From positions 992,001 through 1,056,000 of the forward strand of contig NZ_CP059732.1 of assembly GCF_014117325.1 (NCBI RefSeq): DNA of 64,000 nt, in the 5' to 3' direction. Numbering within the stretch: position 1 is the stretch's first letter; every line of letters begins with the position of its first letter. This document shows, piece by piece, positions 1 through 64,000 of this stretch. The notes under the pieces were generated by a model. The model ran no database searches. It saw only the letters and a list, made by a program, of their open reading frames with translations, and was not told the DNA's origin. Source of the DNA: Spirosoma foliorum. GTDB lineage: Bacteria > Bacteroidota > Bacteroidia > Cytophagales > Spirosomataceae. Both the position numbers and the translations under genes were made by a program.

Positions 1-2
1 AT

Positions 3-3000
3 GTGACCTTGCCCACTATCTCGACACCCCCGGTAACGGGAACGGCCACCGTCAACAACGATGGTACAATTACCTATACACCGCCACCAGGCTATAATGG
101 GCCAGTCAGTTTTACGTACACCATTTGCGACAAAACTACCCCAACTGTGTGCAGTACGGCGGTAGTGACGGTCAATGTACAGTGTGATAAGTACACGTTG
201 TTTATAGGTGAACAGAATTTTACGACTGGCATTCCTACAACACTGGTAATGACTTATAGCAGTGGTGGTGCAACCATGAAGTGTGAGATTCCCGGAGGAG
301 GAGGTGGCGAAGGGATAGCTGCTAACCCAGCCACTAACTTAGTCTATATTGCATCAGCAAATAGTAAAACCCTGCAGATTTACAATTATGCTACGGGTAC
401 CTATGTGACTTCGATTCCTTTTTCCGGTAGCAAGCCAAATGGTTTTGGAGAGATATTGGATATATCGGGAACTGCTGATGGGGCCTATTTATATTTAAGT
501 ACATATAGTGGTCTAAGAAAGTTTAGTACAGCAACCAATACGGTAGTAGCCACTTATCCCTTGGCGAATTTTTTATCGACTCCGGTCGAACTATGGGGAA
601 GTGCGGTTAATCCTACAACAGGTAATATCTACGTATCTACAAACTTTCGTAACGTTGGGTCGACGATTCAGTATGTATCCCCTACGTTAACAGGCTCTCC
701 CACACTGGTGGCAACTGCTCCTAGTGGATATTATTACCGAGGGCTTGTCTTTGACGCCAGCGGAAATTTATGGGCAATACTGTCTGGCGATGGGGTTAAT
801 GGAGCTGATAAGTTGGTGAAAATAAACGGTACAACAGGAGCCGTTATTGCAACATATACATTCCCCACACCAAGTTCACATGCGGCAAGTACGACCAATG
901 GGAATGTAAATGCTTGGGATATTACAGTTGGTCCTGATGGCAATATGTATATTTCGACATATAATGGTGACTGTGTAACCAAGTTTGATGTAACAACAAA
1001 CTCTTTCTCAACCTATATACCATATGTAGCTAATTCGGGAGGAAAGACATTGCAGTTTGTTTGTGGCGATGTACAATGTCCAAGTGCATTACTGGGTGGT
1101 AAGGTTTGGGCGGACACCGACAAAGACGGTCAACTGGACGGTGCCGAAACGGGGGTAGCCAGTAGTACGGTCACGCTCTATAATCAGAACACAGGTGCAC
1201 CGGTGAGCACGACAGTGACGGATGCTTCTGGCTCATATCAGTTTACGACCTTGCCAGCAGGCAATTATTATGTGAAGTTTACAGCACCTACGGGGTATAC
1301 CTACACCACAGCTAATGTGGGTAACGATGCTACCGATAGTGATGTTAGCTCAACAACAGGAACATCGGGAACTACAGGTACATATAGCCTAACGGTAGGA
1401 CAGGCCAATCTGACGGTCTATGCCGGGTTAATTCCTCCTCAGCCACCGATCGCGACCAGTGATATCAATAATACGCGGATCAACACGCCGGTACCAGGCA
1501 ATGTGCTCACCAACGACACCGATCCCCAGGGTCTGCCGTTGACCACCACGTTGCTCAATCAGCCCACCAACGGGACGGTGGTGCTGAATCCCGATGGCAG
1601 CTATGTCTACACCCCGCCCACCAATTTCACGGGCACGGTCAACTTCTGCTACAAGGCCACCAACACGGCGGGTCTGAGCAGTACGGCCTGCGTGACCATC
1701 AATGTGATCCCCGATCCAACCACGCCGGTCAACCATCCGCCGGTGCCGAATGATGATGACACCCAGACGACGATGGGTACCCCGGTGAAGGTGGTGATTC
1801 TGGCCAACGACACCGATCCCGACAGCAACACGTCAGGTAACGGTCAGTTGAACACGCCCACCTTGCTGGGTCAACCTGCCCAGGGTACGGCGGCAGTGAA
1901 CCCCGACGGCAGTGTAACCTACACCCCACCGGCGAACTTCACGGGCGTAGTTACCTTCCCCTACCAGGTGTGCGACAAGGCGAGCAGTCCGCTGTGTGCC
2001 ACGGCCCTGGTCACGGTCACGGTACTACCAACGCCCCCAGCTAATACCACGCTGGCCCCGGTAGCGGTCGATGATGCGCTGCTGACAATGGTCAACACCC
2101 CCAAGCAGGGAACGGTAGCGGCCAATGACAGTGATCCCAACAGCCCAGCCTTACCGCTGACGTTCACGGGAGGTCAGCCTACGCACGGCACGGTGGTTCT
2201 GAACCCCGATGGTACGTATACCTATACGCCGACAACGGGCTACAGTGGTCCGGACAGTTTCACCTACACCGCCTGCAACAGTGCGGGTAAGTGCGACAAG
2301 GCCACCGTCAGCATTACGGTGCTGCCCCTGGCTTGTGAGAAGCCAACCCTAACGGTGGGTTCTCCGGTGTGTAATCCAGCCAATGGCACCTACTCGGTAA
2401 GCTTCTTTAGTAGTGTGGCCATCATCACAGCCAGCGCCGGTACACTATCTGGTACCATCGTAACGGGCATTCCGGTGGGCACCAATGTGATCCTGACAGC
2501 CAGCAGCGGGGCCAGTTGTGCCAACTCGACGACGGTAACCTCACCGGCTTCGTGTGCGGCCAACCCAACTTGCAGCCAGCCTCAGTTGAGTGTGGGTCAG
2601 CCCATCTGTAACGGCAGCACCTATACGGTCGCCTTCAGTCTGAACGGCGCTGGCACGGTAACTACTTCGGCAGGTACGGTCTCGGGTAACACCGTGATCA
2701 ACATCCCGATTGGCACCAATGTGGTGGTTACGGCCACCAACGGTAGCTGCGTGAGCAACCTGAGCGTTGGCTCGCCAGCCTCCTGCAGCAATGTGTGTGA
2801 GAATCCGGCCATTACGCTGGGGGCTCCGATCTGTAGTGGTTCGACCTACTCGGTGAGCTTCACGACGGTGTCGGGAGCCACGGTAGTGGCCAGTGCGGGC
2901 ACGGTATCAGGCAACCAGGTGGTGAATGTACCCTCGGGCAGCAGCCTGACGCTGACGGTAACCACCACCAATGGCTGTAGTGCCAAGGTGGTCAATCTAC

Positions 3001-4298
3001 CGGCTACCAACTGTGTACAAGCACCGATCGCGACCAGTGATATCAACAATACGCGGATCAACACGCCGGTACCGGGCAATGTGCTCACCAACGACACCGA
3101 TCCCCAGGGTCTGCCGTTGACCACCACGTTGCTCAATCAGCCGACCAATGGTACGGTGGCGCTCAACCCCGATGGCAGCTACGTGTACACCCCGCCAACT
3201 AACTTTACGGGGACGGTTAACTTCTGCTACGTGGCCACCAACACGGCTAACCTGAGCAGCACGGCCTGCGTGACCATCAATGTGATTCCGGATCCAACGA
3301 CCCCAGTCAACCATCCACCGGTGCCCAACGATGACGACACCCAGACGACGATGGGTACCCCGGTGAAGGTGGTGATTCTGGCCAACGACACCGATCCTGA
3401 CAGCAACACGTCAGGTAACGGTCAGTTGAACACACCCACCCTGCTGGGTCAACCTTCGGTTGGTACGGCGGCAGTGAACCCCGATGGCAGTGTAACCTAC
3501 ACCCCACCGGCGAACTTCACGGGGGTAGTCACCTTCCCCTACCAGGTGTGCGACAAGGCCACGAGTCCCTTGTGTGCCACAGCGCTGGTAACAGTAACGG
3601 TACTACCGACCCCGCCAGTGGGTACCACCCTGGCCCCGGTGGCGGTGGACGATGCCTTGCTGACGATGGTCAACACGCCTAAACAGGGCACGGTGGCTTC
3701 GAACGATAGTGACCCCAACAGTCCGGCTCTGCCGCTGACGTTTACGGGTGGTCAACCGATGCACGGCACGGTGGTGCTCAACCCCGACGGGACGTATACG
3801 TATACCCCAACGACGGGTTACAGTGGTCCCGACAGTTTCACCTACACCGCCTGTAACAGTGCGGGTAAGTGTGACAAGGCGACCGTCAGCATTACGGTGC
3901 TGCCACCAACTGTAGTGGGCACAGTGAATGGATATGTCTGGAACGATACGAATAAGGACGGTCTGCAAAGTAGTGGAGAAACGGGCGTAGCCAATGTGAC
4001 GGTAACGCTCTATAATGCCACCACCAACCAGCCCGTAAGTAGTACGGTGACCGATGCGACAGGCCATTACGTATTCTCGAATCTGCCACAGGGTAGTTAT
4101 TATGTTCAGTTTACGACCCCAGCGGGGAAAACCTACACTACCCCGAATGTGGGCAGCAATGATGCTGTGGATAGCGATGCGGGACTCAATGGCCAAACGA
4201 GCAGCTTTACGCTGAGCCAAAGCCAGCCGAGTTCAACACAGGATGCGGGTTTGGTACCCATTTGTCCAACCTGTACGACGAATATAACCGTCAAATGA
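3..4298 (+). CDS. Repeat-rich surface protein (Ig-like/SdrD B-like), 5' end outside window
   Basis: The reading frame is open from the first bases of the window, so the true start and export signal lie upstream. In the visible 1431 residues the order is: the end of a Big_9-type Ig domain (1-60), a beta-propeller-like segment (about 61-358), an SdrD B-like domain (about 365-475, VWADTDKDGQLDGAETGV), three Big_9 domains (about 480-775), three Cys-containing repeats of about 80 residues beginning CEKP or similar, the Big_9 triplet again (about 1008-1300), and a final SdrD B-like domain (about 1304-1420). Such domains are typical of extracellular adhesins. The protein stops shortly after the last domain and shows no recognisable T9SS sorting domain, unlike the next gene. 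Codons for the propeller part (about 181-1080) are visibly richer in A/T than the flanking repeats, suggesting a different origin. A role in surface attachment is inferred. Confidence 0.85.
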   Translation: MTLPTISTPPVTGTATVNNDGTITYTPPPGYNGPVSFTYTICDKTTPTVCSTAVVTVNVQCDKYTLFIGEQNFTTGIPTTLVMTYSSGGATMKCEIPGGGGGEGIAANPATNLVYIASANSKTLQIYNYATGTYVTSIPFSGSKPNGFGEILDISGTADGAYLYLSTYSGLRKFSTATNTVVATYPLANFLSTPVELWGSAVNPTTGNIYVSTNFRNVGSTIQYVSPTLTGSPTLVATAPSGYYYRGLVFDASGNLWAILSGDGVNGADKLVKINGTTGAVIATYTFPTPSSHAASTTNGNVNAWDITVGPDGNMYISTYNGDCVTKFDVTTNSFSTYIPYVANSGGKTLQFVCGDVQCPSALLGGKVWADTDKDGQLDGAETGVASSTVTLYNQNTGAPVSTTVTDASGSYQFTTLPAGNYYVKFTAPTGYTYTTANVGNDATDSDVSSTTGTSGTTGTYSLTVGQANLTVYAGLIPPQPPIATSDINNTRINTPVPGNVLTNDTDPQGLPLTTTLLNQPTNGTVVLNPDGSYVYTPPTNFTGTVNFCYKATNTAGLSSTACVTINVIPDPTTPVNHPPVPNDDDTQTTMGTPVKVVILANDTDPDSNTSGNGQLNTPTLLGQPAQGTAAVNPDGSVTYTPPANFTGVVTFPYQVCDKASSPLCATALVTVTVLPTPPANTTLAPVAVDDALLTMVNTPKQGTVAANDSDPNSPALPLTFTGGQPTHGTVVLNPDGTYTYTPTTGYSGPDSFTYTACNSAGKCDKATVSITVLPLACEKPTLTVGSPVCNPANGTYSVSFFSSVAIITASAGTLSGTIVTGIPVGTNVILTASSGASCANSTTVTSPASCAANPTCSQPQLSVGQPICNGSTYTVAFSLNGAGTVTTSAGTVSGNTVINIPIGTNVVVTATNGSCVSNLSVGSPASCSNVCENPAITLGAPICSGSTYSVSFTTVSGATVVASAGTVSGNQVVNVPSGSSLTLTVTTTNGCSAKVVNLPATNCVQAPIATSDINNTRINTPVPGNVLTNDTDPQGLPLTTTLLNQPTNGTVALNPDGSYVYTPPTNFTGTVNFCYVATNTANLSSTACVTINVIPDPTTPVNHPPVPNDDDTQTTMGTPVKVVILANDTDPDSNTSGNGQLNTPTLLGQPSVGTAAVNPDGSVTYTPPANFTGVVTFPYQVCDKATSPLCATALVTVTVLPTPPVGTTLAPVAVDDALLTMVNTPKQGTVASNDSDPNSPALPLTFTGGQPMHGTVVLNPDGTYTYTPTTGYSGPDSFTYTACNSAGKCDKATVSITVLPPTVVGTVNGYVWNDTNKDGLQSSGETGVANVTVTLYNATTNQPVSSTVTDATGHYVFSNLPQGSYYVQFTTPAGKTYTTPNVGSNDAVDSDAGLNGQTSSFTLSQSQPSSTQDAGLVPICPTCTTNITVK
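1446..2330 (+). repeat. Intragenic direct repeat, copy 1 (three Big_9 domains)
   Basis: A block of about 885 bp encoding three consecutive Big_9-like domains. A close but not identical copy lies at 3024-3908. The offset is 1578 bp, or 526 codons, so the copies are in the same frame. Both begin at the same motif (ATSDINNTRINTPV) and end after the ATVSITVLP motif. Confidence 0.85.
3024..3908 (+). repeat. Intragenic direct repeat, copy 2 (three Big_9 domains)
   Basis: Second copy of the block at 1446-2330. Differences from copy 1 are scattered and many are synonymous, so this duplication is older than the exact repeats in the next gene. Confidence 0.85.
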
Positions 4299-4326
4299 TG
4301 AATCCGTCTGGAAGATAGAGGTTTGT

Positions 4327-4380
4327 CAGAGCAATCAGGCATCGGAAAAGCCGCAAGGTAATTCCGGCCTGATTGCCTCT
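4327..4380 (+). terminator. Possible hairpin between the two surface-protein genes
   Basis: GCAATCAGGC (4331-4340) pairs with GCCTGATTGC (4367-4376). The stem can extend outward by about four pairs with one bulged base. There is no clear T tract, so it could be a weak terminator, a processing site or an attenuator. Confidence 0.4.
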
Positions 4381-4403
4381 GTCAACTCAACCCACCCGAA
4401 GCT

Positions 4404-7400
4404 ATGGAATACACCAAGACACAGTCATCTATGAAAAAGTATCTACCGTTTACCTGCTCCTTATGGCAGAATGTGTGTAGCCCACCTAAGTGGGTAGTCC
4501 GCATTTTGTTGCCATTGCTGGTCCTATCCTTCGTTACTGTAGGGGTGTGTAAGGCCATGACTGAGCCTTTGAAGCCCGTTACTCTACCAGGAGGAGAGGG
4601 TCGCCGATCAACCTTGTCAGCCCATAGCTTTCCAAAGCGGTTGAATCTCTTCGCCAGGCGAGATGAAAACCTGGCTTCGATGGGTGAACTAGGTGGGCAA
4701 AACAGATTGGAACGTTTGGCAAATAAACAGGCGAACCCAGTTGTTGAAGCGAATCTGGATACCCCTTGCGTACCAGTAAGTTACACACTTTGTGGGGCGA
4801 AAACTTCCTTTACTTTAACGGCTGGCAGTGGTTATGCCAATGTGCAGTGGTATAAAGATGGGGCCGTCATCGCCGGAGCAACCACCACAGATTATGTTGC
4901 CACAGTAGCGGGTATGTATAGCTACAGTGCGACGGATGTCACCACGAGTTGTAGTACAAGCCTCTGTTGTCCCATTAGTATTGAGAGCTGCGCCCCTTGT
5001 GTGCCAGTAAGTTACACGATTTGTGGGGCAAGGACTTCCTTTACATTAACGGCTGGCAGTGGTTATACTAATGTGCAATGGTATAAAGATGGGACAGCCA
5101 TCGCCGGAGCAACCACCACAGATTATGTTGCCACAGTAGCGGGTATGTATAGCTACAGTGCGACGGATGCCACCACGAGTTGTAGTACAAGTTTATGTTG
5201 TCCCATTAGTATTGAGAGCTGCGCTCCTTGTGTGCCAGCTAGTTACACGCTTTGTGGGACGAAGACCTCCTTCACCTTAACGACGGGTGAGGGTTACACG
5301 TCTGTACAGTGGTACAAAGATGGAGTAGCCATACCCGGAGCAACAGCGATAGATTATGTGGCCACGGTAGCGGGTATGTATAGCTACAGTGCGGTTGATG
5401 CTACTGGTTGTAGTGGCACTTTGTGCTGCCCGATTAGTATCACTAGTTGTCCGCAGGTTTGCGAGAAGCCGATCTTGACGGTCGGTAATCCGGTCTGCAA
5501 TGGCAGTGGCTTCTATAGTGTGAGTGTGTACTCCAGTACCAACAACATCGTGGCCAGCGCGGGCACGGTGAGTGGACTAAGTATTATTAATATTCCAGTA
5601 GGTACGCCCGTGAGTGTATCGGCCAGCAATGGAGTGGGCTGCTTGAATGTAGCCACGGTGGATTCACCGACAGGCTGCAATGCTTCTGGCCCCAACGGCT
5701 GTACTCCACCTCAGTTGACGGTGGGCCAACCGCTGTGCATGGGCACAACCTACACGGTGAGCTACCGACTGACGGGTAGTGGTGGTGTGAGCAGCAACGT
5801 GGGTGTGGTCAACGCATCGGCGCATCGGATCGAGCAGATTCCGGTGGGGACCAATGTGGTGGTGACGGCCAGTGGCAGCGGTACCTGTGTGACCCGAGTG
5901 ACGGTCGTATCACCGACCTCTTGTGCTAACCCTTGTGAGAACCCAGCCATCACCCTGAGTGGTCCTGAGTGTAGCAATGGGGCTACGAGTTATGTGGTCA
6001 ACTACACGGTCAATCCAGGTACGACGGTACTGGCCAGTGCGGGCAGTGTGAGTAATGGCTTGATCAGTGGCATTCCTTCGGGTATTCCGTTGAGTGTGAC
6101 TGTGACAACGGTGAATGGTTGTTCACCGATGGTGGTTGTAGTGCCACCGGCTTCGTGTACGGTGTGTGCCCCGCTGGGCTTGAACACGGGTACGACGCTG
6201 GCCTTGTGTGGTCAATCCAATGGCATTGCCACGGTAGTGGTGAATGCGGGCAGTGGCGTGGGTCCGTATAGTTATCAGTGGACCAATGCCTCAGGCAGTG
6301 TGGTGAGCAGCAGTTCGATTGCTACCGGTCTGTCGGCGGGTATGTACACGGTGACGGTGACCGACAGCAAAGGCTGTGTGGGTCAGAAGCAGGTGAGCAT
6401 TTCTTCGACCAATGCTCCGGCAATCGTCGCCCAGGCAACTACCACGAATTGCGGGCTGGCTAATGGTAGTGCCAGTGTGCAGGTCACCAGTGGCAGTGGT
6501 AGCTATACCTACCAGTGGACGACTTCGACCGGTGTGGTTGTGGGTAGCAGTGCAAGTGTAGGTAATCTACCTGCGGGCACTTACACGGTGAACGTGGTGG
6601 ATGCCAACGGGTGTAACAGCATGACCTCTGTAGTGGTGGGCAACAGCACCCCGCTAGCCATCGTAGCAACAGCTCAAAACGCGGTTTGTGGTCAGGCCAA
6701 CGGCTCGATCACAGCTCAGGTGAGTGGCGGTTCTTCCGGTTATACCTACCAGTGGCGAACGGCCAGTGGCGTGGTGGCTACCAGCCAGAACCTAACCAAC
6801 GCGGCACCGGGCAGCTATAGCGTTGTAGTAACGGATGCCACAGGTTGTACGGCGGTGGCTACGGCCAATATCAGCAACCTGGCTGGTCCTCAGGTGTCGG
6901 GTGTGCCTACCCATGTGAAGTGCTATGGTACCCAGACGGGTAGCGTGGTGCTGACTGTGTCAGGGGGCACCCCACCGATTGGCTATGTGTGGAGCAATGG
7001 CTCGACCAGCAAGGATCTAACGGGCGTTGGCGCGGGAGTGTACACGGTGACGGCACGGGATGCCAATGGTTGTCTGGCGGTGCAGAGCTTCACCATCACC
7101 CAACCTACGGAGATCGCGGCCGTGTTCCAGCCCACGCAGCCGACCTGTTCAAGTCTGAGCGGGGGTGGTGTGAGTCTGGTGAGCATCAGTGGGGGTACGG
7201 CTCCGTATAGTTATACCTGGAGCACGGGCAGCACAGCGGCCAGTCTCAACAACCTGAGTGGTGGCACGTATACCTTGACCATCAAGGATGCCAATGGTTG
7301 TGTGGCTTCGCCAGTAGCGGTGCTAATCACACCGACGGGCTGCAATCCGCAGGTTTGTGAGAAGCCGATCTTGACGGTCGGTAATCCGGTCTGTAATGGC

Positions 7401-10400
7401 AGTGGCTTCTATAGTGTAAGTGTGTACTCCAGTACCACCAACATCGTGGCCAGCGCGGGCACGGTGAGTGGACTGAGTGTGATTAATATTCCGGTAGGCA
7501 CCCCCGTAAGTGTGAGTGCCAGCAATGGGGTAGGCTGTGTGAACGTAGCCAGTGTGGCTTCGCCAGTGGACTGCAATGCCTCGGGTCCCAACGGCTGTAC
7601 CCCACCTCAGTTGACGGTGGGTCAGCCGCTGTGCATGGGCACAACCTACACGGTGAGCTACCGACTGACGGGTAGTGGTGGTGTGAGCAGCAACGTGGGT
7701 GTGGTCAACGCATCGGCGCACCGGATCGAGCAGATTCCGGTGGGGACCAATGTGGTGGTGACGGCCAGTGGCAGCGGTACCTGTGTGACCCGAGTGACGG
7801 TCGTATCACCGACCTCTTGTGCTAACCCTTGTGAGAACCCAGCCATCACCCTGAGTGGTCCTGAGTGTAGCAATGGGGCTACGAGTTATGTGGTCAACTA
7901 CACGGTCAATCCAGGTACGACGGTACTGGCCAGTGCGGGCAGTGTGAGTAATGGCTTGATCAGTGGCATTCCTTCGGGTATTCCGTTGAGTGTGACTGTG
8001 ACAACGGTAAATGGTTGTTCGCCGATGGTGGTTGTAGTGCCACCGGCTTCGTGCACGGTGTGTGCCCCGCTGGGCTTGAACACGGGTACGACGCTGGCCT
8101 TGTGTGGTCAATCCAATGGCATTGCCACGGTAGTGGTGAATGCAGGCAGTGGTGTGGGTCCGTATAGTTATCAGTGGACCAATGCACAAGGCAGTGTGGT
8201 GAGCAGCAGTTCGATTGCTACCGGTCTGTCGGCGGGTATGTACACGGTGACGGTGACCGACAGCAAAGGCTGTGTGGGTCAGAAGCAGGTGAGCATCTCC
8301 TCGACGAGTGCGCCAGCGATTCTGGCTCAGGCCAGTCCGACCTCCTGTGGTCAGCCGAATGGCAGTGCCAGCGTACAAGTGAGTAACGGCAGTGGTAGCT
8401 ATACCTATCAGTGGACGAATAGCTCAGGTGTGTTAATGGGTACCAGTGCTAGCCTTGCGGGTCTGCCCGCAGGTACCTACATGGTCAGCGTTCAGGATGG
8501 TAGTGGCTGTAGCAGCACGACGAGTGTGGTGGTAGGCAGCAGCAGTCCGGTCAATGTGGTGGCTACGGCTCAGAACGCAGTTTGTGGTCAGGCCACGGGC
8601 AGTGTGAGTGTGCAGGTGAGTGGGGGTAGTGGTTCCTACAGCTACCAGTGGCGCAATGCAGCTGGCGTGGTGGTGGCTACCAGCCAGAACCTGGTGAATG
8701 TGGCTCCGGGCTCTTACAATGTTACGGTGAGTGATGGCCGTGGTTGTGTGGGTGTGGCCTCGGCCAACATCAGCAACCTGGCTGGTCCTCAGGTATCGGG
8801 TGTGCCTACTAATGTGAAGTGCTATGGTACCCAGACGGGTAGCGTGGTGCTCACGGTAACGGGCGGCACCCCACCGATCGGTTATGTGTGGAGCAATGGC
8901 TCGACGAGTAAGGATCTAACGGGCGTTGGTGCTGGAGTGTACACGGTGACGGCACGGGATGCCAATGGTTGTCTGGCGGTGCAGAGTTTCACCATCACCC
9001 AACCCACCGAAATCGCGGCTGTATTCCAGCCGACTCAGCCAACCTGTTCGAGTCTGAGCGGTGGTAGCATCAGTCTGGTGAGCATCAGTGGGGGTACGGC
9101 TCCTTACAGTTACACCTGGAGTACAGGTGCTACAACGGCCAGCATCAATGGGCTGAGTGGTGGTACGTATACCCTAACAATTCGGGATGGCAATGGATGT
9201 GTAGCTTCTCCGTTAGCGGTGTTGCCTACTCCGAGCAACTGTGCGTCCTTAGATCTGGCCTTGACCAAGAAGTTGTCCAGTGGCCAGAGCGCGACAGTGG
9301 TCGCCGGTGGTCAGGTGACCTTCACGGTGAGTGTGATCAACCAGGGCGGTGTCAATGCGACTAACGTGCAGGTGACGGATTACATCCCAGCTGGCCTGAC
9401 GCTCAACGACGCCAACTGGACAGCCAGCAACGGTAAAGCAACGCTCAATACGATGATTGCAAGTCTGTTGGCAGGCCAGACCACAACGCGCAACATCACC
9501 TTCACGGTGAGTAGCAGCTTCGTGGGTAGTCTGACCAACACCGCTGAGATCAGCAGTGCCTCGGGCGGAACGGATAAAGACTCGACTCCCGATGACAATC
9601 CGGATAACGATGGCACCCCGGTGAATGATGATACGAGTGGTGATCATAAGAACAATCCGTCTCAGGACGAGGATGATAGTGATATTGAAGTGATTACGGT
9701 GACGCCATTGTGTACGGCTCTGGGCTTGAACACGGGTACGACGCTGGCCTTGTGTGGCCAATCCAATGGCATTGCCACGGTAGTGGTGAATGTGGGTAGT
9801 GGTGTGGGTCCGTATAGTTATCAGTGGACCAATGCCTCAGGCAGTGTGGTGAGCAGCAGTTCGATTGCCACCGGTCTGTCGGCGGGTATGTACACGGTGA
9901 CGGTGAGCGACAGCAAGGGCTGTGTGGGTCAGAAGCAGGTGAGCATCTCCTCGACGAGTGCGCCAGCGATTCTGGCTCAGGCCAGTCCGACCTCCTGTGG
10001 TCAGCCGAATGGCAGTGCCAGCGTACAAGTGAGTAACGGCAGTGGTAGCTATACCTATCAGTGGACGAATAGCTCAGGTGTGTTAATGGGTACCAGTGCT
10101 AGCCTTGCGGGTCTGCCCGCAGGTACCTACATGGTCAGCGTTCAGGATGGTAGTGGCTGTAGCAGCACGACGAGTGTGGTGGTAGGCAGCAGCAGTCCGG
10201 TCAATGTGGTGGCTACGGCTCAGAACGCAGTTTGTGGTCAGGCCACGGGCAGTGTGAGTGTGCAGGTGAGTGGGGGTAGTGGTTCCTACAGCTACCAGTG
10301 GCGCAATGCAGCTGGCGTGGTGGTGGCTACCAGCCAGAACCTGGTGAATGTGGCTCCGGGCTCTTACAATGTTACGGTGAGTGATGGCCGTGGTTGTGTG

Positions 10401-13400
10401 GGTGTGGCCTCGGCCAACATCAGCAACCTGGCTGGTCCTCAGGTATCGGGTGTGCCTACTAATGTGAAGTGCTATGGTACCCAGACGGGTAGCGTGGTGC
10501 TCACGGTAACGGGCGGCACCCCACCGATTGGGTATGTGTGGAGCAATGGCTCGACGAGTAAGGATCTAACGGGCGTTGGTGCTGGAGTGTACACGGTGAC
10601 GGCACGGGATGCCAATGGTTGTCTGGCGGTGCAGAGTTTCACCATCACCCAGCCCACGGAGATCGCGGCCGTGTTCCAGCCCACGCAACCGACCTGTTCG
10701 AGTCTGAGCGGGGGTAGTGTGAGTCTGGTGAGCATCAGTGGTGGTACGGCTCCGTATAGTTATACCTGGAGCACGGGCAGCACAGCGGCCAGTCTCAACA
10801 ACCTGAGTGGTGGCACGTATACCTTGACCATCAAGGACGCCAATGGTTGTGTGGCTTCGCCAGTAGCGATTCTGAACACGCCTACTAATTGCAGTACGCC
10901 TATCTTCGATCTGGCCTTGACCAAGAAATTGGCTAATGGACAGCCTGCCAATGTGGTAGCGGGTGGTCAGGTAACCTTCACGGTGACGGTTTACAACCAG
11001 GGCAACATTGATGCAACCAACGTTCAGGTGACGGACTACATCCCAACTGGACTGACGCTGAACGATGCGAACTGGACGGCTAGTAACGGCAAGGCTACGC
11101 TTACTAGTGTGATTGCCAATCTGGCCGCTGGTCAGAGCACGAGCCGTAACATTACCTTCACGGTAGGGTTGGGCGTAACGGGTAGTCTGACCAACAATGC
11201 TGAGATCAGCGGTGCGAGCAACGCACAGAACTTGCCAGACGTGGATTCGAGTCCTGACAACGATCCGACCAACGATGGTACGCCGATCAATGACGATACG
11301 TCGGGCGATCATAAGCACAACCCATCACAGGATGAGGATGATAGTGATATCGAAGTGATTAATGTGAATCCGGCTCCTGTCTTCGATCTGGCCTTGACCA
11401 AGAAATTGGCCCCTGGACAGTCTACGAATGTAGTGGCGGGTAGCAACGTAACCTTTGCGGTGACGGTGATCAACCAGGGTACTGTGGACGCGACAGCTGT
11501 TCAGGTGACGGATTACATCCCAGCGGGATTAGCGCTGAACGATGCCAACTGGACAGCCAGCAATGGTCAGGCGACACTCAACACGCCGATCACGAATCTG
11601 ACTGCCGGGCAGAGCACCACGCGCACCATCACCTTTGTGGTAAGCTCGAGTGTAACCGGTAGCCTGACCAACGGAGCCGAGATCAGCAGTGCGAGCAACG
11701 GGCAGAACCTGCCGGATAAAGATTCCGATCCGGATAACAATCCGGGGAACGATGGTACGCCGATCAATGACGATACGTCAGGGGATCACAAGCATAATCC
11801 ATCGCAGGATGAAGATGATAGTGATATCGAGGTGATTACGGTGACGCCCGTTCAGCCAACCTGTGAGAAACCGGTGCTGACCGTAGGCAATCCCGTTTGC
11901 AATCCAGCGAATGGTACCTATAGCGTAAGCATTTACAGCAGCACAGGCAATGTGCTGGCTAGTGCGGGTACGGTGAGTGGTTCGAGTGTGATCGACATTC
12001 CGGTGGGTACACCAGTGAGTGTGACGGCCAGCAATGGTATTGGCTGTAACACCGTATCGATGGTGGAAAGTCCAGCCTCGTGTCCGATAACACCAACCTG
12101 TACGCAGCCTAAACTGACCACCGGTCAGCCAATCTGTTCGGGTAACGGTACGTATTCGGTGAGCTACTCGACTGACCGGGGCGTTGTGAGTGTCAATGCG
12201 GGGACTATTTCGGGGAATACCATCGTCGGTATCCCGGTAGGAACCCAGCTCACGATCACGGCAACCGACGGAACCTGTATGACTCGGGTCAATGTGAGTA
12301 GCCCAGCAAACTGCACAAACCCCTGTGAAAATCCAGGTATCAGCCTGAGCGGTCCGATCTGTGACGACAAGGGCACGAATACCTACTACCTGTACTACAC
12401 CCTCCTCAACGGAGCAACGGTGAAAGTTAGTCAGGGTGTGGCCAGTAACGGGCTGATTACGGGTGTGCCTTCGGGTGCGCCACTAAGCCTAACGGTAAGC
12501 AGAGCGGGTTGTGCCGACAAGGTGGTGACTATTCCAGGGGTTGTTTGTGGACCAAATCCGGCTCCATCCTTGGATCTGACCAAACAGGTCAACAAGACTC
12601 GAGCTGGCCTGGGCGAAGTGGTGACTTACACCCTTACGCTGACCAATAGAGGCACCGGATCGGCAACGAATGTAGACGTTCAGGAATCGATGAGTGCGGG
12701 TCTGGTACTTATCCCAGGGTCTGTTTCGACTACGGCGGGTAGCTACGCGGCTACCAGTCCGGTCGGTATCTGGACGGTGCCAAATCTGGCTGCTGGAGCA
12801 ACGACAACCCTGACCTTCTCGGCCAGCATTACGCAGGTGGGTGTGGTTTACAACACCGCAGCGATACCCGGCGATACGGCCACCGTTTGTACAACGGTTC
12901 CAGTGAAAGTTTGTCAGGGAGCGCCAATCCAGGTGGTTGTGTCGGCTCCGAAGGGCTATAGCAGCTATCAATGGTATCGCAATGGTAGTGCGATTTCAGG
13001 TGCCACCAGCTATACCTATACGGCGACTCAACTGGGTGAATACACCATCCAGGTCAACGGGTCGCAATGCCCCAATGGTGCTTGCTGCCCTATTGTGGTG
13101 GAACAGGAAGCAGGCGTAACCTTTACGTTGGCCAGTCAGGCTCCAACCTGTAACGGTAGTCAGCCATTGGCGAACGGTACGGTGAGCATTAATGGACTGG
13201 CGATTGCCAACACGGCTTATCGGTATGCTCTCGCGCTGGGTACCAGCTTTACGACGACCAACCCGACGGTTCAGTCAGTGCCTGCCAATGGCGTACTGGC
13301 CTCGAATCTGGTGGGTGGTCAGACGTACACCATCCGTGTATTCAACGGAGCGGGTTGCTGGCAGGATCAGACCGTGACGATTGGGGTAGCCAATTGTGGC

Positions 13401-16400
13401 TGCTCGGTCGAACCACCGGTCGTAACCTGTGCGATTACCGAAATCTGCAAAGGCGGTTCCACCATGCTCAGCACACGTGGCTGTGAATCGGGTACGATTC
13501 GCTGGTCGGATGGCCATTCGGGTGCGACCATCGTCGCGACACCAACCGTCACGACGACCTATACCGCCAGTTGCGTGATCGGTAGTTGCGTGAGCCCCGC
13601 TTCGAATGCGATTACCGTTACGGTACTGGATGTCAAAACACCGACAATCAGTGCGAGTGCGGATAATGTATGTCCCGGAACGTCGGTCACGCTGACGGCT
13701 GCGGGCTGCGAAGGGGGCGTGATCCAATGGTCGGAGAAAACCCAGACAGGTGCGTCGATTGTCGTAACGCCTTATGGCAAAACAACCTATACGGCACAGT
13801 GTCGCCTGGGTACTTGCCTAAGCAATCCGGCGCTGGTGACCATCAATGTGAATACGGAGTTGCCAACGCCAACTGTAACCTGTAGCACAACCATCGTTTG
13901 CCCAGGCGAAACGGTGACGCTGACGGCGGAAAATTGCGTGGGTACGCCAATCTGGAATAGCACAACGGCAACCACCAGCAGCATCGTCGTTACGCCAACG
14001 CTTGGCAGCAACAGCTACTGGGTGTTCTGTAAGAATGGGGCCTGCACCAGCAAATCCTCGAATATCTACACGATTCAGGTTGTAGCGCCAGTTATTCCGA
14101 CGATAACAGCTTCGGCCGATACGATTTGCACCGGTGGCTCCGTCGTTCTGACGGCTAGCGGCTGCAACGGAACGGTCTTCTGGTCGACAGGTCAGACGGG
14201 AGCTAGCATCACGGTGGCTCCGACGGCCAATACCAGTTACTATGCTCAGTGTAAGTTCCGCAGCTGCCTCAGCGATCAGTCGAGTGCGATTGCCATTGCG
14301 GTGGTAAATCCACAGACGCCGATTGTACGAGTGAATAAAACCCTCGTCTGTAGTGGAGAACCCGTCTCGCTGACGGCAACGGGTTGCAACGGTACTGTAC
14401 AATGGCATGGGGTGAATTTGGTTGGCTTAACCATCACCATCTATCCAACAGCAACGGCTGAGTACTATGCGACCTGTAAGCTGGGCGCTTGCGAAAGTAG
14501 TGCGTCGACCACCGTCCGGGTGACGGTGAACAGCTCACCAGCTACCGCGCCGACGGTGGTTGCCTCAACGAGCCTCGTCTGCAACAGTGGCCTGGTATCG
14601 TTAAGTGCCACAGGTTGCAATGGCACGGTACAATGGTCGGATGGTCAGACCGGATCGGTTATTACCGTAACGGCTACCCCAACGAATCGGGAGTTCTATG
14701 CCTTGTGTGTGCCTACTAGTGGTACGGCCTGTGGTAGTGCCAAATCCAATGTGGTGACCATTACGGTGCCACAAATGGCAACGCCAAGCATCGTCGCTAG
14801 CCGTACAGCGGTTTGCAGCGGTGAGCAGGTGACCTTGACGGCCACGGGTTGCGCAGGAGGAACCATTCAATGGCATGGTGTCAATCAGTCCGGTACCAGC
14901 ATTTCGGTGACGCCGGTATCAACGAGCGAATACTATGCGACCTGTACGATTACGGGTTGTGAAAGTGCTCCATCTACTAAAGTAACAGTGGTTGTGAACG
15001 CGCCGGTTACAGCTCCGGTGGTTACTGCATCAAGCCTGACCGTTTGCTCGGGTAGTGTTGTTTCAATGACCGCAACGGGTTGTAATGGCACCGTGAACTG
15101 GTCGGATGGTCAGACCGGAGCGGTCGTTTCGATGACGGCAACGGCAGCTAACCATACCTACTACGCGATCTGTCAGACGGGAACGCTCTGCCCTTCGCCA
15201 CAGTCCAATGTGGTGTCGATTAACCTGGCACCTACTGCGGCACCAACCATTACCGCCAGTCGTAACTCGATTTGCAGTGGTGAGAAGGTAACGCTGACGG
15301 CTACGGGCTGTGCAGGTACGGTAATCTGGCATGGCATCAACCGCACGGGAGCAAGCATCGATATGTATCCGACCTCGACAACCGACTACTACGCAACGTG
15401 CCAGGTTGGTACCTGTGAGAGCGGGGCTTCCAACACGGTAAGCATAGTTGTCAATACGGGTACAGGCATCAGTCCGGTAGTAACCGCTTCAACGCAACAG
15501 GTTTGCATCAGTGGTGTCGTCACGCTGACGGCCACGGGCTGTACGGGCGGCACGGTGATTTGGTCAGATGGTCAGCAGGGAGCGATTGTTTCCATGACCG
15601 CTACGGATGCGAACCACGAGTTCTATGCCCTCTGTAAAGATGCTGGTCAGTGTGGTACGGGTAAGTCGAACGTGATTACGGTGACGGTAACGACCCTGCC
15701 CACGCCAACGGCTGTCTGCAGTACCAGCGCCATCTGTGTTGGCGAAGACGTAACGCTTACCGCGCAAAATTGCCTGGGTACCCCTCACTGGAGTACAGGT
15801 GAAACCACGGCCAGCATTATCGTGAAACCAACGGTAACGACGGGCTACACGGTATACTGCACGATGAACGGATGCACGAGCCCAACCTCGAGTTCGTATG
15901 TGATTACGGTCGTACCAGTTACTGCACCTACGATTACGGCTTCGGCTACGGTCGTGACCGCTGGTGGGTCAGTGACGCTGACCGCCAGTGGTTGTCCGGG
16001 TACGGTGATCTGGTCGGCTAACGACATCCACGGAAATAACACCGGTAGCTCGCTAGTGGTCCGCCCCGAAGGGACGCAGACCTACTCGGCTCAGTGTAAA
16101 TACCGGACCTGTCTGAGCGACCCATCCAATACGATCACGATCAATCCAGGAAATTGCCTGGTTAACGCAGGTGGGCTGACGCCGGTGAACGGTAACGTAT
16201 GTGCCGCGGGTAGCACCACCGCGCTTGTAGCGGCAACGCTGAGTGGTGGTCTGGTTCAACCCAATGGCTATTCGGTCGTCTACCTGTTGGCGAAAGATGG
16301 TGTGATTCAGCAAAGCAGCACAACCCCTCAGTTCAGTGTACCATCGGCTAGTGCTCACTACTCGATTCATACGCTGGTCTATAACGGGGCATCGGGTGAT

Positions 16401-19400
16401 GCAAATTACTTCGCGCTGTCATCGATCAACCTGGGTGTTACCCGGACGACGGATGTGCTGCAACTGATTAGTCATAGCTGTGCCGCCTTCGATGCAACGG
16501 GTGCTAAAGTGAACGTAGGCGTCGTTGACGCACCGTCACTGTCGAGCAATGCCTCAACAGTTTGTAACGGGGGTACGGTTTCGGTAACCGCCACGGGTTG
16601 CGCAGGTGGAATTGTGAAATGGTCGGATGGTAAAGAAGGAGCTGTCTATCAGACATCAGTGTATACCGAACGCTGGCTAACGGCTATCTGTGAAGTGGAT
16701 GGCTGTCCAAGTGCTCCTTCGGCTACGCTGCACATTACCCTGGGTACACCAGCCGTACCGATTATCGTGAGTACGCCATCGATTTGCGTTGGTGAAACGG
16801 TCTCGCTAACGGCTACGGGTTGCACAAGCGGAAATTACCTCTGGTCGGATGGCAGTACAACGGGAGCAATCCTGACCGTAACGCCAACACAGGATGCTAC
16901 CTACCGCGTGAAGTGCAAGCTGGGCGATTGTGAAGGTGACTGGTCGGCGGCTACGACGGTTCATGTCGGCAAGCCAGCCACACCAACCCTATCACTACAA
17001 GGTACTGGCAGCACAACGGTTTGTTATGGCTCGCCGGTAACGCTGGTGGCAACGGGCTGCACAACGAATGAGCATGTGATTTGGTCCAACAACATGACGG
17101 GCTCGTCCATAACCATTTCGCCTGCCAGTACCGAAACCTACACGGCCTACTGTGCTAGTGCGGCAGGCACCTGCCGGAGCGATGTTTCCAGTGGACTGAC
17201 CATCACGGTATTGGGTAAAGTAGCGGTACCGACGGTAGTCGATAAAACCAATACGTGTCCAATCACAACGGTGGATCTATCGACCGCGATGTCGAGTCAG
17301 CCAACGACAACGGGTGGGTTGTTCGAATACTATACGGATGCCGCACTGACCAACAAGGTAGCAAACCCTGCTGCCGTTGGTGCCGGTACCTACTACGTGA
17401 TCGAGCGGACCAGTACTGGTTGCGTGAGTCTGCCAGCGGTGATTCATGTGCAGATTACTACCTGCACGGAACCAACACCTTGCGATGGGGTTAACCCAGC
17501 CACGGCCAATGCCGGTGATGATGCGAGTGTTTGTTCAACGGCAAGTTATCAACTACACGGTGCAATGGGGGGCGGTGGCAACACCGCTCACTGGACCACC
17601 AGTGGCAACGGAAGCTTCGATAACCCATACTCGCTCAATGCGATCTATACCGCTAGTGGGGATGATGTACAGGCTGGTCAGGTAACGCTGACGCTGACGG
17701 TAAGCACTACGAACGTGAACTGCCCGGTAGCTACGGATCAACTGGTGCTGACGCTGAATGGTGTGAAGAGTACCCCAGTGATTACGGTCGCTGGGGGCAC
17801 CCAACTCTGCGCCGGTGATTCGGTGATCCTGAAAGCCCCTGCCGGATATGCAGGCTATAACTGGAGCAACGGAGCCACTACGCGAACCATCGTGGTGAAA
17901 CAGAGTGGTGTCTATAGTGTACAGGTAATGAACGACAAAGGATGCACCTCGGTGAAATCGGCTGATGTAACGGTGAAAATAGCCGAGCCTGTGTTGCCAC
18001 CGCTGGTGACGAACCTGCGGAATACCTGTCCGTCGAAAATCGTCGATCTGACGCAGGCGCTGTCCACCACCACAGTCGGTAGCACCTATACGTATCGAAT
18101 CTGCGAGTGTAACTCATCCAACATCGTCATCCGGCCGGATTCGGTGTGTGAAGGTACATACTGGATTGTGGAGCGAACGGCTCAGGGTTGCGTGAGCAAA
18201 CCAGCGAAAGTGGTCGTGAAAGTCTTCAACTGCGCCACCGATACGCTGGCAACGGATGTTAGTATTGCTAAAACGGTGAACCAGACTACAGTGAATGGCT
18301 CGCCAGTCACCTATACGCTGACGGTTAGCAATGCGGGTCCACATACGGCTTACAACGTCGATGTACGCGATGTACTGCCAAGTGGTCTGCAACTGTTGCC
18401 ATCGGGTGGCTACACCTTCGCGAATGGGATGATTACCAAACGGATCGATAGTCTGAAAGCGGGCGCGTCTGCTCAGATCGTGTTCAGCGCCCGGATTGTG
18501 ACGAAAGGAGTGGATATTATCAACAGAGCCGAGATTACCTATCTGGACAATGTTGATCCGAACGGGGCCAACAACAGTTCGAGCGTGACGGTACGCGATA
18601 CAACCAGTACGCCTGTGTCGCAGACCGGTACACCGGGGCTGGGTGTAGCTCTGGCGGTCGTGAAGGTTGAACCGCAGCCTGATAACTCGTACAACGTGAC
18701 TTATAAAGCGACGTTGAAGAACGTGGGCTCGGTGGATCTGACCGCGGTCAGTCTGCTGGATAGTCTGAACGGGGTGTTCGCATCGCCTGCTTCCTATAGC
18801 GTTGTTGGTTCGCCAGTAACCGGATCGGGCAGCACGCTGGTGGCTAATGCAGGCTTCGATGGGAATACGCAACCGAATATTCTCGGCAGTGCCAGCACTT
18901 TAGCGGCTGGTGTTCAGGATACCGTCGTGTTCGTGGTGAACGTGAAGGCCAATGGTAACAGCGGTCCGTTCTATTCCTCGGCAACAGCGAAGGGAAATAC
19001 CCTCGACGGTAGCCAGACGGTGAAGGATGTCTCCAACAATGGATTCGATCCGACGCCAGAAGGCTCTGTGTCAACCGCGGTTCGCTTCGATATGCCCAAA
19101 GGCTTACTTGGGGTAGCTAAATCGGTGGGTGCGCCAACGCTGGTGTCAGCTGGGATCTACGACATTCCGTACACGATTGCACTGAATAACATGGGTAGTG
19201 TAGACCTCAAGAAGGTTCAGGTCGTGGATAACCTCTCCGCAGCTTTTGGTCACGGTGCGCTCATTGTTAGCAATCAGATCTCGGTTTCAGGGGTTGGTAC
19301 GGTAACGGTCAATCCGAGTTACTCAGGTCAGGGCCTGATCACCAATATGTTGGTCGATACGGCCAGTACACTGGCTGCGGGTGCCAAAGCCACGCTGAGC

Positions 19401-20390
19401 TTCACGGTTCGGGTGGATGTGCGGAATGCCGACGCGTTGACTTTCTACAACACGGCGCTGGCTTCGGCCCTGACGCCAACCGATGACGTAGTCGAAGATG
19501 TGTCGACCGCTGGTACCAACGATGACCCCGACAATGATCTGGACCCACGTAACAACAGCCAGACAACGCCAATCGTGTTGAACAGCGTTTCGTCTGATTC
19601 GTACATTGGAGTATCCCTGGCGGTTCGCGATACAGTTCGTCAATCGGATGGTAGCTACAACGTGACTTACCAGGTTGTGGTGAAAGCCTACGGTCCTGAT
19701 TCGCTGAAGAATGTGAGCGTAAGCGATACCCTGTCTAAAGTCTTCAACAACCAGACAGGATCGACCTACCGAGTAGTAAGTGCACCGATTATCACCTCAA
19801 CGGGTAGTGCACTGAAACTGAATCCGAACTTCAACGGCGACGCTGACCCTGTGCTTGTTCTGGGCGATAATACCAGTACGCTGGCTGCGGGTAAAGTCGA
19901 CACGATTCAGATGGTAGTCAATGTCGCTTCGAGTGGTAGCACGACCACCTTCCTGAACTCAGCTTATGCGCAGGCAGTGGCTAAATCGGGTACGGTGAGT
20001 GATGTGTCGACGAATGGGTTGAATCCTGACCTCAATGGCAATGGCAACCCAACCGATTCGAACGAACGCGAAGCGACCACGTTGACTCTGCCACCGACCT
20101 ATGGGTCGATCTTCATCCCCGAAGGCTTCTCGCCAAACGGCGATGGCACCAACGATCGGTTCGTGATTCGGGGAACCGCTGGTCTGATGGTTAGCCTGCA
20201 GGTGTACAACCGTTGGGGCAATCTGGTCTACCAAAGTGAGGATTACCAAAACGATTGGGATGGTAAACCCAACACCGGTGTGCTGATCAATTCGGCTGAT
20301 TCGAATGGGGTTCCCGACGGTACCTACTACTACATAATCCATCTGAGTGATGGCCGCAAGTTTGTTCGATACATGACAATTAACCGCTAA
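4404..20390 (+). CDS. Giant T9SS-secreted adhesin with SprB repeats, DUF11 domains and gliding-type C-terminal domain
   Basis: A 5,328-residue protein, probably displayed on the cell surface. A hydrophobic stretch at residues 30-50 serves as export signal; Met10 (4431) is an alternative start. Order: three Ig-like Cys repeats (about 122-350); a Cys-rich triplet starting CEKP (353-588); SprB-like repeats (588-983); Cys triplet and SprB set again (983-1614); DUF11 (1616-1768); third SprB set (1771-2163); two DUF11 domains (2168-2483); Cys triplet (2484-2718); DUF11 (about 2721-2833); about fifteen 80-residue Ig-like repeats of the type VCSGxxVTLTATGC (about 3005-4270); linker domains; DUF11-like domains (about 4610-5230). 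Residues 5235-5328 form a type B (CHU/gliding-associated) sorting domain with FSPNGDGTNDRF and VYNRWGNLVY. SprB of Flavobacterium is the best-known relative in architecture, where it drives gliding; adhesion or gliding here is inferred. A PorP/SprF gene starts 6 bp after the stop. Confidence 0.93.
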   Translation: MEYTKTQSSMKKYLPFTCSLWQNVCSPPKWVVRILLPLLVLSFVTVGVCKAMTEPLKPVTLPGGEGRRSTLSAHSFPKRLNLFARRDENLASMGELGGQNRLERLANKQANPVVEANLDTPCVPVSYTLCGAKTSFTLTAGSGYANVQWYKDGAVIAGATTTDYVATVAGMYSYSATDVTTSCSTSLCCPISIESCAPCVPVSYTICGARTSFTLTAGSGYTNVQWYKDGTAIAGATTTDYVATVAGMYSYSATDATTSCSTSLCCPISIESCAPCVPASYTLCGTKTSFTLTTGEGYTSVQWYKDGVAIPGATAIDYVATVAGMYSYSAVDATGCSGTLCCPISITSCPQVCEKPILTVGNPVCNGSGFYSVSVYSSTNNIVASAGTVSGLSIINIPVGTPVSVSASNGVGCLNVATVDSPTGCNASGPNGCTPPQLTVGQPLCMGTTYTVSYRLTGSGGVSSNVGVVNASAHRIEQIPVGTNVVVTASGSGTCVTRVTVVSPTSCANPCENPAITLSGPECSNGATSYVVNYTVNPGTTVLASAGSVSNGLISGIPSGIPLSVTVTTVNGCSPMVVVVPPASCTVCAPLGLNTGTTLALCGQSNGIATVVVNAGSGVGPYSYQWTNASGSVVSSSSIATGLSAGMYTVTVTDSKGCVGQKQVSISSTNAPAIVAQATTTNCGLANGSASVQVTSGSGSYTYQWTTSTGVVVGSSASVGNLPAGTYTVNVVDANGCNSMTSVVVGNSTPLAIVATAQNAVCGQANGSITAQVSGGSSGYTYQWRTASGVVATSQNLTNAAPGSYSVVVTDATGCTAVATANISNLAGPQVSGVPTHVKCYGTQTGSVVLTVSGGTPPIGYVWSNGSTSKDLTGVGAGVYTVTARDANGCLAVQSFTITQPTEIAAVFQPTQPTCSSLSGGGVSLVSISGGTAPYSYTWSTGSTAASLNNLSGGTYTLTIKDANGCVASPVAVLITPTGCNPQVCEKPILTVGNPVCNGSGFYSVSVYSSTTNIVASAGTVSGLSVINIPVGTPVSVSASNGVGCVNVASVASPVDCNASGPNGCTPPQLTVGQPLCMGTTYTVSYRLTGSGGVSSNVGVVNASAHRIEQIPVGTNVVVTASGSGTCVTRVTVVSPTSCANPCENPAITLSGPECSNGATSYVVNYTVNPGTTVLASAGSVSNGLISGIPSGIPLSVTVTTVNGCSPMVVVVPPASCTVCAPLGLNTGTTLALCGQSNGIATVVVNAGSGVGPYSYQWTNAQGSVVSSSSIATGLSAGMYTVTVTDSKGCVGQKQVSISSTSAPAILAQASPTSCGQPNGSASVQVSNGSGSYTYQWTNSSGVLMGTSASLAGLPAGTYMVSVQDGSGCSSTTSVVVGSSSPVNVVATAQNAVCGQATGSVSVQVSGGSGSYSYQWRNAAGVVVATSQNLVNVAPGSYNVTVSDGRGCVGVASANISNLAGPQVSGVPTNVKCYGTQTGSVVLTVTGGTPPIGYVWSNGSTSKDLTGVGAGVYTVTARDANGCLAVQSFTITQPTEIAAVFQPTQPTCSSLSGGSISLVSISGGTAPYSYTWSTGATTASINGLSGGTYTLTIRDGNGCVASPLAVLPTPSNCASLDLALTKKLSSGQSATVVAGGQVTFTVSVINQGGVNATNVQVTDYIPAGLTLNDANWTASNGKATLNTMIASLLAGQTTTRNITFTVSSSFVGSLTNTAEISSASGGTDKDSTPDDNPDNDGTPVNDDTSGDHKNNPSQDEDDSDIEVITVTPLCTALGLNTGTTLALCGQSNGIATVVVNVGSGVGPYSYQWTNASGSVVSSSSIATGLSAGMYTVTVSDSKGCVGQKQVSISSTSAPAILAQASPTSCGQPNGSASVQVSNGSGSYTYQWTNSSGVLMGTSASLAGLPAGTYMVSVQDGSGCSSTTSVVVGSSSPVNVVATAQNAVCGQATGSVSVQVSGGSGSYSYQWRNAAGVVVATSQNLVNVAPGSYNVTVSDGRGCVGVASANISNLAGPQVSGVPTNVKCYGTQTGSVVLTVTGGTPPIGYVWSNGSTSKDLTGVGAGVYTVTARDANGCLAVQSFTITQPTEIAAVFQPTQPTCSSLSGGSVSLVSISGGTAPYSYTWSTGSTAASLNNLSGGTYTLTIKDANGCVASPVAILNTPTNCSTPIFDLALTKKLANGQPANVVAGGQVTFTVTVYNQGNIDATNVQVTDYIPTGLTLNDANWTASNGKATLTSVIANLAAGQSTSRNITFTVGLGVTGSLTNNAEISGASNAQNLPDVDSSPDNDPTNDGTPINDDTSGDHKHNPSQDEDDSDIEVINVNPAPVFDLALTKKLAPGQSTNVVAGSNVTFAVTVINQGTVDATAVQVTDYIPAGLALNDANWTASNGQATLNTPITNLTAGQSTTRTITFVVSSSVTGSLTNGAEISSASNGQNLPDKDSDPDNNPGNDGTPINDDTSGDHKHNPSQDEDDSDIEVITVTPVQPTCEKPVLTVGNPVCNPANGTYSVSIYSSTGNVLASAGTVSGSSVIDIPVGTPVSVTASNGIGCNTVSMVESPASCPITPTCTQPKLTTGQPICSGNGTYSVSYSTDRGVVSVNAGTISGNTIVGIPVGTQLTITATDGTCMTRVNVSSPANCTNPCENPGISLSGPICDDKGTNTYYLYYTLLNGATVKVSQGVASNGLITGVPSGAPLSLTVSRAGCADKVVTIPGVVCGPNPAPSLDLTKQVNKTRAGLGEVVTYTLTLTNRGTGSATNVDVQESMSAGLVLIPGSVSTTAGSYAATSPVGIWTVPNLAAGATTTLTFSASITQVGVVYNTAAIPGDTATVCTTVPVKVCQGAPIQVVVSAPKGYSSYQWYRNGSAISGATSYTYTATQLGEYTIQVNGSQCPNGACCPIVVEQEAGVTFTLASQAPTCNGSQPLANGTVSINGLAIANTAYRYALALGTSFTTTNPTVQSVPANGVLASNLVGGQTYTIRVFNGAGCWQDQTVTIGVANCGCSVEPPVVTCAITEICKGGSTMLSTRGCESGTIRWSDGHSGATIVATPTVTTTYTASCVIGSCVSPASNAITVTVLDVKTPTISASADNVCPGTSVTLTAAGCEGGVIQWSEKTQTGASIVVTPYGKTTYTAQCRLGTCLSNPALVTINVNTELPTPTVTCSTTIVCPGETVTLTAENCVGTPIWNSTTATTSSIVVTPTLGSNSYWVFCKNGACTSKSSNIYTIQVVAPVIPTITASADTICTGGSVVLTASGCNGTVFWSTGQTGASITVAPTANTSYYAQCKFRSCLSDQSSAIAIAVVNPQTPIVRVNKTLVCSGEPVSLTATGCNGTVQWHGVNLVGLTITIYPTATAEYYATCKLGACESSASTTVRVTVNSSPATAPTVVASTSLVCNSGLVSLSATGCNGTVQWSDGQTGSVITVTATPTNREFYALCVPTSGTACGSAKSNVVTITVPQMATPSIVASRTAVCSGEQVTLTATGCAGGTIQWHGVNQSGTSISVTPVSTSEYYATCTITGCESAPSTKVTVVVNAPVTAPVVTASSLTVCSGSVVSMTATGCNGTVNWSDGQTGAVVSMTATAANHTYYAICQTGTLCPSPQSNVVSINLAPTAAPTITASRNSICSGEKVTLTATGCAGTVIWHGINRTGASIDMYPTSTTDYYATCQVGTCESGASNTVSIVVNTGTGISPVVTASTQQVCISGVVTLTATGCTGGTVIWSDGQQGAIVSMTATDANHEFYALCKDAGQCGTGKSNVITVTVTTLPTPTAVCSTSAICVGEDVTLTAQNCLGTPHWSTGETTASIIVKPTVTTGYTVYCTMNGCTSPTSSSYVITVVPVTAPTITASATVVTAGGSVTLTASGCPGTVIWSANDIHGNNTGSSLVVRPEGTQTYSAQCKYRTCLSDPSNTITINPGNCLVNAGGLTPVNGNVCAAGSTTALVAATLSGGLVQPNGYSVVYLLAKDGVIQQSSTTPQFSVPSASAHYSIHTLVYNGASGDANYFALSSINLGVTRTTDVLQLISHSCAAFDATGAKVNVGVVDAPSLSSNASTVCNGGTVSVTATGCAGGIVKWSDGKEGAVYQTSVYTERWLTAICEVDGCPSAPSATLHITLGTPAVPIIVSTPSICVGETVSLTATGCTSGNYLWSDGSTTGAILTVTPTQDATYRVKCKLGDCEGDWSAATTVHVGKPATPTLSLQGTGSTTVCYGSPVTLVATGCTTNEHVIWSNNMTGSSITISPASTETYTAYCASAAGTCRSDVSSGLTITVLGKVAVPTVVDKTNTCPITTVDLSTAMSSQPTTTGGLFEYYTDAALTNKVANPAAVGAGTYYVIERTSTGCVSLPAVIHVQITTCTEPTPCDGVNPATANAGDDASVCSTASYQLHGAMGGGGNTAHWTTSGNGSFDNPYSLNAIYTASGDDVQAGQVTLTLTVSTTNVNCPVATDQLVLTLNGVKSTPVITVAGGTQLCAGDSVILKAPAGYAGYNWSNGATTRTIVVKQSGVYSVQVMNDKGCTSVKSADVTVKIAEPVLPPLVTNLRNTCPSKIVDLTQALSTTTVGSTYTYRICECNSSNIVIRPDSVCEGTYWIVERTAQGCVSKPAKVVVKVFNCATDTLATDVSIAKTVNQTTVNGSPVTYTLTVSNAGPHTAYNVDVRDVLPSGLQLLPSGGYTFANGMITKRIDSLKAGASAQIVFSARIVTKGVDIINRAEITYLDNVDPNGANNSSSVTVRDTTSTPVSQTGTPGLGVALAVVKVEPQPDNSYNVTYKATLKNVGSVDLTAVSLLDSLNGVFASPASYSVVGSPVTGSGSTLVANAGFDGNTQPNILGSASTLAAGVQDTVVFVVNVKANGNSGPFYSSATAKGNTLDGSQTVKDVSNNGFDPTPEGSVSTAVRFDMPKGLLGVAKSVGAPTLVSAGIYDIPYTIALNNMGSVDLKKVQVVDNLSAAFGHGALIVSNQISVSGVGTVTVNPSYSGQGLITNMLVDTASTLAAGAKATLSFTVRVDVRNADALTFYNTALASALTPTDDVVEDVSTAGTNDDPDNDLDPRNNSQTTPIVLNSVSSDSYIGVSLAVRDTVRQSDGSYNVTYQVVVKAYGPDSLKNVSVSDTLSKVFNNQTGSTYRVVSAPIITSTGSALKLNPNFNGDADPVLVLGDNTSTLAAGKVDTIQMVVNVASSGSTTTFLNSAYAQAVAKSGTVSDVSTNGLNPDLNGNGNPTDSNEREATTLTLPPTYGSIFIPEGFSPNGDGTNDRFVIRGTAGLMVSLQVYNRWGNLVYQSEDYQNDWDGKPNTGVLINSADSNGVPDGTYYYIIHLSDGRKFVRYMTINR
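5826..6112 (+). repeat. Exact 287-bp intragenic repeat, copy 1
   Basis: Identical, by direct reading, to 7722-8008 (offset 1896 bp = 632 codons). It is the conserved core of a longer near-identical block covering the Cys-rich triplet and the start of the SprB set (about 5460-6400 against 7356-8296). Confidence 0.85.
7722..8008 (+). repeat. Exact 287-bp intragenic repeat, copy 2
   Basis: Identical to 5826-6112, in the same reading frame. Confidence 0.85.
8268..8878 (+). repeat. Exact 611-bp intragenic repeat, copy 1 (SprB repeat set)
   Basis: Identical base for base to 9918-10528 (offset 1650 bp = 550 codons). The near-identical block is longer, about 8080-9110 against 9730-10760. Identity at synonymous positions points to a recent duplication or ongoing gene conversion. 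Confidence 0.9.
9918..10528 (+). repeat. Exact 611-bp intragenic repeat, copy 2 (SprB repeat set)
   Basis: Identical to 8268-8878. The two copies are separated by a region that includes the first DUF11 domain and its Asp-rich linker, so deletion between them would remove that domain in frame. Confidence 0.9.
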
Positions 20391-20395
20391 TTCGG

Positions 20396-21373
20396 ATGGC
20401 AAACCAGTTTGTAACTAAACTTTGGGCCGCGGGAGTGGCGCTGCTGATGCTCAGCATCAGCAGCCGCCCCGTGCAGGCTCAGCAGGACAAAATGTTCTCG
20501 CAGTACATGTTCAACATGATGGCTTTAAATCCGGCCTATGCTGGTAGCCGGGATGTGCTGAGTATGTCGGCCCTGTACCGCAATCAATGGACGGGCGTAG
20601 CCGGGGCTCCCCAGACGGCCACCTTTACCGCCGATATGCCTCTGAAGCAGGAGCGGGTAGGCGTTGGATTGCAGCTCTATAGCGACAAGGCTGGGGTGAT
20701 CCAGGAAGCCGGTGGCTTTGCCTCATATTCGTTTCGGATTAAGGTCGGGGCCAAAACAACCCTGGCGTTAGGTCTTCAGGCAGGTGCGTCGAGCTATCAG
20801 GCCAATCTGGCGGAGGTGAAAACCTCCCCCGATGGTCAGGTGGACCCCGCTTTTGCCAGCAACATCTCCAAGATTCTGCCCAACTTCGGCACGGGGATTT
20901 ACCTGAGCAACGACCGGGCCTATGTAGGCCTATCATTGCCCCGGCTGATCAAGAATCGACTGAGTGAGTACAACGTCGGCGATTTGCGATCGGTACAGGC
21001 GCGTCATGCCTATTTGGCAGCTGGTTTTGTGGTGGGTCTTAGCCCCGTGGTCAAGATGAAACCCTCGCTGCTGGTGAAGTATGCCGAAGGTGCCCCGCTC
21101 GGTTTTGATGGCAACGTCAACTTCTGGTTTGCCGATCGGATCGCCATTGGCGCATCGATTCGCCGGAATCAGTTCTCAACTTGGTCGACCTTTACGACGG
21201 ATGCCCTGGTGGGTATGCTGGAAGTCCAGCTAACCGATCAGTTCCGGTTTGGGTATGCCTATGATCGAACGATGAACGGCTTACGCGATGTGGCTCCCAG
21301 TTCGCACGAGATTATGATTCGGTATGAGTTTGGCTTCGGTAAGAATCGGATTCTGACGCCCAGGTATTTTTAA
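20396..21373 (+). CDS. PorP/SprF family type IX secretion membrane protein
   Basis: A 325-residue protein with a signal peptide ending near residue 29 (PVQAQ) and the family hallmark right after it: QDKMFSQYMFNMMALNPAYA, followed by SRDVLSMSALYRNQW. These proteins form outer-membrane barrels; in Flavobacterium SprF is needed to put the adhesin SprB on the surface, and PorP-like proteins accompany type B CTD substrates. The start lies 6 bp after the stop of the giant adhesin, so the two are probably one transcription unit and this protein is the dedicated partner of that adhesin. The end of the protein (IMIRYEFGFGKNRILTPRYF) fits a terminal beta strand. Length is typical for the family. Confidence 0.93.
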   Translation: MANQFVTKLWAAGVALLMLSISSRPVQAQQDKMFSQYMFNMMALNPAYAGSRDVLSMSALYRNQWTGVAGAPQTATFTADMPLKQERVGVGLQLYSDKAGVIQEAGGFASYSFRIKVGAKTTLALGLQAGASSYQANLAEVKTSPDGQVDPAFASNISKILPNFGTGIYLSNDRAYVGLSLPRLIKNRLSEYNVGDLRSVQARHAYLAAGFVVGLSPVVKMKPSLLVKYAEGAPLGFDGNVNFWFADRIAIGASIRRNQFSTWSTFTTDALVGMLEVQLTDQFRFGYAYDRTMNGLRDVAPSSHEIMIRYEFGFGKNRILTPRYF

Positions 21374-21394
21374 ACAGAACTACTGTTAGTAGGT

Positions 21395-21448
21395 CAACGG
21401 GTCTTAAGCGGATGTAGTAATTCATATGCATCCATTTAAGACCCGTTG
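21395..21448 (+). terminator. Long hairpin after the adhesin-PorP unit
   Basis: A 20-nt arm starting CAACGGGTCTTAAG (21395-21414) pairs with an arm ending AAGACCCGTTG (21429-21448), with about two mismatches and a 14-nt loop. No T tract follows, but its position after the PorP stop and before the next promoter suggests transcription termination or mRNA 3'-end protection. The rest of 21449-21610 shows no other clear feature. Confidence 0.55.
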
Positions 21449-21610
21449 CCATTATATACTGATGCTGATAGTAGTTACTGGACTGAGGGTACCAGGTTGA
21501 GTTTAAACCGTGGGCTAAATCTGCGCTAAGTAGCCCTTAATCAAGCGTGTGCTGTACTATAGTTAATTCAACAAGGCAAATCGTAGCCTTACTACAGAAA
21601 GGGTACATGT

Positions 21611-23527
21611 ATGAAACAGATTATACTACTTACTATGTTTTTTATGAAGATGGCTGTGCTCTGGGCACAAGTGCCTTCTTTTAGTCAGATTCAGGTTACC
21701 TCTAATATTGACAGTTTACAAAAAACGCTCATTACTCAACGTGGGATTGACCGCCTTACAACCCTGCTAAGCCTGGAAAAAAGCCTTCTTTCGTGGGAGT
21801 TTAAAATCAACCAGGATTACCTTGATGAGATAAAGAAAGAGTTGCCGAGCTATCCGGAAGCTAAGAGTCATTACTGGTATTTTAATGCCTATCAACAACG
21901 ATTCAAGACGAATTTAGATAAAGCTTTTTCCTATGCTAAGCTTGCCTATGAGCACTATAGAAGGCAACGTGATTCAACAGGAATGGTATCGGCCTTGTCC
22001 AATATGGGTATAATGATACTAGAACGAGATGAACAAAATTCGCCCGATAAACCCCAGTTTGGTCATCAATATTTAAAAGAAGCAATGGCCTTAAGTCGCT
22101 ATTCGACTAACCCAGAGTTACAGATTCTTTACGCATATGCCTTTTGCCGTTATCTTGGATGGGGATCTCTAAAGAAGAATAGCGATCAGGTTCTGGCCCA
22201 GATAACGAAAGGACTTACCTTAATTAATAAACATCCGCAATATGTTTATTATAAAATCCACTTGCTGAATGTTCTGGCCTTACTCTATGAGAGCAAAGAA
22301 CGATTTAAAGAAGCCCAGGTATATACACTTGCTGTCATTAATCTGATCACCCAACACCGGCGAACCATACCTATTGTTCACCTATATAATCTTGGGTTTT
22401 ACTACGAAATGCAACAGAAGTATGATAAGGCTTTACAGGCTTATCAACTGACGATGAAAATGGCCCATAAGCAGAATCCGCCATCTGTACGATACCTCTG
22501 GTATACCAGTGCTGGCATACATGCATCATTGGTAGGGTTAAAAAAATATAAAGAGGCAGCCATATGGGCCGATAGCATTTATTCTTATGGCGAACAATTT
22601 GATGTCCAGAACATAAAAACAAAGCTTCAGGAGGCCGTCGTAACCTACGAGGTAGAGAAAAAAGACGCCCAGAATAAGCTTTTAGAGCAGGAAAAGAAAC
22701 TGACGGAGACTCGGAGCCAACTATATTTATGGCTAGGACTACTGACCAGTGTTGGACTTTTGGTTACTGGTTTTTCCATTTATCGCCAACGTCTGGCAAA
22801 CAAAAAGCTCAAAAACGCTTTCGAAGAAATTGTTAAGCTCAATCAGGTCAGGGATTACTTTTTTGGGGTAATCGCCCATGACCTGCGACGTCCTTTTGCT
22901 AGTTTTCAGAATATGGCTGAGTTAATACGGTATTACCTAAGCACAAACCGATATACAGACCTGGAAAAGGTGTCTCAATCGATTGATGAAACGGGTAAAC
23001 ATATCTCTCTCTTGCTTGATAATCTGCTAAGCTGGGCGTTAACCCAGCGAGAAGAGACCCCGTATAACCCCGAAAATGTGCGGCTAGATGAGAAAATTCG
23101 CCATGTCAAGGAGCTTTATCAACGAATCGCCCAATACCAGCAAATACAAATAATAACAGAATGTCCCGAAAAGCTCATGGTTTATGTGGATACGAATGCC
23201 TGCGATTTAATTATTCGGAATATTTTCGATAATGCGCTGAAAAATACACAATTAGGTGGTAAAGTTGCCTTGAAAGCTTTTGCTGAGAACGAAAAGAAGC
23301 GGGTCCGATTGATCATCGAAGATAATGGGCGAGGGATGAGCCTTGAGAAAGTAGCTTCTATTAAAAATAGGCTACTTCATGCGGAATTACAGTCCAACTC
23401 CTTCCGTGGCCTTGGATTGATTCTGGTGGGACGTTTTATAAAAAGTAATCGGATTACTATAGATCTCCGTAGTAAGCCAGGGGAAGGGACAACGTTTGAG
23501 CTAATGCTGCCAATTTGTGGCTATTGA
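21611..23527 (+). CDS. TPR-containing membrane sensor histidine kinase
   Basis: A 638-residue two-component sensor. It has an N-terminal signal peptide, a helical TPR-type sensor region (about 80-340) that should lie in the periplasm, and a coiled-coil stretch (345-370). One membrane segment follows (371-391). The kinase core has an H-box with His423 (IAHDLRRPF), an N-box around Asn541 (NIFDNALKNTQ), a G1 box at 571 (DNGRG) and a G2 box near GLGLILVGRF. This is a common Bacteroidota design in which TPRs sense an envelope signal and the cytoplasmic kinase phosphorylates a LytTR regulator. The piece directly downstream is a LytTR remnant, while an intact LytTR response regulator lies beyond the IS on the other strand; that regulator is the most likely partner left. 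The stimulus is unknown. Confidence 0.9.
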   Translation: MKQIILLTMFFMKMAVLWAQVPSFSQIQVTSNIDSLQKTLITQRGIDRLTTLLSLEKSLLSWEFKINQDYLDEIKKELPSYPEAKSHYWYFNAYQQRFKTNLDKAFSYAKLAYEHYRRQRDSTGMVSALSNMGIMILERDEQNSPDKPQFGHQYLKEAMALSRYSTNPELQILYAYAFCRYLGWGSLKKNSDQVLAQITKGLTLINKHPQYVYYKIHLLNVLALLYESKERFKEAQVYTLAVINLITQHRRTIPIVHLYNLGFYYEMQQKYDKALQAYQLTMKMAHKQNPPSVRYLWYTSAGIHASLVGLKKYKEAAIWADSIYSYGEQFDVQNIKTKLQEAVVTYEVEKKDAQNKLLEQEKKLTETRSQLYLWLGLLTSVGLLVTGFSIYRQRLANKKLKNAFEEIVKLNQVRDYFFGVIAHDLRRPFASFQNMAELIRYYLSTNRYTDLEKVSQSIDETGKHISLLLDNLLSWALTQREETPYNPENVRLDEKIRHVKELYQRIAQYQQIQIITECPEKLMVYVDTNACDLIIRNIFDNALKNTQLGGKVALKAFAENEKKRVRLIIEDNGRGMSLEKVASIKNRLLHAELQSNSFRGLGLILVGRFIKSNRITIDLRSKPGEGTTFELMLPICGY

Positions 23528-23626
23528 TAGTGTGAGAAGTTTTTAGCGCATGTTAAGCAGCTCTATGCTATCAGCGCTGACAACTTGCACTATGGAGCTG
23601 ATCTCGATAGATGCTTAGTAAGTTAG

Positions 23627-23887
23627 TTCGGTATTATTTGCTAGATCAAGGCAGAAGGGAATTATTCCATCATCCAAGCGATGGATCAGAAATATGCACT
23701 GAAACGATCTTTACGGAAAGTGATTAATGAGTTGCCGGAACAGTTTATGCAGGTTCAGAGGGCCTACATGGTCAACCGAAATTATATCGACTACATTCGG
23801 AACTCGATGGTAGAGGTTCGCCAACACTTGATTTCTATTGGTCGAGCTTATCGAAAACGGGTATTAACGTCTATCCAATCTGGATAA
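23627..23887 (+). pseudogene. 3' remnant of a LytTR response-regulator gene
   Basis: The frame from 23645 reads IKAEGNYSIIQAMDQKYALK and continues to a stop at 23887, covering most of a LytTR DNA-binding domain. It closely matches the end of the intact regulator at 25271-25966 (KAEGNYSIIRTMDQKYVLK there). A TAG at 23642-23644 stands where that gene has the Trp codon of YWIKAEG. Homology fades a few codons upstream, and no receiver domain is present. It follows the kinase at 21611-23527, so it is probably what is left of that kinase's original regulator gene. A shorter product starting at the Met codon at 23681 (68 residues) is possible but would be only half a DNA-binding domain. Confidence 0.75.
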
Positions 23888-23923
23888 ACTTACGTTAGTT
23901 TAGAGGTAAAGTGTTGACAAAAA

Positions 23924-23952
23924 AAAGCAGACAAAAATATTTTGTCTGCTTT
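23924..23952 (+). terminator. Rho-independent terminator
   Basis: AGCAGACAAAA (23926-23936) pairs perfectly with TTTTGTCTGCT (23940-23950) around a 3-nt loop, with A and T runs on both sides. It could act in both directions and lies after the LytTR remnant. Confidence 0.8.
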
Positions 23953-24101
23953 CTGGTCTTCTATCCACACCATTAAAAGCAGGAGGTAATAGCTCCCACT
24001 TTTCGTATACTTTATTGAAAGTAAACAAATGTATGGAAAATATTTACATAACAAAAAGCCAGAAGATTCTGTATGAACTTCTTGAACCAATGTAGGAGCG
24101 A

Positions 24102-24110
24102 TAAATTATA
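24102..24110. repeat. Left 9-bp target-site duplication of the ISAs1 element
   Basis: TAAATTATA directly precedes the left end of the IS and is repeated exactly at 25267-25275 after the right end. Confidence 0.8.
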
Positions 24111-25266
24111 TAGGGTGATTGCACGAAAAGCTAAGTTAGCCATCTTTGACAGATGGACGTAGCCGAATTGTTTTTTGAGATTGATGATCCCCGCCAGGAA
24201 GGAAAGTGTTTTCACCAGCTAACCGATATTCTAATGATCGTACTTTGTGGATACTTAGCTGATTGTGAGGGATTTGAAGAGGTTTATGATTATGCTTGTG
24301 ATAAACAGGAGGTGTTCCGTGAGTTTTTGGAACTACCCTGCGGGATTCCTTCGCACGATACCCTAAATCGGGTCTTTCGCCGACTTGAGCCCACCCAGCT
24401 GGAGACTTTGTTAACCAATTGGGGCAAAGAAATTGTTGACCTGCTGACCCAAAAACAGCTTATCATCGACGGTAAACAACTGCGGGGAACGGTAGAGGCT
24501 GGCCACAAACAAGCCACCGTTCAGATTGTCAGTGTCTGGGCCGAGAAAGAGCGGTTGTGTCTGGCTCAGAGCCAGATAGCTACTAAAACCAACGAGATCA
24601 AAGCGATTCCTGATTTGTTAAAATCGATTGACATCGCCAGTAGCGTGGTTAGTATGGATGCCATTGGATGCCAAAAAACGATTGCCAAACTCATTATCGA
24701 TCAGCGGGCAGACTATCTCATTGGCTTAAAGGCCAATCAGGACGGCTTATATGAACAAGTGGTCGATTGGTTCGAGCGAACAAAGCCTTCCTTACAAGCC
24801 GATATAAGCCGGGATTTGGGCCATGGGCGAGCTGAAAAGCGGGCTGTATTCGTAAGCGAAACACTGGACTTGATTGATGCCGCAGCGGGGTGGGTAGGCT
24901 TAAAAAGCGTCATTTATGTGGAGTCAACTCGTTGGATCAATGACAAAGAACAGCGCAGTACACGCTACTATATCAGCTCACTAAGAGGCTATTCAGCCGC
25001 TCAGATGAGTTGCTACATTCGTCGGCACTGGAGTATTGAGAATGAGCAGCATTGGCACCTTGATGTCACCTTTGATGAAGATGGGTGCCAGGTCCGGAAA
25101 GACCATGCTCCGCGTAATTTGAGTACGGTTCGTAAGTTGGCCTTAGGCTTAATTAGTCGTGACCCGGCCAAGATGAGTTTGAAGCGTAAGCGAAAGAAAG
25201 CTGCCCGAGACGATGCTTATCTAATGACTCTATTGAGCCAACTTAACGTTTGATGCAATTACCCTG
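24111..25266 (+). mobile_element. Complete ISAs1-family insertion sequence (1156 bp)
   Basis: The left end begins TAGGGTGATTGCA and the right end, read inward on the other strand, begins CAGGGTAATTGCA. The terminal inverted repeats match at about 23 of 31 positions. The element carries one transposase gene (24153-25253) that fills almost all of it. It is bounded by a 9-bp direct repeat TAAATTATA (24102-24110 and 25267-25275), within the 8-10 bp duplication known for this family. Both ends, the gene and the duplication are intact, so the insertion is probably fairly recent and the element could still be active. Confidence 0.85.
24153..25253 (+). CDS. ISAs1-family transposase (DDE type)
   Basis: A 366-residue transposase. 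The N-terminal part (about 5-90, DDPRQEGKCFHQLTDIL) is the associated domain of ISAs1/H-repeat transposases, and the rest is the DDE catalytic domain. The likely acidic triad is Asp106 (LIIDGKQLRGT), Asp169 (VVSMDAIGCQ) and Glu296 (SIENEQHWHLD). The length is normal for the family and no frameshift or internal stop is seen. The start at 24153 lies just inside the left inverted repeat, and the stop is 13 bp from the right end. Confidence 0.95.
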   Translation: MDVAELFFEIDDPRQEGKCFHQLTDILMIVLCGYLADCEGFEEVYDYACDKQEVFREFLELPCGIPSHDTLNRVFRRLEPTQLETLLTNWGKEIVDLLTQKQLIIDGKQLRGTVEAGHKQATVQIVSVWAEKERLCLAQSQIATKTNEIKAIPDLLKSIDIASSVVSMDAIGCQKTIAKLIIDQRADYLIGLKANQDGLYEQVVDWFERTKPSLQADISRDLGHGRAEKRAVFVSETLDLIDAAAGWVGLKSVIYVESTRWINDKEQRSTRYYISSLRGYSAAQMSCYIRRHWSIENEQHWHLDVTFDEDGCQVRKDHAPRNLSTVRKLALGLISRDPAKMSLKRKRKKAARDDAYLMTLLSQLNV

Positions 25267-25275
25267 TAAATTATA
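25267..25275. repeat. Right 9-bp target-site duplication of the ISAs1 element
   Basis: TAAATTATA, identical to 24102-24110. It contains the stop codon (25271-25273, minus strand) of the LytTR regulator, so the insertion fell exactly at the end of that gene without damaging it. Confidence 0.8.
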
Positions 25276-25966
25276 GACCAGATTGAATACGCGCCAAAAT
25301 CTGTTTACGATAGGTTCGACCAATAGGAATCCACTCCTGATTAACTTCCAGGGCGGTTGTGCTCAACCGCCCGATTAGGGTTTTGTTGACAACATAGCCT
25401 TTTTGAATCTGTATAAACGTTTTCGGTAACTCGCTGGCTAGCTTGCGTAAGGATCGTTTCAGTACATATTTCTGATCCATCGTACGGATTATGGAGTAAT
25501 TCCCCTCCGCCTTAATCCAGTAGATAGCATCAAACGGTATCATGACTTGTTCGCCATGTTTCCCCGGAATTGTAATCCCTTTGGGGTTATGGAGGATAAG
25601 GCCGGGTAGTTGGGTACAGAGCATCTCCAGAGCCGCTTTCAGGCTAAACAAGCCAAAGGGTTTAACCAGAAACCCAATATGAGCCATCCGGATGGCTTGC
25701 CGCAGTAAGTCTTCCCGCGGATAAGCTGTTTGAAAAATAACCGGCAGTTGCGGATAGGCCTTACTCAGCAGCTCGACGGACAGACCATCGGGGAGAACCA
25801 TATCTGCGACGATAAAGTCCGGCTGCTGCTCTTCCAGAAGTTGGCTGGCCTGTGCCAAGGTCGTGGCGGATCGGATGGTTCGGAAGCCTAATTGAGCAGC
25901 CATCGCTTGAAGGGTATCCAACCAGACCGGATCATCCTCAATCAGCAAGAGGCTCAAATATGTCAT
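25271..25966 (-). CDS. LytTR-family response regulator
   Basis: A 231-residue regulator. The receiver domain (about 1-118) has the acidic pair Asp11/Asp12 (LIEDDPVW), phospho-acceptor Asp55 (ADMVLPDG), Thr80 and Lys102 (LVKPFG). The C-terminal LytTR DNA-binding domain covers about 130-231 (IYWIKAEGNYSII, then IPIGRTYRKQ). It should bind promoter DNA when phosphorylated by a TPR-type sensor kinase; the kinase at 21611-23527 is the nearest candidate, inferred from proximity. Its stop codon lies in the target duplication of the ISAs1 element. Its C-terminal part is strongly similar to the remnant at 23627-23887, so the two are paralogues or products of a local duplication. Confidence 0.93.
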   Translation of the reverse strand: MTYLSLLLIEDDPVWLDTLQAMAAQLGFRTIRSATTLAQASQLLEEQQPDFIVADMVLPDGLSVELLSKAYPQLPVIFQTAYPREDLLRQAIRMAHIGFLVKPFGLFSLKAALEMLCTQLPGLILHNPKGITIPGKHGEQVMIPFDAIYWIKAEGNYSIIRTMDQKYVLKRSLRKLASELPKTFIQIQKGYVVNKTLIGRLSTTALEVNQEWIPIGRTYRKQILARIQSGL

Positions 25967-26314
25967 AATGGTGCGATGTGTGGTAGTTTACGACTGCTAT
26001 ATAGCGAAATAATTCTAATGTTTATGATACCGCTTTCTAGAGTCACTTAAAGAGTTTTTTGGGAGACAAAAATGTACCTTTTAGGCTACACTAAAACGTT
26101 GATACCAAGCCCGAGTCTGGTTCAACCTTTAGTAAGTTAAGCTGTTCAATTGTCGAATTCTATTTCGTGAAAAAGCTGTCTTCCTTATTTGGGTAGACCC
26201 AACTACGTGATTGTAATTTACTCTCCGATAATTCGTCTAAATCGCAGAAGTCTCAAGCAGACGCACGTTATTGATCAGCCTGAAGGCTTCTGCAATTGAC
26301 TTATTTCTCGGTGT
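25967..26314. other. Intergenic stretch, no clear feature
   Basis: This stretch lies between the minus-strand LytTR regulator and the end of the minus-strand sigma-factor gene. The promoter of the regulator must lie in the part nearest 25966. I see no gene, strong hairpin or clear repeat. Confidence 0.5.
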
Positions 26315-26851
26315 TTAAAGTAGCTTTTTATACTGTTCCAGTAGTTTCCGTCGACTACGAAACAACCGCATCTTTACGGCACTTAGACTAATCCATTGTT
26401 GCCGAGCCAATGTAGCCTGATCGATACCCTGCTGATAATGCGTATAAAGCAGGTATTGATCTGCTTCAGGCAGCGTCTGTATTAGCTGCTCCATTAAGGT
26501 ATAATCTATTTTCTCATCGGCTTCTTCCACCAGGGAATCTGTTAGTGACTCGTCCAGAGCACAGCTACGATGACGGCGTTTGGCGCGTATTTGATCCAGG
26601 CAATAATTGTGGGTGATGGCGTATAGCCAGGTGGCTAGTGAAGAACTGTTTTGAAACGTGTCTAGTTTTTGAAAAACTTTAATAAAAATGTCCTGCGTAT
26701 AGTCTTGTGCAGTTGCTGGATTGTTAGTCATAGCCAGACACTTTCGATAGACTTTTGAGACATGTTTCCTATACAGCAGGTCAAACGAATTGGTTGTGGA
26801 GCATGACTCACTGAATTCGGGGAGTCGATTAGAGGAGGTTGATTGTGTCAT
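26315..26851 (-). CDS. ECF-type RNA polymerase sigma factor
   Basis: A 178-residue sigma-70 family protein with only regions 2 and 4. Region 2 (about 22-92) contains YRKHVSKVYRKCLAM and the -10 recognition helix part TWLYAITHNYCLDQIRAKRR. Region 4 (about 120-178) contains LPEADQYLLYTHYQQGID and a helix-turn-helix (ATLARQQWISLSAVKMRLFR). No FecR-type anti-sigma gene is next to it. The neighbour upstream is a long noncoding region. Length is normal for ECF factors; the regulon is unknown. Confidence 0.92.
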   Translation of the reverse strand: MTQSTSSNRLPEFSESCSTTNSFDLLYRKHVSKVYRKCLAMTNNPATAQDYTQDIFIKVFQKLDTFQNSSSLATWLYAITHNYCLDQIRAKRRHRSCALDESLTDSLVEEADEKIDYTLMEQLIQTLPEADQYLLYTHYQQGIDQATLARQQWISLSAVKMRLFRSRRKLLEQYKKLL

Positions 26852-26950
26852 TAGGTTAAGGCTAATGTGTTTCTAAAAAGTCAATGTATCTTACGGTGTT
26901 TTACGGGAGTTGACACACGATCCAGAATATCTATCCCTTACCGTTCCTAA

Positions 26951-27067
26951 CCAGCAAAAACTGGGGCACGGTTGCCTGCTATGCTATAGCACACCGTTTA
27001 TAGCCTATTTATTGATGGTTATTGATTATCCTGATGTAGCTAACTGCAAGATTCGTTTCGACTGAAA
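26951..27067 (+). repeat. Noncoding diverged repeat, copy 1
   Basis: This segment starts AGCAAAAACTGGGGCACGG and contains GTTGCCTGCTAT, then GTAGCTAACTG and GACTGAAAA. It aligns along its length with 27431-27547, with substitutions and about one gap. Short complementary words (CGGTT and AACTG) could pair. The function is unknown; a small RNA or regulatory leader is possible. Confidence 0.5.
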
Positions 27068-27331
27068 AAAAAGAAGCTTATTTCATCCTCTTTTAAGAAG
27101 GTTTGTTGGTTTTACCATTGCCCTATCTTCCCAATAACCAGCAGGATACGTGCTTCATGGATTATTAACGTCGAACAGCTAGCCCTAGGGAGGGCATGAT
27201 GATTTCGTGCGCCTTTATAGGTAAATCCACTCTCAACTCTGTTCTGAAAACCAATGGCCCAGGGGAGATTACCTTTCTGCCAGCCCTTCAGGTTTGGGCG
27301 TATATTCTATCCTTGAGTCAATGCAAACAAA

Positions 27332-27360
27332 AAAGCAGGCCAAAATTTTTAGCCTGCTTT
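27332..27360 (+). terminator. Rho-independent terminator
   Basis: AAAGCAGGC (27332-27340) pairs with GCCTGCTTT (27352-27360) around an A/T-rich loop that can partly pair. It resembles the terminator at 23924-23952. No convincing gene precedes it on the plus strand, so it may end a noncoding transcript from the 26951-27320 region, or act on the minus strand. Confidence 0.7.
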
Positions 27361-27430
27361 ACTGACTTTTCTTTCTGAATCAACCCCATAAGATGCTTAC
27401 AGGATATTGAGGATCTACTTGGAATTCTGT

Positions 27431-27547
27431 CTAGCAAAAACCGATGCACAGTTGCCTGCTATTCCTATCTGTACTGTTTATTGTTCATTTGACAGTCGTA
27501 ATTGACCATTGAACTATAGCTAACTGGCGAAATCTCTCAGGTTGAAA
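27431..27547 (+). repeat. Noncoding diverged repeat, copy 2
   Basis: This segment starts AGCAAAAACCGATGCACAG and contains GTTGCCTGCTAT, TATAGCTAACTG and GTTGAAAA in the same order as copy 1 at 26951-27067. It lies about 90 bp before the first of three small genes and could be part of their leader. Confidence 0.5.
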
Positions 27548-27640
27548 AGAGATGTTCTGTTCTCATTTGTAAGTATCACATTTTTAGGGCTTTAATTATT
27601 TTTTGGTGTTTGGCCTGCTTATTGATTTGCCCAAATCACT

Positions 27641-27844
27641 ATGATTTTCTGGTCTCTTTGTATTTATCTGGCTGGAGCCATTCTTGCCTTTCCCATTACC
27701 TGGAAAGCTATGGAAAAACAACCGCAGGGGAAATCATTCCTGGATGAGTGTGTTTTTCTTTCCTTGCTGGGAAGCTGGCTCATTGTTATAGCCTATATAC
27801 TAGATCAGATTGAGGCATGGTGGTCCAATAATGTTAAACCATAA
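27641..27844 (+). CDS. Small membrane protein, unknown function
   Basis: A 67-residue protein with two hydrophobic segments (about 3-20 and 39-56) and a polar middle. I do not recognise it. Its second half (LLGSWLIVIAYILDQIEAW) resembles the same part of the next protein (KSLGSWITVFALVIEEW), so the two may be paralogues. The next gene begins 12 bp after its stop, so the three genes at 27641-28421 look like one operon. Confidence 0.6.
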   Translation: MIFWSLCIYLAGAILAFPITWKAMEKQPQGKSFLDECVFLSLLGSWLIVIAYILDQIEAWWSNNVKP

Positions 27845-27856
27845 ACCTTATCTACT

Positions 27857-28069
27857 ATGATAAGCCCAGTTGTATTGCTAACGGTAACCATGTTTATGCT
27901 ATGGTTAATTGGGGCAATGATAGCGCTGATCATGCTGGAAAGTAAAGCTGTTAGGAATCCTTTTGTCCTGATGGGCTGGCCTACAATCCAGATGATGTTG
28001 ATCAAATCATTAGGATCCTGGATAACCGTTTTTGCTCTTGTTATAGAAGAGTGGAACCGCACAGAATAA
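27857..28069 (+). CDS. Small membrane protein, unknown function
   Basis: A 70-residue protein with two hydrophobic segments (about 3-27 and 41-63). It shares an L-G-S-W motif and the general layout with the protein before it. The gap to the next gene is 13 bp. I do not recognise the family. An inner-membrane location is likely from the hydrophobicity alone. Confidence 0.6.
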   Translation: MISPVVLLTVTMFMLWLIGAMIALIMLESKAVRNPFVLMGWPTIQMMLIKSLGSWITVFALVIEEWNRTE

Positions 28070-28082
28070 GCTAGAACTACAA

Positions 28083-28421
28083 ATGACTCGTCGATCTATT
28101 TTGGGCCTTACTGGTTATGGTGTTATGGGTAGTGAACCGAATGATTTCTTTACTACACCCCTTGGGCGAGTTTATCTTGCTAACTCCTTCATGCAAAGTA
28201 TAGAATCCAGCGGAGATGTTTCTGGAGCCTACTACGCGTTTCGGACAACCGTTTGGGAGGTGATTGAGGTATCGCCTGATCCAACTCGTTATATCCCCGC
28301 CTGGAATATAATTGAGTTGTATGCCAGAGCCGATTTACTGGAATTTATACACACTGGAAATATGGAGGCTTTAAGGAGGCTGAAGTACAGGCTCAACGAA
28401 GCCGAACAACTAGTACGCTAA
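28083..28421 (+). CDS. Hypothetical protein of 112 residues
   Basis: A soluble-looking, mainly helical protein without a signal peptide or membrane segment, beginning MTRRSILGLTGYGVMGSEP and ending in a charged helix (LRRLKYRLNEAEQLV). I do not recognise a family. It is the last member of a tight group of three small genes, the first two of which are membrane proteins. Followed by about 200 bp of A/T-rich noncoding DNA. Confidence 0.6.
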   Translation: MTRRSILGLTGYGVMGSEPNDFFTTPLGRVYLANSFMQSIESSGDVSGAYYAFRTTVWEVIEVSPDPTRYIPAWNIIELYARADLLEFIHTGNMEALRRLKYRLNEAEQLVR

Positions 28422-28630
28422 GAAAGCTATGTGCCGAACTTCTTTCTGGATTTATTGTAAAAATATTTAGCATTTAACTTGTTGAAAGTTAGGAAGTTAT
28501 AATGTATTGTTTGGCTGACTGAAAAAAAAGTTTAAAATTTTGTAAGCGTTTTGTAGCGTTTTATCGCTTTCTCTCGACTTCCTCATTGACCGATAGCTAT
28601 GGTGTCACTCACGTTTAACTGTTTAAGTCA

Positions 28631-29122
28631 ATGAAAAAGATAGTTTTCTTAGGAAGTCTGTTATCCATGCTGGCTGGTTGCCATCAAGATATTCAACCTA
28701 CCAGCAGTAGCATCCCGACTGCATCCGGTAAAGTGGCCGACGGCTCGGCAATCACGGGAACTCCCAAAATTGCACAGGCAATGATCGATTCAATGGGACA
28801 TTCGATAGGGCAATTGCCCACTGGTTTTTCTGTTACAGCGGTAAAGCTTGATATTGATAAAATTGTTACCATGACCGCGAGGAGCGACAGTATGGGCGTG
28901 GGAAAAGCTAGTGCTGTGGTATATACTGATACAGTCTGGAAAGAAACCAGTACCAAATTGGCTACCACAACGGGACTCAATCAACCCTTTAAGCTAGCCG
29001 ATGTACCTTCGGGGACATACCGGGTGGTTCTCATAGGTACCGGCAGCCAGTTTGCGAAAACTATTGACAAAGTCAAGGTTTTAGAGAACACCACGACCAA
29101 TCTGGGAATAATTGATATTTAA
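28631..29122 (+). CDS. Predicted lipoprotein
   Basis: A 163-residue protein with a lipoprotein signal (LSMLAGC, Cys17), so it should be lipid-anchored in the envelope. The C-terminal part (KLADVPSGTYRVVLIGTG and onward to the end) looks like a carboxypeptidase-regulatory/beta-sandwich type domain. Family and role are not recognised. A strong hairpin follows directly, so it appears to be a single-gene unit. Confidence 0.75.
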   Translation: MKKIVFLGSLLSMLAGCHQDIQPTSSSIPTASGKVADGSAITGTPKIAQAMIDSMGHSIGQLPTGFSVTAVKLDIDKIVTMTARSDSMGVGKASAVVYTDTVWKETSTKLATTTGLNQPFKLADVPSGTYRVVLIGTGSQFAKTIDKVKVLENTTTNLGIIDI

Positions 29123-29132
29123 TAGCTTCTGA

Positions 29133-29178
29133 CCATACACCACCCATAGTCTCGTAACGAACTATGGGTGGTGTATGG
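29133..29178 (+). terminator. Perfect 18-bp hairpin after the lipoprotein gene
   Basis: The arm CCATACACCACCCATAGT (29133-29150) pairs with 29161-29178 without mismatch; the loop is 10 nt. There is no strong T tract. It is probably a terminator or 3' stabilising structure, possibly bidirectional. Confidence 0.6.
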
Positions 29179-29315
29179 CTATTGCCTTGTTAATCAAGGA
29201 TTCTATTGGCCTTCCTCCGCGCTCAATCAATAATTCATCAAAACGTATTAGTACAGTCTGATCAATGGTCGATCATCTTGTCTTAGCCTAAAAAATCAAG
29301 ACTACCCAAGCACAT

Positions 29316-31463
29316 ATGGTAGCTGAATTACTGGATTGTACGCCACAGGAACAGGAATGGCTGGAAGGATGCCGGAGAGCTTCTCCGAAAGCACAGAAAA
29401 AAGTATTTGAGCGCTATTATGGCTTGGTATACGGGACCTGTATACGTTACCTTTCTTCGAAAGAGATGGCACAGGAAGCACTCAATGACTGTTTTTTAAA
29501 GCTGTTTTACCAACTTGAGTCCGCATGTCGTTACCCGGAATATTTTCGTCGATGGCTACGCCGATTAGCCGTTTATACTGCTGTTGATGCCTATCGAAAA
29601 GAAAAACAGTACTTAACCGACATCTCAATCGATGATCAGGCGATTGAGATAGGCATCCCGGAAACCCTATCCGATAACCTACAGGCTGAGCAGATTATAG
29701 CCTTGCTGGCTCAACTGCCCGATTTGTGGCGATTGACGTTCAATCTGTACGAAATTGAAGGCTACTCGCACGAAGAAATTGCTCATTTACTGGCTATTCC
29801 GATGAGTAGCTCCCGAGTTTATCTGACACGTGCCAAGCAGCGCTTAAGAGAATTGCTTCGAGAGGAAGGTTCTGTCCGTACGGCTATGCCCATCTATTAT
29901 GTTCCAACTGCTACCCATTCAGGTGACCCAGACTGGCGTCATTTTCGGGAAAGATTAGATAGTTATGAACCTATGCCTGATGGAGACGCCTGGCAACGGT
30001 TCGAACGGGTACAACAACGGCAGCATCAGCACAGGCGGTGGCAAACGGCTAAACTAATCGTACTGGTAGCGGTTGGGGTGGTCTGTGAAAAATCGCAGGC
30101 TCCCGGTCATTTCTGGCCTAAATCACAAGTCCGTGTGACGAGCTCAACCACACGTTTGCCATCTAGTTCAGCCGGAGTTAATTCACCCACAACAACCTAT
30201 TATAAGCAAGGGGCTAAAACGGACCAAACGGCTGTGGCTATGCACGATCAGCCTGGAGAAGAGCATCATCCGGTGGATTCGAAAGAAAATAGTCTGTCGT
30301 CGATTTCGAATCAAACGCCGTCTTTCGATCTGGAGAAATCCTCTAGAGAAAGACCAAAAGACTCAATAGCGTCAACAAATGGAACGACTTCCAGTGTAAA
30401 CAGACGTTTGCCCGAATCGTTGGCTGATCCTGAGGCTACAGCTTTCATCGAAAAGAGAATAGCTCGTAAGGTCACGGCTACTGGTCGAAATACAAGGCCC
30501 AATAGGGCTAAAGCACCTGTCGTCTCTTCGACTGAATCGGGTGGTCGATTTAGACAAATGAACAATCGAGGTGCTAGCAAAAATCGATTGACGAAACAAT
30601 CCAGATTTTACGCCAGTAGCTATCAACCAACAGCAACAAATCAGACGGCTATTTACTCATTGGTGTTTACTGAAACAGATGAGAAAGCGGCCGAGCTAAT
30701 TACCATTAATGAACGTTTTCTATTACCTATAAACAAGCTTCTGGCAAAGCCATTTTTGCATAATCGAATCCCTACCAACCAGGCGGTTGTGGTGCGTGCC
30801 TTGTCGATAGAGAGACCCCAATTAGTAGCTTCTAAGCATTCCATAAATGTAGGGGTTCTAGGTGGAGTACAGGCAGTTTATACGCCCACAATGAACCAAT
30901 CTTTTGGTGTAACCGGTGGTATATGGGCCGACTGGCAACTGAATCGAAAACTCGTTATTGAAATGGGACTATCGATAGCTCGTCCGCAACTCATGCAGGC
31001 TGGTAATGGACTGATAACTCAGGATTCGCTAAACCGACGTGAGTTAGTTCAGCAGACGTATCAATGGTGGACTATGACTTTGCCCCTGACTATCCGTTAT
31101 CGTATCGTGGAAACCAAACGCGTGAGTTGGTGGGGAGCCTTAGGAGTATCCTCTGGGCTTACATTTGGCGAAACACAACGAAGCGATTATCGACTTACTT
31201 CCTTTACAAGTAATCCCACAGATTCGAGCCATCATGCCAGCAGTTCCACAGATCAAGTTATCCAGTTCAAGTCGACCAGTGTACTCCTACAACCGTTTCG
31301 TTGGCTAACAGTATCCTCAGGCGTCCGACTCCTGACGGTCGGAAAACAGGAATGGTGGATGGAGCCTTATTTTAGTTACCCAATTGGTGTTACAACTTCC
31401 GAATCGCTTCGTGTCAGCATGGCCGGTATTCGATTGCGGCTGCGTTTGCTGAAACTGAATTGA
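29316..31463 (+). CDS. ECF sigma factor fused to a membrane-spanning, outer-membrane-barrel-like protein
   Basis: A 715-residue single reading frame that joins two normally separate proteins. Residues about 28-97 are sigma region 2 (VFERYYGLVYGTCIRYL, then WLRRLAVYTAVDAYRKEK) and 130-188 are region 4 (YEIEGYSHEEIAHLLAIP, YLTRAKQRLRELL). Residues about 200-240 (DWRHFRERLDSYEPMPDGDA) match the start seen in Bacteroidota proteins that often follow an ECF sigma gene. A short hydrophobic segment lies at about 243-258. Residues 265-490 are a long Ser/Thr/basic-rich linker, and about 500-715 alternate like beta strands of an outer-membrane barrel. No homopolymer is visible at the junction (about 29883) that would suggest a simple sequence error. 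If real, the protein would place a sigma factor, a membrane anchor and an envelope domain in one chain. The regulated genes are unknown. Confidence 0.75.
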   Translation: MVAELLDCTPQEQEWLEGCRRASPKAQKKVFERYYGLVYGTCIRYLSSKEMAQEALNDCFLKLFYQLESACRYPEYFRRWLRRLAVYTAVDAYRKEKQYLTDISIDDQAIEIGIPETLSDNLQAEQIIALLAQLPDLWRLTFNLYEIEGYSHEEIAHLLAIPMSSSRVYLTRAKQRLRELLREEGSVRTAMPIYYVPTATHSGDPDWRHFRERLDSYEPMPDGDAWQRFERVQQRQHQHRRWQTAKLIVLVAVGVVCEKSQAPGHFWPKSQVRVTSSTTRLPSSSAGVNSPTTTYYKQGAKTDQTAVAMHDQPGEEHHPVDSKENSLSSISNQTPSFDLEKSSRERPKDSIASTNGTTSSVNRRLPESLADPEATAFIEKRIARKVTATGRNTRPNRAKAPVVSSTESGGRFRQMNNRGASKNRLTKQSRFYASSYQPTATNQTAIYSLVFTETDEKAAELITINERFLLPINKLLAKPFLHNRIPTNQAVVVRALSIERPQLVASKHSINVGVLGGVQAVYTPTMNQSFGVTGGIWADWQLNRKLVIEMGLSIARPQLMQAGNGLITQDSLNRRELVQQTYQWWTMTLPLTIRYRIVETKRVSWWGALGVSSGLTFGETQRSDYRLTSFTSNPTDSSHHASSSTDQVIQFKSTSVLLQPFRWLTVSSGVRLLTVGKQEWWMEPYFSYPIGVTTSESLRVSMAGIRLRLRLLKLN

Positions 31464-31859
31464 TTTTAACGGGAAAACCGGTCGGAGATATCAACGGCCA
31501 CCCGGCAACTAACGCCGTGGCGTAGAGACTGCGCTCAACGGGGCACACCGACTGATAGCTCAATGAAAGCCAACAGCAGTAGCCATTTCGCTAGGAAAAA
31601 GATAATAGGTTGTTGCCAGAAAAGGGAGATAGCCAGACGTGGCATGCGAAAACGTGATGATGACATTAAGCAATACCTAGTAGAACACTGAATCAGCGTT
31701 AGGCCTAATAGGTGCCATCATCCCTACAAAAGGGCGGTTGGGTCAGGAAGATACCATTTCCCGTATTGGGTAGAAAAGCAGCTATTTATAGAGAAAGGGC
31801 AATAGCGTTACGACAAAGGTTGCTCTGTTAGCAGGTAATAGAGATTGACCATACATGCG
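31464..31859. ncRNA. Noncoding stretch, possibly a structured RNA or intron remnant
   Basis: 396 bp without a gene on either strand, less A/T-rich than other intergenic DNA here. It contains GNRA-like and purine-rich segments and several complementary words, for example GATGATG (near 31655) with CATCATC (near 31720), and a compact hairpin around ACGCCGTGGCGT (31510-31521). The style recalls the 5' RNA domains of a group II intron, but no intron-encoded protein and no recognisable domain V are present. The strand and function cannot be assigned by eye. Confidence 0.3.
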
Positions 31860-33290
31860 TCATTGAGGGATAATCCGGAGTACGGCATCAGGCGAATTAG
31901 TCAGCACATATAAAGCGCCATCTGGGCCCATTTTTAAATCGCGGATGCGACCGTATCCTTTCAGTAAAATTTCCTGTTCGATAACCTTATCGTGGTCAAT
32001 AACCAGCCGCCGGATTTCTTCGAACTTGAGTGCGCCAACGAGCAGGTTATTGGCCCACTTGCCAAATGTTGGGTTAGTTATAAATTCGATGGGGCAAACG
32101 GCAATAGAAGGTGTCCAATACGTAATGGGTTGTTCCATACCTTCTTTGCAGGTCTCTCTGGATATGATGCTGCCGTTATAATCGATGCCGTATGTAATAA
32201 CCGGCCATCCGTAGTTAGCTCCTTTTTTCAGGATATTTAATTCGTCTCCTCCTTGTGGGCCGTGCTCACTGGCATAAATTGATCCCGTTACTGGGTGTTG
32301 AGCGAGCCCCTGTACGTTTCGGTTGCCCCAACTGTATATGGCTTGTAAATCACCTTCTTTTCCATAAAGAGGATTGTCTTTTGGAATAGAACCATCGCTG
32401 TTGATGCGATAAACCTTGCCCGAAGGCCTTGACAATATCTGTGAATCCTGAGCCCGATTCATATCTCCGATCGTAAAATAGAGGTAGCCCTGTTTATCAA
32501 ACAGAAATCGGCACCCCCAGCGCGTTCCACCAGTAACCTGGAGGGAGTCGGCCACCTGAAATAACGACTGCTCGTCGACCCACTGATGAGCCTTAATTTT
32601 CCCCCGAACAACCTTGGTCATGCCGGGCGTCGTTTTATCCGGGCTGTTTTTTGAATTATGGCTAAAGGCCAGATATATCCAGCCGTTTTGGGCATACGCC
32701 GGGTCAAGTGCCAAATCCATTAGTCCGCCAACATTGTCATAGGCATAAGTTTTAGGCAGATCTGTTATGGGTTGATTATCAAGTTTACCGTTGACCATCC
32801 AATACAGATCACCGAATTTTCCGGTGATTAGGGCGTGGCTGGCATCAACAAACTCAAGTCCCCAGGGCCCTTTTAACCCCTCCGTAACGAGTTTTTCAAT
32901 CTTAAGTGAATAAAGTTTTGTTTTGACCTTAAGGGGTAGTTCGTTTTTGCGAACAATTTCTGGATTCGTTTGAGCTTTGAGAATATAATCCGTAACAGCT
33001 TCGATCTGAGCGGACGACAGCGTCCCTTCCCACTGGATCATCTCCGTTTTGGGAATGCCATTTCGGATTGTGTTCAGGATTGAATTTCGATCTCCACCGT
33101 GTTTCCAGTCCTTTTTGATTAGCGCAGGCGCCACACTTCCCTGCATTTGGGCACCATGACAACCAGCACAATAAGTGCTATAAATATTCTCGCCAGTTTG
33201 CGCAGATGAATCACCAGGCATAGCCAGTAAAAAACAAACGCTTACAAGGAATGGCCGAAATACCGTGGCTGCTATGGATGCTTTATTCAT
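31860..33290 (-). CDS. PQQ-dependent sugar dehydrogenase with N-terminal cytochrome c domain
   Basis: A 476-residue periplasmic enzyme with a signal peptide ending near residue 30 (DSSAQ). A class I cytochrome c domain (about 33-112) has the heme motif CAGCH (Cys41, Cys44, His45) and a likely distal Met in the KTEMIQWEGTLS segment. The rest (about 125-476) is a glucose/sorbosone dehydrogenase beta-propeller (GPWGLEFVDASHALITGKFG, ASEHGPQGGDELNILKKGAN, YGWPVITYGIDY). Family members oxidise aldose sugars using PQQ; the fused cytochrome should take the electrons. No PQQ biosynthesis genes are in the window. The cytochrome c maturation genes lie just across a divergent promoter region, which fits a shared need for heme attachment. 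Confidence 0.9.
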   Translation of the reverse strand: MNKASIAATVFRPFLVSVCFLLAMPGDSSAQTGENIYSTYCAGCHGAQMQGSVAPALIKKDWKHGGDRNSILNTIRNGIPKTEMIQWEGTLSSAQIEAVTDYILKAQTNPEIVRKNELPLKVKTKLYSLKIEKLVTEGLKGPWGLEFVDASHALITGKFGDLYWMVNGKLDNQPITDLPKTYAYDNVGGLMDLALDPAYAQNGWIYLAFSHNSKNSPDKTTPGMTKVVRGKIKAHQWVDEQSLFQVADSLQVTGGTRWGCRFLFDKQGYLYFTIGDMNRAQDSQILSRPSGKVYRINSDGSIPKDNPLYGKEGDLQAIYSWGNRNVQGLAQHPVTGSIYASEHGPQGGDELNILKKGANYGWPVITYGIDYNGSIISRETCKEGMEQPITYWTPSIAVCPIEFITNPTFGKWANNLLVGALKFEEIRRLVIDHDKVIEQEILLKGYGRIRDLKMGPDGALYVLTNSPDAVLRIIPQ

Positions 33291-33454
33291 TACCTGGCCG
33301 ATTTAGCTGTTTTTTGGATTAGTTCTCTGCGTATGTTTTATCAACACAATTTTACAAATGAATAGTTGGATTGCCTGAAGGATGCTGGAAAGTAGGTTGT
33401 TTTTCAAGGTATATACGTAGATAATTTCTTCATCTATCTTTGGTTAAAAAGTAA

Positions 33455-34168
33455 ATGATTTCATCTATGCGACACTATTGGTGGAAAGCCTTAACGGTGA
33501 TTATTCTAGCTTATGTATTCATCGCTGGCCTGATTCAACCTGTTCCCCGACTTCCTATTTTGCATGAAGCGATCCGGAACGCGTTTTTTCATCCTCCGTG
33601 CTGGATTGCGATGATGGCGATGCTTTTGCTGTCAACTAGTTACTCCATTCGATATTTACGGAAGGGAAACATAGATGACGACATCGTTGCCCTTGAGTTT
33701 GCAAACACCGCTATTTTATTTGGTATTCTGGGCTGTATTACCGGTTCGGTCTGGGCCTATTTTGCCTGGGGCGATTTATGGCCTAATGATCCGAAAACGA
33801 ACGGGGTAGCGGTAGGTATGCTACTTTACTTGGCTTATTTTGTATTACGAAGCTCCTTTGACGATGAACAACGACGAGCCCGGATTTCGGCGGTCTATAA
33901 CATTTTCGCTTTTGCCGTATTTATTCCTCTGATTCTGATTTTGCCGCGTTTAACGGACTCCCTTCATCCTGGAAACGGAGGAAATCCCGGTTTTAATCAG
34001 TATGACTCAGATGCGTCTATTAAGGCCATTATTCGACCCGCGTTTATTGGTTTTACATTGCTGGGTCTTTGGATAACACAGCTCCGGGTTCGGCTTCGCC
34101 GACTGGAAATACACCTGGAAGACAGTCAGGAAGAAGCAAAGACAATGGATGTTCAACAAAACCACTAA
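33455..34168 (+). CDS. ccmC: CcmC-family heme transport protein for cytochrome c maturation
   Basis: A 237-residue integral membrane protein with about six hydrophobic segments. The heme-handling Trp-rich motif is present in a variant form (WGDLWPNDPK, 105-114), and two candidate heme-ligand histidines (His37 and His46, in LHEAIRNAFFHPP) lie before it. CcmC passes heme to the periplasmic chaperone CcmE. The gene is followed 11 bp later by a CcmD-like peptide. Divergent from it is a c-type cytochrome-containing dehydrogenase, which would need this pathway. Confidence 0.85.
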   Translation: MISSMRHYWWKALTVIILAYVFIAGLIQPVPRLPILHEAIRNAFFHPPCWIAMMAMLLLSTSYSIRYLRKGNIDDDIVALEFANTAILFGILGCITGSVWAYFAWGDLWPNDPKTNGVAVGMLLYLAYFVLRSSFDDEQRRARISAVYNIFAFAVFIPLILILPRLTDSLHPGNGGNPGFNQYDSDASIKAIIRPAFIGFTLLGLWITQLRVRLRRLEIHLEDSQEEAKTMDVQQNH

Positions 34169-34179
34169 ACGCATTACCG

Positions 34180-34323
34180 ATGAATCTTACCGAATTACTA
34201 CGCAGTGATGGAAAACTATGGGTTGTTGTCACAGTCGTCCTGATTGTCTTATTAGGCTGGTTTTTTTATTTGCTCCGTACCGGCCACCGAGTCGATAAAA
34301 TCAGAAAAAAGTATCGAGTTTGA
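34180..34323 (+). CDS. CcmD-like small membrane protein
   Basis: A 47-residue protein, MNLTELLRSDGK then one membrane helix (about 13-33) and a basic C-terminal tail. It starts 11 bp after the stop of the CcmC gene. Small one-helix CcmD proteins are known to sit beside CcmC and help release holo-CcmE; size, topology and position all match. It overlaps no other convincing gene. Confidence 0.65.
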   Translation: MNLTELLRSDGKLWVVVTVVLIVLLGWFFYLLRTGHRVDKIRKKYRV

Positions 34324-34444
34324 TTCTGGATGAAGGGCTACTTTGTCATTTAGATAGCTTCTTCGGTTTATGCCCAAGAATCGACTAAAATCAGTGGTCA
34401 AATTCCGCTGCCTATTCAGCAATAGAACTTGACCACGGATTTTC

Positions 34445-35238
34445 TCATTTACTAACTTGTTGTACGTTTACATGACTGGCTGCTTCTATGATGAAAGCGG
34501 CTACTTTCTCTGGCTGCGAAACCATTGGCACATGGCTGGTTTTGAGCGTCAGCGTTGCGGCCTTTATCTTACTGGCAAACTGCCGCTGTAGGTCCGGATT
34601 AATCATGCAGTCCTCACTAGCCACAATGTACCAGGAAGGTTTTAGCCGCCAGGCCGCTTTTGTAATTTTTTCGCCGGTAGCCGAAGCTGCCCATGGGCCT
34701 TGGGTTGCCCAGATTATCTTGCGTTCGGCTACAGGTAAATCCTGAGCGAAATCCTCATGGATACCTTTTTGCGTTAGAGAAAGAAAGCCTGCGGCATCGG
34801 GTTTAGCCTCACCGAGACCTGGTGCGGGTGGAGCGGTTTGAGACGCATCAACGAGTGACTGTGCATCGTCCGGTGCAAAAGCGGCTACGTAGACCAAACC
34901 AGCTACGTTCGGATCGTTGCCCGCTTCGGAAATGACAACACCACCCCACGAATGACCAACCAAAAGCACGGGGCCGTGGAGGGATGCGATGGCGCGTTTA
35001 GCAGCCGCTACATCGTCGGCCAGTGATGTGAGTGGATTTTGCACCGCAATGGCGGTAAGTCCTTTGGCTTCCAGTAGTGGAATCACTTTAGACCAGCTCG
35101 ATCCATCGGCAAAAGACCATGAACGAGGACTACATTGGTTACGCCCGTTTTAATCGATTGAGCGTGGGCTCCTAAAATAGTTGAAAGGGCCATACTAATA
35201 CCGGTTAATGCGCCAAGAGCGCGGTTTAGGGTGTACAT
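34445..35238 (-). pseudogene. Alpha/beta hydrolase broken by a one-base deletion near its N terminus
   Basis: Reading from the Met codon at 35236-35238 gives a signal peptide (MYTLNRALGALTGISMAL...AHAQ) and then TNVVLVHGL, after which the frame is lost. The downstream frame continues ADGSSWSKVIPLLEAKGLTA and runs to 34445 with the nucleophile motif GHSWGG and a C-terminal catalytic His region (KTSHVPM). Adding one base to the A4 run at 35111-35114 (plus strand) joins both parts into a normal exported hydrolase of about 264 residues. It is either a true frameshift mutation or a sequence error. It belongs to a minus-strand group with two other hydrolases, an SDR and an aldehyde dehydrogenase. 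Confidence 0.8.
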
Positions 35239-35547
35239 GATTGTGTTTGGTTAAACTAGAGGAAGAGATTAGTTTTTAGTTAGCGTAATCATAACTAAGT
35301 GAGTTATGACTAGAATCTGAAATCATCAACTGATTGTCAGTTGTTTATAATGTTATTTTTGTCATCCCGACGCCAGGAGGGATCTTCGGTAAATAACCCG
35401 TTGCCGAAGATACCTCCTGATGTCGGGATGACAGAAAACTAGTATAATTCTATTCGTAAATCCTCCCTAATTCACATTAACTAAGTGAGTTTTCTCTGCT
35501 CCATTAGGGGCTTAAGAGCGTAGCGTCGGTAGCTGCCCACAGTTACG
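35239..35547. other. Intergenic stretch with a palindromic repeat element
   Basis: 309 bp between the broken hydrolase and the SDR gene. The main content is the inverted-repeat element at 35361-35432; the rest is A/T-rich and shows no gene. Confidence 0.6.
35361..35432. repeat. REP-like palindromic element, copy A
   Basis: The 29-nt arm starting GTCATCCCGACGCCAGGAGG (35361-35389) pairs with 35404-35432 at 26 of 29 positions around a 14-nt loop. The same core (GTCAT-CCGACG-AGGAGG-ATCT) occurs in the element at 52177-52270, so this is a dispersed family. It may terminate transcription between the flanking minus-strand genes. Confidence 0.75.
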
Positions 35548-36303
35548 TTACCCCATCGACATGCCGCCATCTACGATTAGCTCGGCACCTACTACGAATG
35601 AGGAATCGTCCGAAGCAAAGAATAGAGCCACCTTGGCAATCTCTTCGGGCCGACCAAAGCGGCCGAGTGGAACGGCCTTAATTATGCCTTGATTCATCTG
35701 GCTTAATTGCTGATCGGAAATGCCGAGCTTGGCTGCACTGTGGAGTGACGTATCGACTGGCCCCGGACTAATGGCATTGACGCGTATCTGGCGGGAAATC
35801 AGTTCAGTTGATAGATTTTTTGCCAGGGTAAGCAAAGCTCCTTTGGTGGCTGCATAGACACTGGCGCTCGGTGCGCCAACGTGGGCATTGATGGACGTGT
35901 TCAGAATGATTGAACCGCCATTTTTGAAATAAGGCAACAAGGATTGAATCGTGAAATAAGCCCCTTTGACATTGGTGTTCATGCTTTCATCGTAGATCGC
36001 TTCGGTCATGGTCTCGAAAGGAGCGAATTTGGCTACCCCTGCGTTGACAAACAGAATATCGATACTGGAGAAGTTTGCCTGTACGAAGGTTGCCAAATGA
36101 TCTGCATTGCCCGGAATGCTGGCATCCCAGACAATGCCATAGGCTTTTTCGCCCAACTCGGCGGTGATTTGGTCGAGGGATTCCTGGCTGCGTCCGGTAA
36201 TTAGGACAGTGGCGCCCTGAGCGATAAATTCTTTGGCGGTGGCCAGGCCAATACCGCTGCTTCCACCCGTAATGATGGCTACTTTGTTTTGAAGACGATT
36301 CAT
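35548..36303 (-). CDS. SDR-family NAD(P)-dependent oxidoreductase
   Basis: A 251-residue classical short-chain dehydrogenase. The cofactor motif TGGSSGIG (12-19), NAG (87-89), Ser137, and the catalytic pair Tyr150/Lys154 (YAATK) are present. The Met codon at 36301-36303 is preferred because the protein then begins MNRLQNKVAIITGG as in the family; a longer frame reaching 36375 would overlap the aldehyde dehydrogenase. It lies 29 bp after that gene and is probably cotranscribed with it. The substrate is unknown; an alcohol-to-carbonyl step beside an aldehyde dehydrogenase is a plausible inference. Confidence 0.92.
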   Translation of the reverse strand: MNRLQNKVAIITGGSSGIGLATAKEFIAQGATVLITGRSQESLDQITAELGEKAYGIVWDASIPGNADHLATFVQANFSSIDILFVNAGVAKFAPFETMTEAIYDESMNTNVKGAYFTIQSLLPYFKNGGSIILNTSINAHVGAPSASVYAATKGALLTLAKNLSTELISRQIRVNAISPGPVDTSLHSAAKLGISDQQLSQMNQGIIKAVPLGRFGRPEEIAKVALFFASDDSSFVVGAELIVDGGMSMG

Positions 36304-36332
36304 GATGTTGTGTTGAATTAAGGTTGACAGTT

Positions 36333-37835
36333 TTAAAACGGATACTGTCGGGCGACTTTCTGAACACTCACCCATTGAACGGTCGTCAGTTCTTCCAGAA
36401 TGAAATCACCCCCGAAGCGACCGGTGCCCGATGATTTTTCGCCCCCAAATGGTGTATGTACTTCGTCGTTGGCCGACTGGTCGTTGATGTGCATCATACC
36501 CGTTTCCACCCGGCGGGCCAGTTGCATACCGCGATAAATATCCCGTGTATATAACGCTCCACTTAAACCAAAGTCAGTTGCATTGGCTAGTTCAATGGCT
36601 TCCTCATCGTCGGCAAAGGAGACTAGGCCCACGGCTGGCCCAAAAATTTCCTCTTTGAAAACACGCATGTGTTTGGTAACGCCTGATAAAACGGTGGGAT
36701 GAAGTACATTTCCTTCCGATACGTTTCCCGTTTCAACAACGGCACCATCGGCTACGGCACTTTGCAGAATACCCAGGATACGCTGAACCGATTTATGGTC
36801 GATCAAGGGGCCAACTACCGTGTTTTTATTCGCCGGATCGCCGTAGGGAAGTTGCTTTACCCTGGCCACAAACTTGGTCTTGAACTCCTCATACAGGCTT
36901 TCGTGAATGAGAATGCGATTGGTCGCCATGCAAACCTGACCCTGATGCAGGAATCGCCCGAACACGGCCCCATCGACGGCTTTATCGACATCGGCGTCAT
37001 CCAACACCATGAATACATTGTTGCCACCCAACTCCAGTGCCGATTTTTTGAGGCCTTCCCCGGCAATTCGCCCGATTCCTTTTCCTACTGGCGTAGACCC
37101 CGTAAACGAGACCATCCGTGAATAGGGATGAGCCGTGAAGTAATCGCCAATGATTTCCGACTTGCCAACTACGACGTTAAACACGCCAGCGGGTATGCCT
37201 GCTTCTTCTAACAATTTGGCGATGATGGTTCCGCCCGTAACCAGGGATTGCGAGGCTGGTTTGACGACCATCGTATTGCCAACCGCCAGAGCCGGGGCAA
37301 TCGTCCGCATGGAGAGGTATAAGGGAAAATTCCAGGGGCTAATGAGGCTGACAATGCCTAACGGTCTTCGGTATACGTACGTTTCTTTCCCATCAATCGT
37401 CGATGCGGTAGTACGCCCATGCATACGGGTAGGGAACGAGGACGCTTCAACCAGAATATCGTGTGATTGCTGCACTTCAAGCAGGCCTTTCAAATAGGTA
37501 CTGCCCGTCTCTCGGGTTAACCAGCCTATGAACTCATCCTGACGTTCCAGCAGAATCGCAGCCGCTTTCAGGAGTATATCCCGGCGAACGAGTGGGTTGG
37601 TGGCTGCCCAGGTATAAGAAGCCCGTTTGGCGGCTTCAAAGGCGGCATCGACATCGGCCGTTCCTGCCGAACGAAGCGTATGAATAACTTCATCGGTGAA
37701 TGGATTCAGGTTATCAACGGTGGCATCCTCCCGCCCAACAACCCATTGTCCATCAATAAATTGCTTATTTAACGCCGTGTAATTGATCTGTGCATGTTGG
37801 TCATCAAGGCCAATAGTTGCTTCTAAGGTTAGCAT
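36333..37835 (-). CDS. NAD(P)-dependent aldehyde dehydrogenase
   Basis: A 500-residue aldehyde dehydrogenase of the benzaldehyde/vanillin-type branch. It oxidises aldehydes to carboxylic acids. Visible active-site residues are Asn169 (SPWNFP), Glu268 (LELGGNN) and Cys302 (GQVCMATNR). The cofactor-binding FTGSTPVGK motif is at 244-252. Length is typical and no defect is seen. Upstream on the same strand is an alpha/beta hydrolase and downstream an SDR, so the group may handle an ester, its alcohol and its aldehyde in sequence. Confidence 0.92.
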   Translation of the reverse strand: MLTLEATIGLDDQHAQINYTALNKQFIDGQWVVGREDATVDNLNPFTDEVIHTLRSAGTADVDAAFEAAKRASYTWAATNPLVRRDILLKAAAILLERQDEFIGWLTRETGSTYLKGLLEVQQSHDILVEASSFPTRMHGRTTASTIDGKETYVYRRPLGIVSLISPWNFPLYLSMRTIAPALAVGNTMVVKPASQSLVTGGTIIAKLLEEAGIPAGVFNVVVGKSEIIGDYFTAHPYSRMVSFTGSTPVGKGIGRIAGEGLKKSALELGGNNVFMVLDDADVDKAVDGAVFGRFLHQGQVCMATNRILIHESLYEEFKTKFVARVKQLPYGDPANKNTVVGPLIDHKSVQRILGILQSAVADGAVVETGNVSEGNVLHPTVLSGVTKHMRVFKEEIFGPAVGLVSFADDEEAIELANATDFGLSGALYTRDIYRGMQLARRVETGMMHINDQSANDEVHTPFGGEKSSGTGRFGGDFILEELTTVQWVSVQKVARQYPF

Positions 37836-37866
37836 GATAGTAAGGGGTTAAGGGGTGAGGTAAATT

Positions 37867-38691
37867 TTATTGAACTACCGTTTCCTTCGCAATCCCCTGA
37901 AGCAACGTTGTCACTTCCGTTGGCATAGACAGGAACGGACAATGGCTACTGTTAAGCGTATAGGTGCTTTTGATACCTGCCGCTGCCACCATTCGTTTTT
38001 GCAGATTCGGACTCACCGCATGGTCCTGCGCAGTGTAGACGTAGTACTTTGCTACTTTACCAAAGTTGGCGGCCGTCAGCGTAACGGGATTGGTGAAGGG
38101 AATAAAGGGTTCAGCCCGGTAGTTATCGACCACCTGCTTTTTCACCGCATCCGATCCGTCCTGAATGAAGATCGGTGTTAAATTCTCGGTCTTGATTCCC
38201 AGAGTAAGCTGATCGGTGGAGGGGATTAAAGCAGGGCCTAATTGCGACGTACTATCCGTAGAAGCCAGCGCCAGCAGGGATTGTCCATTGGCCGGTAAAA
38301 ATGCCCCGACATACACCAGTTTGTCGATACGGCTAGGGATTTTTTCCGCAACGGCCGATACAACCATTCCACCCATGCTATGGCCAACCAGAATCACATT
38401 TCCCGAGAGCGCATTAATCGCGCCCACAACTTTATCCCGGTAAACGTCCATCGACAGAGTAGCGGGCGCCGTATTATCCGCTCCGTGACCGGGCAGTTCG
38501 ACTACGACTACGTTTTGGCCTTGCTGCACCAGCTGATCTTTAACCGATTGCCAGGCATAAGGTGCCTGCCAGGCTCCGTGGACGAGCACGAACGTTTTGG
38601 GAGCAGGCGTAACAGCGTCATTTTTGGTGCATGACACCAGGGCGAAAAGCAGGGATACAAGTAGGATTGATGAGAGGAGTATCGTTTTCAT
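37867..38691 (-). CDS. Alpha/beta hydrolase lipoprotein
   Basis: A 274-residue alpha/beta-fold hydrolase with a lipoprotein signal (LFALVSC, Cys21). The fold begins FVLVHGAWQAPYAW; the nucleophile is Ser105 in GHSMGG, and the C-terminal His lies in SSHCPFLSMP. It resembles salicylate/methyl-ester hydrolases of this fold, but the substrate cannot be assigned. It is related in type to the broken hydrolase at 34445-35238 and lies in the same minus-strand group. Confidence 0.88.
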   Translation of the reverse strand: MKTILLSSILLVSLLFALVSCTKNDAVTPAPKTFVLVHGAWQAPYAWQSVKDQLVQQGQNVVVVELPGHGADNTAPATLSMDVYRDKVVGAINALSGNVILVGHSMGGMVVSAVAEKIPSRIDKLVYVGAFLPANGQSLLALASTDSTSQLGPALIPSTDQLTLGIKTENLTPIFIQDGSDAVKKQVVDNYRAEPFIPFTNPVTLTAANFGKVAKYYVYTAQDHAVSPNLQKRMVAAAGIKSTYTLNSSHCPFLSMPTEVTTLLQGIAKETVVQ

Positions 38692-38738
38692 GAGGAAGTA
38701 TAGAAAGAGTGAATGAGCGAAAGAGTGTGGAGTAATAA

Positions 38739-39566
38739 TTAGTTGTTGATTTTCAGTGCTTTATTGATGGTTTCTGGCTGAAACAGCCTCTTGTCAATCC
38801 AGTTCAGAATGTAGTCGGCGTCTTCTTTCCAGGTTGGCTGGCCCAGTACAAAGTGGTTGCGACCTTCGAATTCTTTGTAGTCGGTGATGGAATCTGAATG
38901 CTGGTATTTGCGGTAATTGTCGTAATTGAGCGAGGCCGGAATCGTGTGGTCCGTACTGCCAGAGGTGAGCAGCAGGGGGGCGTGTGGTTTACTAAAATCG
39001 ACGTGGGCGGCTGCTGTAATAGTATCCCGAACAATGAGTTTGGATTCAGGTAGGGCGAACTGATAGTACCCGTCTTTCTGCTGTTGGAGCGGCATGCCAT
39101 TGGTAAAGGCATATTGCCAATCCTTGAACGACATCATGTATGTTTCTTTGGTAGACGTGAAAAAGCCCAACGGTCCCCAACCCGCTTTCAAAAACGATAG
39201 CTTAAACGTGAAAATGCCCTGTGGCGGAACCGAGTGAATGGCAATGCCCGCTGCGCCAAGACCCCGTTGTAACAAAAGCTGAACCATCAGGCCGCCAATA
39301 GAATGGCCAATCAGGATAGGTTTTTCTGGCAGTTGCTCCACAATCTGGGCGTAATAATTCGTCAGGTCGGCTAGGCGATTGGACGCGATCTCGGAATCTG
39401 GATGCCGGTTTCGTAAGACTTCGGCGGGGGCATCTTTGTGTGGCCAGGGAGGAGCGATGGTGGTGTAACCCTTCTGTTCGAAATAGGCTTGCCATTCCTT
39501 CCAGCAATCGTTGCTAACAAATGCGCCGGTGATAAAGACGATGGTTTTGGGACGGGTAATTTTCAT
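38739..39566 (-). CDS. Alpha/beta hydrolase, cytoplasmic
   Basis: A 275-residue alpha/beta hydrolase without signal peptide. The nucleophile is Ser89 in IGHSIGG; an Asp region (TSGSTDHTIPAS) and a C-terminal His (EGRNHFVLG) complete the triad. It is the first gene of the minus-strand group and its promoter must lie in the region shared with the divergent kinase gene. The substrate is unknown. Confidence 0.88.
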   Translation of the reverse strand: MKITRPKTIVFITGAFVSNDCWKEWQAYFEQKGYTTIAPPWPHKDAPAEVLRNRHPDSEIASNRLADLTNYYAQIVEQLPEKPILIGHSIGGLMVQLLLQRGLGAAGIAIHSVPPQGIFTFKLSFLKAGWGPLGFFTSTKETYMMSFKDWQYAFTNGMPLQQQKDGYYQFALPESKLIVRDTITAAAHVDFSKPHAPLLLTSGSTDHTIPASLNYDNYRKYQHSDSITDYKEFEGRNHFVLGQPTWKEDADYILNWIDKRLFQPETINKALKINN

Positions 39567-39882
39567 GATCGTTTTAGTTTACTTGGTTGAAACACCTAAA
39601 CCAAACGAAAGGCCAATATTTTAAAGATTTAAAAATCAGGTAGTTATGATTTTGTGCCAAAAGTTTTAGCTACTGAATATCGTTGGACAACGAGCGTAAC
39701 AACGATATATCGTTGCGGGTGGCTTAACCATTCGATATAGAACGTTACCAAATCAGTTGAAAAAGCTGGATATTTATTGGTTATGTGTTGATAGACAGTA
39801 AGTTAGTTTACTTATCGTCGTCGTCTTCCAGCGCATTACCCGCGATGGCCTGGTTTATGTATTCGTAGCCGAAAGAAAAATA
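39567..39882. promoter_or_regulatory. Divergent promoter region with palindromic half-sites
   Basis: 316 bp between divergent genes. It contains TCGTTGGACAACGA (39680-39693) and a perfect 16-bp palindrome CAACGATATATCGTTG (39700-39715). Together they give four copies of the half-site CAACGA/TCGTTG within 36 bp. Such an arrangement is typical of a dimeric regulator's operator. Which regulator binds is unknown. Confidence 0.5.
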
Positions 39883-42192
39883 ATGAAGAGACTGTTGTTG
39901 GTTACCTGTCTTATAGGATGTTCACTATTGACAGCGTCTGCCCAAACGCAAACGGGCGATTCGTCTCGGGAATTACTGGTCCGTTTGCAGAAAAGTAAGC
40001 CGGATACCCAGCGCGTTCATGTGTTGCAGGATTTGGCTACCTATTACATGTTCAAACCGAACGCGCAGGCGGCCGATATGGATAGTGCAATGGCAGTGGC
40101 CCGACAAGCTGAACGGTTGAGCATGAAGCTACACGATCCAAAAGGACAGGCAATCAGCTACATTTTGTATGCCCGTGTGTACAACCATGATGGAAAGAAG
40201 GAGCAGGCCAAAGCGCTGGTGCGGAAAGCCATTACAATTTTTTCCAATGCCCATTATCTGGATGAACTGGGCGAGGCTTACTTTGAACTCGGAAGCTATT
40301 CTCCGCTAATTGGCGCTGGGCTGGCCGAACGAATAAAGATGGCAGAACTGGCCCTGTCGACGTTTCAGCAATCGGGAAATAAACTCAAACAGGCCAATTG
40401 CAATAAGGAACTCGGCGATTTGTACCAGGTCGAAGGCAATAATAGTAAGGCGTTGGCTTCGCTTCAGCAGGCGTTGACCCTATACAAAGCCGTTGGCAAA
40501 GGTAGGTTACAGGGTGTGTATGATTTATTAGGCCAGGTTTCCGGCGAACTTGGCGATTATAAGGAAGCGATCCGGTACGGACTATTGGCGGTTCAAACGG
40601 CCGAACAATCCGGCGATTCGACCATGCTACTGGCTACCATTTATAATCGCCTGGGTATCACCTATCAGAACCTGAAAGAACTCAAACTGGCTAATCAGTA
40701 TTTTAGAAAGTCGATTGCCATTGCTGAGATCTATAATGACATTGGGGCCATCTGTATCCTGGCAACTAATATCAGCGATACCTACGTATTGCTTCATCAA
40801 CCAGCGGCTGCGCTTACTTTTTTACGGACTATTGTCAAAAAATATACGCTGCCCGATCTGGCTAGCCAAATCTATATTACAGGCCAATTTATTAACGCCT
40901 ATATGCCCGGCAAGCAGTATACGCTGGCCCAGCCTTATAGCGATCGACTCGTCAGATTATCCGAAAACCGGGAACGCATCGATAATGAAACCCAGCTCTA
41001 TGCCTATGGGATGCTGATTCGTTTTTTCATCGCTACCCAACAGTACAAACAGGCTGACAAATACCTGCTGATTCACCGGATGTTATCGGAGAAAATGGGG
41101 TCGCTGCGCAGTTTGTCGATCAATCATTTATGGACATTTAAAGTAGACTCGGCTCAGGCTAATTATTCGTCCGCCATTACGCATTACCAGCATTACAAAG
41201 CCTTGAACGACTCCTTGTTTACCGAGTCAAAAAGTAAGCAGATCGCCTTGCTCCAAACCCAGTTCGATACCAAAAAGAAAGACCAGGATATTCAATTGAA
41301 AGGCCAGCATATTGAGTTGTTGAAGAAGCAGAGTGAGTTGCAAATCAATGATTTAAATCGGACAAGGATCTTGCGAAACGTCACGTTTATTGTTATCGCG
41401 CTGCTGCTGATTATTCTGGCGTTAGTCTACAATCGGTATCGGCTCAAGCAACGAAGTAATGCCATTCTGGAGGCCCATCAGAAAGAAATCAACGACCAAA
41501 ATCAGTCGCTTCAGCGGTTACTTACCGAAAAGGAGTGGCTGCTCAAAGAGATTCATCACCGGGTAAAAAACAACCTGCAAATCGTAATGAGTCTGTTGAA
41601 TACGCAATCCGCTTACCTGACCGATGAAGCCGCCATGCTGGCCATCCGCGATAGTCAGCATCGGGTTCAGGCCATCTCACTGATTCACCAAAAGCTCTAC
41701 CAATCTGAAAACCTGTCGTCTATCGATATGTCGACGTACATCCGGGAACTTGTCGAATATCTGCGGGATTTCTTCAGTACGGGTCAGCGTATTCGGTTTG
41801 AAACGCATATTGAGCCGGTTAAACTAGGGGTGTCCTATGCGGTACCCATCGGATTGATTCTCAATGAAGCCATTACCAACAGTATCAAGTATGCGTTTCC
41901 TGGCAATAAATCGGGTCAGATCGTTATTTCATTCCAGCATACAGGCGGTATGAATTATTTGCTCACCATTGCTGATAATGGGATTGGGTTACCAGCCAAC
42001 ATGGATAGCCAACAACACGATTCGCTGGGACTGAGCCTGATGCGTGGACTCAGTGACGACATTGATGGCCACTTTACGATAGCGAACGACAACGGTACGC
42101 TTATCAACATCAGCTTTGTCTACGAACCAACTGACCAGCCAGAATCAGCTAGCATTTCCCCAAACCTTCCTTTTGAAACGACTGCGTTATGA
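39883..42192 (+). CDS. TPR-containing sensor histidine kinase, HisKA_2 type
   Basis: A 769-residue membrane kinase. It has a signal peptide (cleavage near SAQTQ, residue 21), TPR repeats (about 60-430), a coiled coil, one membrane segment (about 500-519), and a cytoplasmic kinase. The phospho-acceptor region is of the HisKA_2 type with His558/His559 ([12 protein letters not shown]), followed by a HATPase with Asn661 ([15 protein letters not shown]) and DNGIGLP. The TPR part presumably senses an envelope signal. Its stop overlaps the start of the next gene by 4 bp (ATGA), so translation is coupled and the downstream NtrC-like regulator is the probable partner. Confidence 0.93.
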
Positions 42193-44147
42193 ACCAATCC
42201 ATACTTATTGTTGAAGATCAGTTTATTGAAGCTAACGACCTGCGGTTAATGCTGCAAAAGGCGGGTTACCGGGTTACCGGTATCGCCCGTTCGGTTCCCA
42301 ATGCGCTGGAACTCATCGGGCAGGAAAAGCCGGATGTTGTGTTGCTGGATATTTTTCTGAAGGGTCCGCTGACCGGCATTGATCTGGCCAAACAATTAAA
42401 AGAGGATGCGATCCCGTTTATTTATCTCTCGGCCAACTCCACGGAGGATGTTTTGACGGCAGCCAAAGCGACCCAACCCGACGGTTTTTTAGTCAAACCC
42501 TTTCGGGAGAAAGATGTGCTGGTCACACTCGAAGTCGCTAAGTATCGGCATGAACATAGTCAGGAAGCCAGTTTCCGCCGGGGCGCTCAGCTCTTGAAAC
42601 AACTCACCAAACTGCTGGCAGAGCCCGTTGACTGGGAGCAGAAATTACTAAACATAGGGAAGGCGATTCAACCATTCATTCCCTTTGATTATATGGCGAC
42701 TGGCTTTGCCGAAGCCAATACAACTGCGTATACCGATCAGGGTTATCTGCGAATCGGTTTTGACGAATACCAGCTCGTGGGGCCAAACGAGCTAATGGTT
42801 ATGACGAATCTAAAGAGGCATGAACTGGCTGTATTGCAGGCAAAAACACCCATCGAAACCGAAGCAATCTGGTATGACGAGCACGGGTTTAAGCGAGCCT
42901 GTCAGTTACCGTCCATCCGAAAATTGATTGCCGATACGTTTTTGATGCGTTCTCACCTGGTGCTGCCGCTGGTTGTACCGAGTGGTGAACAGTTTAATTT
43001 CTCGTTTTATAGTCGTCGTCCAGATGCCTATCAGGAAGAACATAGTACCCTGTTTAGTCAATTAAAACCCGTACTGACCACGGCCATTGAAAACCGGCTG
43101 AATGCGAATCCCAAAACTTCGACTGTAATCTCCACTCCATCAACCGAGTCCATTTCTCAAGCGTCAGACAGTCTTTCCAGTCCGACTACATTCGAGGGTA
43201 TTGTGGGTAGTAGTCACTTGCTGTTGACGGTTTTCGATCATCTGTCGCTGGTTGCCCCTTCCGATACATCGGTCCTGATTTTGGGCGAGAGCGGGACTGG
43301 CAAAGAACGTATTGCGTCTACGATTCATAACCTCTCTCCCCGAAAACGCAAACCCCTCATTCGGGTCAACTGCGCTACCTTGCCCGTCAATCTGATTGAA
43401 TCTGAGCTATTTGGCCACGAAAAAGGATCATTCACGGGCGCCACCGAAAAGCGAATCGGCCGGTTTGAACAGGCTGACGGAGGGACAATCTTTCTGGACG
43501 AAATAGGGGAGATGCCGGTTGAGCTACAGGTTAAGTTGCTGCGGGTATTACAGGAAAAAGAGATTGAACGCATCGGGGGCCAGTCGTCCATTAAAATCAA
43601 CGTGCGCATTATTGCGGCCACCAACCGCAATCTGGAAAAAGAAGTAGCCGAGGGTCGTTTCCGGCTCGATCTGTATTATCGACTGAATGTTTTTCCCGTT
43701 TCGCTGCCACCGTTGCGGGATCGAAAAGAAGATATACCGGCTCTTGTTCAGCACTTTATCCGGCAGTATAATCAGAAAACGGGCAAGAAAATCACGGGGC
43801 TGTCGGCTCAGGCATTGAGTACGTTACAGTCGTACCACTGGCCGGGCAACATTCGGGAACTGGAACACCTGATTGAGCGAAGCGTGCTGCTCACAAAAGG
43901 AACGCTGATTGAGGAGGTAGGCTTGCTCAACATGGGTCAACCGACGGTATCAACGACGCCCGAAGAGCATCGGATCAAAACCATCGATGAAAATGAGCGG
44001 GATCATATCATTGCCGTACTCAAAAAATGCAATGGCCGTATCTGGGGCGCTGGCGGAGCCGCTGAAATGCTGAATGTTCCTCCCACAACCTTAAATTCTA
44101 AAATGAAAAAGCTAGGCATTCGCAAAGAGTATATGGACAATCATTAG
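42189..44147 (+). CDS. NtrC-like response regulator (receiver, GAF-like, sigma-54 AAA+, HTH)
   Basis: A 652-residue transcription activator. The receiver domain (1-120) has Asp54 (VVLLDIFL) as phospho-acceptor and Lys in LVKPF. A GAF-like region lies at about 130-310. The AAA+ domain (about 335-570) has Walker A GESGTGKE (366-373), the sigma-54 contact loop in the form GSFTGA (413-418) and Walker B with Asp437/Glu438 (FLDEIGE). The C-terminal Fis-type HTH is at about 610-650 ([20 protein letters not shown]). It should activate sigma-54 promoters with ATP hydrolysis. It is translationally coupled to the upstream kinase. Confidence 0.95.
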
Positions 44148-44160
44148 ATATGAGAAACCA

Positions 44161-45063
44161 TTATGGAGTAAGTAAGCCGCTATCTGTCAGCCAATGGCGA
44201 ATGCGGCCAAACCATTCGTCGAATGTCGGAGTTTTGCCGAAACCGTGCTCCCCTTTTTGGTAGATATGCAAGTCGGCCGGAATACCATTTTGCAGGAGAG
44301 CTTCATAAAAGACCAGGCTATTTTTGACGGGAACCTTCGAATCGTCACTCGCATGCGTGAGGAAGGTTGGCGGTGTGGCTTTATCAACTTGTAATTCATT
44401 GGAATAGCGCTGAATTTGATCCGGTTTCGGCGATTTCCCCAGCAGGTTTTTGCGGGATTTGGCGCTACCGATTTCCGCGGACAGGCTAATGACCGGATAA
44501 ATCAGAATCATAAAATCCGGGCGGAGATTTACCGCTTCTGGATTGTCGATCACCGGCTGTTGAAAATGGGTTCCGGCTGTAGCTGCCAGATGACCGCCTG
44601 CCGAAAAACCCATAATTCCGACTCGTTTTGAATCAAGACCCCACTCAGTCGCGCGTTGGCGAATGATTTTCAGCGCCTGTTGGGCATCCTGCAACGGGCC
44701 AATGGACGGATCAATCATCGTTTTTTCGCTGGGTAGCCGATACTTCAATACAAAAGCCGCCACGCCTAGTTTGTTGAAAGCGTCGGCAATATCGAAGCCT
44801 TCCCGCTTCATTACCAGCGTTTCATAACCACCGCCAGGGCAGACAATCACAGCAGCACCAGTAACCTTTTCTTTGGATGGCAGAAAGATCGTGAGTGTCG
44901 GTTGGACAACGTTGGATACACTCTGGTCGGGTCGTTTGATTTCATGGACGTCCGATTGTTTTGCATTGGGTATTGGGCCAGTATATAAGGGGATTTCTTG
45001 TTGAGCCAGTCCGATGAGCGCAGACAGGCAGCAATAGCCGCTTAGCAATAGTTTTCGAATCAT
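44161..45063 (-). CDS. Secreted esterase, alpha/beta hydrolase fold
   Basis: A 300-residue exported protein with a signal peptide (cleavage near LIGLAQQ). The oxyanion motif CPGGGY (75-80) and nucleophile Ser154 in GFSAGG, plus an Asp region (HASDDSKVP) and a His region (KGEHGFG), match the BD-FAE/acetylxylan-esterase-like branch used on plant cell-wall sugars. It converges on the regulator gene at its 3' side and faces a glycosidase gene on the other strand, which supports a role in polysaccharide breakdown. Confidence 0.88.
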   Translation of the reverse strand: MIRKLLLSGYCCLSALIGLAQQEIPLYTGPIPNAKQSDVHEIKRPDQSVSNVVQPTLTIFLPSKEKVTGAAVIVCPGGGYETLVMKREGFDIADAFNKLGVAAFVLKYRLPSEKTMIDPSIGPLQDAQQALKIIRQRATEWGLDSKRVGIMGFSAGGHLAATAGTHFQQPVIDNPEAVNLRPDFMILIYPVISLSAEIGSAKSRKNLLGKSPKPDQIQRYSNELQVDKATPPTFLTHASDDSKVPVKNSLVFYEALLQNGIPADLHIYQKGEHGFGKTPTFDEWFGRIRHWLTDSGLLTP

Positions 45064-45345
45064 AAATAAGCCAGAGTCGTTGTTAAGATTTACAGTTCAC
45101 GGTTAGTAACAAGTCTATTTCGCAATTTAATCTGGAAGCATTTTTACGAGAAGAGTTACTGCATGAGCGTAGTCGATCAGGGCTATTTATCCGGCCAGAT
45201 GATTAACCAAAGTTGTTGCCGTTAGCAATAAAATAGAAAAACCGTTTAGCGCGTGGACGTGGAAAAACGGCAAGTTGACAATCAAAGTCGGAAGTTTACA
45301 GAAGAATCCATTAACAAACGGCTTTCTCGTCTATCAATAAGCGTT

Positions 45346-47772
45346 ATGAAAAGACTATTTTTAGCGTGCTGTCTCCTTGTTTCTTCGTTGGCATTCGGGC
45401 AACAACAACCAAGTCGAAACCGGCTTTTCGACTCGGACTGGCGATTTTTGAAGGACAGTACCGTCCAGGCTGAACAGCCTGCCTATAATGACGCCAATTG
45501 GCGAAAATTAGACCTACCTCACGACTGGAGCATGGAGGACTTGCCTAATCAGGTAACAGGACCGTTCTCCCAAGCAAGTGTTGGCGGTACGTCTACGGGC
45601 TATACGGTAGGCGGAATAGGCTGGTATCGAAAATCCTTTACGCTTAGTTCGTCGGAAAAAGGAAAGTCGGTTCTGATTCAGTTCGATGGGGTGTATACCG
45701 AGACGGATGTGTGGTTGAATGGCCACCACCTGGGCTATCATCCCTATGGTTATACACCTTTCAGTTATGATCTAACACCCTATTTGTCCCCATCAGGCAC
45801 TAAGAACGTGCTGGCTGTTCGGGTAAAAAATCTGGGCCAAAATAGCCGTTGGTATACCGGTTCGGGTATCTATCGACACGTCTGGTTAACGGTTGCCGAA
45901 TCCGTGCATATTGCCCCGCTAGGTATTTCCATCACTACTCCTCAGATTACCGAAAAATCAGCTCAGGTACAGCTTGTTGCGACGATTGACAATGCTAGTG
46001 GAAAGTCGATGCCGATTGTCTTGCAAACGCAATTAATTGCACCGAATGGTAAACCGGCAGGTACTGTGTCTCGGCAGACAGTAACCGTATCGGCTACCGG
46101 TCAAGCGGAGAGTAAACAGATGCTAAGGTTGGACAGTCCACAGCTATGGTCGCCCGAAACGCCCTACTTGTATAAAGCTAAGGTAGTCATCTGGCAAGGA
46201 ACGAAACGGCTGGATAGCGTAATGACTACGTTTGGTATTCGGTCGATTGAGTTTAGTGCTAGTCGAGGCTTTGTGCTGAATGGAAAACGGGTTTTATTGA
46301 AAGGTGGTTGCATTCATCACGATAACGGCCCGCTGGGAGCCGCAGCCATCGATCGGGCCGAAGAGCGAAAGATAGAACTGCTGAAAGCCAATGGGTTCAA
46401 CGCCATTCGTACTAGCCATAATCCGCCTTCCAGCGCTTTACTGGACGCCTGCGACCGCCTGGGCATGCTGGTTATCGACGAAGCGTTCGACATGTGGCAA
46501 CGTCCCAAAAAGCCACAGGATTACCATCGCTTTTTCGACACGTGGTGGCAGCGTGATTTAACTGCTATGATTCAACGCGACCGAAATCATCCGTCCATCA
46601 TTCTCTGGAGTATCGGGAACGAAATCAACGAGCGGGCTGATCCATCCGGGCTGGAGATCACGAAAAAACTGACGGATGAAGCGCATCGGTTAGATCCAAC
46701 ACGCCCAGTCACCGAAGCACTTTGTGTGTTTTGGGAGCATCCCAAAAAAGTCTGGGAAGATTCCGACAAGGCCTTTGCGATCCTGGATGTAGGCGGTTAT
46801 AACTACGAATGGAAGCACAACGAATCGGATCATCAGCGTCATCCCGAGCGGATTATCGTGGGTACTGAAACCTTTGCCAAAGAAGCGTTTGAAAACTGGC
46901 AGCAAGTCGAGAAACACCCCTATGTCATCGGCGATTTTGTCTGGACCGCCATGGATTACATGGGCGAGACGGCGATTGGCCATACGATTATTCAGCCGAA
47001 AGCGGATAAAGATAGTACAAAGGCGGTGTTACCCTGGCCCTGGTTCAATGCCTGGTGCGGTGATCTGGATTTGATTGGAAGTAAAAAGCCGCAATCCTAC
47101 TACCGCGATGTTGTCTGGCGAAACCGGCCAATCGCTATGGCTGTCCATAGTCCTATTCCCGACGGTATGAAAGAAACCGTCACCAATTGGGGTTGGCCTG
47201 ACGAACAGCAAAGTTGGTCCTGGGCAAGTACCGAAGGTAAACCACTTCAGGTACGGGTTTTCTCGCGCAGTCAGTCGGTCCGGCTGGAATTGAATGGCAA
47301 ACTCATTGGCGAGCAGCAAATTCCCGACAGCACTATCACGGCAACCTTCAGTGTTCCATACGATCCGGGCGTCTTAAAAGCGACTAGCTATGCTAACGGC
47401 AAGCCAACGGGCACTGTCGAATTGCGCACTGTGGGTAAACCGCACCACCTTCGTTTAACAGCCGACCGGACGGCTATAAACGCTAGTCGTAACGACCTGT
47501 CGTACGTAACGGTTGAAGTGCTGGACGAACAAGGTCAGGTGATTCCAACGGCGAATCTTCCTGTCACCTTCCAACTGGCAGGAGACGGCGAATTGGCGGG
47601 TGTGGCCAATGGAAATCCAACGGATTTGAGCAGTTTTCAACAAGCCCGAAAAACGACGTTCCGGGGTCGGTGTTTAGCCGTTGTTCGTCCAAAAGGATTG
47701 GCTGGAAGCGTCACACTAACAGCCAGTTCGCCCAATTTGCAATCGGGGCAGTTGATCATTAACGTACGCTAA
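45346..47772 (+). CDS. Glycoside hydrolase family 2 (beta-galactosidase-like)
   Basis: An 808-residue exported enzyme. The Met codon at 45346 is chosen because it begins a clear signal peptide (MKRLFLACCLLVSSLAFGQ); a longer frame from 45253 adds 31 residues without one. The sugar-binding jelly roll (about 20-190), Ig-like domain (about 195-295) and catalytic barrel (about 300-570) are in the GH2 order. The acid/base is Glu426 (SIGNEINE) and the likely nucleophile Glu508 (GTETFAKEAF). The C-terminal part has a DUF4982-type domain and a final Ig-like domain. It probably cleaves beta-galactosides or related plant glycans in the periplasm. Confidence 0.93.
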   Translation: MKRLFLACCLLVSSLAFGQQQPSRNRLFDSDWRFLKDSTVQAEQPAYNDANWRKLDLPHDWSMEDLPNQVTGPFSQASVGGTSTGYTVGGIGWYRKSFTLSSSEKGKSVLIQFDGVYTETDVWLNGHHLGYHPYGYTPFSYDLTPYLSPSGTKNVLAVRVKNLGQNSRWYTGSGIYRHVWLTVAESVHIAPLGISITTPQITEKSAQVQLVATIDNASGKSMPIVLQTQLIAPNGKPAGTVSRQTVTVSATGQAESKQMLRLDSPQLWSPETPYLYKAKVVIWQGTKRLDSVMTTFGIRSIEFSASRGFVLNGKRVLLKGGCIHHDNGPLGAAAIDRAEERKIELLKANGFNAIRTSHNPPSSALLDACDRLGMLVIDEAFDMWQRPKKPQDYHRFFDTWWQRDLTAMIQRDRNHPSIILWSIGNEINERADPSGLEITKKLTDEAHRLDPTRPVTEALCVFWEHPKKVWEDSDKAFAILDVGGYNYEWKHNESDHQRHPERIIVGTETFAKEAFENWQQVEKHPYVIGDFVWTAMDYMGETAIGHTIIQPKADKDSTKAVLPWPWFNAWCGDLDLIGSKKPQSYYRDVVWRNRPIAMAVHSPIPDGMKETVTNWGWPDEQQSWSWASTEGKPLQVRVFSRSQSVRLELNGKLIGEQQIPDSTITATFSVPYDPGVLKATSYANGKPTGTVELRTVGKPHHLRLTADRTAINASRNDLSYVTVEVLDEQGQVIPTANLPVTFQLAGDGELAGVANGNPTDLSSFQQARKTTFRGRCLAVVRPKGLAGSVTLTASSPNLQSGQLIINVR

Positions 47773-47782
47773 TCAGAATCAC

Positions 47783-48574
47783 TTATTTTGTTGCTTTAGC
47801 GGTTAGTAGCCACTCATAGGGGTTTATTGGCAAAGGAAGTCCGTTCGGCTGAATTTGCAGATACATCAGATGCAGATGTGTTGGCGAGCGGGTTTTGTAG
47901 GCATTGAACCCCGTTCGCCCCATTTCGGCGAGTTTTTCGCCGGCGTGAACCCACTGGCCCGGCGATACATCTACTTCGCTATTGTGTGCGTAATAAAATA
48001 GTCCGTGAAGCGTAGGGTCATACACCCAAATCCAATTTCCGCCCCGATACTCGGAACCGGGTTTCCAATCAGTTTCGATGGCTAATACCAGCCCTCGACT
48101 CATGGCTAGTATGTCTACAGGTTTGCTTGTTCGATCGTCGATATTGTCCTGATTACGATCGCTGATAAAAATATCCTGTGCTGGATGGCTTCCCCGCACG
48201 TTATAATCAAACAGGTCAAAGCCATTGCCCCGATAACCTTCGCCGTGCGAACCGCCAATGGCACTACTCGAATAACCGCGTATGGGAAACGAAAAATATT
48301 GCCCCGTTCGGCGCAGACTGTCGCGCTGGAGCGAATCCTGCTTATAACTCTCCATACTCCGAAACCGAGCTTGCAGGTTGTTCATAATGCTACTGAACTG
48401 AAGCCGTGCGGAATCAGGTGTAATGGATTGCTCTCGAATTTGTGTGTATAAGGTCTGGAACTGTTGGCAATAGGTATACAATGTGGGTTCGTCTGTGTTG
48501 CTGCTAACAACCTGCGATGAAGCGGCATTGAGCCCCCCAATTAATAATGCCCCTACAATGCCCAGTACTCGCAT
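47783..48574 (-). CDS. M23 (LytM)-family peptidase-like protein
   Basis: A 263-residue exported protein. The Met codon at 48572-48574 gives a signal peptide (MRVLGIVGALLIGGLNAASS); a frame from 48685 would add 37 unlikely residues. After a helical region (about 30-90) comes an M23-type domain with the zinc-ligand motifs SHPAQD (H-x3-D) and HLHL (HxH), and WVHAGEKLAEMG between. M23 enzymes cut peptidoglycan cross-links or act as adaptors; the metal-ligand pattern suggests it is active. It converges with the GH2 gene with a gap of 10 bp. Confidence 0.87.
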   Translation of the reverse strand: MRVLGIVGALLIGGLNAASSQVVSSNTDEPTLYTYCQQFQTLYTQIREQSITPDSARLQFSSIMNNLQARFRSMESYKQDSLQRDSLRRTGQYFSFPIRGYSSSAIGGSHGEGYRGNGFDLFDYNVRGSHPAQDIFISDRNQDNIDDRTSKPVDILAMSRGLVLAIETDWKPGSEYRGGNWIWVYDPTLHGLFYYAHNSEVDVSPGQWVHAGEKLAEMGRTGFNAYKTRSPTHLHLMYLQIQPNGLPLPINPYEWLLTAKATK

Positions 48575-48795
48575 GAACGAAATTACGTCAATCTTCACTA
48601 CGCTAATTTTTCGATTAAGTGGCCAAAAATACACAAAGTCATGCGACAGGCCTATGAAAAGATGACTCAAACTAGACAGAAGCATTGATCATCTGGATAG
48701 AATACATTAACCGAAAGAGACAGAATTTTACATGTAAAGTCACCAGATAACTACATCTGCAAAGTTATTGGGCTTAGTGAAAAAATATTTTTTAC

Positions 48796-48845
48796 CGACA
48801 CAGGAAAAATCTCAAATTCATTTGGAAATAAATTTTATTGTGTCG
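48796..48845 (+). promoter_or_regulatory. Possible 5' UTR stem before the cold-shock gene
   Basis: CGACACA (48796-48802) is complementary to TGTGTCG (48839-48845), 26 bp before the start codon. A structured leader is common for cold-shock mRNAs, so this could be a temperature-dependent element, but the stem is short. Confidence 0.25.
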
Positions 48846-48871
48846 TTATTCGCCCAAATTTAAAACAAACA

Positions 48872-49063
48872 ATGCAAACAGGAACTGTAAAATTCTTTAA
48901 TGAAACCAAAGGGTTTGGCTTCATTAAACCCGATGAAGGTGGCGAAGATATTTTTGTACACGCTTCCGGTCTCATCGACCAAATCCGTGAAAACGACAAA
49001 GTTAAGTTCAATGTCGAGCGCGGTAAGAAAGGCCTAAACGCCGTTAACGTCGAAATAGCTTAA
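48872..49063 (+). CDS. Cold-shock domain protein
   Basis: A 63-residue CspA-family protein consisting of one cold-shock domain. The RNA-binding motifs RNP1 (KGFGFIKP, 13-20) and RNP2 (DIFVHAS, 26-32) are intact. It should bind single-stranded RNA and act as an RNA chaperone in the cytoplasm. It has a long A/T-rich leader (from about 48690) and a strong terminator directly behind it, so it is a single-gene unit. Confidence 0.97.
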   Translation: MQTGTVKFFNETKGFGFIKPDEGGEDIFVHASGLIDQIRENDKVKFNVERGKKGLNAVNVEIA

Positions 49064-49090
49064 TTGTAAGATATAAAGACAACCGTTGTA

Positions 49091-49120
49091 AAAAACATGC
49101 CAGATGGCATGTTTTTTTTT
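49091..49120 (+). terminator. Rho-independent terminator of the cold-shock gene
   Basis: ACATGCC (49095-49101) pairs with GGCATGT (49106-49112) around AGAT, followed by a T tract. Confidence 0.9.
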
Positions 49121-49175
49121 GCCCTGTCGGTTCGTAGAGCCATTTTTGTGGCCACAAACAAAGAGTCAGAAAGTG

Positions 49176-49302
49176 GTCAGGTATTGGCAAGGTTTAGTCA
49201 GAAGTAGTCAGGTGCTGTATGTGTAGAAACGCAATTATTGACAACGCTTGACCATTTTTGACAATATCTGACTACCTCCTGACCTGTTCTACAATACCTG
49301 AC
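49176..49302. repeat. Nested inverted repeats upstream of tex
   Basis: GTCAGGTATTG (49176-49186) pairs with CAATACCTGAC (49292-49302). Inside are GTAGTCAG (49204-49211) with CTGACTAC (49268-49275) and TGTAGAA (49222-49228) with TTCTACA (49287-49293). The words GTCA/TGAC recur about ten times in this stretch. It directly precedes the tex start at 49310 and may be regulatory. Confidence 0.45.
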
Positions 49303-49309
49303 AGTTCGT

Positions 49310-51470
49310 ATGACCCAATTGCCTGAACAACGTGTGGCTGCCCGACTCGGCCTCAATGCCCGGTCGGTAGCCGCTACGATCGAATTACTCAACGGCGGAG
49401 CGACCGTTCCCTTTATCGCCCGCTATCGAAAAGAAGCAACCGCTTCAACTACTGGTATACCGCTCGACGAAGTACAGATCGGCCAGATTAAGGAAACCTA
49501 CCAGAAGTTACTGGAACTTGACAAACGGCGGGAGGCTATTCTAAAGTCTATTGATGAACAGGGAAAGTTGACGACCGATCTACGCCGGAAAATCGAAGCG
49601 ACCGATTCGCTCATCGACCTCGAAGATCTTTACCTACCGTACAAACAGAAGCGGAAAACGCGGGCTATCATTGCCATTGAACGCGGGTTAGAGCCGCTTG
49701 CCAATGTGATTGTTGGCCAGCGGGAATCAAATCTCGAACGAGTCGCCCAACGTTACCTTTCTGACGCTGTTCCGACCGTGGCTGATGCCTTACAGGGCGC
49801 TCGCGATATTCTGGCCGAACGAATCAGTGAAGATGCTGATGCCCGACAACGCATTCGTAACTTATTCGAGCGAGAAGCCATTATTCGTTCGACGGTAAAA
49901 AAAGGGAAGGATATAGAAGGGATAAAATTTAAGGACTACTTCGATTTCGCTGAGCCGCTTCGACGGGTGCCTTCGCACCGATTGCTGGCGTTACGTAGGG
50001 GGAGAGGCTGAAGGTTTCTTGGCTGTAAGTATCGGGCCAGACGAAGACGCGGCTATAGAACGGCTTGAACGACAATTTGTGGCCGAACGGTCGGGGACGG
50101 CAGATTGCAAAGAACAGGTTTCGCTTGCCATTCGTGATGGCTACAAACGATTGCTTAAACCCTCACTCGAAACAGAGTTTGCGAACTTTTCCAAAGAAAA
50201 AGCGGATGCCGAAGCCATTCGGATCTTTGCCGATAACCTGCGTCAGTTGTTACTGAGTTCACCGTTAGGACAGCAACGCGTGCTGGCTATTGATCCGGGG
50301 TATCGAACAGGTTGCAAAACCGTTTGCCTGGATGCGCAGGGTAATTTGCTGACAGATACAGTCTTGTATCTGAGCCAGTCTGAAGGACAGCGGCAGCAAG
50401 CGGCCCAAACGGTGCAGAAACTGGTTAGCCAATATAAAATCGAGGCTATTGCCATTGGAAACGGTACCGCCGGACGTGAGACGGAGGAATTTGTGCAAGG
50501 GTTGAAATTAGCCACTGCCTCAGGCGAAACCCTGCCCATTTTCATGGTTAGCGAGCAGGGGGCATCTATCTATTCGGCGTCGGAAGTAGCTCGTAGTGAA
50601 TTTCCTGACCATGACGTTACGGTTCGGGGAGCTGTTAGCATCGGTCGCCGTCTTATGGACCCACTGGCCGAATTGGTAAAGATTGATCCTAAGTCAATCG
50701 GGGTTGGCCAATACCAGCACGATGTTGATCAAACCGATTTAAAAACCAGTCTGGATACCGTCGTTGAAAGTTGCGTAAACCAGGTGGGAGTGTCGTTAAA
50801 TACAGCCAGCGCATATCTGTTGCGCTACGTTTCGGGGCTCGGACCACAATTGGCTGGTAATATTGTTGCCTACCGGGCCGAGCATGGAGCCTTCACATCG
50901 CGCGATCAGCTCAAAAAAGTGCCTCGCCTTGGTCCGAAAGCGTTTGAGCAATGTGCAGGCTTTTTACGAATCGAAGGCGCTAAAAACCCACTGGACAATA
51001 GCGCGGTTCATCCCGAACGTTACGCCGTTGTCGAACGCATGGCTACCGATGTAGGCAGTACGGTTATCGACCTGATCCGTAAGGCCGATCTGCGTCAGCA
51101 AATCAAGACCGAACGCTACGTGACAAACGAGGTTGGCTTACCCACGCTACGCGATATTCTGACCGAATTGGCCAAGCCCGGACGCGATCCACGCGAACAA
51201 CTTTCGGTGTTTGAATACGATGCGCGCGTTCGATCCGTTGATGATTTACACGAGGGCATGGTACTGAATGGGGTCGTTACTAACATTACCGCCTTTGGTG
51301 CCTTTGTTGATATTGGCGTTAAGCAGGATGGTTTGGTGCACGTATCGCAATTAGCCAACCATTTTGTATCTGACCCTAAAACGGTTGTTAAAGTGTACCA
51401 GAAAGTAAAAGTTAAGGTCATGGAGGTCGATAAAGCTCGCAAACGCATTGCTTTATCCATGAAATTTTAA
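49310..51470 (+). CDS. tex: Tex-family RNA-binding transcription accessory protein, split by a one-base frameshift
   Basis: Two frames (49310-50011 and 50019-51470) together encode a Tex protein of about 719 residues. The first part has the N-terminal helical domain (FIARYRKEAT, LIDLEDLYLPYKQKRKTRA), and the second has the YqgF-like domain (LAIDPGYRTGCK), helix-hairpin-helix motifs (LKKVPRLGPKAFEQCAGFLR) and a C-terminal S1 domain (GVVTNITAFGAFVDIG). The break lies in a G5 run at 49998-50002; with G4 the reading RRGEAEGFLAVSIGPDED continues without loss. Tex is widely conserved and binds nucleic acid; it is usually intact, so a sequence error is likely, although a true mutation or frameshifting cannot be excluded. 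The GTCA-rich inverted repeats at 49176-49302 precede the start. Confidence 0.9.
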
Positions 51471-51492
51471 TAGGTTGCTAGTATCATTATTC

Positions 51493-51525
51493 AGCTCTAT
51501 ACGATTTTTAAAACCGTATAGAGCT
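51493..51525 (+). terminator. Hairpin after tex
   Basis: AGCTCTATACG (51493-51503) pairs with CGTATAGAGCT (51515-51525) around an A/T-rich loop of 11 nt. It is 22 bp after the tex stop and ahead of the next gene. Confidence 0.65.
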
Positions 51526-51552
51526 ACAACAAGAACCCTAATCCCATTCTGT

Positions 51553-52176
51553 ATGCAACTACGCTGGCTCCGGGAACAGTTATACCCCGTACTGCTGAGT
51601 GCCTACCTTTTGTCAACGCTTTCGGCCTGCGAAGCTCTTCGCTCCTCTGGCCCATCTGTCAGCCGTCGTCCATCATCGTCAAAACCGGTTGCCCGTCGAA
51701 CTCCAACGGGTAAAACTCCCGCTCGTCCCCCTTCTGTACCCGCAAAACCTGCCGGTAAAGTGGTTGATGTGCGTACATACGAAGATCGGTACGTGCCTGA
51801 AGTGGTCAAGATTGCACGTACCTATACGGGTACACCTTATCGCTCAGGTGGCAACACAACGGATGGGATCGACTGTTCGGGCCTGGTATACGCAGTTTTT
51901 AACACGGTGGGTTTGAAAATGCCCCGGATTTCGTGGCAGCAGTCGGAAGTGGGGCATGAAGTAGAGGTCAATGAAATTTTGCCCGGCGATCTAATTTTCT
52001 TCGTGCCGGACAAAGGGCAAGCTGGCTATGTGTCGCATACGGGTATTGTAACAGAGGTGAATGGTGCACAAAATATCCGATTCATTCATGCCTCATCATC
52101 GCGTGGTGTTCGAGAGGATAATCTGTATACGGACTATTTTAAAGGTCGTTTTGTGAAAGCGTTGCGCCCGTTTTGA
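51553..52176 (+). CDS. NlpC/P60-family (C40) peptidase lipoprotein
   Basis: A 207-residue lipoprotein. The Met codon at 51553 starts a lipoprotein signal (YLLSTLSAC); the longer frame from 51475 runs through the tex hairpin. After a Ser/Pro/Arg-rich linker (about 30-80) comes the C40 domain with Cys108 (GIDCSGLVYAVF), His in YVSHTGIV and a third polar residue in RFIHASSSRGV. These enzymes cleave cell-wall peptides at gamma-D-Glu-containing bonds. A REP-like element and a terminator follow. Confidence 0.92.
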   Translation: MQLRWLREQLYPVLLSAYLLSTLSACEALRSSGPSVSRRPSSSKPVARRTPTGKTPARPPSVPAKPAGKVVDVRTYEDRYVPEVVKIARTYTGTPYRSGGNTTDGIDCSGLVYAVFNTVGLKMPRISWQQSEVGHEVEVNEILPGDLIFFVPDKGQAGYVSHTGIVTEVNGAQNIRFIHASSSRGVREDNLYTDYFKGRFVKALRPF

Positions 52177-52270
52177 TTTTTCTTTTTGTCATTCCGACGA
52201 TAGGAGGAATCTCAAATCTCATTAATTAAGCTTGAGATTCCTCCTATCGTCGGAATGACAAAAAGAAAAA
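52177..52270. repeat. REP-like palindromic element, copy B
   Basis: Perfect 39-nt arms (52177-52215 and 52232-52270) around a 16-nt loop; the core starts GTCATTCCGACGATAGGAGG. It shares the core of the element at 35361-35432. It begins directly after the stop of the NlpC/P60 gene and may serve as its terminator. Confidence 0.85.
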
Positions 52271-52272
52271 CG

Positions 52273-52300
52273 AAAAACCGCCTTCGGGGCGGTTTTTTTT
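52273..52300 (+). terminator. Rho-independent terminator
   Basis: ACCGCC pairs with GGCGGT around TTCGG, with A residues before and eight T residues after (to 52300). Confidence 0.9.
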
Positions 52301-52319
52301 ATGAGTTGTAGAGAGGTAA

Positions 52320-52574
52320 TTACACCGCTGGTTGAGTGCTGTTGATTAGGTTTTCCCAATGAGTGCGATCCTTGTTCTTTAATTTCATTTCAAGGCTTAG
52401 GGCTTCGTTGCGGGTAGCAAATTGCTGCGTGAATTTGACTTCCCAGGGTTTTCCTTCCGCTGTAGCCGGGTTCGTTTTCGCATTGTGTTGCCACAAGGCT
52501 ATTCGCATATCTTTGGCTTGACCAATGAAGTACTGGTCGGTGCTAGGACTATAAATAATATAAACGGTATGCAT
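52320..52574 (-). CDS. GIY-YIG nuclease-superfamily protein
   Basis: An 84-residue single-domain protein. The signature is partly changed: VYIIYSPSTDQYFIGQAKD, with YII and FIG in place of GIY and YIG. The later conserved parts (RIALWQHN, and EALSLEMKLKNKDR with a Glu) are present. Small proteins of this UPF0213-like type are widespread and their role is not settled; DNA-repair or nuclease functions have been proposed. It is on its own, convergent with the NlpC/P60 gene. Confidence 0.88.
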   Translation of the reverse strand: MHTVYIIYSPSTDQYFIGQAKDMRIALWQHNAKTNPATAEGKPWEVKFTQQFATRNEALSLEMKLKNKDRTHWENLINSTQPAV

Positions 52575-52680
52575 ACGATTACGAGACTATTGTCAAATCT
52601 ACATAAATGGTAATACAAAACAAACTTTAGCTGTGTATACGGGAAAGTATGTTTAATAGGTCAAAAAAAATAAGCTTGTG

Positions 52681-52712
52681 TTTGGGCTACATTAATTTTT
52701 TGTTCATCTTTG
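52681..52712 (+). promoter_or_regulatory. Bacteroidota-type promoter for tRNA-Ala
   Basis: TTTG (52681-52684) and CATCTTTG (52705-52712) fit the TTTG / TAnnTTTG consensus of this phylum with a 20-nt spacing. The tRNA begins 14 bp downstream. Confidence 0.55.
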
Positions 52713-52724
52713 CACCCACAAAAA

Positions 52725-52799
<75 letters not shown>

Positions 52800-53128
52800 C
52801 TAGGTTGCATAATCCCAATATCAAACGCCCATACAGTCTTGTATGGGCGTTATTTTTTGTACTATTCTCGAGCTGTTAATCCTTACCAATTCAAGTCCAA
52901 TAAAAGGGCAAGGTGATACAGCGAAACAGCAATGGAAAATCACCACTCTAAAGTGTAACCGTTACGATAAAACGGGCAAAGAAACAGATTCCTTAGAGTT
53001 GGAGTAGCTAATTTTGGCTTATTAATTGCCACAGAGAGGGACGTAAAATTGCCGATCTGGGTTATGAAAACAAGCGATAGGTTTAGTGCGTAGCCTATTG
53101 GGAATTATCAAAGCAAAATCACAAGGTT
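52800..53128. other. Intergenic stretch with a possible gene relic
   Basis: 329 bp between the tRNA and map. A plus-strand frame without a start codon is open from about 52861 to a stop at 53005-53007 (about 48 codons; WKITTLKCNRYDKTGKE is part of it). It could be a leftover of a gene disrupted next to the tRNA, or chance. A short hairpin-like repeat of CCCATACAG/CTTGTATGGGC (52828-52848) follows the tRNA and may terminate it. Confidence 0.35.
52827..52856 (+). terminator. Terminator after tRNA-Ala
   Basis: CGCCCATACA and TGTATGGGCG are complementary around GTCT, directly followed by TTATTTTTTG. Confidence 0.85.
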
Positions 53129-53890
53129 ATGTCATTGAAATCTGAAGAGGACTTGCTCGGTATGCAGCAGATTAGTCATGTTGTTGGCTCTACTCTTAAG
53201 CAGATGCAACAGTATGCCCGGCCAGGGATGTCGACATTTGAACTAGACCAATATGGGCGACAATTGCTGGAACAGTACGGTGCCCGATCTGCGCCCAAAC
53301 TTACCTATGGCTTTCCGGGCTGGACCTGTATTAGTTTAAATGAGGAAGTCTGTCACGGCATTCCTTCTATCAAACGAATTCTTCAGGAAGGAGATCTAGT
53401 GAACATTGATGTATCTGCCGAATTGAATGGCTATTGGTCAGACAATGGTGGTTCTTTCGTTTTGGGGAAAGATATTCATCAGCAAAGTGCTTTAGTAGAA
53501 GCGTCGAAGCGAATCCTGGCCAAAGCTATTAGTCATATCCGAGGGGGCGTACAAATAGCAGAGATTGGGCGCTTGATTGAAACAGAAGCCAAACGAAGTG
53601 GTTATCGAGTCATTAAGAATCTGGCCGGACATGGAGTAGGTCGGAGCCTGCATGAAGAACCTCATGAGATTCTATGTTATTATGATCGGTCCAATAAAAC
53701 GCGGTTCCGGAAGAATTCGGTTGTAGCTATCGAGACGTTTTTATCCACCAAAGCCACGTATGCTCATGAAAAAGGGGATGGTTGGACATTAATTGCCAAG
53801 GACAGTTTTGCGGTGCAGCATGAACATACGATTGTCGTTACTGATAATAAACCGATCATCCTGACCGCTGCGAATCAATTGTGGAATTAA
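53129..53890 (+). CDS. map: Type I methionine aminopeptidase
   Basis: A 253-residue enzyme that removes the first methionine from new proteins. All five metal ligands can be placed: Asp94, Asp105 (NIDVSAELNGYWSDNGG), His168 (AGHGVGRSLHEEP), Glu202 (AIETF) and Glu232 (QHEHTIVV). Substrate His76 (EEVCHGIP) is also present. There is no N-terminal extension, as usual for type Ia. It is not in the ribosomal-protein operon where map often lies, so it may be a second copy. Confidence 0.95.
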   Translation: MSLKSEEDLLGMQQISHVVGSTLKQMQQYARPGMSTFELDQYGRQLLEQYGARSAPKLTYGFPGWTCISLNEEVCHGIPSIKRILQEGDLVNIDVSAELNGYWSDNGGSFVLGKDIHQQSALVEASKRILAKAISHIRGGVQIAEIGRLIETEAKRSGYRVIKNLAGHGVGRSLHEEPHEILCYYDRSNKTRFRKNSVVAIETFLSTKATYAHEKGDGWTLIAKDSFAVQHEHTIVVTDNKPIILTAANQLWN

Positions 53891-53964
53891 AGCCTTTATT
53901 CGTAGACCTTTCTAACATAAAGGGCACTTATAGAATAAACTTGCTCTTTTAAAACCTTACGTCT

Positions 53965-54087
53965 ATGATCATTGCAGGAATAATGGAATGGGGTTGGCTT
54001 TTTATAAATATTGGCTTTTTAGTTTTCATAATAGCCTCACTCTGTTACGCATTTCGATTTTTTCGAAAGAACGTTAAAGTTAAATAA
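53965..54087 (+). CDS. Small single-helix membrane protein
   Basis: A 40-residue frame, MIIAGIMEWGWLF..., with one hydrophobic segment (about 10-31) and a basic tail (RFFRKNVKVK). The positive-inside tail suggests Nout-Cin insertion. The family is not recognised. Length and topology are plausible for a real small protein, but there is no independent support. Confidence 0.45.
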   Translation: MIIAGIMEWGWLFINIGFLVFIIASLCYAFRFFRKNVKVK

Positions 54088-54161
54088 ATTGAAGAGTATA
54101 GAATTATAAAGTGCTTATTTTTAATTGATTAAGCCACTCTATAGCTATAAGGCTGATCTTT

Positions 54162-54461
54162 ATGAAGGACAAAATGATTTGGCAGCACAATACCGTTAAG
54201 TTAATGTGGAACGGAGGTATCTATTTGTCGATATGCGTTGTACTGTTCCTCTTTTGGGTGCTTTTTTTCTTAACGCCTAACGTGTCTCCACTCTGGCAAC
54301 AAGTGGTAGGTTGCATTCTGCTACCCTTCGGCTTACTCATTAAGCTGCCTGCTAATACTTTGGGGGGTATAGCTATCTGTATGGTGCTCAATACGCTGTT
54401 TTGGGCAATCTTCCCATTGATTATTCAGGAACGCTTCTTTCAAACGCAGCGTAAAATTTGA
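54162..54461 (+). CDS. Small membrane protein, unknown function
   Basis: A 99-residue protein with about three hydrophobic segments (about 19-38, 44-60 and 66-88) and a basic C terminus. Met5 is an alternative start. I do not recognise the family. It follows another small membrane protein and precedes a lipoprotein. Confidence 0.55.
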   Translation: MKDKMIWQHNTVKLMWNGGIYLSICVVLFLFWVLFFLTPNVSPLWQQVVGCILLPFGLLIKLPANTLGGIAICMVLNTLFWAIFPLIIQERFFQTQRKI

Positions 54462-54523
54462 AAGGACTTTCTTGCTTACATAACAGGAATATTTCGTTTT
54501 GGATCTGTAAACTAATTCAATAG

Positions 54524-54877
54524 ATGAAAACAGGATATATACTTTTTGCAGGAATATTCTCCTTGATAGTATTCAGCTGTAAAACCCAAAACGACGGAAT
54601 AACATCAACCTTTGATGTCGTAGCGCAGGGTATTGGCGGGGACTGCAAACTGCCATTGCTTGATTTCGGGTCCCGAACCGCCGAAGTAGGGGCGCTCATT
54701 GGTCAAACGTCTCCTTATAAATGGTATTATGCCATTAATCTTGACTCAACTTATGCGAGGGTCGGCACAAGTCTTCAAGTGACAATTCGTAAAACAGTAG
54801 CTAGTGAGGGCCAAGCGTGTACCACTATGGGGCCTGCATACCCCATTATCACGGTGACATCTGTCACTGCGAAATGA
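54524..54877 (+). CDS. Predicted small lipoprotein
   Basis: A 117-residue protein with a lipoprotein signal (SLIVFSC). The mature part is rich in beta-forming residues and has two further cysteines (GGDCKLPLLDFG and GQACTTMGP), possibly a disulfide pair. It is not recognised beyond being a lipoprotein; the pattern resembles small envelope proteins seen in this order. Confidence 0.65.
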   Translation: MKTGYILFAGIFSLIVFSCKTQNDGITSTFDVVAQGIGGDCKLPLLDFGSRTAEVGALIGQTSPYKWYYAINLDSTYARVGTSLQVTIRKTVASEGQACTTMGPAYPIITVTSVTAK

Positions 54878-55378
54878 GAACTCCGCTTTTTCAATGAAAA
54901 GAACTCGGTACTACCTGAAGGGTCACCATCCCTTAAACAATTTTATAATCCTACAACAGCTATTGGGGTCAAGGGATGCCTCTGGAATCGTAGCATTCAT
55001 TGACTTTAAACCACACTTCTCAACCATCTTTTACCTTGAAAATAAACACTAGCAATTAAGCAGAATTAAGTTGACCTACTATTTTGTGCGACCCCGATGG
55101 GGTCGAATATTTATAGTGGAAGCTCTCTTCTATAAACATTTGACCCCATCGGGGTCACACAAGGCCGTAAATGATAAAATATAATTCTACTTAATTATTT
55201 TCCGTATTTCATTGAAAATGAGCTATCTGTTCTAGCCCGTGGACACCACTATCCTGGTTAAATCTAAAGTGAAAGATGAGGCAGTTAAATCACTTGGTGT
55301 TCATAGTTTTACAGTTTTTGTTTTTGTACGATTTGCCTTCTGGCTACCTTTGAGGTATTTATCTGTATTTGCTTTGGC
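54878..55378. other. Intergenic stretch containing a MITE-like element
   Basis: 501 bp between the lipoprotein and pheT. The central 143 bp (55054-55196) is a two-tier inverted-repeat element; no gene is seen on either side of it, and the promoter of pheT must lie near 55250-55370. Confidence 0.6.
55054..55196. repeat. MITE-like element with two nested inverted repeats
   Basis: The outer arms AATTAAGCAGAATTA (55054-55068) and TAATTCTACTTAATT (55182-55196) pair with one mismatch. The inner arms of 33 nt (55084-55116 and 55130-55162), with the core GACCCCGATGGGGTC, pair with three mismatches. A clear flanking duplication is not seen. Confidence 0.7.
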
Positions 55379-57808
55379 ATGGAAGTTTCATATAGTTGGT
55401 TAAAAGAGTTTATTGACTTACCCGAATCGCCTGAAGAAGTAGGCAAACTGTTGACGGGTACAGGTCTGGAAGTGGAAGGAATTGAAAAAATTGATATGAT
55501 TCCTGGCGGATTGGCTGGGGTGGTGATTGGTGAAGTCTTGACCTGTATCAAACACCCGGAAGCCGATAAGCTAAGCCTGACAACCGTCGATGTGGGGCAA
55601 CCCGAGCCATTGTCCATTGTTTGTGGCGCGCCTAATGTGGCGGCTGGCCAGAAAGTGGTGGTGGCGCTGGTCGGAGCAACACTTCATCCTAGTTCGGGTG
55701 ATCCCATTCAGCTGAAAAAAACGAAAATACGTGGCGCTGTCTCGGAGGGAATGCTCTGTGCCGAAGACGAATTGGGGTTAGGAACTTCCCACGCTGGTAT
55801 TTTGGTGCTGGATACCACTCTCGCTAATGGAACACCTGCCGCTGTTTACTTCAATCTGGAAGCCGACTACCAAATTGCGATTGGTTTAACCCCAAACAGA
55901 ATCGATGCTGCGTCTCATTTTGGTACGGCAAGAGATCTGAAAGCGGTGTTAAATCGTCCATTACGCATGCCATCGGTGGATACATTTGCCGTTAACGATA
56001 ACAGCAAGGTTGTGGCAGTTCGCATTGAGGATCAAGCCGCATGCCCTCGTTTTAGTGGTCTTACCATAAGTGGGCTTCAGGTAGGGGAGTCGCCGGACTG
56101 GCTAAAAAAACGATTGTTGAGTATTGGCCTTAAGCCGATTAACAACATTGTCGATATCACCAATTTTGTCTGTTACGATCTCGGCCAGCCCCTCCATGCC
56201 TACGATGCGGCCAAAATTGCTGGCGATCTGGTTGTGGTGAAAACGCTGCCAGAAGGTACCCCTTTCGTAACACTGGATGGCGTTGAGCGTAAGCTGCTCG
56301 CAACCGATCTGATGGTTTGCGATGCTGAAAAGCCTATGTGTATTGCCGGTGTTTTCGGTGGTTTGCATTCGGGTGTATCGGCCGAAACAACAGGTATCTT
56401 TCTGGAAGCCGCTTATTTTTCGGCCGCTTCTGTTCGGAAAACGGCGCAGCATCATGGGTTGAAAACGGATGCGTCTTTCCGCTTTGAACGTGGCACCGAT
56501 CCGAACATGCCTGTTTATGCGCTCAAGCGGGCAGCACTTTTGATTCAGGAGGTTGCTGGAGGGAATGTAAGTTCGGAGCTTATCGATATTTACCCTGACC
56601 CGATTCAACCATTCCGGGTTCCGGTTCTGTACAAACACATCGATCGACTGATCGGTATCGCCATTGACCATACAGAGATACACCGTATCCTGGAAGCACT
56701 GGATATTACCGCTGAGGAAACCAGCGAGACAGGCTTTGTGGCCATTGTGCCACCTTACCGGGTCGATGTGACGCGTGAAGCGGATGTGATCGAGGAAATA
56801 CTGCGGATTTATGGATTGGACAATGTTCCGCTGTCGGTGAATTTATCCGCTGATTCGCTATCCGAATTTCCGAAAACCGATCCGGATCAATGGCAAGGCC
56901 GGGTTGGTCAGTTATTGGCGGCTAACGGGTTTTACGAAATCCTTACCCTGTCGCTTACCCGACCTGCGTATAATGATGCTATCCGGTCGACATTACTGGG
57001 TGCCGATGTAACCCTACTGAATCCGCTTAGCGATGAACTATCGGTGATGCGGCAAAGCCTGTTGTTCTCGTCTCTGGAAACGTTGGTGTATAATATTAAC
57101 CGACGGCAGAAAGATCTTAAGACGTTCGAATTTGGGAAGGTCTATCATAAAGTTACTGGTGAAGATGGTAAATCAACCTATAAAGAACGGATGCGGCTGA
57201 GTCTGGCAATGACTGGACAGCAACATGCTGAAAGCTGGCTCGAAAAAAATCAGCAACTTGTTTATCACGATTTAGCCTCAACGGTTCAGCGGGTGTTGAG
57301 TTTGTTCCGGGTCAAATCGTTTGAGACGCAGGCTGCCGATACGACTCTCTTTCAATATGGCTTAACGTATTTTGTTAATAAGAAACCAATTGTCAGCTTA
57401 GGGCTGGTTCAACCAAAATTGGCAAAACTGGTTGATCTGAAGCAGGACGTGTTTTATGCCGATTTCGACTGGCAGGCGCTCCTGAAACTGTCGTCTACTA
57501 AGGCTCGCTATCAGGAAGTGCCTCGTTTCCCGGAAGTTAGACGCGATTTGTCGCTGGTATTGGACAAACAGGTGAATTTTGAACAAATCAGCCGACTGGC
57601 GCAACAAACCGAGCGGAAAATACTGCGGGCGGTCAATGTATTTGATACGTACGAAGGACAAAATCTGGGTCAGGATAAGAAAGCCTATTCGGTAAGTTTT
57701 ACGCTTCAGGACGAAGCCCAAACACTGACGGATACGGCTATCGAAAAAACCATGAATCGACTGATGGCAGCCTTCGAGAAAGAGCTCGGCGCTGTGATCA
57801 GAAAATAA
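55379..57808 (+). CDS. pheT: Phenylalanine-tRNA ligase beta subunit
   Basis: An 809-residue protein, normal for the bacterial beta subunit, which pairs with PheS to charge tRNA-Phe. It starts MEVSYSWLKEFIDLP as in the family. Domains in order: EMAP/tRNA-binding fold (about 40-155), B3/B4 editing domain (about 215-385, FRFERGTDPNMP at its end), B5 DNA-binding-like domain (about 410-480), catalytic-like core, and the C-terminal ferredoxin-fold anticodon-binding domain (about 715-808, FPEVRRDLSLVLD). pheS is not next to it in the window. A coiled-coil protein gene follows 59 bp downstream. Confidence 0.97.
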   Translation: MEVSYSWLKEFIDLPESPEEVGKLLTGTGLEVEGIEKIDMIPGGLAGVVIGEVLTCIKHPEADKLSLTTVDVGQPEPLSIVCGAPNVAAGQKVVVALVGATLHPSSGDPIQLKKTKIRGAVSEGMLCAEDELGLGTSHAGILVLDTTLANGTPAAVYFNLEADYQIAIGLTPNRIDAASHFGTARDLKAVLNRPLRMPSVDTFAVNDNSKVVAVRIEDQAACPRFSGLTISGLQVGESPDWLKKRLLSIGLKPINNIVDITNFVCYDLGQPLHAYDAAKIAGDLVVVKTLPEGTPFVTLDGVERKLLATDLMVCDAEKPMCIAGVFGGLHSGVSAETTGIFLEAAYFSAASVRKTAQHHGLKTDASFRFERGTDPNMPVYALKRAALLIQEVAGGNVSSELIDIYPDPIQPFRVPVLYKHIDRLIGIAIDHTEIHRILEALDITAEETSETGFVAIVPPYRVDVTREADVIEEILRIYGLDNVPLSVNLSADSLSEFPKTDPDQWQGRVGQLLAANGFYEILTLSLTRPAYNDAIRSTLLGADVTLLNPLSDELSVMRQSLLFSSLETLVYNINRRQKDLKTFEFGKVYHKVTGEDGKSTYKERMRLSLAMTGQQHAESWLEKNQQLVYHDLASTVQRVLSLFRVKSFETQAADTTLFQYGLTYFVNKKPIVSLGLVQPKLAKLVDLKQDVFYADFDWQALLKLSSTKARYQEVPRFPEVRRDLSLVLDKQVNFEQISRLAQQTERKILRAVNVFDTYEGQNLGQDKKAYSVSFTLQDEAQTLTDTAIEKTMNRLMAAFEKELGAVIRK

Positions 57809-57867
57809 CGAATCAGGGAAGTATATGTGGTGAAAAAGGGGAGCTAAACTCAGTTTTGAACGTCTGA

Positions 57868-58200
57868 TTGTTTATGGTTTCTGAAAAACAAATTCTGGCT
57901 CTGGTTGAGCGATTCGAGCACAAGCTGAAGCAACTACTTGTTAGATATAATGAATCTCGACAGCAGATAGTGTTGCTGGAGGAGGAAAATGCTGCGCTTC
58001 AGGAAAGCCTGAGAGAGGAGCAAAAACAAGTACTGGAATTGCGACGGAAACTAGCCAGCATCGATAAAACGCCGGTTGTTCCCATTAAGAAATCGACCCA
58101 TACGATCAATCTCGAATCGAATAGCGCTCTTTTAGGCCAACTCGATACGTATATTAAAGAAGTGGATCAATGTATCGCTCATTTGAGTGCATTGAGTTAA
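57868..58200 (+). CDS. Coiled-coil protein downstream of pheT
   Basis: A 110-residue protein, mostly a charged coiled coil (about 5-65, LEEENAALQESLREEQKQ). The Met codon at 57874 is an alternative start. In many Bacteroidota a similar small coiled-coil gene lies between pheT and zapA, and a cell-division role has been supposed; here no zapA follows, and a long hairpin ends the unit. Confidence 0.75.
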   Translation: MFMVSEKQILALVERFEHKLKQLLVRYNESRQQIVLLEEENAALQESLREEQKQVLELRRKLASIDKTPVVPIKKSTHTINLESNSALLGQLDTYIKEVDQCIAHLSALS

Positions 58201-58268
58201 AACACAAACGATAAACGTCTGACGGACAGCTTTGTAAAGCTGCCTATCAGACGTTTGTCGTTTGTGTT
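58201..58268 (+). terminator. Long imperfect hairpin ending the pheT unit
   Basis: Arms of about 33 nt starting AACACAAACGATAAACGTCTG (here reduced to its first 20: AACACAAACGATAAACGTCT) and ending TCGTTTGTGTT pair with a few bulges around GTA. It starts directly after the stop codon. Confidence 0.75.
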
Positions 58269-58348
58269 ACCCTAGATTACGGCCTAGGAAAGGCCATAAC
58301 CTCCTGAACAATTTGCTTACCTTTAGTTCGAAAAGTATACCCCTTACC

Positions 58349-59503
58349 ATGCGAAAAGTACTGTCCTTATTTTTTATTGCGGTCGCTCTGATTTTGCGTT
58401 CTGCCAGCGCACAGGTTACCACATCTAAAGCCACTTTCTCAAATCCATTGTCTGTTGAGTTCGGCGATCCTTACATTTTGCATACGGGAAATATGTATTA
58501 CATGTATGGCACGGGTGGGGGAGCGAATAAGGGCTTCATGGCTTATTCATCGAACGATATGGTGAACTGGAAAGCAGAAGGACAGGTCTATTTTCATGAA
58601 AACGCCAACGGCTGGAGCGACCCGAAAGCCAACTGGGGTGGCGCTTACTGGGCACCTGAAGTATATGAGGTGAAAGGTAAATTTTACCTATTTTACAGTG
58701 CCCAATGGAAGGTGAATCCGACGAAGGAAGCGGAAAATTTTCGGATTGGCGTAGCCGTTGCCGACAAACCTACCGGGCCGTTTATTGACCTGACTAATAA
58801 GCCCGTTTTTGATCCCGGCTATCCGATCATCGACGCCAATGTGTTTTTCGATACCAACGGGAAAACCTATCTGTATTTTTCGCGCTGTTGCTACAAGCAT
58901 CCGGTCAAAAGCGACGTTGCCGACTTAGCCAAAACGAAAGGCTGGTTCAACGAAATTGAAGAAAGTTGGGTGTATGGCGTTGAACTCAAATCCGATTTTT
59001 CGGGCGTGATTGGCGAGCCTGTTTTAGTACTGCGCCCTCCGGTTAGTCTAAACGATAAGCAGGCCGAATGGGAAAGCCGGTCGGTTACTTCACGTGAGGT
59101 AAATCGGCGCTGGACCGAAGGTTCGGTAACGTTTAAAAAAGACAATATCTATTACATTATGTACTCGGCCAATCATTTTGGCGGCCAGTATTACGCCATC
59201 GGTTACGCCACGGGCAGTTCGCCGTTAGGCCCATTCAAAAAAGCGGCTAACAACCCAATCTTGCAGAAAAATACGGACAAGGGAGGTTCGGTAACGGGCA
59301 CTGGCCATAACAGCATTGCGTATTCGCCGGATGGCAAGGAGATGTTTTGCGTCTATCACGCACGAACCGCCAAAACCGGCGACGAACGGGTGGTTTGCCT
59401 CGACCGAATGCAGGTGAAAAATGGCACCATAACGATTCTCGGCCCAACCACAACCCCTCAAAAACTCCCTTCAGGCGTAAAAACAACCGTTGCTACTAAT
59501 TGA
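58349..59503 (+). CDS. Glycoside hydrolase family 43 (arabinosidase/xylosidase-like)
   Basis: A 384-residue exported enzyme. The Met codon at 58349 begins a signal peptide (MRKVLSLFFIAVALILRSASA); the longer frame from 58262 overlaps the hairpin. The five-bladed propeller fold carries the usual acids: Asp in EFGDPYIL (general base), Asp in IIDANVFFD (pKa modulator) and Glu in RRWTEGSV (general acid). It should release L-arabinose or xylose units from plant hemicellulose. It is near no SusC/D pair, so it is a single enzyme. Confidence 0.92.
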   Translation: MRKVLSLFFIAVALILRSASAQVTTSKATFSNPLSVEFGDPYILHTGNMYYMYGTGGGANKGFMAYSSNDMVNWKAEGQVYFHENANGWSDPKANWGGAYWAPEVYEVKGKFYLFYSAQWKVNPTKEAENFRIGVAVADKPTGPFIDLTNKPVFDPGYPIIDANVFFDTNGKTYLYFSRCCYKHPVKSDVADLAKTKGWFNEIEESWVYGVELKSDFSGVIGEPVLVLRPPVSLNDKQAEWESRSVTSREVNRRWTEGSVTFKKDNIYYIMYSANHFGGQYYAIGYATGSSPLGPFKKAANNPILQKNTDKGGSVTGTGHNSIAYSPDGKEMFCVYHARTAKTGDERVVCLDRMQVKNGTITILGPTTTPQKLPSGVKTTVATN

Positions 59504-59564
59504 TAAACGAAACCAGCTCCTCTGATCGTTTAGAAGGCTGTAATCCTCACTAATCGGTTCATAC

Positions 59565-60569
59565 ATGGCAAATCGGCCTGAAGGGTGGCTTGGTAAATTG
59601 GGTAATCTGCTGGTTCCAGCCAGCCAAACACCAACCAATTCGGTAAATACGGTAACCAATAAGCGCATTCTGGAAGAGCTTGTGGCTTCTTTCGAGGATT
59701 CGATACACCGGGAGTCGGTTGGGAAAAGTATGTTGTTCAACGCGCACTTTCTGATTATTCTGCATCCTGATACCTATGAAGATCGCCAGAATGCGTTTCC
59801 CGTCATCGTGAACGAAGCGGTAAATGCCTTTAAAGCGATCATTGAGTCGCAGAAAGGGCAGTATGCCTACGTAGCGCCTGTAGCGTCGAGCTGGTTTTTT
59901 AAGTTTGGGGGTGGGAGAGAGTTTGGTGAGCAGGAAGTAACTCCGTCCGATATCATCGTGGTAGGTGCATTGACTGGAATTCTGCCCGGCAATGGACAGG
60001 CTCAATCGTCGGAGCGGGTGAATGTAACACGTCGGGTTAAACAGACGAATCGCTACGAAAAAGTAGATGTTGGCCTGACTATGTTCCAGCATATCGACTT
60101 CCGTGAACCGGGCGCCTTTGTGGTGAAATTCAATTTCGATTCATCGGTGCCCAGCCCGAAAAGTCCTGTCGGTTCGGCTGGTGCTACACAGCATGCCGCG
60201 CAACTGCCCCGAAGCCTGAGTGCTGGACTGGCGCAGATTGACTATTACATTGCCGAACTGAACAAAGAGAATACCTACCTCATGCGTGATCGGGAAATTG
60301 TGGTAGCTCGTAAAGAACCCGACAATCAGCATTTTCCGAATTATCTGTTGGTCGAATCGGTCTATGTCTCGAATCCGCATGCCCGAATTCGCTTCAACGA
60401 TGCAACAGATTCCTTTCAGATAGCCTCCTTTAGTCGAAACGAAACGCGAGTCAATGAACAGTTGATTTCTCGTAGCGAACCCGCTAATCCACAGTGGTAT
60501 ACCTTGCCGGATAATGCCCAGATTTTGCTCAACAGCATGGTTACGTTACACTTTAAACGGAACGCCTAA
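59565..60569 (+). CDS. FHA-like signalling protein (FhaA/DUF3662 type)
   Basis: A 334-residue cytoplasmic protein. The N-terminal part (about 1-170, RILEELVASFEDSIHRESV) resembles the DUF3662 domain of mycobacterial FhaA. The C-terminal part (about 265-334) looks like an FHA fold (NPHARIRFNDATDSFQIAS, then NGxxVN-like NETRVNEQLI and LLNSMVTLHF), though the key Arg/Ser phosphothreonine contacts are not all evident. FHA domains bind phosphothreonine. It heads a group with a PP2C phosphatase and two Ser/Thr kinases, so it is probably a substrate or adaptor of those kinases. Confidence 0.75.
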   Translation: MANRPEGWLGKLGNLLVPASQTPTNSVNTVTNKRILEELVASFEDSIHRESVGKSMLFNAHFLIILHPDTYEDRQNAFPVIVNEAVNAFKAIIESQKGQYAYVAPVASSWFFKFGGGREFGEQEVTPSDIIVVGALTGILPGNGQAQSSERVNVTRRVKQTNRYEKVDVGLTMFQHIDFREPGAFVVKFNFDSSVPSPKSPVGSAGATQHAAQLPRSLSAGLAQIDYYIAELNKENTYLMRDREIVVARKEPDNQHFPNYLLVESVYVSNPHARIRFNDATDSFQIASFSRNETRVNEQLISRSEPANPQWYTLPDNAQILLNSMVTLHFKRNA

Positions 60570-60572
60570 GCT

Positions 60573-60656
60573 ATGATCGACGCCTTGCTGGTTACGCTGT
60601 TGCTCGTATTTGTACTAGGGATAGCGGCAAAACATTTTCAGGACTTACCTCGATAA
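60573..60656 (+). CDS. Possible 27-residue membrane peptide
   Basis: A short frame, MIDALLVTLLLVFVLGIAAK and seven more residues, begins 3 bp after the FHA-like gene. It has one hydrophobic segment. Position in the operon is suggestive, but nothing else supports it. Confidence 0.35.
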   Translation: MIDALLVTLLLVFVLGIAAKHFQDLPR

Positions 60657-60661
60657 TATAC

Positions 60662-60725
60662 CAGTAGCGTGGGTGGAAACCCGCGATTATGATGTATAAA
60701 CAGCGGGTTTCCACCCGCGTTACTG
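60662..60725. repeat. Palindromic element directly before the PP2C gene
   Basis: Arms 60662-60684 and 60703-60725 pair with two mismatches; the core is GGGTGGAAACCCGC. It is unrelated in sequence to the REP-like and MITE-like elements. It ends 2 bp before the next start codon, so it could block or control translation, or be a transcription attenuator inside the operon. Confidence 0.7.
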
Positions 60726-60726
60726 A

Positions 60727-62175
60727 ATGAATTCAATCCAAATTGCCGGTCAGACAGATGTTGGCCAGCGCCGAACTGATAACCAGGACACGTTTGTTTG
60801 CTCCATGATCTGGGACAACGCCAGTGCGTTGCTGGTGGTTATCGATGGCGTTGGTGGTTATGCTGGTGGCGACCGGGCGGCAGCGATTGCCAAAGAGTCG
60901 ATTGAACAATACATGGCAACGCCCACCGGGAAACCGTTGTCTATGCTTCGCGAAGCGGTGGTATTTGCCAATAATCGGATTAATGATCAACGGCAGGAGG
61001 ACCCTCGACTGGCGCAGATGTGTTGTGTACTGACGGCTGTCGTGGTTGATGATCGTTCTCATAAACTGTCGTTCGTGCATGTGGGCGACACCCGCTTGTA
61101 CCGGTATCGACAGGGAACACTCGAAAAGCTTACCCACGATCATTCAATGGTTGGGATTCGGGAAGATGCAAACGAACTCACCGAAGCTGAGGCCATGCAG
61201 CACCCCCGACGCAACGAAATCCTACGGGAAGTTGGATCGGCGGAACACCGGGTCGATGATCCTGATTTCCTGGAATCGGACGAAACAGATTTTCTGCCGG
61301 GCGATCAACTGTTGTTATGCAGCGATGGCCTGACCGATATGATTACACAGGCACAGATCAAGACTGTTTTGGATCGAGGGGTTCCCCTCGAAAAACAGAT
61401 CGCTGAACTGATACGCATCGCCAATGAACAGGGTGGAAAGGATAATATTACCGTTGTACTTGCCCGAAATACGAAAACGCAATCATCACCAACACCGGCT
61501 AAAAAAGCGGTTGAGGTGCCCGCGCTGCCACAGCAGTCAGTACCCATTGTGGACGTTACTCCCGAACCCGTCACAGAAAAACCGCAAGTAAAAAAACGAA
61601 GTCTGACCGGATTATGGAGTGTTCTGGGGTTGCTGGTAGGGGGCTTAATCGCGGTAATTGCCTGGTATCAATTCCAGCCATCCCGTCAAGCCGATGTAAC
61701 AACGACCGACAGTTTATCTGCCATTAGTACGGAGCCCGGAGCTACATCGATCGTGACAGAGGCCATGTCGCGGTTTGACTCACTGTTACAAGCTGCGCAT
61801 CGGAGCAAAGATCATCGACTGATTTTGCCAGCCGATACGTTTCGTCTTAATACCCCCCTTTTACTGACCGATTCGCTGCTCAGCGTTTTGGGCGATAAGA
61901 AATTGACCGTATTCATGCCCGCCGATACGCTGCGAGCGCAAGTGGCGTTACGTATAACGCGAGTGGGACCTGTTCGGCTGGAAAACATCGTCATTGCTGG
62001 ATTTAAGACAGGAATTGAAACGACACCCAAAACGAAGTTACAACTGGCAAACGTTTCTTTTCGAAACGTAGCGTTGCCGATTGGCGCGGTTATTCGGCAG
62101 GATACGTTCCGAAATGCCGTTATTGAGATTTCCGTAAAAAACCAACCTGATTCATCTAAACGAGTTCACCCCTGA
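60727..62175 (+). CDS. PP2C-family Ser/Thr phosphatase with membrane anchor
   Basis: A 482-residue protein. The cytoplasmic PP2C domain (about 1-245) has the metal-binding motifs (TDVGQRRTDNQD, VVIDGVGGYAGGD, LLLCSDGLTDM, GGKDNITVVL). One membrane segment lies at about 296-315. The C-terminal part (about 340-482) is outside the cytoplasm and looks like a short beta-helix or carbohydrate-binding type fold (LENIVIAGFKTGIE). PP2C enzymes remove phosphate from Ser/Thr and oppose kinases of the Hanks type. Its stop overlaps the start of the kinase gene by 1 bp (TGATG), so both are translated together. Upstream is an FHA-like gene. Confidence 0.92.
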   Translation: MNSIQIAGQTDVGQRRTDNQDTFVCSMIWDNASALLVVIDGVGGYAGGDRAAAIAKESIEQYMATPTGKPLSMLREAVVFANNRINDQRQEDPRLAQMCCVLTAVVVDDRSHKLSFVHVGDTRLYRYRQGTLEKLTHDHSMVGIREDANELTEAEAMQHPRRNEILREVGSAEHRVDDPDFLESDETDFLPGDQLLLCSDGLTDMITQAQIKTVLDRGVPLEKQIAELIRIANEQGGKDNITVVLARNTKTQSSPTPAKKAVEVPALPQQSVPIVDVTPEPVTEKPQVKKRSLTGLWSVLGLLVGGLIAVIAWYQFQPSRQADVTTTDSLSAISTEPGATSIVTEAMSRFDSLLQAAHRSKDHRLILPADTFRLNTPLLLTDSLLSVLGDKKLTVFMPADTLRAQVALRITRVGPVRLENIVIAGFKTGIETTPKTKLQLANVSFRNVALPIGAVIRQDTFRNAVIEISVKNQPDSSKRVHP

Positions 62176-63737
62176 TGGCTACGATTCGATTTGATACGCG
62201 ATTTCCGGGCTATGAAGTGCTGAGTGAACTAGGTCGCTCGAATGCCCGGATTCTAAAGGCGCGTCACCTGGCCACTGGCGATCTGGTGGCGATTAAGCAC
62301 TTTGCCCTGAATACCGATGCCGAAACGCTCCGGCGGTTTCAGCGCGAGTCGGCTATCATGACCAGCATTGCCCACCCCAATATTGTTAAGGTACGAGAGG
62401 TTCAGCTAGAAGCCGAATTACCCTACATCGTCATGGAACTGATTGAAGGGGGCAATTTGAAGCAACTCATTGCTGGTCAGGATTGCGTGGACGTACCCAC
62501 AGTTATTCGGCTGGGTTTGCAAATGGCCAGCGCGTTTAAAGCGATTCACCCACAAGGCATTGTTCACCGGGATATAAAACCCGAAAATATTCTGTATCGG
62601 CCATTACCCAGCGGAGAGCTCCATTTTCTTCTGACGGATTTTGGCGTGGCTCGCCTGCACGAACAGTCCAATACACTGACAGGCCAGTCGTTGATGACCT
62701 ATGAGTATGCATCGCCGGAGCAATTTAACGATCCTAAAAGCGTGGGACCTGCAACGGATTATTACTCACTGGGCGTGGTTTTGTACCAATGCCTTCATGG
62801 GTGTGTGCCCTTTGCCCTGGACGATCATTCAGGAATTGTAACGTTTATGAATCGGGTATTGGCCGAAGCACCACCCGCGCTAACCATCACCGACGATCAA
62901 TCGCTGAATCCGTTCTGGGAGTTATTGCAAGGTTTATTGCAGAAAAAAGCCAGTGACCGCCTAAGCGACCCCGACGAATTAATGTGGCTCCTTAAACAGG
63001 CTGAGCTCAATTATTTGCAGGCTGGTCGAGTTATGGCGACTCCCACTGTACAGGCTAAGTCGCCACAAGTTGCCCCGCTTATTCAGGAATCTGAACAAAA
63101 GCAGTTGCCTGCTCTATCGGTTGCTTCTGAAGAATCCTCGCCCGTTCCAGAACGCCAGTTACCTAAACAAAAAGGAGGCTGGTTAAAACTGGAAACGTTG
63201 GCATTGGCTGCTTTACTCGTTGGCTTTGCGTTCTATTATGTCCTGGTTGGGTCCAAGTCGGGCAGTAAGAGCGGGGCTGTAGATCCCATTGAAAATTCGG
63301 CCGCTAGCGGGGACTCTATTGCGCCTACTAATCTGGCGGAAGTATCGGCAATCCAGCAGCGGGAAGCCGAAGAAGCGCAGCGACAGGAACAACTTCGACA
63401 GGAAGCGCTGGCTGCAGTCAAGAGCTTGCGCGTAAAGACTACGGATTTTCGGGTTGGCTTATTCGGGGGTATCAAGAATATTCAACTTCAACTGACGAAC
63501 CCAAGTGCCGTCACCTTTTCGTCAGTTACGGTTCGGGTGAATTATTACAAAGAAAGTGGCGGGTTGTATAAATCGGAGAACGTGTCGTTTAGCTCAGTCG
63601 GACCGAATGCCTCGTTACTTCAAAATGCCCCTAATAGCGATCGGGGAGTCCGATTGAGCTGCAAAATTGTGAATCATCAGTTTGCTCCACCGCTGGATTC
63701 TCTTACGAATACAATGATGTCAGACTCGTTAAATTAA
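62175..63737 (+). CDS. Membrane-anchored Ser/Thr protein kinase (Hanks type)
   Basis: A 520-residue kinase. The catalytic domain (about 5-270) has Lys41 (VAIKHF), the catalytic loop HRDIKPEN with Asp133, Asp155-Phe-Gly (TDFGVARL) and an activation-loop end YASPEQF. The glycine-rich loop is reduced (ELGRSNARILKA) compared with GxGxxG. One membrane segment (about 341-359) and an external C-terminal part (about 365-520, ending in a beta-sandwich-like region) follow. It is the first of two tandem kinases and is coupled to the PP2C gene. It probably phosphorylates the FHA-like protein or other envelope-linked targets. Confidence 0.95.
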   Translation: MATIRFDTRFPGYEVLSELGRSNARILKARHLATGDLVAIKHFALNTDAETLRRFQRESAIMTSIAHPNIVKVREVQLEAELPYIVMELIEGGNLKQLIAGQDCVDVPTVIRLGLQMASAFKAIHPQGIVHRDIKPENILYRPLPSGELHFLLTDFGVARLHEQSNTLTGQSLMTYEYASPEQFNDPKSVGPATDYYSLGVVLYQCLHGCVPFALDDHSGIVTFMNRVLAEAPPALTITDDQSLNPFWELLQGLLQKKASDRLSDPDELMWLLKQAELNYLQAGRVMATPTVQAKSPQVAPLIQESEQKQLPALSVASEESSPVPERQLPKQKGGWLKLETLALAALLVGFAFYYVLVGSKSGSKSGAVDPIENSAASGDSIAPTNLAEVSAIQQREAEEAQRQEQLRQEALAAVKSLRVKTTDFRVGLFGGIKNIQLQLTNPSAVTFSSVTVRVNYYKESGGLYKSENVSFSSVGPNASLLQNAPNSDRGVRLSCKIVNHQFAPPLDSLTNTMMSDSLN

Positions 63738-63744
63738 TTGACTG

Positions 63745-64000
63745 ATGCCAACCGTAAGTGTCAATACGCATTTTCCGGGTTACGAAATTATTGGCGAACT
63801 GGGTCGCTCAAATGCCCGTGTTCTGAAGGCGCGTCATTTGGCCACGGGCGAATTGGTGGCGATTAAACACTTTGCGCTCAATACCGATGCCGAAACACTT
63901 CGTCGATTCCGGCTCGAATCGCAGCTAATGACTGATATTCGGCACCCAAATGTTGTGCGTGTTCGGGAGGTGCAACTCGATATGCCCATGCCGTTTATTG
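63745..64000 (+). CDS. Second tandem Ser/Thr protein kinase, cut by the window end
   Basis: The first 85 residues are visible, starting MPTVSVNTHFPGYEIIGELG. The sequence is close to the previous kinase (GRSNAR, KARHLATGELVAIKHF, NTDAETLRRF), including at the DNA level, which indicates tandem duplication. The same reduced glycine loop is present. The rest lies outside the window, so its C-terminal domains are unknown. Confidence 0.92.
   Translation, partial: MPTVSVNTHFPGYEIIGELGRSNARVLKARHLATGELVAIKHFALNTDAETLRRFRLESQLMTDIRHPNVVRVREVQLDMPMPFI

Follow-up and report, generated by a model that had tools for sequence, protein, structure and literature searches.

The window, a stretch of 64,000 nucleotides of Spirosoma foliorum DNA, harbors on its forward strand a frame of 715 codons without an internal stop (29316-31463). 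From N to C terminus, its product contains ECF sigma regions 2 and 4, an AWxxF motif, a hydrophobic core of 13 residues, a disordered stretch of approximately 245 residues and a barrel resembling OmpA/OmpW. A small predicted lipoprotein gene and a promoter-like element lie upstream, and the features of the locus are as follows.

28552..28580, forward strand: promoter-like element TGTAGC-N17-CGACTT (TGTAGCGTTTT-N12-CGAC), conserved with the Spirosoma congener G014; probable -35/-10
28631..29122, forward strand: gene for a small predicted lipoprotein of 163 aa, probably a target; homologue in G014
29316..31463, forward strand: fused gene over its full length, 715 aa and a stop codon (open-reading-frame list and translation)
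29406..29606, forward strand: sigma-70 region 2, residues 31-97 (Pfam match)
29688..29846, forward strand: sigma-70 region 4, residues 125-177 (Pfam match)
29934..30020, forward strand: putative anti-sigma segment, residues 207-235, bearing W226 and F229 (alignment)
30048..30086, forward strand: hydrophobic core, residues 245-257, last residue Cys257 (within predicted helix 225-259)
30087..30821, forward strand: disordered tether, residues 258-502 (pLDDT <50)
30837..31457, forward strand: OmpA/OmpW-like beta-barrel domain, residues 508-714 (Pfam and predicted structure)

Both Sigma70_r2 and Sigma70_r4_2 scored above the Pfam cut-off, and TIGR02937 matched the fused protein with 61.7 bits against a cut-off of 42.9; matches to the Bacteroidota sigma models NF058625 and TIGR02985 were below their cut-offs. 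The predicted structure contains a sigma fold and a barrel fold (second comparison by VIA-align 2), and no solved structure matched in a sequence search with alignment A2. Frame, Pfam matches and predicted structure thus confirm the description in an earlier note on this DNA, namely a single 715-codon frame with ECF regions 2 and 4, a hydrophobic segment, a disordered linker and a beta-rich C terminus. A FecR-type anti-sigma domain is the defining feature of IutY-type fusions; among Pfam hits to E = 1, the fused protein matched neither a FecR domain nor a zinc-finger anti-sigma domain. W226 and F229 of the AWxxF motif are invariant in all 32 aligned proteins, fused and separate.

Dual membrane-spanning anti-sigma (Dma) proteins comprise an anti-sigma domain, a membrane helix, a disordered tether and a barrel, as passages of a 2026 paper on Dma2 describe them (PMC13088901). 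The long disordered tether, the C-terminal beta-barrel and the sigma factor as N-terminal domain are Dma-family features of the fused protein. Judged by sequence, its regulator half is of the Dma layout, with the sigma partner fused on, and the chain should therefore reach the outer membrane.

Fused relatives and two-gene loci

The earlier note had proposed searching related genomes for the same fusion, and four other full-length fused relatives were found: P0002 from Spirosoma litoris (84% identity), P0007 from G014 (48%), P0005 from Larkinella sp. VNQ87 (35%) and P0004 (35%). Relatives with two separate genes are thus not the only arrangement. P0003 from S. migulaei (536 aa) carries the same fusion but ends inside the barrel, and was left out of alignment A1, the tree and the hydropathy counts. 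An assembly or sequencing error might be thought to have joined two genes, as a single TAA in the same frame splits the genes in two of the 27 two-gene relatives described below, and a single erroneous base might be enough to merge two such genes. Because independent relatives (S. litoris, G014, a Larkinella and P0004) share the fused frame, this explanation is refuted in practice.

In a tree of 61 sigma rows, the five full-length fusions group by their sigma domains into one clade (SH-aLRT 98), and the next larger group (32 rows, support 92) comprises these five fusions and 27 two-gene sigmas. The tree was a quick build with long-branch warnings on several outer rows; the second sigma-like frame in L029, one frame each in L050 and L057, and L031 were left out (scores below 100 or unrelated). 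Protein-database searches (8000, 8000 and 806 candidates scored) returned the fused clade and three other sigma proteins, P0006, P0008 and P0009. The protein named Dma3 was not returned by these searches, so fusions elsewhere are not thereby excluded. A contig scan for further fusions with two short patterns yielded one unrelated locus only.

A search of 222 family genomes for the Dma half gave matches in 30. Two carry the fusion (the window's genome and G014), and in 27 a separate Dma gene directly follows the sigma gene, bearing out the statement of the earlier note that two adjacent genes are the usual arrangement. In the thirtieth (locus L061, genome G240), only query residues 21-96 matched, and this locus is not counted among the 27 pairs. 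Relative to the sigma gene, the second gene lies in the +1 frame in 23 pairs and in the +2 frame in two (L048 and L056), while in L034 and L036 it lies in the frame of the sigma gene after the single TAA. Loss of the stop in such a one-stop pair would give the fusion. The locus suggests that fusions of this sort can form next to gene pairs kept apart, in some cases, by one stop codon, with the ancestral promoter seemingly kept.

Sigma matches crossing an in-frame TGA or TAA suggested programmed stop read-through as a rule, and this was unsupported when 20 such loci were read. Among 13 loci with TGA (L062-L074), the true Dma frame is +1 in the 10 that have a listed downstream frame; the other three (L064, L067 and L071) have none listed and hold a junction sequence in common. 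Of the remaining seven candidates, three have no in-phase downstream frame after one stop. The other four (L075, L076, L077 and L080) do, and are other pairs of sigma factor and membrane protein, in which the one-stop arrangement recurs.

The lipoprotein gene and the promoter-like element

A homologue of the window's lipoprotein occurs in two of the 222 family genomes, which are the two with the fusion, and in the same place. Comparison of their upstream regions shows a single block of strong conservation, TGTAGCGTTTT-N12-CGACTT, and the exact element is matched within the window only at 28552..28580. Genome scans gave one exact copy each for the window's genome and G014, and none for four other congeners.

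Of the 27 two-gene loci, 20 were examined for their upstream DNA. In all 20, the sigma gene is preceded by a small gene whose start resembles that of a lipoprotein (frames chosen by eye), and the element lies at most 62 bases from the start of this small gene with 0-3 mismatches of 15 (0 in two loci, 1 in one, 2 in 13 and 3 in four). Its spacer is always 12 bases, 11-13 being allowed. In a shuffle test with 200 shuffles per region, at most 1.5% matched as well as the real element. The element is thus found in 22 of 22 loci, two of which (the window and G014) defined the pattern and 20 of which tested it. The first pattern was drawn from the window and G014 alone, and a refined pattern was chosen after the 20-locus test; within 800 bases, the latter gave 0-2 mismatches in 19 of the 20 two-gene loci versus 4-6 in all 28 control pairs of other subfamilies. 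L119 has 5 mismatches with the refined pattern, its earlier site lying just outside the scanned stretch. Because the element is present in every two-gene locus examined and absent from the 28 control pairs, the fused sigma factor probably still reads the ancestral promoter. These comparisons suggest that the element is the probable -35/-10 pair of this sigma subfamily, and that the lipoprotein gene is a probable target of the fused sigma factor.

The lipoproteins themselves are diverse. By eye, 18 of the 20 from two-gene loci are of one type, for which four scanned members gave no Pfam match, while L119 and L123 hold META-domain proteins in the lipoprotein slot, and the window's own lipoprotein is a further type, distinct from both. 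At least two unrelated lipoprotein types thus occupy one slot behind the same promoter-like element across L114-L133; slot and element are retained while the gene product changes.

Evidence for a wider regulon was not obtained, as genomic sites with at most two mismatches were not in excess of the reversed control (29 vs 31 in the window's genome and 21 vs 33 in G014). A scan of the window with a longer pattern and two mismatches gave 6 matches against 4.07 expected. The 193 bases upstream of the fused gene itself hold no copy of the element (best 6 mismatches). The stretch from the lipoprotein stop to the fused gene contains a very stable hairpin (29133-29178; -36.7 kcal/mol for 29118-29190, z -8.1), which is not followed by a T run and was not listed by the terminator scan. 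Transcription running on from the lipoprotein promoter into the fused gene might be reduced by this hairpin.

Membrane segment, selection and probable mode of action

The usual threshold for the 19-residue hydropathy mean of a membrane helix is 1.6. The best 19-residue mean is 1.20-1.52 in the five full-length fusions versus 1.52-2.63 (mean 2.07) in the 27 separate Dma proteins; the window's protein reaches 1.28, with a hydrophobic core of 13 residues inside the predicted helix 225-259. Over 13 residues the ranges overlap (2.16-2.69 in fusions vs 2.04-3.16 in separate Dma proteins). Because the segment is short and its mean below 1.6 in all five fusions, stable membrane anchoring is not assured. 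A basic stretch ahead of the core fits an N terminus on the inside, in agreement with the positive-inside rule. Cys257 ends the core in all five, preceded by V, I or L. Lipoprotein-type cleavage at this residue was considered and rejected, as G, A or S usually precedes the cysteine of a lipoprotein cleavage site.

Comparison of the window with G014 gave differences at codon positions 1/2/3 of 40/25/96 over 183 sigma codons and 69/54/144 over 213 barrel codons (65 of 213 synonymous); barrel identity is 52% with G014 and 89% with S. litoris. Because the differences in the sigma factor and the barrel are mostly at third positions, both end domains appear to be under purifying selection. Codon differences of 127/120/147 in the tether and 13/9/13 in the junction (residues 184-215) suggest little purifying selection on these parts. 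These patterns bear on whether the locus is a decaying regulator, with an eroding membrane segment, a free-running sigma factor and a barrel that is a remnant. The short hydrophobic segment of all five fusions, the nearly unconstrained tether and the truncation of P0003 within the barrel would agree with decay, but the third-position bias and identity of the barrel, the retention of W226, F229 and Cys257 in the fusions and the preserved upstream promoter-like element make it very unlikely.

The best explanation of the whole is that an ECF sigma factor and its cognate anti-sigma factor of Dma-like type have fused naturally, the sigma factor being autoinhibited at the inner membrane, tied to the outer membrane and freed on an envelope signal; to this we assign a probability of roughly 0.6. 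Points that weigh against it are the short hydrophobic segment, the weak selection on tether and junction, the lack of an excess of further sites in the genome, the absence of the element directly ahead of the fused gene and the hairpin in between. The sigma part would be cytoplasmic and masked in cis by the AWxxF segment, with the short hydrophobic helix holding it at the inner membrane, the tether crossing the periplasm and the barrel lodged in the outer membrane. A change affecting the outer membrane or the assembly of the barrel would cause the tether to be cut, followed by the membrane segment (by a site-2 protease), and the freed sigma factor would transcribe the lipoprotein gene from TGTAGCGTTTT-N12-CGAC. 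The covalent link would fix sigma factor and inhibitor at 1:1, and each sigma factor would be a single-use messenger of one barrel. The earlier note had likewise proposed a genuine fusion of sigma factor and regulator where relatives have two adjacent genes, which the fused clade beside 27 pairs upholds, and a sigma factor kept at the inner membrane pending an envelope signal, which we still judge the most likely mode. Its interpretation is thus supported in part; it had missed the Dma layout, the shorter hydrophobic segment and the upstream cassette of lipoprotein gene and promoter.

Release of the sigma factor is probably by proteolysis, and two matches to M50 site-2 proteases score above cut-off in the window's genome. 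Alternatively, the sigma factor might act while tethered, as a membrane-bound transcription factor, with the signal altering its masking and not its linkage. The fused sequence has no visible cleavage site, and masking in cis by the adjacent segment would suffice for on/off control. This reading is nonetheless unlikely in view of the encoded site-2 proteases and of IutY, which passages of a 2022 review present as the only fused sigma factor with characterised proteolytic activation, by Prc and RseP (PMC8999054, PMC5411451).

A further alternative is that one gene gives two products, the fused chain and a free Dma protein from an internal start, so that the system would work partly in trans. 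Met191 lies at the junction in the window's protein, P0002 and P0007, and P0004 and P0005 have a methionine just ahead of the anti-sigma segment (MSSTNW), near the start of separate Dma proteins. However, these methionines occupy different positions in Spirosoma and in the other fusions, and the sigma factor of the fused chain would stay covalently inhibited despite the free Dma protein; we give this a small chance of being right.

A more speculative extension of the autoinhibited fusion concerns its membrane segment, which may be tuned to a marginal, signal-peptide-like helix of 13 residues with an invariant cysteine. The chain would then be kept in the inner membrane mainly by its far end fixed in the outer membrane, and failed barrel assembly, lost tether tension or a cut near the cysteine would drop the sigma half into the cytoplasm. 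We consider this quite unlikely; if true, a single polypeptide would sense mechanical state or assembly at the outer membrane and pass this directly to transcription.

Comparison with known systems and other features of the window

According to passages of the 2026 paper, Dma1/Das1 and Dma2/Das2 of Bacteroides thetaiotaomicron likewise have an anti-sigma segment, a membrane helix, a disordered tether and a C-terminal barrel beside a sigma factor, and dma2 deletion placed das2 and neighbouring genes among the most raised (PMC13088901). Unlike in the window's fusion, sigma factor and Dma are two proteins there. The same passages describe Dma3 of B. thetaiotaomicron as bearing a sigma domain at its own N terminus (PMC13088901), the layout of the window's fusion as far as that published description allows the likeness to be drawn. 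Since Dma3 is already published, IutY, the example given in the earlier note, is not the nearest case. IutY of Pseudomonas putida (ECF243) resembles the fusion in that an ECF sigma factor is joined to a membrane-bound anti-sigma part, according to portions of two papers (PMC8999054, PMC5411451), but it has a periplasmic anti-sigma domain of another family, a separate outer-membrane receptor and no barrel in the chain. Actinobacterial ECF48, ECF52 and ECF53 also carry C-terminal transmembrane anti-sigma fusions, thought in the relevant part of the review to be activated by proteolysis (PMC8999054); they differ in their zinc-finger anti-sigma domain and lack of a barrel.

A Dma with a fused N-terminal sigma factor is therefore already known as a kind from Dma3. 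The window's fusion is a second member, of an origin apparently independent of Dma3, with which it was compared by description only. The grouping of the fusion sigmas with two-gene loci of their own family points to this separate origin, and suggests that the joining of a sigma factor to a regulator reaching the outer membrane has happened more than once. Besides this apparently separate second fusion, what is new here is its position next to loci with two genes, the shortening of the membrane segment and the cassette of promoter, lipoprotein, sigma factor and Dma; in comparison with Dma3, the present description of the short segment and the cassette applies to the window's group alone. In the library searched, no paper joined Spirosoma, anti-sigma and ECF, and searches on Dma, Dma1/Das1, Dma3 and fused ECF with beta-barrel, covering literature other than the 2024 PNAS paper, gave no title or abstract describing this case. 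With sigma factor, probable site and probable target gene all inside 3 kb, the cassette offers a compact way to approach the question by what route Dma proteins relay a signal from the outer membrane to RNA polymerase, as the ratio of sigma to anti-sigma factor does not vary in it.

Elsewhere in the window, a repetitive frame of 5,328 codons (4404-20390) probably encodes a giant secreted adhesin, and the following frame (20396-21373), which by eye resembles a PorP/SprF-type protein, is probably its partner. A frame of 366 codons (24153-25253) looks by eye like an insertion-sequence transposase. In addition, a second, separate sigma-like gene, likewise named by eye, lies on the reverse strand (26315-26851; 178 aa) approximately 2.5 kb upstream of the fusion.
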